The notes under the pieces are model-generated. The model had not been told where the DNA came from. It saw nothing but the letters and a program-made list of their open reading frames with translations, and did no database searches. Shown one piece after another: positions 1 to 27,459 of a DNA stretch of 27,459 bases. Origin of the DNA: a virus; IMG/VR virus record IMGVR_UViG_3300038441_001250, positions 1 to 27,459 of that record, one strand, 5' to 3'. The position numbers and the translations under genes are program-made. The first letter of the stretch is position 1, and each line of letters starts with the position of its first letter.

Positions 1-2
1 AG

Positions 3-341
3 GTCGAGCACTACATGTACGACGAGCGCCAGCCCAAGGTGTTCGAGGTGTACCCACCGGCCAGGGTCGGCGCGAAGCTGCAGGTGGAGTTCGCCCTGAT
101 CCCTGTGGACATGCCAATCCCCGCTGACAACACGCCGCTGGCATCCATTTCTGGCGACATCAACGTGCCCGACCTGCAGGCCACGACGTTGCAGCACTAC
201 ATCTGCTCGCGCTGCTACGCCGAGGGCAGCGAGGACGGCCACCTCGTCCTCGCCAAGACCTTCCTTTCCCTCTTCGCGTCCGACCTGGGCGTGGAAATCG
301 CAGCTACGAAAGCCGTGGCGCCCACCGCAACCTCACCCTGA
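3..341 (+). CDS. Phage head-tail adaptor-like protein (DUF6682-type), C-terminal part
   Basis: The frame is open from base 3, so the gene begins before the window and only the last 113 residues are seen. The visible part has a KVFEVYPPARVG stretch followed by an ALIP segment and a helical C-terminus (LQHYICSRCYAEGSEDGHL). This order resembles DUF6682-type phage adaptor proteins, where a 'P..F.VYPP' strand precedes a strand of the 'Y.A.P' type and then a 'D.vL.RAY..d' helix. Proteins of this type lie between the capsid gene and the tail genes and are thought to form part of the head-tail connector, which fits this position at the head of the tail block. The final AATKAVAPTATSP is a low-complexity tail. 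Assignment is by remembered family pattern, so it is moderate; the reading frame itself is secure. Confidence 0.6.
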   Translation, partial: VEHYMYDERQPKVFEVYPPARVGAKLQVEFALIPVDMPIPADNTPLASISGDINVPDLQATTLQHYICSRCYAEGSEDGHLVLAKTFLSLFASDLGVEIAATKAVAPTATSP

Positions 342-355
342 CAGGAGCTTTCACC

Positions 356-745
356 ATGGCACGCTTTGAACACGCCGATGTGATGGACAACGGCCTGGCC
401 TACCTCAAGGCCCAATGCAACAAGATCGCGCTGATCAGCGGCTACACCGTGGGCGACAGCTACGCCACGGTCAACGCCGCGATCTTGGCCGATGCCGCGA
501 TGACCTCGGCAGACATCGTCCTTGGGTCCAGCGGCAACAACCGCACGGCGACCGTGGCCGGCAAGACCGACCCATCGGCCAACGCGGGCGGTGGCGGTGC
601 CAACAGCCACACGGCGCTGCTCGACACGGTGAACAGCAAGGTGCTGTATGTCACCGAAGAGGACGCCGCGCAGTCGATCATTGCCGGGAACGCTGTCGCG
701 ATCGCGGGCTTTGTGATCACGCGCACCCAGCCTGTCGCCCCGTAA
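356..745 (+). CDS. Small phage virion-associated protein of unknown function
   Basis: This 129-aa protein starts at ATG 356 behind an AGGAG-type ribosome site (acaggagctttcacc), 14 bases after the previous stop. Recognisable elements are DVMDNGL near the N-terminus, KIALISGYTVGDSYATVNAA, and a C-terminal VTEEDAAQSI segment ending in an ITRTQPV strand. Small proteins with the pattern 'D.mdngL....tkIalI..y..GDSYaTV' often sit just upstream of tail-fibre genes in temperate phages, and no biochemical role is known to me. The composition (many T, A, S and short strands) suggests a beta-rich virion or tail-decoration protein. The next gene begins 10 bases downstream, so it is probably co-translated with the fibre genes. 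Confidence 0.75.
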   Translation: MARFEHADVMDNGLAYLKAQCNKIALISGYTVGDSYATVNAAILADAAMTSADIVLGSSGNNRTATVAGKTDPSANAGGGGANSHTALLDTVNSKVLYVTEEDAAQSIIAGNAVAIAGFVITRTQPVAP

Positions 746-754
746 GGCGTCCTC

Positions 755-3211
755 ATGGCCCAGGCCGTCAACCGCACCTACCACGGTGTGCCGGGGACCC
801 GGCTGTACGTGGGCATTGCGCCGCCTGTTGGTGGGGCGCTGGTGATGAGCTACTTCGTCGACAACACCTCCGGCGCTACGCAGGCCAGCGGGTTTGTCAC
901 GAAGATGAAGGGCCTGCCATTCAAGGCGGGTGAAATGCCGGCCGGGCAGTACCCTGTCTTCAAAGTCGGCGGCGTGGAGTGCCCACCCTCGATCGGCGGC
1001 ATTTCGTACTGGCCCGACGGTTCGATGAAGCGCTGCTCGGTGTTTCTGATCGTCCCCACGGCCGTGGCCGGCAACGGCAGTGTTCAGGTTGACGTTTACA
1101 GCGGTGGCACGGCGCCGGCCCCGAGCGCGCGCACGCTATCTGATTTCACGTCGGCCGACCTCAAGGTCGAGGTCACCGGAGTTTCGGGCCTCACTGGCAC
1201 TTGGACTGCCTCGCTCAACGACGCGATCACGGCGAACACTGACCTGGTGCCGTGGACCGATGGCCCGGCGGGCAAGTCCTGGCGCGTCGGCGGCGATTTC
1301 AAGCAGTCGGCGGCCGCGCATGGCCAGATGTACTGCCAGCACTACGTGATGGCGCTCTCCAACGCCAACGGCACCCTAAAGGGCTTGCGCTGGATGCCGC
1401 GTCCTTGCCAGCCGTGGGGCGATGTGGCCTCGCCGGCCGTGGCCACGCGCGTCGTAACCTCCGTCGTCAAGTCTGGCGCCACGACGATCCGCACGATGAC
1501 CGGGCACAGCGGCAGCGAGACGGTCGGCGCCAACATCGGCATCGACCAGTACACAAGTTGGTTCGGCATCGGCGGCAATGGCGAGTGCAACTACGTCCAG
1601 GGCGGCGGCACCGATGCAGCCGAGACCACCACTCGCAACCGATTCACGCCCGCAAGCCTGATTCGCACCGAGCAGTTCGGTGCTTACGACGCCGCACAGA
1701 GCGCTACGAGCAACTCGAGTGTCAGCTACGTGCCCTACTGCCGTGGTCACATGGCGCGCCACACGCCCGGCACTGGCGAGCGCGGCGACATCGGCCTGAT
1801 GCCGGAGTGGTACGTCCGGGCCTTGCTCAAGCAGACAGCCGTGGACGAGCAGGCGGTGCGGGTGAACGCTCTGGCTGCAGGCGGCTGGCGCATCGTGGTG
1901 CGGCAGCAAGCGAGCAAGAACGTGATCGCCTGCGTGGACATCCAGGCCAGCTACACCGGCATGGGCACCATGCGCACCGGGTGGCGTCACTGGCCGGCGG
2001 CCTACATGACTGGCCTGCAGAACCCGAGCAGTTGGTCATCGCTGTGGACTGAGGAATTCTGCTCCCATCACCGCGCGGCCGCCTTCTACTACGCGGCCCA
2101 GCTCACGGGCGAGCAGCAGTATTTCGACATGATGGCCGAGATGGCGACGGTGACCATGCTGAACATGGAGCCCAACGCCCAGGGCTGGAGCACCACGCTG
2201 CCGATCACGAGCCCGGTTACCGGCGGCTACGGCGAGCGCGGCTCCATCATCGCAGGCACAACCTACAAGGGTGCCGGCCTGATCTTCCGCCAGGACAACT
2301 ACCGCATCCCCGCCTGGGGCATCCGCGACATCGCCCACGCGGCGGCCATCCTGCCGGACAGCGGGACGCACTATACCGGCGTGAAGGCCTACTGCCGCGA
2401 CGTGATCACGTCGTGCTGGGCCGCGACCACCGCCTACAACAACGCCATGTCGGCGGACTGGCGCGCGGCCGGGCTGTGGTCCCTCAACAGTCGGATCGCC
2501 GTGGACGAGGCCTACGAGGGCCCGTGGGGCATGGCGTATCTGGTGAACGTGGTGTGCTTCATCTCGAAGGCCGTGCCCGAGACCGGCACCTCTTTCCGCA
2601 GCCACCTGGCCAAGCTGCCGGCGCAGATCCATGCCGGCGGATTCGACGTGGCGTGCCTCGCCTCCTACCGCCTCTGCCAGTACAACGAGACCCAGCGGAT
2701 CGACAAGACCGACGACATCGTCTGCCAGCCGCGAGATACCACACTCACGCCGAGCACCAGCGACAGCTTCTTCACGATCAGCGGCCCCAACAGCGGCTGG
2801 ACGCCCACAAACGGCGATGTCTTCATGTTCTCCACGACCATGAGCAGCGCCAAGCCGTTCGCGGCCGCCGTGAACGACCGCCGTCTGTACGTGGTGAATG
2901 CGAACAGCAGCACCAAGCGGTTCCAGCTTTCGCTCACCCGTGGCGGCGCGCCGATCACCGTGACCAGTTCAGCCGCGATCACGCTGTTCGCCATGCGGGT
3001 GCAGAACTTCAATCCTCGCTTCTCCTTCGAGGGCTACGACACCACCGACGGCTACTGCGCAAGCTGGACTGGTGCCATGCGCCACCTGGTGGCGAGTGGC
3101 GAGTCGGGGGTCGCAGCCGCGCAGGCCCGCCAGGAGCAACTCTTTGCCAACTCGGGCGTGAGCTTCGCCAGCGACCCGAAGAACGCAATGGCGGCGGCCT
3201 TTCCGGGATAA
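755..3211 (+). CDS. Putative tail spike with polysaccharide lyase-like fold
   Basis: An 818-aa protein in the position expected of a tail fibre or spike. Residues about 50-125 hold a beta-domain with the signature PAGQYPVFKVGG then SYWPDGSMKRCSV. This matches the RIFT-barrel N-terminal domain of PcRGLX/YetA-type exo-rhamnogalacturonan lyases ('P...W.DGS.KW..v'). Residues about 400-640 are helical and aromatic (HHRAAAFYYAAQLTGEQQYF near 438-457; AWGIRDIAHAAAILPDS), as in (alpha/alpha) toroid domains of glycan-acting enzymes. A Ser/Thr-rich beta insert follows at about 665-750, then a short helical end. I infer a virion-borne enzyme that binds or cleaves host polysaccharide. I cannot name catalytic residues, so enzymatic activity is only a proposal; a purely structural fibre is the alternative. 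ATG 755 follows the preceding stop by nine bases. Confidence 0.6.
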   Translation: MAQAVNRTYHGVPGTRLYVGIAPPVGGALVMSYFVDNTSGATQASGFVTKMKGLPFKAGEMPAGQYPVFKVGGVECPPSIGGISYWPDGSMKRCSVFLIVPTAVAGNGSVQVDVYSGGTAPAPSARTLSDFTSADLKVEVTGVSGLTGTWTASLNDAITANTDLVPWTDGPAGKSWRVGGDFKQSAAAHGQMYCQHYVMALSNANGTLKGLRWMPRPCQPWGDVASPAVATRVVTSVVKSGATTIRTMTGHSGSETVGANIGIDQYTSWFGIGGNGECNYVQGGGTDAAETTTRNRFTPASLIRTEQFGAYDAAQSATSNSSVSYVPYCRGHMARHTPGTGERGDIGLMPEWYVRALLKQTAVDEQAVRVNALAAGGWRIVVRQQASKNVIACVDIQASYTGMGTMRTGWRHWPAAYMTGLQNPSSWSSLWTEEFCSHHRAAAFYYAAQLTGEQQYFDMMAEMATVTMLNMEPNAQGWSTTLPITSPVTGGYGERGSIIAGTTYKGAGLIFRQDNYRIPAWGIRDIAHAAAILPDSGTHYTGVKAYCRDVITSCWAATTAYNNAMSADWRAAGLWSLNSRIAVDEAYEGPWGMAYLVNVVCFISKAVPETGTSFRSHLAKLPAQIHAGGFDVACLASYRLCQYNETQRIDKTDDIVCQPRDTTLTPSTSDSFFTISGPNSGWTPTNGDVFMFSTTMSSAKPFAAAVNDRRLYVVNANSSTKRFQLSLTRGGAPITVTSSAAITLFAMRVQNFNPRFSFEGYDTTDGYCASWTGAMRHLVASGESGVAAAQARQEQLFANSGVSFASDPKNAMAAAFPG

Positions 3212-3214
3212 GCA

Positions 3215-5242
3215 ATGCCAACTCAAACCGGCTTCATTGTCCCCACGCCGTTCCCGGACACGGCCTCTCCTGGCGCGCTTCCGCTCGGTGCGGATGTGCC
3301 GGCCGGCGCCAACCTGTGTGTGGCGCTCCTCAGTGGCAGCAACGACGCGGGCGTCACACTCAACAGCCTCGCTTCAAACTTCACGACTGCCGGCTTCGTC
3401 CTCACGAACCACCCCGGTTTCACCGGGTACGGTGTGCAGTTCGGCGTGGCGCAGGTGAACTCATCCGGCTCCGGGAAGACATTGACCCCGGTCTGGTCGA
3501 CGACGCTGGGCTACGGCCCAACCTGCACGCTGCTGTTCTTCAATGTGTCGGACCCGGCCGCCTGCATCGCCGAACTCAGCGCCGAGGGCACGCGCCTGCA
3601 GTTGGACAATTCCTCGGACACCACGCCGAAGGTTTTGAACGTCAGCGCCGACAGCGTCGCTGACCTCGTATACGCGCACGACTGCAAGTACACGACCTCC
3701 AGCGTCATCCCTGGCCTGGACGCGGCATACACCAATGTCACGACCCAGGCGGACCTGCGAGGCGCTACGACCCGCACCTCGCGCAAGACCGCCGTCACGG
3801 TGGGCACGAACTCAGGCACCACCACGGATACGGACTACAGCGCCCTGGCTGTCTTCGTGATTCGTGACATCGGGGGCGGCGGTGGTGACACGACCGATCC
3901 GACGCTCACCGGCTCAATTACCGAGGTCTCCAAGACCAGCGCCAGTATCTCGATCTCATGGCCAGCGGGGGCAGACAATGTAGGCGTCACTTCATATGAA
4001 GTGAGCCGCGACGCAGGCTCAAGCTGGACAGATGTGGGCAATGTTCTATCCCACACCTTCAGTGGTTTGAGCGCATCCACCGCATACGCGATCCGCGTTC
4101 GCGCAAAAGACGCTGCAGGTCTCACGAGCACCCCACCTCTCGCCACCTCAATCACGACCAGCGCCGCAGGGGACGTGACTCTCCCGACGATGAATGGCGC
4201 CATCACCGTCGGCCAGAAAACGAGCGGCAGCATCTCGATCAGCTACCCGGCGGCGTCCGACAACGTGGGTGTCACCGGCTACGAGGTGAGCAGCAACGGT
4301 GGTTCCTCGTGGCTGGACAACGGCCTGGTCCTGTCCTACACCTTCCTCGGTCTGGCCGCGGTCACCAGCTACAACCTCCGCGTCCGGGCCTACGACGGGG
4401 CGGGCAATCGCGCCGCCACGCCGCTGGCTGCGACCAGCAGCACCTACGGCAACGGTGCAACCGGGCAGTACATCCTCGACCACCCTGAATCCTTCATGGC
4501 GCAGTGCGTCGAAGCCGGCGATGAGGCAGCTTGGTTTGAATGGGAGTTGATCACGGGCCCGGCAACCGGCACCTGGGTCGAGGGCCCTTATGCCGACGGC
4601 ACCGGGGTTTTCGAGGGGCCGGATGCCACCTCCATGGTTATCCGCTTGCGCAAGAACGGCGTGGTGGTCGGCGATTTCACCGTCTACCTCTACGACCCTG
4701 GCCACTACGCCACGCCGGCCAACAGCGTGTCGGGCGCGACTTCGACAGCTTCCAACGGCGTCCAGACGTATCGCGCGACGCCGGCCGGTGCGAGGGCAGG
4801 GGCAACGGTTTCCAGCACCACGGCGGTGCAGGTACAGCTCGCGACCCCTGCCGACGCCGTGGGCGGCGCCACCGTTGCCCCCTCGAATGCGGTGCAGACC
4901 TATCGAGCGACGCCGGCCAACTGTATGGCCGGGGCGACGGCCACTGCAACCAGCGCAGGAGGGAGCGGAGAACATCAGGCCACGCCCGCCAATTCGGTGT
5001 CGGGAGCCACTGTCAGCAGCTCGAACGCGGTGCAGACGCACCTGGCCACCTCGGCGGATTCCGTTTCTGGCGCTACCAGCAGCTCAAGCCAAGCACTCCA
5101 GACGTTCCAGGCAACCCCTGCCGACTGCGGTGCCGGGGCGACTGTTCAAGCCACGCGAGCCTTCGTGCTGAGCCGCGCCCCGTCGAGCGACAGGGCGTAC
5201 TACCCCGTTTCGCGCAACCGCGCGTATTTCCCGTCGCGTTGA
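3215..5242 (+). CDS. Tail fibre with two fibronectin III domains and C-terminal repeats
   Basis: A 675-aa secretion-signal-free protein. Residues 1-222 form a Thr/Ser-rich beta domain, probably the virion-attachment or a carbohydrate-binding-like module. A GGGGG hinge (about 220) leads into two fibronectin type III domains at about 228-316 and 320-408, both with the pattern DNVGVT.YEVS...GSSW...G. Residues 411-494 form another beta-sandwich-like unit. Residues 499-654 are seven tandem copies of a 22-24-residue unit, listed separately, and the chain ends with two related short motifs (DRAYYPVSR, NRAYFPSR). FN3 and short Ala/Thr/Ser repeats are typical of phage fibres that reach cell-surface glycans. 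The start lies three bases after the preceding stop. Third codon positions in the first FN3 domain are far less G/C-biased than in the second, which suggests separate origins. Confidence 0.8.
   Translation: MPTQTGFIVPTPFPDTASPGALPLGADVPAGANLCVALLSGSNDAGVTLNSLASNFTTAGFVLTNHPGFTGYGVQFGVAQVNSSGSGKTLTPVWSTTLGYGPTCTLLFFNVSDPAACIAELSAEGTRLQLDNSSDTTPKVLNVSADSVADLVYAHDCKYTTSSVIPGLDAAYTNVTTQADLRGATTRTSRKTAVTVGTNSGTTTDTDYSALAVFVIRDIGGGGGDTTDPTLTGSITEVSKTSASISISWPAGADNVGVTSYEVSRDAGSSWTDVGNVLSHTFSGLSASTAYAIRVRAKDAAGLTSTPPLATSITTSAAGDVTLPTMNGAITVGQKTSGSISISYPAASDNVGVTGYEVSSNGGSSWLDNGLVLSYTFLGLAAVTSYNLRVRAYDGAGNRAATPLAATSSTYGNGATGQYILDHPESFMAQCVEAGDEAAWFEWELITGPATGTWVEGPYADGTGVFEGPDATSMVIRLRKNGVVVGDFTVYLYDPGHYATPANSVSGATSTASNGVQTYRATPAGARAGATVSSTTAVQVQLATPADAVGGATVAPSNAVQTYRATPANCMAGATATATSAGGSGEHQATPANSVSGATVSSSNAVQTHLATSADSVSGATSSSSQALQTFQATPADCGAGATVQATRAFVLSRAPSSDRAYYPVSRNRAYFPSR
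4709..5176 (+). repeat. Seven tandem copies of a 22-residue coding repeat
   Basis: Within the FN3 fibre, residues 499-654 consist of seven consecutive units with consensus ATPANSVSGATxSxSNAVQTxx. Six units are exactly 22 residues (66 bases); the fourth is 24 because of a small insertion (SAGGSGEHQ). Copies 1, 3, 5 and 6 are closest to the consensus, while copies 2, 4 and 7 are diverged and carry Gly/Arg or Cys substitutions. The spacing is kept although the DNA has diverged, so the repeat is under selection as protein structure, most likely a stalk or solenoid. Confidence 0.9.
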
Positions 5243-5249
5243 GGTACCC

Positions 5250-5546
5250 ATGGCCATCCTTGAAACCTTCGAGAAGCAGCCGGGCGAGATCCGAGCGTTC
5301 GACATCGACTATGCCGAGTACCTGGCGCGCAACGGCACCAGCGCGCGCGCAGTGGACCCGATCGAATACCAGATCCAGGAAGGCATCACGCTGGTTGCTG
5401 CGCTCTGGGTGGACGAGGGCGGTTTCGTGAAGCTCTATTTCGATCGCGGCGTACATCGGAAGAAATACAAGGCCACGGTCTGGCTCAACACGGCCGGCGG
5501 CGAGCGTCTCGAAGCCGACATCGTGATCAAGGTCAAGGACTCATGA
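5250..5546 (+). CDS. Phage fibre-tail adaptor-like protein
   Basis: A 98-aa soluble protein. The N-terminus (KQPGEIRAFDIDYAEYLA) and C-terminus (YKATVWLNTAGGERLEADI followed by VIKVKD) match the layout of small phage proteins described as fibre-tail adaptors: a 'K.p.evldydiDf..wL' opening, a middle strand region, and a closing 'Y.vt....t..Gr.....i.v.V.d' beta hairpin. Such proteins join fibres to the tail tube, consistent with a position right after two fibre genes. ATG 5250 follows the previous stop by seven bases. The 3' end overlaps the holin start by four bases (ATGA), so translation is coupled to the lysis genes. The family assignment comes from pattern memory and is moderate. Confidence 0.6.
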   Translation: MAILETFEKQPGEIRAFDIDYAEYLARNGTSARAVDPIEYQIQEGITLVAALWVDEGGFVKLYFDRGVHRKKYKATVWLNTAGGERLEADIVIKVKDS

Positions 5547-5974
5547 GCACCACGCACCCCACTTCCACGATTCACAACCACAGCCGGACCAAAGCCATGT
5601 CTGAACCAGCATCTTCCTCTGCAGCCGCCGGGTTTGCCGCCTACAAGCTCGCCGTGGCGTTCGGCGTGCCGGCCGGCCTCGCCGCAATCGTCGTCATGCT
5701 CTGGGTACAGCCCAAGAGCAAGCGCGAGTGGGCCATGGCCCTGATCGTCACCGTCGTGTCCAGCCTGTGCGGAGGGGCCTGGGTGATCGAGTACTTCAAG
5801 CTGCAGCACCTCGCTGCCGGCGGGCTCCACGGCCTGATGGCCATGGGCGGGCTCATCTTTGCCTGCGGCATGCCGGGCTGGGTGATCGTGCGAGGGTGGT
5901 TCGCCTGGGCCGACAAGCGCAAAGCTCTTGACCTTGCTGAGCTGGTGCGTGATGCGCGGGAGGTGATCAAGTGA
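5543..5974 (+). CDS. Holin (three-transmembrane-segment membrane protein)
   Basis: A 143-aa protein with three hydrophobic segments at about residues 36-55, 63-84 and 94-118, a short N-terminal polar region and a charged C-terminal helix (DKRKALDLAELVRDAREVI). It opens a block that continues with endolysin, a phosphatase and two spanins, the usual place for a holin. Holins collect in the inner membrane and open it at a set time to release or activate endolysin. The start at 5543 overlaps the previous stop as ATGA. A second in-frame Met (residue 19, base 5597) would remove a His/Arg/Lys-bearing leader, so a dual-start holin/antiholin pair is possible. I cannot place it in a named holin family. 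Alternative: a non-holin small phage membrane protein. Confidence 0.7.
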   Translation: MSTTHPTSTIHNHSRTKAMSEPASSSAAAGFAAYKLAVAFGVPAGLAAIVVMLWVQPKSKREWAMALIVTVVSSLCGGAWVIEYFKLQHLAAGGLHGLMAMGGLIFACGMPGWVIVRGWFAWADKRKALDLAELVRDAREVIK

Positions 5975-6504
5975 AGCCGATCGCCACCCCAATCCTCGCG
6001 GCCATCGACGAGGCCTTCGCCTTCCTGCCGGGGCCGATGGACACGCGCGACGCCCGCGTGATGATCTACTCCACGGGCCTGCAGGAAAGCCGCTTCGAGG
6101 ACCGACGCCAGATCGTCGAGGTGATCGGTCGTGGCGGGAAGGTCGAACTGCGCCCCACCGGCCCCGCGAAGTCCCTCTACCAGTTCGAGCGCGGGGGCGG
6201 GTGCAAAGGCGTGATCCAGCACGACGCCAGCCGCTACTGGATGCACCAGGCGTGCCAGTGGCGCGGCGTGGAGTTCAACCCCACGGCCCTTTGGAACGCG
6301 ATTGAGACCGACGACGTGCTGGCCACGTGCGCGGCCCGGTTGCTGTATTTCACCGACCCGAAGAAGCTGCCGGATGCGAGCGACGAAGAGGGCGGCTGGA
6401 AGCTCTACACGCGGACCTGGCGTCCCGGCGCGTTGCAACGCCAGCGCGAGGAGCTGCGCCAGAAGTGGGCGCGCAACCATGCGCAAGCGAGGGCAATGGC
6501 ATGA
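5971..6504 (+). CDS. Putative endolysin, lysozyme-like fold
   Basis: A 177-aa protein starting at GTG 5971 (GTGA overlap with the holin stop) behind a good ribosome site, GGAGG at 5959-5963. The key element is GLQESRFEDRR with Glu39-Ser40, followed by GPAKSLYQFERGGG (residues 64-77). This spacing recalls lysozyme and lytic transglycosylase folds, where a catalytic Glu in an 'ES.f' helix precedes a 'G..G..Qf' strand. The remaining helices (DDVLATCAARLLYFTDP; GWKLYTRTWRPGA) are typical of a phage family that sits between holin and spanin genes. It would cut peptidoglycan. There is no signal peptide or SAR-type segment, so export should depend on the holin. Catalysis is inferred from motif position, not shown. 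Residues 43-61 carry an Arg- and Lys-containing insertion between the Glu and the Gly-rich strand. Confidence 0.6.
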   Translation: MKPIATPILAAIDEAFAFLPGPMDTRDARVMIYSTGLQESRFEDRRQIVEVIGRGGKVELRPTGPAKSLYQFERGGGCKGVIQHDASRYWMHQACQWRGVEFNPTALWNAIETDDVLATCAARLLYFTDPKKLPDASDEEGGWKLYTRTWRPGALQRQREELRQKWARNHAQARAMA

Positions 6505-6815
6505 ACATCGCCCTGGACTACGACGGCACCTACACCGCCGACCCGGCGCTCTGGGACACCTTCATCCTCTGTGCCCACAACCGCGGTCACCAGGTGCACA
6601 TCGTGACCATGCGCCACGAGAGCGAGCCCGTTCGCATCGGCGAGCGGCCGGCGCGCATCCATTACACGGATCGCAAGGCCAAGCGCCCGTTCATGCAGGC
6701 CCTCGGCGTCCCGGTGCAGATCTGGATCGATGACATGCCCGATTTCATCGTCGGCTCGGCCGCTCCTCGCGACCTGCGCGAGAACGCCGTGGTCGGTCTC
6801 TGGAGTGAACCATGA
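6501..6815 (+). CDS. HAD-superfamily phosphatase, small phage form
   Basis: A 104-aa protein starting at ATG 6501 (ATGA overlap); longer upstream extensions run through the endolysin gene in another frame and are rejected. HAD motifs are clear: nucleophile motif I IALDYDGTYT with Asp6 and Asp8, motif II IVTMR with Thr36, conserved Lys59/Lys61 in the TDRKAKRPF segment as candidates for motif III, and acidic motif IV WIDDMPDFI with Asp77-Asp78. There is no large cap domain. HAD enzymes of this size hydrolyse small phosphate esters such as nucleotides; the substrate here is unknown. The gene lies between endolysin and spanin, so it is expressed late with the lysis proteins. Confidence 0.85.
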   Translation: MNIALDYDGTYTADPALWDTFILCAHNRGHQVHIVTMRHESEPVRIGERPARIHYTDRKAKRPFMQALGVPVQIWIDDMPDFIVGSAAPRDLRENAVVGLWSEP

Positions 6816-7180
6816 ATCCGATCATGGTCGCCCTGGGCGTGCTCCTGGCCACCAGCGTGGCTGGCAATGCGCTGCTGTTCGATGCGCTTGGTGATGCGCG
6901 AGACCGCGCAACGCGTGCAGACGCCGGCCGGCGAACCGCCGTCGGTGCGGCCCAGACCTGCAGCAACTACGTCGGCAAGCTGAGCTTGGACGCGAAAAAG
7001 CGTGTCGAAGACGCGAAACCACTGATTGAGGCCTCTGCGGTCGCCGCGAAAGCCGCCAATGCCCGAGCCGACGGCGAGGTGATGCGCACGCCGGCCGTGC
7101 CCGGAAACGCCTGCGCCAGCGCCGAGGCGGAGAACAGGGAGTGGCTGCAGAAGCGAATGGAGGCCCGCCATGGACGGTAA
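6812..7180 (+). CDS. Inner-membrane spanin (Rz-like)
   Basis: A 122-aa protein beginning with ATGA overlap to the HAD gene. Residues 4-24 form one N-terminal transmembrane anchor (MVALGVLLATSVAGNALLF). The rest is Ala/Glu/Lys/Arg-rich and helical, compatible with a periplasmic coiled coil, with Cys50 and Cys101 possible for disulfides. The downstream gene overlaps its 3' end and encodes an outer-membrane lipoprotein, the classic Rz/Rz1 pair that fuses inner and outer membranes in the last step of lysis of Gram-negative hosts. Sequence identity to lambda Rz is not visible. The assignment rests on topology, size, partner gene and cassette context. Confidence 0.75.
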   Translation: MNPIMVALGVLLATSVAGNALLFDALGDARDRATRADAGRRTAVGAAQTCSNYVGKLSLDAKKRVEDAKPLIEASAVAAKAANARADGEVMRTPAVPGNACASAEAENREWLQKRMEARHGR

Positions 7181-7523
7181 GTGGGGTTCTTGGCGGATGC
7201 TTCCGCTGGCCATCGTTGCGCTCTTCGCGCTGTATTGGCGGTACATCGTTGCGGTCGCGGCTGTTGTGCTGCTGGTGGTGTCGCTCGCGGGCTGCGAAAC
7301 CATTCCGGAGATCGTGGAGGTGCGCGTTCCCATCGCTGTGCGGTGCGAGGTTGCGATGCCTGTGCGCCCCCGCATGGACACCGAACACCTGCCCCTCGAT
7401 GCAAAGGTAGATGTGCAGTCCCGCGCCATGCGGGCCGAGATCGAGCGTCGGGAGGGCTACGAGGGCGAGCTTCGCACCGCGCTCGACGTGTGCACGGCCC
7501 CCTCATCCCCCCTGGAGCACTGA
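7170..7523 (+). CDS. Outer-membrane lipoprotein spanin (Rz1-like)
   Basis: A 117-aa protein starting at ATG 7170, 11 bases inside the end of the Rz-like gene in a different frame, with ribosome site GGAGG at 7159-7163. Its N-terminus is an unusually long hydrophobic stretch (residues 10-41) ending in the lipobox SLAGC, with Cys42 as the lipidation site. The mature part is short, Pro/Val-rich at first (VPIAVRCEVAMPVRP), then helical and ends near a second Cys (LDVCTAP), as in o-spanins of many phages. It should be anchored in the outer membrane and bind the periplasmic part of the i-spanin. The hydrophobic leader may contain a stop-transfer segment followed by the true lipoprotein signal; Met10 is an alternative start. 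Confidence 0.8.
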   Translation: MDGKWGSWRMLPLAIVALFALYWRYIVAVAAVVLLVVSLAGCETIPEIVEVRVPIAVRCEVAMPVRPRMDTEHLPLDAKVDVQSRAMRAEIERREGYEGELRTALDVCTAPSSPLEH

Positions 7524-7524
7524 C

Positions 7525-8400
7525 ATGGGTCAAAAATTCACCAACAACGCCCGATCGCGCCTTGTGGGCGCGCTGAGTGGTTCGGCCACGAGTTTTACGG
7601 TCGAGGCCTCTACCGCCGACCTTTTCCCGATCGCCAACACCCCGAACTGGCTTGCGTCGGTTGACTGGTTCAAGGCCACGATCGAGAACAGCTTGGGTCA
7701 GGTTGAAATCGTGAAGGTAGGGGTGCGCAGCCTTGGCAGTGGCGTGTTCTCGAACGTCCTCCGCGCTCAGGACGGCACCAGCGCGATCGCTTTCGACGCC
7801 GGGTCGGTGGTCGGACTGCGCTTCACCTCGGCGGATCTGCAGTCCATTTTCGATTCGTTCGAGACCATGGTGCAGATCACCGGCGACCAGAGCATCAACG
7901 GGGTCAAGACCTTCCTGCAAAAGGTCGTGGGCGACCTGCAGGGTAAAGCCGACACGGCCGGGCACGCCGATACCGCGGATGCATCAGAGGCAGCGGAAAC
8001 GGCTGAAACGGTGACGGGCACGGTTGCCGATGGCGCCGTGGCCACGACCCAGGCCGCCAAGGACGCCACGCACAAGGTGGCCACCAATGCCTTCGTGGAC
8101 CGCATGCGCTCGATGCACGCGAGCACGAACGCGGCCACCTTGGTGATTTCTGATCGCGGCTCGGTGGTGCGCCGTGCCGCCGCCACCACGGTACCGGCGG
8201 GCGTGTTTGCCCAGGATGACGTGGTCACGATCAAGAACACGAGCGGGACGCCGTTCAACGTGATCGCCGGCGCGGGGATGACCCTGATTCGCGCGGGCAC
8301 CACGACCATCGGCTCTTTTTCGCTTGGGGCCAACGGCCTCGTGACGATCCTGTTTGACAGCGCGGGCCAGGCCACCTACAGCGGGGCCGGGGTTTCCTGA
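7525..8400 (+). CDS. Tail fibre protein with virion-attachment N-terminus
   Basis: A 291-aa protein; I chose ATG 7525 (ribosome site GGAG at 7513-7516), because the upstream open stretch overlaps the spanin in a shadow frame. The N-terminal 120 residues (MGQKFTNNARSRL...GALSGSATSFTVE...TADLFPI) form a beta-domain of the kind found at the base of many phage fibres, with 'VLRAQDGTSA..FDAGSVVGLR' as its last strands. Next is a short ITGDQSINGVKTFLQKV segment, the 'v.GnQtInGvKtF' motif common in fibre shafts, then an Ala/Thr/Glu-rich shaft (about 137-190) and a C-terminal beta domain. It probably carries the glycine-rich adhesin encoded next, whose ATG overlaps this stop (TGATG). Confidence 0.75.
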   Translation: MGQKFTNNARSRLVGALSGSATSFTVEASTADLFPIANTPNWLASVDWFKATIENSLGQVEIVKVGVRSLGSGVFSNVLRAQDGTSAIAFDAGSVVGLRFTSADLQSIFDSFETMVQITGDQSINGVKTFLQKVVGDLQGKADTAGHADTADASEAAETAETVTGTVADGAVATTQAAKDATHKVATNAFVDRMRSMHASTNAATLVISDRGSVVRRAAATTVPAGVFAQDDVVTIKNTSGTPFNVIAGAGMTLIRAGTTTIGSFSLGANGLVTILFDSAGQATYSGAGVS

Positions 8401-9254
8401 TGGCCGGCATTCATGCCATGTTGCTGGGCACTGGAGACATCTTTGTCTTCAAGCACTACATCGCGGCCCACCTCACCAACTACAACGTGCGGGACTACGC
8501 GACAGCGGCCGGGTGGAACGGTGTGCGCCCGCTGTTTGCCGACATCGAGATCGCTCCCGGCTACTACCTGAGCGCGAGCGACCCCAGTGTCTACGCCTTC
8601 CACACGAGCAACGGCTACCCGCCGGGATCAATCATCCGATTGAAGAATCGCGGCTTCATCATCGGCGCCGGCGGCTATGGCGGCCGTGGATCTGCAAACC
8701 AAAGCGGAGCGGGATGGGGAGGCGGCGGTGGCGGCCCGGCTCTTGGCGCGGGCTGGTACATCACCATCGACAACACCGGCGGAACCATCGGCGGCGGTGG
8801 TGGCGGCGGTGGCGGTGGCCAGGGCGTCTCCGTCCAATTCCCGATCGATCCAAAACTGGGCGGTGGATCTGCAGAGTACCGGGCAGCCGGTGGCGGAGGT
8901 GGCGGCGGGCGATCGAACCTGGCCATGAACACGGCGCCAGGCTCCGGTGGCTGGAGCGCAGGCGCATCAGCTCCTGCCAGCGGCGGCGATGGAGCCACTG
9001 GCTACTACACCGGTGCCGGTGGGGGTGGAGGCGGCGGGAATTCGGGTGGCATGGCATTCGGCGGCGCCGGCGGAAGCGGCGGCTCCTGGGGCACCAACGG
9101 AGGCAATGGCGGCAGCGGAAGCTGGGTTGGTGGAGCGTCCTCCGCCGGCGGCTATGGCGGGCCCTATGCCGGCGGCCCAGGTGGCCCCGCCGTGCAAGGC
9201 AATTCCCTCATCACATGGGTTGCCGCTGGCACCCGACTCGGAGCACTCCTATGA
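8400..9254 (+). CDS. Glycine-rich tail adhesin-like protein
   Basis: A 284-aa protein starting at 8400 in a TGATG junction. Residues 1-95 are an ordinary mixed domain (GDIFVFKHYIAAHLTNYNVRD). From about residue 90 to 265 the sequence is dominated by poly-Gly runs of 5-9 residues separated by short Ser/Ala/Asn/Tyr loops, and it ends with NSLITWVAAGTRLGALL. This layout resembles phage receptor-binding tips built from packed polyglycine-II helices (T-even-like gp38/S16 adhesins) with variable loops at the end, and the closing 'W.a.GtR.G' strand is seen in other fibre ends. I infer a receptor-binding tip mounted on the preceding fibre. A general glycine-rich structural protein is the alternative. 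The DNA is G-rich and locally repetitive, so it may recombine or slip easily. Confidence 0.7.
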   Translation: MAGIHAMLLGTGDIFVFKHYIAAHLTNYNVRDYATAAGWNGVRPLFADIEIAPGYYLSASDPSVYAFHTSNGYPPGSIIRLKNRGFIIGAGGYGGRGSANQSGAGWGGGGGGPALGAGWYITIDNTGGTIGGGGGGGGGGQGVSVQFPIDPKLGGGSAEYRAAGGGGGGGRSNLAMNTAPGSGGWSAGASAPASGGDGATGYYTGAGGGGGGGNSGGMAFGGAGGSGGSWGTNGGNGGSGSWVGGASSAGGYGGPYAGGPGGPAVQGNSLITWVAAGTRLGALL

Positions 9255-9556
9255 AGAATTTCACCTTCGTCATCACCCGCGTGGACGAGGCCGCGCGCTG
9301 CATGGACGTTGTCTATACGGCTGATGGCTACGAGGCTGTGCCGGTGGGCGTGCGTGCACCCGTTGAGGGCGAAGACCTCAACGAGGTTATCGCTCGCGCA
9401 GCTCCGTTCTTTGTCTGGGACGAAATCGACCGCGCACGCGCCCCGCTGGTGCTCCCAGAGGTGGGCACCACTGGACGGATCGAGGCTCCGCCCCCGCAAG
9501 AGGTAGTGCGTGCGGAACCTCCGCCGGAAATCATCATGCGCCGGGTGACCCTGTGA
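9251..9556 (+). CDS. Small tail-fibre-associated protein
   Basis: A 101-aa acidic protein starting at ATG 9251 (ATGA overlap). The opening KNFTFVITRVDEAARCMDVVY and the following GYEAVPVGVRAPVEGEDLNEVI describe a beta hairpin and helix seen in small phage proteins encoded directly after fibre genes. The C-terminus is Pro/Glu-rich (APPPQEVVRAEPPPEI), probably flexible. Its place between the adhesin and the next accessory protein suggests a fibre-assembly helper or a minor fibre component, but the sequence shows no defining motif. Much longer upstream open frames through the adhesin gene are Arg/Trp-rich shadows and were not used. Confidence 0.65.
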   Translation: MKNFTFVITRVDEAARCMDVVYTADGYEAVPVGVRAPVEGEDLNEVIARAAPFFVWDEIDRARAPLVLPEVGTTGRIEAPPPQEVVRAEPPPEIIMRRVTL

Positions 9557-10071
9557 CCGACTTCGTAAACACCAAGGCCAAGGCCTTCGGGTGGGTCATC
9601 CACCGCAAGCTGATCGCGCCTGGCGAGACCTACCGCGCGAGCGTGCTCGAAGACACGCTGCCCAAGGACAGCGAGAACATCACTCTCTGGACCAAGGGAC
9701 ATCTGGTGGGCACGCGTGAGGACGGCTACATCCCCCCACCTCGGCGCGCAGGCGATTTCAGCCTGGAGCGCCAGATGATGCCCAAGGGCGTCTACACGTT
9801 CACCGCCCTGGAAGCGAGCGAGTGGTGGTGCATCAACTGGCGCGCGAACCGTCACGCACTGCCCGCGGTGTTGCCGCTGCGCCTGGCGGCCGGGGAACAG
9901 CGGGCGCTGCGCGCCAGCACCCTGCTGCTCGTGTGCTCTGGCGCCCTTGAAACGCAGTCGGGGGAGCTTGGTCCAGGCACAGAGGTCGTGGTGGGCGCGG
10001 CTGGCGCGACTGTGCGCGCATCGCGCGCTGGTCCTGTTTTTGGCCTGTTTTTCGAGAAGGAGCGATCATGA
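9553..10071 (+). CDS. Cupin-like phage protein of unknown function
   Basis: A 172-aa protein starting at GTG 9553 (GTGA overlap). Residues 70-172 have the strand-turn rhythm of a small double-stranded beta-helix (cupin-like): QMMPKGVYTFTALEASEWW, then LPLRLAAGEQRALRASTLLL, GALETQSGELGPGTEVVV and a final ATVRASRAGPVFGLFFEKE. Cupin metal-binding His residues are not evident, so this is probably structural rather than enzymatic. Tail-fibre accessory proteins with such folds exist in other phages. The gene is translationally coupled to the fibre module upstream and to the desaturase downstream (ATGA at 10068), so it may have travelled with either. Function unknown. Confidence 0.6.
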   Translation: MTDFVNTKAKAFGWVIHRKLIAPGETYRASVLEDTLPKDSENITLWTKGHLVGTREDGYIPPPRRAGDFSLERQMMPKGVYTFTALEASEWWCINWRANRHALPAVLPLRLAAGEQRALRASTLLLVCSGALETQSGELGPGTEVVVGAAGATVRASRAGPVFGLFFEKERS

Positions 10072-10787
10072 GGCACGCCGCCTGGATGTCCACCTGCGCC
10101 TACTACGTGGGCCTGCTGTTCCTGTTCACGATGCCACTGCGTGACCCTGGCTGGGTGTCCTGGCTCCCAGTGCTGCTGGCGATTCAGATCGTTGGAGGCC
10201 TCACGATCAGCGTGGGCTACCACCGCCTGTTCTGCCATCAGGCTTTTCAGGCCGCGCGCCCTTGGCACTGGCTGTTTGCGTTCCTGGGTATCTACTACTG
10301 GTACGGGTCGCCCTCACAGTGGAGGCCCACCCACACCGCGCACCACGTGCACAGTGACACCCCCCTGGACCCACACCCATCCGGCCCCCGCGCGCTGCTG
10401 ACGAAGGCCTACAACGACGTGCCATTGGACGTGTGGTGCCTGCGGCGCCTCTGGCGAACTGACCCCACGCTGCATGCGTTGGTGGACCTGTTGTATGTGC
10501 CCATCGCCCTCCTGATGATCGCGGTGATGGCCTGGATCTCACCCACGTTCCTGACCATGGCTTACCTGCCCGCGCTGGGTGTGGCGCATCTGGTCGGCGC
10601 CATCCACAACACGTTCAGCCACTGGCCCAACGGACCGCGCGACATCTGGTGGATGGAATTGATTGCGCCGGCCGGCGGTGAGTGGCTGCATGCCACGCAC
10701 CACGCCAATCCTGGTCGCGTGAGTTTCCGAACGCGCTGGTACCACATTGACCCGGGCGCCGCGCTCATCCGTTTGATTCGTTCTTGA
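10068..10787 (+). CDS. Fatty acid (acyl-CoA/acyl-lipid) desaturase
   Basis: A 239-aa membrane protein starting at ATG 10068 with an excellent ribosome site (AAGGAG 10057-10062) and ATGA overlap. It shows the histidine boxes of membrane di-iron desaturases: HRLFCH (His52, His57), HTAHH (His89, 92, 93) within QWRPTHTAHHVHSD, the NTFSHW segment (His185) and HATHH (His208, 211, 212). The spacing and the 'DPH' after box 2 match the stearoyl-CoA delta-9 desaturase family. Four hydrophobic segments lie at about 10-25, 32-50, 66-80 and 140-178. Such enzymes insert a cis double bond into acyl chains using O2 and electrons from a redox partner. At 239 residues it is shorter than typical bacterial members, lacking most of the N-terminal leader, but no catalytic His looks missing. 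An auxiliary metabolic gene inside a fibre operon. Confidence 0.92.
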   Translation: MRHAAWMSTCAYYVGLLFLFTMPLRDPGWVSWLPVLLAIQIVGGLTISVGYHRLFCHQAFQAARPWHWLFAFLGIYYWYGSPSQWRPTHTAHHVHSDTPLDPHPSGPRALLTKAYNDVPLDVWCLRRLWRTDPTLHALVDLLYVPIALLMIAVMAWISPTFLTMAYLPALGVAHLVGAIHNTFSHWPNGPRDIWWMELIAPAGGEWLHATHHANPGRVSFRTRWYHIDPGAALIRLIRS

Positions 10788-10797
10788 ACAGGGAAAT

Positions 10798-10824
10798 GGC
10801 AGCGGCCCTGACTCTCTCGCTGCC
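10798..10824 (+). other. Short inverted repeat after the desaturase gene
   Basis: A perfect 7-base stem, GGCAGCG (10798-10804) with CGCTGCC (10818-10824), encloses a 13-base pyrimidine-rich loop in the 54-base gap after the desaturase. No T-run follows, so it is not a standard terminator. It could be an RNA-processing or stability hairpin separating the fibre/desaturase block from the next genes. Confidence 0.35.
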
Positions 10825-10841
10825 GAAATTGGAGAAAACTC

Positions 10842-11084
10842 ATGAAGATCGTTGCAACCGACAAGCGCCTGCGCGTGGACTTCAAGGTCAAGGGCAAGCA
10901 GTACGACCCGTCCGCCGCGTCCGAAGGCCAGCCCGGCACGAACAACGCGACCTACTCGACCTATCCCTTCGACTCCGTCGACGTGGAGATCGGCAAGGAA
11001 TTCGACCAGTCCGGCGTCGATGTGGTCCGCATCGTCGAATACACCGAACACGCCGAGCAGAGCACCTTCCCCACCGGCGAGTAA
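10842..11084 (+). CDS. Small acidic phage protein of unknown function
   Basis: An 80-aa protein starting at ATG 10842, preceded by GGAG (ttggagaaaactc) with good spacing. Basic at the N-terminus (KIVATDKRLRVDFKVKGKQ) and strongly acidic in the C-terminal half (FDSVDVEIGKEFDQSGVDVV, EYTEHAEQ), it appears to be one small beta-rich domain. No motif that I recognise. It is the first gene after a 54-base gap containing an inverted repeat and lies upstream of the large tail protein, so it belongs to the structural block. Codon use matches its neighbours, which supports it as a real gene. Confidence 0.7.
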   Translation: MKIVATDKRLRVDFKVKGKQYDPSAASEGQPGTNNATYSTYPFDSVDVEIGKEFDQSGVDVVRIVEYTEHAEQSTFPTGE

Positions 11085-11115
11085 CCCGCGCCACCAGACC
11101 TCCAGGGAGTAGCCC

Positions 11116-13140
11116 ATGACCGTTCTGGCCATCAAGGGATTCCGTGGCGCTGTGCCTCGGTACAGCTCACGCCTGCTGCAGCCCAACCAGGCGCAGCGGG
11201 CCTGGAACTGTCGCATCACATCCGGGCGCCTGGACCCGATCAAGGGTCCGGGCCTCGTCTTTTCTTCCACATTGGCGTCGGACATCCGCACCATGTATCG
11301 CTACCGCCACTTCGTTGGTGGAGCGCCGCTGGACAACTGGCTGATCTGGGCCTCCGATGTGGACGTGCAGCTTTCGCCGCTCGCCAACGACGAGCGAGGC
11401 GTTTTCTATTTCACATCCGAGACCTTCGAGCCTCGGGTGTCCTCCTACGCGCACGCGATCGCGGGCGCTGTCTATCCGAACGCATGGTTTGCGCTCGGGG
11501 TTCCCAGCCCGACGGTCGCACCAACTGTGACGCCGTCTGGAGGCACTGCCGCCGACGAGGAGCGCTCCTACGCCATCACCTTCGCTACTGCCTGGGGCGA
11601 AGAGTCGGGGCCGAGCCCGGCATCTGCGCTCGCCACCGGGAAGCCCGACGGCACATGGGCCCTCAGCAACCTGCAGACGGCACCGCCAAACGGCGGCGCC
11701 ATCGTGGGCGCGGTGGCCGACAGCCCTGTGGATGGCCAGGTCACGGTGGAGCTGGATACCGTGTTCGGGCTGGCCGCCCACGAGTCCATCACCGTCAGTG
11801 GGGTGGGGGGCATGACCAGCCTGAACACTACGCATCGAATTCTGTCGATCAACGTGGCCACCAAGAAGGTGGTGGTGAAGCTCGATACGGCCCAGACCTA
11901 CACCAGCGGTGGCGCCTGGGCTCGCGAGAGCCCGTTGAACACCACGGGCATGGTGAAGCGGATCTACCGCACGGCTGGCACGAACCCGGCATTCCTGTTC
12001 GCGGCTGAGATCCCTGTCGCGGATACGACCTACAACGACACGGTGCCGGGCACGATGCTGGGTGAGGTGCTGCCCACCCTTCTGACGCTTCCGCCGCCGA
12101 AAAACCTCACCTGCCTGACGCGGCTGCCCAATGGGTGCATGGTCGGCCTGGCTGGCAATGAGCTGTGCCTGAGTGACCCATATCGTCCGTATTCCTGGCC
12201 CATCGGCAATCGCTACAGCTTTTCGGGGCGTGGAGTGGCGCTGTGCGTGGCTGGAACTTCGGTGATCGTGCTCACCGACAGCTACCCCATCCTTTTTACC
12301 GGGAGCGACCCCGAGGTTATGAGCCCGAGCACCATGGAGACTTATGCGCCGTGCGTGTCCAAGCGCGGCTCGGTCAACGTGGGCGGGGGCAGCATCTACC
12401 CCAGCTTCGACGGCCTTTGGCTGGCCACTCCGGCCGGTGTGAAGAAGCTGACCCAGAACCTCTACCGCGACAAGGAGTGGGGCGAGCTCAACCCCGTCAC
12501 GTTCGATGCGGCCTTTCACGACGGCCAGTATTACGCTCAGTACAGCGCCAACGACGCGCGCGCACGCATCTGGGTGCTTGATGTGTCGGAGCCGGACAGC
12601 ACGACCGAGATCGATGAGCAGGTTGGCGCGCTCTACCGGAACGAGTACGACGGGCTGCTCTACGTCGCCAAGGGCGCCAAGGTGTTCCAGTGGGATGCCG
12701 ACAACGGCATGCGCTACGAGTCGGACTGGATGAGCAGGGTGAACCAGTTGGCCAAGCCTACGACGTTCAACTGCGCCCAGGTGTTCGCTGATTTCAGCGA
12801 CATCGTGCCGATCGACACAGCGCAGCAGGAGGCGAATGCAGCCTTGCAGCTCACGCCCATGATGGGCGGTGGGCAGATGGCCGGGCTGGAGATCGGGGTC
12901 GCCGAGGTCAATGGCTCGCTGCTGACCCCCATCGTGGTGCAGACCCAGCGCAAGGTGCAGTTCACCCTCTACCTCAAGGACGTGCCGATCTTCACGAAGT
13001 CGGTCACCAGCCAGAAGCCGTTTCGGCTGCCCACGGGGTACAAGGCCGAGCTGTTCGCAGTGCAGTTGTCGGCCTCGGTGCCCACCTACTCGGTGGCGAT
13101 GGCAACCTCGATGGAGGAACTCAAGCAGGTGGCGCCATGA
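11116..13140 (+). CDS. Large tail structural protein (nozzle/stabilisation-like)
   Basis: A 674-aa protein at ATG 11116 behind AGGGAG. It starts with FRGAVPRYSSRLLQPNQAQRAWNCRI then SGRLDPIKGPG, the opening of a widespread phage virion family ('f.GmvPrl....Lp...A..A.N..l..G.L.p.r'). The body is beta-rich: an FN3-like insert near 155-185 (YAITFATAWGEESGPSPAS), propeller-type repeats about 330-560 with short G/W/D-containing blades, and a C-terminal beta domain (PFRLPTGYKAELFAVQL). Proteins with this N-terminus precede the internal-virion gene set in many podoviruses and are described as tail or nozzle-like proteins. The gene order here fits that role. Exact equivalence to T7 gp12 is not shown. 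Confidence 0.65.
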   Translation: MTVLAIKGFRGAVPRYSSRLLQPNQAQRAWNCRITSGRLDPIKGPGLVFSSTLASDIRTMYRYRHFVGGAPLDNWLIWASDVDVQLSPLANDERGVFYFTSETFEPRVSSYAHAIAGAVYPNAWFALGVPSPTVAPTVTPSGGTAADEERSYAITFATAWGEESGPSPASALATGKPDGTWALSNLQTAPPNGGAIVGAVADSPVDGQVTVELDTVFGLAAHESITVSGVGGMTSLNTTHRILSINVATKKVVVKLDTAQTYTSGGAWARESPLNTTGMVKRIYRTAGTNPAFLFAAEIPVADTTYNDTVPGTMLGEVLPTLLTLPPPKNLTCLTRLPNGCMVGLAGNELCLSDPYRPYSWPIGNRYSFSGRGVALCVAGTSVIVLTDSYPILFTGSDPEVMSPSTMETYAPCVSKRGSVNVGGGSIYPSFDGLWLATPAGVKKLTQNLYRDKEWGELNPVTFDAAFHDGQYYAQYSANDARARIWVLDVSEPDSTTEIDEQVGALYRNEYDGLLYVAKGAKVFQWDADNGMRYESDWMSRVNQLAKPTTFNCAQVFADFSDIVPIDTAQQEANAALQLTPMMGGGQMAGLEIGVAEVNGSLLTPIVVQTQRKVQFTLYLKDVPIFTKSVTSQKPFRLPTGYKAELFAVQLSASVPTYSVAMATSMEELKQVAP

Positions 13141-13328
13141 AACCAGCCCTGGAACATCCGAAAACTGGCGCCGTGGCCCTCGATCGTTTTTGCTCGAACG
13201 TGAAGCAGATCCTTGACGACATCACCGGCCAGTCTCGGAAACTCAAGCGGTTGCAGCCGCTTCCCGCCGATGCGACCTTGCCGCAGGTGATCGAGCGGTT
13301 GAACGAGGTGCTGTCCCGGCTGCAGTAG
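13137..13328 (+). CDS. Small coiled phage protein
   Basis: A 63-aa protein with ATGA overlap to the large tail gene. It reads as one amphipathic region, FCSNVKQILDDITGQSRKLKRL, then LPADATLPQVIERLNEVL. The pattern 'L....eiItG.R..ki.pLp.dAtL..vi.kiNelI.rLq' recurs in tiny phage proteins that follow this tail gene, so it is probably a minor virion or assembly factor. The function is unknown. Despite its size, the coupling and typical codon use support it. Confidence 0.7.
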   Translation: MKPALEHPKTGAVALDRFCSNVKQILDDITGQSRKLKRLQPLPADATLPQVIERLNEVLSRLQ

Positions 13329-13348
13329 GCCGGGGCCGTTGACTCCGA

Positions 13349-13389
13349 GGGCTTCCGGGGCAAAGTTGCCCGAAGGCCCACGGTGGGCC
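13349..13389 (+). other. Two overlapping GC-rich hairpins in an intergenic gap
   Basis: The 76-base gap 13329-13404 is the widest in the late block. An imperfect stem-loop spans 13349-13379 (GGGCTTCCGGGGC pairing with GCCCGAAGGCCC, with bulges). It shares bases with a second, perfect 6-base stem GGCCCA (13375-13380)/TGGGCC (13384-13389) with loop CGG. They cannot form together. No T-run follows. This could be a weak terminator, an attenuator-like switch or an RNA-processing site ahead of the acetyltransferase-like gene. Confidence 0.4.
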
Positions 13390-13404
13390 TCTTCGAGGGC
13401 CGCT

Positions 13405-14004
13405 GTGACCGTTTCCGCTATTCGTCAGGCACTGGTCGAGCACCTTGGGAAGGTGCTCACGCCGGACATCGCCATGGCTCTGGAAATGGCTGCTGTGGCC
13501 CCGGAAGACCGAAGCATCGACCCCCGCAGTTTCGGTCAACACCAGCATGGGGACTACACGATCGCCGCGGAGCGCTTCGCAAGCATCGTGGACGAGCTGC
13601 ACCCGCTGCACGAGGTCCACTGGCTTGAAACCGAGCATTACCGACACGGCCTTGCGCTGCGGCCGGACTATGCCGGGATGGCCGCCCTGGAGCGCAACGG
13701 CCGCGCCATCCAGTTCACTGTGCGCCACGCTGGCCAGCTCGTTGGGAACCTGCGCGTCTACCTGGGCACGAGCTTGCACACGCAGACCCCCTATGCGAGC
13801 GAAGACACCTTGTTTCTGCTGCCCGAGCACCGGGGCGGTTTCCTCGTGCTCGCGCTCATCAAGTTTGCCGAGGACGCCTTGCGCGCCATCGGGATCGACG
13901 AGTTCCGCGTGAACAGCAAGTTGGTCAACAACGCCGACGTGCTCATGCGCCGGCGCCGCTACACCCCTGCGGCGCTTCAGTTCGTCAAATTCTTCCAGGA
14001 GTGA
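13405..14004 (+). CDS. GNAT-family N-acetyltransferase-like protein
   Basis: I place the start at GTG 13405 (199 aa) because GAGGG at 13395-13399 gives a ribosome site at normal distance; a TTG at 13339 would include the hairpin region. The C-terminal half has the GNAT pattern. A strand IQFTVRHAGQLVGNLRVYLG is followed by TLFLLPEHRGGFLVLALIKF (the 'R..G' acetyl-CoA-binding turn and alpha helix), then IDEFRVNSKLVNNADVLMRRR. This order, strand 4, motif A, strand 5, is diagnostic. The N-terminal 60 residues are helical. The substrate is unknown; in this phage class a GNAT gene commonly sits between the tail protein and the internal-virion genes, so it may modify a virion or host protein. The motif-A glycines are partly replaced, so catalytic competence is not certain. 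Confidence 0.75.
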   Translation: MTVSAIRQALVEHLGKVLTPDIAMALEMAAVAPEDRSIDPRSFGQHQHGDYTIAAERFASIVDELHPLHEVHWLETEHYRHGLALRPDYAGMAALERNGRAIQFTVRHAGQLVGNLRVYLGTSLHTQTPYASEDTLFLLPEHRGGFLVLALIKFAEDALRAIGIDEFRVNSKLVNNADVLMRRRRYTPAALQFVKFFQE

Positions 14005-14008
14005 AGCC

Positions 14009-14800
14009 ATGTGCTCCGACGCACCAGACCAGAGCGGCGTGAACGCCGCAGCCATCGCGAACGCGGAGATCTCAAAGGAGGCGCTTGACTTCTACAAGCA
14101 GGTGTACGCGGAGCAAGCGCCAGCCCGAGCGGAAGCTGCCGCCGTGGCCAAAGAAGTCTCGCAGCGCCAGTTGGAGAGTTCCAAGCTCAACGACGAGATC
14201 AGCAAGGACTACTGGGACTACCAGAAAAACACGTTCCGGCCACTGGAAGAAGGCATCGTGGCGGAGGCTCAGGCCTATGACACGGCGGAGCGGCGCGAGG
14301 CCGAAGCGGGCACTGCAGTGGCCGATGTTGGAATGCAGGCCCAGGTGGCGCGCGATGCTCAGACTCGGCAACAGCAGCGCATGGGCGTGAATCCGAACAG
14401 CGGGGCTGCGGTCTCAATGCAGAACGTCTTGAGCATTGGAGACGCGGCTGCCAAGGCGGGAGCCGCTGGTGCAGCGCGCAAGAACGTGGAAACGGTTGGT
14501 CGTGCGATGAAGATGGACGCGGCCAGCCTGGGCCGCAATCTCGCATCGAGCCAAGCCACCAGCGCCAGCGTGGCGCTGAGTGCCGGCGACAGAGCGGTAG
14601 TCAACGCCAGCGCTCCACAACAACAAGCACAGAGCGCCGCGAGCATGATGGGGCAGGGGTTTCAAACCAGCATCAACGGCAACTCGTCGGCGGGGCAACT
14701 GTTTGGCCAAGCCGCCAATGCCCAGGCAGGCGCGGACGCGGCAAACGGCCAGGCTCTTGGCGGCTTGGCGGGCGCGGGCATGATGGCCGTGGCCATCTGA
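14009..14800 (+). CDS. Internal virion-like protein, first of set
   Basis: A 263-aa soluble protein starting at ATG 14009 behind AGGAG. It opens with MCSDAPDQSGVNAAAIANAE and continues as long Ala/Gln/Glu helices (ALDFYKQVYAEQAP; YWDYQKNTFRPLEEGIVAEA), ending in a Gly/Ala/Gln-rich region. The pattern 'C..pD.sg.N.aA..na.iak.al.wy...y' with the 'Y.dYq...frPlE..i' helix is typical of phage proteins encoded just before the large ejection proteins, comparable in size and position to T7 gp14. I infer an ejected internal virion protein, the outer-membrane-pore type. The Cys at position 2 lacks a signal peptide, so it is not a lipoprotein. Confidence 0.65.
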   Translation: MCSDAPDQSGVNAAAIANAEISKEALDFYKQVYAEQAPARAEAAAVAKEVSQRQLESSKLNDEISKDYWDYQKNTFRPLEEGIVAEAQAYDTAERREAEAGTAVADVGMQAQVARDAQTRQQQRMGVNPNSGAAVSMQNVLSIGDAAAKAGAAGAARKNVETVGRAMKMDAASLGRNLASSQATSASVALSAGDRAVVNASAPQQQAQSAASMMGQGFQTSINGNSSAGQLFGQAANAQAGADAANGQALGGLAGAGMMAVAI

Positions 14801-14811
14801 TCGGAGCCGCC

Positions 14812-16227
14812 ATGCAAAGCAGCTACGAGGTTTCGGTCAACGCAGCCACGCGCGCGGCAGTCGCGAGCGGCATTAACGTGCTCAACGCCTACCTGTTTGG
14901 CCAGACGGAGACGGAGCATGTCGCCCGGCTGCTCGACATGATGGACCCTCCGCCTGGCGCGGTGGTGATCGATGCAGGCTGCGGCGTCGGCGCGGTCGCC
15001 GAGGTCATGGCGCAGTTTCGGTCGGACCTACAGTTTGTCCTCGTGAACTCGAATGCCGAGCAGTTGGCGCGGTGTCCGGCCAGGATGCAGCAGCACCTGT
15101 GCAGTTTCGATCAGATGCCGCTCGACGACTGCAGCGCCGATGTGGTGATGTTCCATTTCTCGATCTGCCACGCGGAAAACTGGAGCGCGGCCGCGCGCGA
15201 GGCGTGGCGCGTGCTCAAACCCGGCGGCCTGCTGTTCATCAACGACATGCAGCGCATGCGCGGCGACAACACGCTTCTGGCCCACACGTTGAAGGCCTAC
15301 GCGCACCCTGCTGGGGCCGTCGAAGAGGCCGCGCAGCGATGCGGTTTCGAGCTGGATGCGCTGATCGAGCCAGCACCCGTGGTGGAGCGACTGGCGCAGG
15401 CCCTCGATTCGCCTGCCTGGGCAACGGCGCTGCTGTCGGACGTGGCGCCGGCCGTGTGGCGCTTCACCAAGGCCGTGGCGGCCGGGCCCGTTGCATCAGC
15501 CTTCGCGCGCCATCGCCGCATCGGCTTCCAGTTCTCGGGCGGCCGTGACTCCACCGCGGCGCTGTACCTGCTGCGCCCTTACTGGGATCGCATGACGGTC
15601 TACCACCTGGACACCGGCGATCAGTTTCCTGAGACGCGGGCTGTGGTCGAGGCGGTCGAGCGCGATATGGGGAAACCCATGACGCGGATCGCCGGTGATG
15701 TGGAGGCGGTGCGCGAGCAATACGGGCTGGCCACTGACCTGCTGCCCGTCGACAACACCGCGCTGGGGCGCATGGTTTCCGGCAAGTCCGTGAAACTCAT
15801 CAGCCGATTCGACTGCTGCTACCTGTCGCTCATGAAGCCAATGCAGGCCCGCATGGTTGCCGACGGCATCACCCTCGTGGTTCGTGGTCAGCGCGACGAC
15901 GAGTACCACCAGCCGCCGCTGCGATCCGGCGATGGCGAGGGCGGCATTGAGGCGCTCTATCCCATTCAGGACTGGACGGGCGACGAAGTCTCGGCATACC
16001 TCGTGGCCCGAGGTCTTCCGCTCGCCCCGTTTTACGAGCGCGGCGCGCGCCGAGCGCCAGAGTGCATGGGGTGCACGGCCTGGTGGGACGAGGGCCGTGC
16101 CGCCTACCTGCGCAAATGGCATCCAGTCGCGTTCACCCAGTACCAGCAGCGCATGGGCGTCGTGAAGAACCAGATCCACCAGCAATACGCCGTCTTGATG
16201 GCGGCCGAAAAGGAGACCCAGCCATGA
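14812..16227 (+). CDS. SAM methyltransferase fused to PAPS reductase-like PP-loop domain
   Basis: A 471-aa two-domain protein. Residues 1-215 form a class I SAM methyltransferase: motif I VVIDAGCGVG (51-60), acidic strand end, a LDDCSADVV segment, and WRVLKPGGLLFI (132-143). Residues 236-450 are a PP-loop/PAPS-reductase-like domain: SGGRDST (242-248), HLDTGDQFPET (265-275), Cys335-Cys336 and Cys418-x-x-Cys421, and an RGQRDDEYH segment. The CC...CxxC set is the [4Fe-4S] signature of APS reductases. The C-terminal ECG(I/L)H catalytic-Cys motif of PAPS/APS reductases is absent; the end is VVKNQIHQQYAVLM. It may therefore be a nucleotide-activating ATPase or sulfur-transfer enzyme (DndC also belongs to this superfamily) rather than a reductase. 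It lies between internal-virion genes; the next gene overlaps by ATGA. Confidence 0.85.
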   Translation: MQSSYEVSVNAATRAAVASGINVLNAYLFGQTETEHVARLLDMMDPPPGAVVIDAGCGVGAVAEVMAQFRSDLQFVLVNSNAEQLARCPARMQQHLCSFDQMPLDDCSADVVMFHFSICHAENWSAAAREAWRVLKPGGLLFINDMQRMRGDNTLLAHTLKAYAHPAGAVEEAAQRCGFELDALIEPAPVVERLAQALDSPAWATALLSDVAPAVWRFTKAVAAGPVASAFARHRRIGFQFSGGRDSTAALYLLRPYWDRMTVYHLDTGDQFPETRAVVEAVERDMGKPMTRIAGDVEAVREQYGLATDLLPVDNTALGRMVSGKSVKLISRFDCCYLSLMKPMQARMVADGITLVVRGQRDDEYHQPPLRSGDGEGGIEALYPIQDWTGDEVSAYLVARGLPLAPFYERGARRAPECMGCTAWWDEGRAAYLRKWHPVAFTQYQQRMGVVKNQIHQQYAVLMAAEKETQP

Positions 16228-17867
16228 GCAAAGGCGCAGCCATCGCAAACGCGCTCGCACAGGGCATCAACGGCTATTTCCGGGGCATGAACTACACCCT
16301 GCAAATGCAGCGCGACGAGAAGGAATCGGAGTATCGCGACGAGCAGCGCGATCGCCAGCGAAAGGACGATGCGAAGAAGGACAAGTTGGAAACCGACTTG
16401 GCCGACGCCGCCGCGCCGCGCACCACCATGCAGGGCACTGTCACCGAGACCGCCGACAACAAGTTCCTGAATGCTGACTCGGCGCAGGCCGCCGCCATGC
16501 AGGACACGCTGGCAGCCGAAGCCGAGTTGAAGGGCGAATCGGCGCCCACCCAGCAGGCCGGCACCGGCGTGGTGGGCACGATGGCGCGCGGCAACGAGAT
16601 CACGACCGGGCCGGTGGACACGTCCAAAGTCAACAGCTCCGATGCGCGCAACGAGCGAGTGCTTGGCGCGCTGCGCAGCAACGGGCAGGTTGAACGCGCC
16701 ATGAGCATGGAGAGCAACATCCTGGACCAGCAGGCCAAGCGCCTGGGCCTGGATGTGGCCCAGGCCAAGTTCGCTGACGAGCAGTTCAACCGTAAGCTCA
16801 CCGAGCGCCTCTCCACGCCAAACTGGGGCGAGGAGGCGGCGAAGATGCTCGACGAGACCGAGGTGGGCAGTCTCGCTGGCGTGACCGTCACCTCGCGCCC
16901 GTCCAAGGACGGCAAGTCGATCGACCTCGTCGGGGTGCGCGACGGCAAGGAGAAGGTGGTAGGCACGTTTGAGAACAGCGATGCCGGACGCGCCAAGTTC
17001 ATGCAACAGGTCGCACGCGTGCCGCTCGAAGCCAAGATCGGCTGGATCGTCGAGTCGGAGAAATCCGCGCGCGAGGAGCAGCGGTGGCAGCAAACCTTCG
17101 ACTTCAACAAGAAGAAGGAGGAGAACGACCAGCAGTACCGCAACCGCGTGCTCAGCATCCAGATGGCCCAGGAATCGCGCGCGCGCCAGACGCACGCCCT
17201 GGCCATGGAGGACGCCAAGATCCCGCCTGCGGTAAAGCTGCAGGCGCAAACGCTGGCCAAGCAAATGGAGACCATCAACTCCGCGCTGTCCAAGGCGATG
17301 GCCGAGGGTTCCTTCGACGCGAACAACCCCGCATCTGCGGACCTGATCAAGCAGCAGCGGGTGCTCGGCTTGAAGTACCAGAACCTGCTCACGCCATACA
17401 CCCCCGGCGCGCAGAAGAACGCCGACCCTCTGGGACTGGGCGGTGGCGAGGCGCCGGCTGCTGGTGCGCCTGCTTCGACGCCCGCTGCCACCACCACGAC
17501 CCAGCAGCCCTCTGCTCCGGTGCCACGCATGGGGATTGGCGGCGGAGCGATGCCACCGGCGGCCGCGCCCGCTGCTGCGCCAGCGCCTGCGAAAGAAAAG
17601 CCGACCGTCGCCCAGGTGCTCGCAGGCCCCAGCGCCGATCCGACGCTCCTGGCCAGCGCGCAGCAGAAGGCCCAGGTGGTCGAGCAACTGGCCGGGCAGA
17701 TCAAGGCCGCGCAGGCCGCCGTGGCCCAGACCGCTCGTGCGAACCCTGCAGGCGTCGGCCCGGCCATGCAGCAGGTGGCCGCCGCGCGTGCAGAACTCAC
17801 GAAGGCCCTCGCGGGCATGAACGATCAGCAGGCCGCCCAGGTTCTGGCGGCTGTCGGACTCCAGTAA
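16224..17867 (+). CDS. Internal virion-like protein, second of set (coiled coil)
   Basis: A 547-aa protein starting at ATG 16224 (ribosome site AGGAG 16211-16215; ATGA overlap). Residues 1-60 are a helix with alternating charge (DEKESEYRDEQRDRQRKDD). A middle domain with short strands is at about 210-265. Long Gln/Glu/Lys helices follow (KKKEENDQQYRNRVLSIQ), then a Pro/Ala/Thr-rich linker (415-465), and a last Ala/Gln helix. Size, composition and position directly before the giant protein match the middle internal-virion protein of podoviruses (T7 gp15-like by position only). I infer a DNA-ejection component; no enzymatic motif is visible. Internal starts upstream in the MTase gene were rejected as shadow frames. 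Confidence 0.65.
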   Translation: MSKGAAIANALAQGINGYFRGMNYTLQMQRDEKESEYRDEQRDRQRKDDAKKDKLETDLADAAAPRTTMQGTVTETADNKFLNADSAQAAAMQDTLAAEAELKGESAPTQQAGTGVVGTMARGNEITTGPVDTSKVNSSDARNERVLGALRSNGQVERAMSMESNILDQQAKRLGLDVAQAKFADEQFNRKLTERLSTPNWGEEAAKMLDETEVGSLAGVTVTSRPSKDGKSIDLVGVRDGKEKVVGTFENSDAGRAKFMQQVARVPLEAKIGWIVESEKSAREEQRWQQTFDFNKKKEENDQQYRNRVLSIQMAQESRARQTHALAMEDAKIPPAVKLQAQTLAKQMETINSALSKAMAEGSFDANNPASADLIKQQRVLGLKYQNLLTPYTPGAQKNADPLGLGGGEAPAAGAPASTPAATTTTQQPSAPVPRMGIGGGAMPPAAAPAAAPAPAKEKPTVAQVLAGPSADPTLLASAQQKAQVVEQLAGQIKAAQAAVAQTARANPAGVGPAMQQVAAARAELTKALAGMNDQQAAQVLAAVGLQ

Positions 17868-17879
17868 TCGGACGCTCAC

Positions 17880-20800
17880 ATGAACCTCGAAGAAGCCCGC
17901 AAGCGCCTGCCCGAACTCGAAGGGCTGAGCGACCCCGCTGCGATCGATGTGATCCACGAGGTCTACTACCCGCAGATGGACAAGGCCAAGCTGGCGGGCA
18001 AGTTGGGCTACAAGGCCCCGCCGGCGCCCGCGCCAGAGCGCAGCACCATGCGCGCCGCAGGCGACTTAGCGCTGCAGTTCGGTGGTGGTGCCGTGTCTGG
18101 TGTGCGCATGATGTCCGACTTGCTGGGGGCGAACAACGCGGTGTCGGGCACGCTGCGCAACGCCGAGGACGCCCTGCAGAAACTCCAGAGCGCGGCTGCG
18201 CAGGCCGACCAGCAGCAGATCGCCGCCATCATGAAAGAGGCCGAAAGCAAGGGCTTCGTGGACCAGGTGCTGGCGGGGGTCAAGGCATTCGGCGTGGCGC
18301 CTGCGGCAATGGTTGCTCAAGCCCTGGGCACTTCGCTGCCCACCCTGGCCACAGCAGCCATTCCAGGCGCTGGGCCCATGGCACTGGCGGCGCGCCTTGG
18401 CGCGGCAGGTGCGGTGGGCGCAGGGCAGGGCGCGGGCAACATCAAGGGCGTCATCTACGACCAGGTGAAGGCAAACCCACTGCCGGGTGAGGCGCCCGAA
18501 CAGACCGAGGCCCGCGCCGTGGACGCGCAGTCCTACACCGGAGAAAACGCCGATCAGATCGCGCTGGGCGGTGGCCTTGGCCTGCTCGCTGGTGCCACGG
18601 GTATGGAGCGGGCCGTCGGCGCTCTGCGAAACGGTGTCGCGAAGGCCGCGCCCGGCATGGCCGCGCGCGTGGGCCTCGGCGCCGCTGGCGAAGCCGTGCC
18701 GGAGGCCCTGCAGGGTGGCCAGGAGAAGCTGGCGGGCAACCTGGCGCTCGGCCGCGAGGGGTTCGATGTGGACCCCATGTCGGGCGTCGTGGCCGGCGGC
18801 ACGATGGAGGCGCTGGCCGGCGGCGTAATGGGTGGCGCAACGGCGCTTCCTCGACCCGCAGTGCGCACGCCCGACCCGATTTCCCAGGCCGGCGACGCCA
18901 TTCGATCGGCTGAGGTGGTGCCGGAGTCGGGCCCGATGACCCGCGCGGCCAACGTGGCCACCGAGATGAAGGCGCAGCAAGCTGAGGCCGACGTCGCTGC
19001 GCAGGTGGCCGCGATCGAGCCTGCCGAACCTGCGCCGGTGCCAGCACAGCCAGTGGCCGACGATCCGGTGGCGCAGCCCGTCGCCGCTGTCTCGCCGGTT
19101 GAAGCCGCGCCGGTGGACGCCTCGGACGCTGCCCAAGAGCAGCGGGCCAACAACGCGCTGGCCAGCATGGAGCGCCAGGCGCAACGCGACATGCAGAGCA
19201 TGCGCGATTTCAGCCGGACCACGCCTGCCACCAGCGATGTGCCCGATCCGTTCGCCGACGTGCCGGTGGCCGGCGGTGCGCCCGCGGCTGCCGCGTCGGG
19301 GGATGTCCTGAATCCCAAGGGCGAGCCTTTCAAGACCAGGATGGCTGCGCAACGTGCCACCAAGAAGACCCCTGGCGATGTCGTGCCCGTCGCGGGCGGC
19401 TTCGTCGTTCGCCCAACCATCTCCCAGGATCTCGCCAGTGAGCCCACCCAAGGAACCCCAGATGCAGCCGCTGTCGCGCCGTTTGACGCGGGCGCAGCGC
19501 CGGCAGTGGAGCCCGGTGCCGGGCCCGATGCGGGAGAAGCTGGCGCTGCAGCGCTTGTTCGACCGGCCGAGCCCGAGCAGCCTGCGGCACTGATCGCGCA
19601 GGCCCCTGCCATGCCTGCCGCTGAAAGCGACTGGCAGGTCTTCCCAGCCGACACCGAGACGCTCAACGTGCCGCGCGCCGAGATGCCGCAGATCAAGGCC
19701 GCGCACCGCGGCGCGATGGTCAATTTCCTCAAGGCCCGAGGTATTGAGCACGAGGCCGACGAGGTGGCGGCCAACACGCTCAAGCCCACCCAGGCCGAGT
19801 TTTCAATCTCCAAGGTGAAGAAGGCCCAGGACTTCGGCGACCCCGATCGTTCCATCCTGGTGTCGGCCGACGGCTACGTGGTCGATGGCCACCACCAGTG
19901 GATTGCGCGCGGAGCCAACGGCGCCAGCGTCAAGGTGATCCGCCTCAAGGCTCCGATCTCCGAGCTGCTGCCCGCGGTGCGCGAGTTTCCCAGCTCCACC
20001 GTCGATGAAACGACAGCCGATGTCCAGAACGCAACGCAAGAGCCCGCAGGGGAAGCGGCCCAAGCCGCGAACACTGAAACGACAGCGCCAGCGGGAAGCG
20101 ATGGAGCCGCCACCGAAGGAGTTTCCCCAGAGGGAAGTTCCCCCGTGGAAGCCGCTGGGGTGAAGGATGGGGCAGCGCCCGAGTCGGACGCCGCCCACCC
20201 CCCGCAGGCGGATGCGTCGCCTCCTCAACAAACCGGCCAGGCTCCTGAGCCCGAACCCGAGCAGCGCACGCCGGAAAAGGTGGTGGCGCGGCGTAAGCGC
20301 CTGATCGCTGAACGCAAGGCCTCCGAGATTGCCTCACCAGCCCAAGAAGCAACGAAGGAGGCGCCTGCAACGGAGGCGCCCGCCCCATCGAAGCCGAAGG
20401 CGAAGCGGCAGACGGCGGCCTCGCGCCAGGCGGAAGCAGAGGCCGCGCGCGCCGGCTATTTCACCCCTGGTCACGTGGTGCGCGGTTACGGTGGCTTCGA
20501 TGAGGTGTTGGCGTACAACCCAACAGACGGCGGCGGGTTCAGCGTGACCGTGCATGAGGTGAAGCGCGTGGGAGACGAATGGCACCGCGTCGGCAAGCCG
20601 CAGGACGCGCGCACGCACAGCACGCAGCCCGAGGACCGGCTGCTCAAGAACGGCCCATTCGCGCGCCTGTCCTACCGTCGCGCTGGCGAGGTGGTCTACA
20701 CCAGCCCGCGCGCTGATGGCCAGCCGTTCCCGAATGCCGTTGATCGAGGTGTCGCGCCGCCTGCGGAGAAGGTCGCCGAGCCTGATCCAGCACCAGCCCC

Positions 20801-23800
20801 GAAGGCTGAACGAGCGGCCGCTCCAAAGAGCGCCGCACCGGTCAAGATCGAGGACTTCGGCGAGAAGCTCGCCGGCGCGCGCAAGGACTACGCCGCGCAG
20901 CTCAAGGACGCCGAGGCCCTGGACGTGTCCGCTGTGCCGCTGTCGCAGTCGTGGCCCGAGCCGGACTACCAGAAGCTGCTGGAGGGCGGCGCCGATCCAT
21001 TCACCGTGGCGTTCATTCACGCTGCGCGCGATGAGGTGCCGAACAAGCCGCAGACGGCTTGGAAGCTCAAGGGATGGGTGCCGATGGTGAATGCGCTTCG
21101 CGGCATGTCGCACATGCTGCTGGCGGGCCGTGCCACGAGGCAGTCCTTGACGGACATGCTCAGCCGCGCCGACATGCGCAGCGTGCGCGATGGAGTCGCC
21201 AGCCGCGCCGAGCTTTACGAGGCTGTGGGGCACGACCGGTCGCTTAAAGGCCTGTCGTTCGCTGAGCACCACTACTCGCTCTACAAGGGCCAGCCGAACG
21301 TGCGGAAATGGGTTGTCTCGCAGCGCTCGAAGTCCACTGCTTTCGGCAACTGGCCCCGCGAGCTGGCCGTCGGCGATACCAAGGCGGCCATGCTGGAGCA
21401 GTTCACGGCGAAGCTGGTTGCTCAGGACATCAATGGTGTCAGCGCCAAAGCCAAGCCCAGTTTCGTGATCTACGGCAAGCGCGGCCAGAAGGGCGCGTTC
21501 ATCGGGAAGAAGATCGGGCGCGAGTACATCGACCTGCACAAGGCCGACGACGTCGTCGCCGCGCGACGCTACATGGCCGAGAACACGGCCGCGCTGGAGA
21601 AGGCGCTGGAGCGATACAAAGAAACCCCGTTCGAGCGGAAGTCGGAGAATGCCCCCCGTGTTGGTGGCGACCACCGCAATGGCGCGCCGGTGACGCCCGA
21701 GGTTTTTGGCGACACCTTCGGTTTCCGTGGCGTGCAGTTCGGCAACTACGTGGAGCAGGGTCGGCGTCAGTCGGACCTCAACGAGGCGTTTGACGCCCTG
21801 ATGGACATGGCCGCCGTGCTCGACCTGCCGCCGCGGGCACTCTCGCTCAACGGGCGGCTGGGGTTGGCCTTCGGCGCGCGTGGCAAGGGCGGGAAGAACG
21901 CCCCAGTCGCGCACTATGAGCCCAGCAGCGTGGTGATCAACCTCACCAAGGGCGGCGGGCCCGGCAGCTTGGCGCACGAGTGGTTCCACGCCATGGACAA
22001 CTATTTCGCCAAGGAGGGCGGGGATATCGGGTTCATGACCGACGCAGCACGCGGCGACGCGCTGCGCGCGGAGATGCGCGAGGCGTTCATGGTCATCAAG
22101 CGCGCGATGAACCAGGGCGAACTCAAGAAGCGTTCGCTGGAGCTGGACAAGCGCCGCTCGAAACCGTACTGGTCCACATCGCTGGAGATGGCAGCAAGGT
22201 CGTTTGAGAGCTACGTGATCGCGAAACTCTACGACCAGGGCGCGGCCAACGACTACTTGGCCAACGTGGTCAGCCCGGAATACTGGGCGGCCGAAGAGGC
22301 GATGCGCGAGGTGTTCGAGGGCAAGAAGGCCGGGCCGACCTTTCCCTACCCCACGGTGGACGAGATGCCGGCGTTGCGCGCAGCGTTCGACGACTTTTTC
22401 AAGGTGGTCCAAACCCGCAAAGATGACGATGGCAAGGTGGCCATGTTCAGTCGCGCGGAAGGGGCGCCGAAGGGCATCAGCCCGGCCCAGGCGTCGAGCA
22501 TCGTCAGCGCGCTCAGCAAGCGTTGGGCGAACGCACCCGAGGTGGTGGTTGTTTCCAGCATCCAGGACGAAGCGGTCCCGGTCGAGGTCCGCGAGCATGA
22601 CCTTGAGCAACGAAGCCTTGGCGCCAGTGGCGAGCCGGAAGGATTCTGGTACGACGGCAAAGCCTACGTGGTGGCTGGCGCGCTGAATGGCCCTGCGGAC
22701 GTGGTGCGCGTGCTATTCCACGAGGCGCTCGGCCACTACGGCCTGCGTGGCACGTTCGGCGAAGGTCTGACCCCCATCCTGAAGCAGTTGATCGCCATGC
22801 GGCGGCCCGCCGTCGAAGCGAAGGCAGCGCAGTACGGCCTGCAGATGAGCAACGAAGAGCACCGGATGCAGGCCGCCGAGGAAGTGCTGGCCGAGATGGC
22901 TCAAAGCCGTCCAGGGCTCGGCTTCGTGAAGCGCGCGATCGCAGCCGTTCGCGCGTGGCTGCGCACGCACGTGCCCGGGTTTGCGAGCATGAAGCTCACC
23001 GACACGGACATCATTTCCCAGTTCATCCTGCCCGCGCGCCGGTTTGTCGAGAATGGCGCTGCGCGCCAGCAGGGGGGCGTCGAACCCGCCATGGCGTTCA
23101 GCAAAGCCGAGCGCAATGCCCTGGACGAGATCAGCCGCATGGACGAGATGTTCGCCGTGCCGAAGTCCAACCAGTTGACCCTGGAGGGCATCTTTGCTGA
23201 CCTGGCGCCGCAGATCCAGGTGAAGCGCGGGCATGCCATGGGCACGCAGACCACCTACCGGCTCACGTTGCCAATCGCGAACAAGGGCGATGGGTTGATC
23301 ACGGCCACGGTGACGGTGCGAGAGCCGAACCCCTATGGCGCGAGTGTCTATGGGGTGGAGTTCGACGCCGAGAACGAGATCATGGAGGCCTCTACGGTGC
23401 GCCCGGGGGAAAACCCAGCGGACCTGTCGCCGGACATGGCGGATGTGTGGATCGATGTCTCCAGCCTGCCCCAGGGGTCCGGCTTGGGCGAGATCATCTA
23501 CAGTGCGGCCGCCAATTTCGCGCACAACACCGGGCGGGTGTTCATCGGCGACCCTAACGGGTTGAGCGCTGTCGCGCTGCGCCGCCGCACTGAGCAGATG
23601 ATCTCCAGCGCATTGAAGTTCGGCACGACCGACCACCTCGCGCCCCATCCCGACCAGGTGAAAGGTGACACCGCCGCCGGCGTGCCGGCGCTGCGGTGGG
23701 TCTATGGTGACTCGGAGGGCAACATCGAGCGCATGATTGACGTGAGCCTCCAGTCCATCGAAAATGCCCTTCCTTCCGCGAAACTCATCGGGTATGACGC

Positions 23801-26800
23801 TGCCAGCAACAAGTTCTTCCGCATCGACACCGGCGCTCGCTTGCCTTTCCGATCGGCAATTGCTGGCGTGGTCAATGCGCAGAGTTTGGGCAGGGCTATC
23901 GACGGGCGACGACCTGATGGCCTGGGCCGAGCAGCCGACCGAGCAGGACAAGGCGTGGATGCTGGAGCAGCAAGCGCGGGATCAGCGGGTTGGCGTACTG
24001 TTGCGCGAGCTGCACTATTTCGGTACCTCCGAGAGGCCCAGGGCGTGGCGGCCGACGGAGCAGACCGAGGAAGCCTTCTGGACCGATTGCGCGATGCGGG
24101 CGCCCGGCTTGGACGAGAAGGCCCAGTTGCAAGCGGTGGCGCGTCTGCGGAACCCATCTTCTACAGCCGTAGCGCGGGCAACAGCAACGGCCTGAGCGCC
24201 GAGACGGGGGCGCGTTTCAGCCGCTCCCTCACCGAATCGATCAACAACGTCCGCAGCATGGCGCTGCCGGCCGGCTACGTCGTCAACGACCTGTTCCAGT
24301 CCACCGGCAAGCTGTCGTGGTGGAACAAGACGGTGGGCACGATGTACAACCTCGCGCAGCGCGAGCGCGACTTCAAACCGGTGTTCGACAAGGCGCAGGA
24401 GTTTCTGAACGACGTGGCGTTCTACGCCGCCGAGGCCTCCAACCTGGCGCCCAAGATCTTGCCCAAGCTGGAAACGCTCAAGGACATCACGAAGTCGCCC
24501 ATTTCGGCCGCCGACAATAAGGCCATTTCCGCGCCCATCTTTGAAGGGACGCTCACATGGATGCGCGACCCCTCGACGCGCAAGCCCATCACCATGGAAG
24601 AGGCCGAGGCGAAGGCCGCCAGCATGACCACCGAGCAGAAAGCCGGTGAGCTGGTGCGTAAGGGCATGCTCGCGCCCGAGGTGCTCAAGATGTGGCAGGG
24701 TCAGCCGGTGGATCAGTACACGGCCATGGTGTCCGACCGGTACGAGCGGGACATGCTGAACGCCGGCATCGTCTGGACCGACGCCGAACTCAAGGGGCAG
24801 TTCAAGCTGAGCGATGACCAGGTGGCGCTCTACCGCGAGTTTCGGGCGGCAGTGGACAAGAGCCTCTCCACCCTGGCGATCGCCGATATGGTGCGCTTCG
24901 GTGGCCAGGACGTGCAGCCGGTGCGCGAGCTGGCGCTGGAAGCCGAAAGCGTGGATGCCGCGGCGAAACTGTTGCGGGACTTCCTGCTCGCTGAGGCCGA
25001 GGCGGACCCGGCGCGCAAGCGCGTCCTGACCGACACCGCCGACCGCATGCTGGACAAAGCGGCGAAGGCGAACAGCCTGATGGAGCGCGGCTACGCGCCC
25101 CTGTCGCGATTTGGGCGGTACTCGCTGGACGTGGTGGATGCCGGCGGCGAGCGCGTGTACTTCGGGCTGTTCGAGTCCCAGGCCCAGGCCAACAAGATGG
25201 CGCGCCAGATGCGCGGCAACTTCCCCAAGGCCTCGATCACCCAGGGCACGGTGAGCCAGGAGGCCTACAAGATGTTCGCCGGCGTGTCGCCTGAGACTCT
25301 GGAGCTGTTCGGCCAACTGGTTGGCCTGGAGGCGAAGGGCGATGGTGCACTGAACGAGGTGTTCCAGCAGTACCTCAAGAACGCGAAGAGCCAGCGCAGT
25401 GCGATGAAGCGCCTGATCCAGCGCAAGGGCATCTCCGGTTTCAGCGAAGACCCGGGCCGCGTGCTGGCCGGCTTCGTCTACTCGAATGCCCGGCAGACTT
25501 CGAGCAGCCTGCACATGGGCGAGCTGGCCACTGCCGTCGACGAGATCCCGAAGACCAAGGGCGAGCTCAAGGACATGGCGGTCAAGCTCAACGACTATGT
25601 GAAGAACCCCCAGGAGGAGGCGCAGGCGCTGCGCGGTCTGCTGTTTGCCCAGTACCTGGGCGGCTCGGTGTCGTCGGCGCTGCTCAACGCCCTGCAGCCG
25701 GTGCAGGTCACCTTTCCGTGGCTTTCGCAGTTCGGGGGCGGCATCAAGGCTGCCAGCCGCATGAAGCGCGCCATCAGCGACGTGCTCGCTCGCCGCGAAC
25801 TGGAGCCGACCCTGGCCAAGGCCTTGAAGAAGGCCGAGGAAGACGGCGTGGTGAGCCCGCAGGAGGTGTTCCAGCTCCAGGCCCAGGCCGCAGGTCGCGC
25901 ACCGCTGCTGACGAGCGATGGCACCCGCCTAGGCGCCGCCGGCGCGGCCGCCAACAACACGCTGTCGCGTGTCACGCTGGCCTGGGGCAAGCTGTTCGGC
26001 GCGGCCGAGCAGTTCAACCGCCGCTCGACCTACATCGCGGCGTATCGCACGGCGGTGGAGCAGGGCATGGGCGACCCGGCCAAGTTTGCCGAGCGCGCGG
26101 TTTACGAGACCCAGTTCGTCTACTCCAAGGCCAACCGGCCGCAGTGGGCCCGCGGTGCCGTCGGCGCGACCCTCTTCACCTTCAAGCAGTACAGCATCAG
26201 CTACGTGGAGCTGATGCACCGCATGTACACCCAGGGCGGCCCCGAGGGCAAGAAGGCCGCGCTGCTGGGCATCGCGGTGCTGTTCCTGATGTCCGGGCTG
26301 GGTGGGCTGCCCTTCAACGACGATCTGGAGGATCTGATCGACGGCTTCATGCAACGGGTGATGAACCGCAACTTCAACACCAAGCAGGCGAAACGGGAGT
26401 TTTTCACCAACCTGCTGGGCGCCAATTTGGCCAACTTCCTGGAGCGCGGAGTTTCCGGGCTGCCGGGCGCGCCCATCGACGTGTCGGGCCGGCTTGGGCT
26501 GGGCAACCTCATTCCTGGCACCGGCGTGTTTCAGAAGAAGGACGATTACAGCCGCGACCTGCTGGAGATCGTCGGCCCGGCCGGAGACTTCGCGAAGCGC
26601 GGTGGCCAGGCTGCCGGCAAGGCGCTGCAGGGCGAGGTGCTGGGCGCTCGCGGCGCGTTGGCCACCGTTTCGCCTGTGGCCTCGCGCAACGCCATCAAGG
26701 GCTGGGAGATGGCCACCACCGGCATGTACCTGGATGACCGAGGCCGCAAGGTGCTCGACTCGAGCGGCATGGATGCCCTGTTCAAGTCCATCGGCATCCA

Positions 26801-27122
26801 GCCAGCCGGCGTAGCCCAGGTGCAGGAATCGGTGTTCGAGGTGCAGCGCCAGATCTCGCTCAACAAGATGCGCGAGACCGAGATCGCGAACAAGTGGGCC
26901 ATGGGGGTGTTCCGCAAGGACTCCGACCTCGTCCGTGAGGCGCGGAGTGAGCTGGCCGCCTGGAACCGCGACAATCCCAGCACACCCATCGTGATAAAGA
27001 TGCCTCAGATCCTCAAGCGCGTGCGCCAGATGAACCTCAACAAGGCCGATCGCATCGCCAAGACCGCGCCCACCGAGATTCGGAGCCAGGTGCGCGATGC
27101 GCTGCGCGAGGCTCAGCGATGA
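17880..27122 (+). CDS. Giant 3080-aa polyvalent PLxRFG-type internal virion protein
   Basis: ATG 17880 begins one unbroken 3080-residue frame. In order: hydrophobic Gly/Ala-rich helices (about 58-330); Pro/Ala linkers; a small PFKTRMAA...GGFVVRP unit (478-510); a ParB/Srx-like domain (601-702) with VVDGHHQW at 668-674; a YFTPGHVVRGYGG domain (860-945); a helical region; an LPD5-like piece (about 1190-1240); an LPD1-like domain (1277-1385) with zincin motif His1366-Glu1367-x-x-His1370; a second metallopeptidase-like domain with HEALGH (His1614, Glu1615, His1619); a mixed region; the PLSRFG motif (2407-2412); and an LPD38-like C-terminal part (about 2600-3000) with FKQYSISYVELMH. Polyvalent proteins of this type are ejected with phage DNA and combine host-conflict domains. 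Domain names are from pattern memory. Residues about 2009-2091 have inverted codon bias (see nested ORF). Confidence 0.88.
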   Translation: MNLEEARKRLPELEGLSDPAAIDVIHEVYYPQMDKAKLAGKLGYKAPPAPAPERSTMRAAGDLALQFGGGAVSGVRMMSDLLGANNAVSGTLRNAEDALQKLQSAAAQADQQQIAAIMKEAESKGFVDQVLAGVKAFGVAPAAMVAQALGTSLPTLATAAIPGAGPMALAARLGAAGAVGAGQGAGNIKGVIYDQVKANPLPGEAPEQTEARAVDAQSYTGENADQIALGGGLGLLAGATGMERAVGALRNGVAKAAPGMAARVGLGAAGEAVPEALQGGQEKLAGNLALGREGFDVDPMSGVVAGGTMEALAGGVMGGATALPRPAVRTPDPISQAGDAIRSAEVVPESGPMTRAANVATEMKAQQAEADVAAQVAAIEPAEPAPVPAQPVADDPVAQPVAAVSPVEAAPVDASDAAQEQRANNALASMERQAQRDMQSMRDFSRTTPATSDVPDPFADVPVAGGAPAAAASGDVLNPKGEPFKTRMAAQRATKKTPGDVVPVAGGFVVRPTISQDLASEPTQGTPDAAAVAPFDAGAAPAVEPGAGPDAGEAGAAALVRPAEPEQPAALIAQAPAMPAAESDWQVFPADTETLNVPRAEMPQIKAAHRGAMVNFLKARGIEHEADEVAANTLKPTQAEFSISKVKKAQDFGDPDRSILVSADGYVVDGHHQWIARGANGASVKVIRLKAPISELLPAVREFPSSTVDETTADVQNATQEPAGEAAQAANTETTAPAGSDGAATEGVSPEGSSPVEAAGVKDGAAPESDAAHPPQADASPPQQTGQAPEPEPEQRTPEKVVARRKRLIAERKASEIASPAQEATKEAPATEAPAPSKPKAKRQTAASRQAEAEAARAGYFTPGHVVRGYGGFDEVLAYNPTDGGGFSVTVHEVKRVGDEWHRVGKPQDARTHSTQPEDRLLKNGPFARLSYRRAGEVVYTSPRADGQPFPNAVDRGVAPPAEKVAEPDPAPAPKAERAAAPKSAAPVKIEDFGEKLAGARKDYAAQLKDAEALDVSAVPLSQSWPEPDYQKLLEGGADPFTVAFIHAARDEVPNKPQTAWKLKGWVPMVNALRGMSHMLLAGRATRQSLTDMLSRADMRSVRDGVASRAELYEAVGHDRSLKGLSFAEHHYSLYKGQPNVRKWVVSQRSKSTAFGNWPRELAVGDTKAAMLEQFTAKLVAQDINGVSAKAKPSFVIYGKRGQKGAFIGKKIGREYIDLHKADDVVAARRYMAENTAALEKALERYKETPFERKSENAPRVGGDHRNGAPVTPEVFGDTFGFRGVQFGNYVEQGRRQSDLNEAFDALMDMAAVLDLPPRALSLNGRLGLAFGARGKGGKNAPVAHYEPSSVVINLTKGGGPGSLAHEWFHAMDNYFAKEGGDIGFMTDAARGDALRAEMREAFMVIKRAMNQGELKKRSLELDKRRSKPYWSTSLEMAARSFESYVIAKLYDQGAANDYLANVVSPEYWAAEEAMREVFEGKKAGPTFPYPTVDEMPALRAAFDDFFKVVQTRKDDDGKVAMFSRAEGAPKGISPAQASSIVSALSKRWANAPEVVVVSSIQDEAVPVEVREHDLEQRSLGASGEPEGFWYDGKAYVVAGALNGPADVVRVLFHEALGHYGLRGTFGEGLTPILKQLIAMRRPAVEAKAAQYGLQMSNEEHRMQAAEEVLAEMAQSRPGLGFVKRAIAAVRAWLRTHVPGFASMKLTDTDIISQFILPARRFVENGAARQQGGVEPAMAFSKAERNALDEISRMDEMFAVPKSNQLTLEGIFADLAPQIQVKRGHAMGTQTTYRLTLPIANKGDGLITATVTVREPNPYGASVYGVEFDAENEIMEASTVRPGENPADLSPDMADVWIDVSSLPQGSGLGEIIYSAAANFAHNTGRVFIGDPNGLSAVALRRRTEQMISSALKFGTTDHLAPHPDQVKGDTAAGVPALRWVYGDSEGNIERMIDVSLQSIENALPSAKLIGYDAASNKFFRIDTGARLPFRSAIAGVVNAQSLGRAIDGRRPDGLGRAADRAGQGVDAGAASAGSAGWRTVARAALFRYLREAQGVAADGADRGSLLDRLRDAGARLGREGPVASGGASAEPIFYSRSAGNSNGLSAETGARFSRSLTESINNVRSMALPAGYVVNDLFQSTGKLSWWNKTVGTMYNLAQRERDFKPVFDKAQEFLNDVAFYAAEASNLAPKILPKLETLKDITKSPISAADNKAISAPIFEGTLTWMRDPSTRKPITMEEAEAKAASMTTEQKAGELVRKGMLAPEVLKMWQGQPVDQYTAMVSDRYERDMLNAGIVWTDAELKGQFKLSDDQVALYREFRAAVDKSLSTLAIADMVRFGGQDVQPVRELALEAESVDAAAKLLRDFLLAEAEADPARKRVLTDTADRMLDKAAKANSLMERGYAPLSRFGRYSLDVVDAGGERVYFGLFESQAQANKMARQMRGNFPKASITQGTVSQEAYKMFAGVSPETLELFGQLVGLEAKGDGALNEVFQQYLKNAKSQRSAMKRLIQRKGISGFSEDPGRVLAGFVYSNARQTSSSLHMGELATAVDEIPKTKGELKDMAVKLNDYVKNPQEEAQALRGLLFAQYLGGSVSSALLNALQPVQVTFPWLSQFGGGIKAASRMKRAISDVLARRELEPTLAKALKKAEEDGVVSPQEVFQLQAQAAGRAPLLTSDGTRLGAAGAAANNTLSRVTLAWGKLFGAAEQFNRRSTYIAAYRTAVEQGMGDPAKFAERAVYETQFVYSKANRPQWARGAVGATLFTFKQYSISYVELMHRMYTQGGPEGKKAALLGIAVLFLMSGLGGLPFNDDLEDLIDGFMQRVMNRNFNTKQAKREFFTNLLGANLANFLERGVSGLPGAPIDVSGRLGLGNLIPGTGVFQKKDDYSRDLLEIVGPAGDFAKRGGQAAGKALQGEVLGARGALATVSPVASRNAIKGWEMATTGMYLDDRGRKVLDSSGMDALFKSIGIQPAGVAQVQESVFEVQRQISLNKMRETEIANKWAMGVFRKDSDLVREARSELAAWNRDNPSTPIVIKMPQILKRVRQMNLNKADRIAKTAPTEIRSQVRDALREAQR
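23917..24195 (+). CDS. Nested ORF in the +1 frame of the giant gene (possible overprinted gene)
   Basis: A 92-codon frame inside the giant gene, from ATG 23917 (an earlier ATG at 23875 is in frame) to TGA 24193-24195. It encodes MAWAEQPTEQDKAWMLEQQA, then LLRELHYFGTSERPRAW and EEAFWTDCAMRAPGLDEKAQ, a normal-looking helical, Trp/Gln/Glu-containing protein. By my count about one in eight of its codons over 23917-24150 ends in A or T, versus about half in the giant frame over the same bases, which there reads as G/A/R/D-rich sequence. No good ribosome site precedes either ATG. The last 15 residues look like a shadow of the giant frame. It may be a real overprinted gene, an inserted gene remnant, or the mark of two compensating frameshifts. 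Confidence 0.4.
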   Translation: MAWAEQPTEQDKAWMLEQQARDQRVGVLLRELHYFGTSERPRAWRPTEQTEEAFWTDCAMRAPGLDEKAQLQAVARLRNPSSTAVARATATA

Positions 27123-27232
27123 ACTGGCCGGGGGTCTTTGTTGTGCTGGGGCTGCTGGTGCTCGCCGGTGTCACGTGGCCCTACGGCATCGTGATCGTCA
27201 TCGGCCTCGTGCTGCTGCTACTGCGCGGATAG
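27119..27232 (+). CDS. 37-aa membrane mini-protein
   Basis: ATG 27119 overlaps the giant gene's stop as ATGA and the frame ends at TAG 27230-27232. The product is 37 residues, nearly all hydrophobic: FVVLGLLVLAGVTW, a Pro-Tyr-Gly turn, then IVIVIGLVLLLL and a final Arg-Gly. It could be one long or two short membrane spans joined by a PYG turn. It is the last gene of the late operon. Possible roles are a second holin-like or virion membrane protein that assists the giant protein, but the sequence does not decide. Codon use matches its neighbours and the junction type is the same as the other genes, which supports it being translated. Confidence 0.6.
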   Translation: MNWPGVFVVLGLLVLAGVTWPYGIVIVIGLVLLLLRG

Positions 27233-27261
27233 GGCGGCTTGGCGGGGCCGATCCAGCAGCA

Positions 27262-27291
27262 CAAAAGAAAACGGCGCCTAGTTGGCGCCGT
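27262..27291 (-). terminator. Rho-independent terminator, minus-strand direction
   Basis: An 8-base perfect stem ACGGCGCC (27271-27278) / GGCGCCGT (27284-27291) with a 5-base loop. Read on the minus strand it is followed by TTTCTTTTG, a classical U-rich tail, so it would stop transcripts coming from the tRNA-Leu gene. On the plus strand only GCTCAATTTC follows, so it may also work weakly as the end of the phage late operon. Confidence 0.75.
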
Positions 27292-27300
27292 GCTCAATTT

Positions 27301-27394
27301 CAAAGATAAGAATTGCGGGAAACTTGTCGGTTTGCGGGAATCACAATTGATTTCTGTGAGTGGCCGCTATCGTCAAAACCCTATGTTATCTTTG
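27301..27394. repeat. Short direct and inverted repeats next to tRNA-Leu
   Basis: This AT-richer stretch between the terminator and the tRNA holds a 9-base direct repeat TTGCGGGAA (27313-27321 and 27332-27340, 19 bases apart). It is bracketed by a 9-base inverted repeat, CAAAGATAA (27301-27309) with TTATCTTTG (27386-27394), the second arm touching the tRNA 3' CCA. Such clustered short repeats beside a tRNA 3' end resemble integrase arm-type sites, but chance is not excluded. No gene is seen in 27233-27392. Confidence 0.45.
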
Positions 27395-27459
27395 GTGCCC
27401 AGGAGAGGACTCGAACCTCCACGATGTTACTCGCTAGTACCTGAAACTAGTGCGTCTAC
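27393..27459 (-). tRNA. tRNA-Leu (anticodon CAG), 5' end outside the window
   Basis: The reverse complement reads GGTAGACGC (D-loop part), an anticodon arm CTAGT-TTCAGGT-ACTAG with anticodon CAG (complement of 27441-27443), a long variable arm (CGAGTAACATCG) as expected for a class II leucine tRNA, a T-arm GGAGG-TTCGAGT-CCTCT and acceptor strand CCTGGGC-A, followed by an encoded CCA (27393-27395). The 5' acceptor and part of the D-arm lie beyond the window. It points away from the phage genes, with its 3' end facing them, the usual geometry of a tRNA used as a prophage attachment site. It might instead be phage-borne, but its full conservation favours a host gene. Confidence 0.93.

Follow-up and report, generated by a model that had tools for sequence, protein, structure and literature searches.

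A methyltransferase fused to an APS-reductase-like PP-loop domain without the reductase motif in a Bcep22-like podovirus

Introduction

Phage homologues of the protein described here have so far been named reductases: those of phages JC1 (PMC9144972) and CSP3 (PMC10269572) were both called PAPS reductase, and viral cysH was reported as an auxiliary metabolic gene of assimilatory sulfur metabolism (PMC8319345). Together with BcepIL02 gp67, JC1 gp65 and the CSP3 protein are stand-alone members of PHROG 424. PP-loop enzymes are also described in other settings. CasCysH of type IV-B CRISPR systems has a CysH fold with an SGGxDS/T loop and no catalytic Cys, and it was proposed to adenylate a substrate (PMC8175902). 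DndC has three Cys cluster ligands and a Cys dyad (PMC10853773), and LarE is a PP-loop sulfurtransferase with a three-Cys [4Fe-4S] site (PMC13329287). PAPS-reductase-like proteins replace the methyltransferase in type 4 BREX (PMC12839542), and Cap9 deazaguanylation is a case in which a PP-loop enzyme modifies proteins (PMC11996544).

We analysed a stretch of viral DNA of 27,459 nucleotides (IMG/VR record IMGVR_UViG_3300038441_001250; hereafter the window), which covers part of the genome of a Bcep22-like podovirus. One of its genes joins a methyltransferase to a PP-loop domain of the PHROG 424 family, with 46-49% identity to BcepIL02 gp67, JC1 gp65 and the CSP3 protein over that domain and the same place in the virion operon. 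A description of such a fusion was not found in the literature.

Results

The fused gene is a single frame (Table 1) in which Pfam profiles recognize Methyltransf_11 (PF08241, 1.1e-16, aa 54-143) and PAPS_reduct (PF01507, 1.2e-15, aa 239-414), both above their curated cut-offs; the PHROG 424 "PAPS reductase" profile also matches (5.9e-40). Both halves folded confidently in one AlphaFold2 model of the full-length protein (71-row alignment), with a mean pLDDT of 95.4, a pTM of 0.85 and no low-confidence segment. The PP-loop domain folded alone and without alignment gave a pLDDT of 45.8, and this model was discarded. Methyltransferases fill the list of PDB fold neighbours obtained for the fused protein. 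An identical protein is encoded on a 64-kb contig (L006). An earlier reading of the window, made from its letters only (the sequence-only reading), had described one frame with both domains, a SAM-binding motif, a PP-loop and two Cys pairs; the frame is indeed open, the motifs stand at the residues it gave, and there is neither a Cys beyond residue 421 nor an ECG(I/L)H motif.

Table 1. Features of the fused gene and its neighbours in the window.
Feature	Position	Strand	Remarks
GNAT-type acetyltransferase, two genes upstream	13339..14004	+	Conserved neighbour, phrog_4470/1249 type
Virion structural (ejection-type) protein, directly upstream	14009..14800	+	phrog_8003, 6e-46
Fused methyltransferase / PP-loop (PAPS-reductase-like) gene	14812..16227	+	471 aa, ATG, no internal stop
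Class I SAM-methyltransferase domain, aa 1-222	14812..15477	+	PF08241, 1.1e-16; small-molecule-methyltransferase fold
SAM-binding motif I VVIDAGCGVG, aa 51-60	14962..14991	+	D54, G56, G58, G60 invariant in 21 family methyltransferases
PP-loop / APS-reductase-like domain, aa 233-437 (to 471 with C-terminal helix)	15508..16122	+	PF01507, phrog_424, hhalign to CysH
PP-loop SGGRDST, aa 242-248, ATP-pyrophosphatase type	15535..15555	+	SGG[KR]DS in 101/101 relatives
LDTGDQFPET, aa 266-275, APR/PAPSR-like motif	15607..15636	+	CysH alignment
Family-specific G-x-P/A-x-D-x-x-P element, aa 305-312	15724..15747	+	G305 59/60, D309 59/60, P312 53/60
Cys335-Cys336	15814..15819	+	59-60/60; aligned to tandem Cys of APS reductase
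RGQR, aa 358-361, counterpart of APR TGxRR	15883..15894	+	R358 55/60, G359 59/60, R/K at 361 60/60
Cys418-M-G-Cys421	16063..16074	+	59/60; aligned to CxxC of APS reductase
C-terminal long helix, aa 438-469	16123..16218	+	DSSP of model; site of APR's mobile catalytic ECG(I/L)H tail
Probable virion protein, downstream	16224..17867	+	ATG overlaps stop of fused gene; position of BcepIL02 gp68/69
Giant 3080-aa polyvalent protein, DarB position	17880..27122	+	LPD1, LPD5, LPD37; BcepIL02 gp70 "DarB-like", same position

The N-terminal half has the motif I and the fold of class I SAM methyltransferases. It matches AtmM, SpnF, MitM and GPP-MTase over residues 1-223 with Z scores of 22-24, and this likeness to small-molecule enzymes (AtmM, SpnF, RebM, geranyl-PP MTase) spans the entire domain at 14-19% identity. 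It differs from them by an invariant Asn79 that ends strand 2 and by its exclusive partnership with a PP-loop enzyme. The residues invariant among 21 methyltransferases of the subfamily are H36, D54, G56, G58, G60, R70, D72, N79, Q84, R133 and G139. The [DNS]PP[YFW] catalytic motif of DNA amino-methyltransferases is absent from this half, where the motif IV region reads DVVMFHFSICHAENW. The methyltransferase half is one coherent, specific subfamily with a small-molecule-methyltransferase fold.

The C-terminal half shares with assimilatory APS reductase (CysH, TIGR02055) its fold, the LDTGxxxxET motif, and CC and CxxC at equivalent positions. Profile comparison with a Burkholderiales CysH (hhalign) gave a probability of 96.7%, and when two Burkholderiales CysH were aligned, the four Cys fell on known [4Fe-4S] ligands. 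SGG[KR]DS, CC and CxxC are each present in all 101 non-redundant relatives, the CxxC count including nine members that read CxxCPA. The alignment and these 101 relatives bear out the proposal of a PP-loop domain that resembles APS reductase and has its CC...CxxC pattern but lacks the reductase Cys; the four Cys would bind a [4Fe-4S] cluster.

The differences from APS reductase are nevertheless extensive. The phage domain carries an SGGxDS loop, an ATP-type PP-loop like that of CysD, whereas the two Burkholderiales CysH have an S(x)GxED-like sequence in its place and retain ECGLH; ECG(I/L)H is found in none of the 101 relatives (0/101). The GxPxDxxP element sits in an insert that is a gap in APS reductase, and the C-terminal helix and the methyltransferase partner are equally foreign to that enzyme. 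Moreover, four residues after the tandem Cys, APS reductase has a conserved sulfate-contacting Lys (P. aeruginosa enzyme); the fused protein has Leu340 there, and Leu or Ile predominates across the family in a 60-sequence alignment. Against TIGR02055 the full protein scored 43.1 bits and the domain 46.4, far short of the curated cut-off of 235.3. With the reductase motif missing in 101/101 relatives and the sulfate-contacting Lys replaced, the protein is therefore not a reductase: a working APS/PAPS reductase was ruled out on these two grounds, and the conserved residues, as aligned here, contradict the label "PAPS reductase" used in phage papers. An ATP-type loop combined with an APR-type cluster site that lacks the nucleophile fits an adenylating enzyme, and the PP-loop half is best read as a putative substrate-adenylating ATP-pyrophosphatase whose [4Fe-4S] site is of the APR kind.

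The same fusion, at 47-57% identity, occurs on other viral contigs and in prophages of Comamonadaceae; the prophage copies lie in Xenophilus, Variovorax and a MAG. Its recurrence in prophages and on many separate contigs shows that the fusion is real, and an assembly artefact was ruled out as its source; a strict separation of the two domains in relatives, by which the sequence-only reading would have stood refuted, is not seen. In one Rhodoferax prophage copy (L098, near 8495), the two domains are separated by an in-frame TGA. A search of 399 Burkholderiales genomes returned one additional match only, weak and broken, and the gene is therefore rare in hosts.

We scored the placement of the methyltransferase with separate models for each half. 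It was found as an N-terminal fusion, as a C-terminal fusion (L049), as an overlapping gene just upstream, or just downstream. When mapped on a tree of 99 PP-loop domains, the methyltransferase is gained or lost at least 13 times; the N-terminal fusion requires at least 3 changes on starred branches. The pairing is obligate for the methyltransferase. Among 36 viral loci with the subfamily (>100 bits), 32 encode a PP-loop domain within the methyltransferase gene or next to it, three of the remaining four have a PP-loop gene elsewhere on the contig, and in one the contig ends too soon; a PP-loop gene thus accompanies the methyltransferase in 35/35 testable viral contigs, counts that represent non-independent events on partly redundant or related contigs and that were obtained with a query built from PP-loop-linked examples, which may miss distant unlinked members. 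The PP-loop gene, for its part, often stands alone. No PP-loop domain was found near the 12 loci of weaker, generic methyltransferases (<100 bits). The two domains have correlated distances (r = 0.80); none of 5000 permutations reached this value, to which shared phage ancestry contributes in part.

That the methyltransferase always occurs with a PP-loop gene, while the reverse does not hold, implies a shared substrate or pathway for the two domains, with methylation as an optional second step. The same asymmetry suggests that the PP-loop step comes before methylation, and since phages without the methyltransferase do well, the two steps would not be inseparable. The domains are fused in either order, lie next to each other on either side and occur together even when unlinked, which supports the functional coupling suggested by the sequence-only reading; its suggestion that both activities serve one substrate is strongly supported, on comparative grounds, by the repeated fusion and pairing.

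Other partners and copies were also seen among the relatives. In two of them (L009:273-1349 and L010:4351-5448), a CxxCxxCC (PF03692) metal-binding domain replaces the methyltransferase as N-terminal partner. A third PAPS-reductase-like protein (L011:5401-6369) has a C-terminal Peptidase_S74 endosialidase-chaperone domain, usually found on tail spikes, and a sequence similar to this Peptidase_S74 end closes the upstream ejection protein of L063. The L174 contig (G407) carries a second, weaker PAPS-reductase-like ORF (9923-10567; 367 aa) near an unlinked methyltransferase.

The gene order of the window is that of the BcepIL02 virion module: tail fibres, head-closure/internal virion protein, acetyltransferase, virion protein, PAPS-reductase-like gene, virion proteins and the giant protein in the DarB position. 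Fibronectin type III domains occur in a further protein of the window, 675 aa long (3215-5242). A homologue of the ejection/virion protein lies directly 5' of the (methyltransferase-)PP-loop gene in 59 loci, and a phrog_4470-type acetyltransferase lies two genes 5' of the PP-loop gene, distant relatives included; this acetyltransferase may belong to the same pathway. The place of the fused gene within an operon of virion and ejection proteins suggests late expression.

Mass spectrometry of purified JC1 virions detected gp64, gp67, gp68 and gp69, but neither gp63 (GNAT) nor gp65, the PP-loop protein (PMC9144972). In the BcepIL02 annotation, gp66, gp68 and gp69 are virion-associated and gp65 and gp67 are not. 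Because JC1 virions are devoid of gp65, a stand-alone homologue rather than the fused form, the enzyme of the window is by analogy probably left behind in the infected cell and not carried by the virion.

Discussion

On balance we favour a non-reductase, ATP-activating PP-loop enzyme joined to a dedicated methyltransferase that acts on the same substrate, late and inside the cell. In this scheme, the PP-loop half would be an ATP pyrophosphatase of the N-type built on the APS-reductase fold with its four-Cys [4Fe-4S] site, the reductase chemistry having been lost. It would bind and presumably cleave ATP and activate the substrate by adenylation, after which a second group (an amine, sulfide or other nucleophile) would be joined to the adenylated substrate. 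The N-terminal small-molecule-type SAM methyltransferase would methylate that substrate too, with the PP-loop step most likely coming first. The fused protein would be expressed late, as part of the virion/ejection-protein operon, and serve as a catalyst within the infected cell. The adenylating role agrees with that proposed for CasCysH (PMC8175902), which shares the CysH fold, the SGGxDS/T loop and the missing catalytic Cys; it belongs to the csf operon on plasmids with no methyltransferase reported, whereas the phage gene belongs to a virion operon. The PHROG 424 proteins of BcepIL02, JC1 and CSP3 differ from the window's protein in standing alone.

As to the substrate, progeny DNA or nucleotides head our ranking, followed by a late virion protein and then by tRNA or another metabolite. 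The first option would amount to a late anti-restriction marking, at a locus that also has a polyvalent protein in the DarB position. The literature search yielded no restriction digests of JC1 or CSP3 DNA. Thio-modification of nucleic acid is a lesser possibility within this ranking. The sequence-only reading had left open adenylation or thiolation, each combined with methylation: adenylation together with methylation is plausible, while thiolation is weakened by the four-Cys site, because four invariant Cys here, as opposed to three in LarE and DndC, make sulfur transfer less likely.

Two other roles seem unlikely to us. The first is that of a thio- or phosphorothioate-modification enzyme of the DndC/SspD/BrxP kind, which would thiolate DNA or RNA before the methyltransferase methylates the product. 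These proteins share with the phage domain the PP-loop PAPS-reductase superfamily, the iron-sulfur site that would be expected here and a link to nucleic-acid modification, the locus may be devoted to anti-restriction, and in type 4 BREX PAPS-reductase-like proteins take the place of the methyltransferase (PMC12839542). The SspD and BrxP models show weak similarity to the fused protein (1.1e-5 and 3e-5), and the SspD model to the BcepIL02 homologue (1.2e-12); these models have no curated cut-off. The DndC model TIGR03183 finds no match at E <= 1 with the PP-loop domain alone and is not among the best 25 of 39 matches of the full protein, and the Cys arrangement differs as well: DndC has three ligands and a dyad (PMC10853773), and in L145 only one Cys occupies its CC position. 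Nor were Dnd, Ssp or BREX partners or a DNA-scanning partner gene noted beside the fused gene among the annotated or Pfam/PHROG-scanned neighbours, and the methyltransferase is of the small-molecule type.

The second, to which we give equally little credence, is modification of a virion protein, most likely the adjoining ejection protein, along with the neighbouring acetyltransferase. The conserved positions of the ejection and GNAT genes (the latter kept in distant relatives) would suit such a role, as would the one relative with a tail-spike S74 domain and the precedent of Cap9 (PMC11996544), which is the second-best PDB sequence match of the fused protein (2e-6). QueC-like Cap9 and QatC are PP-loop enzymes that resemble the phage family in their SGGxDS loop and C-terminal Cys pair, but they have a Zn motif C(x)nCxxC(xxC) and handle 7-deazapurines, whereas the phage motif is CC...CxxC. 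The synteny may be mere inherited order, the methyltransferase fold points to small substrates, and no acceptor residue proved to be conserved at the two termini of the ejection protein encoded upstream.

It is very improbable that the fused protein is packaged, ejected and active before host defences respond, as the sequence-only reading had suggested from its place between virion-protein genes: JC1 virions hold the flanking proteins and not gp65 or gp63 (PMC9144972), and the BcepIL02 annotation gives a similar picture. Hardly credible at all is a working APS/PAPS reductase that serves host sulfate assimilation as an auxiliary metabolic gene and is fused to a methyltransferase by accident, as the names given in JC1 (PMC9144972), CSP3 (PMC10269572) and phrog_424 and the listing of viral cysH among sulfur genes (PMC8319345) would have it, in the face of the missing catalytic motif, the replaced Lys, scores of 43-46 against 235 bits and the obligate methyltransferase partnership.

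The preferred reading of an adenylating enzyme with its own methyltransferase may have a wider bearing. We propose, tentatively and with more doubt than conviction, that a late pathway made of a CysH-like adenylating enzyme, a methyltransferase and probably an acetyltransferase places a hitherto unseen mark on progeny DNA, nucleotides or a virion protein, and that the family explains many phage cysH genes. If this is true, a large share of the phage "sulfur-metabolism" cysH genes would belong to a non-reducing family. As the conserved residues bar a reductase role, ecological claims on viral cysH need checking; the genes reported in PMC8319345 may include such members, and their catalytic Cys is worth a look. 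The obligate methyltransferase partner is the first concrete handle on the role of the PP-loop enzyme, and the pairing points to an ATP-driven, two-step chemical modification and not to sulfur metabolism. The product, once known, would be a new modification, and it might also shed light on the role of CasCysH in type IV-B CRISPR systems.
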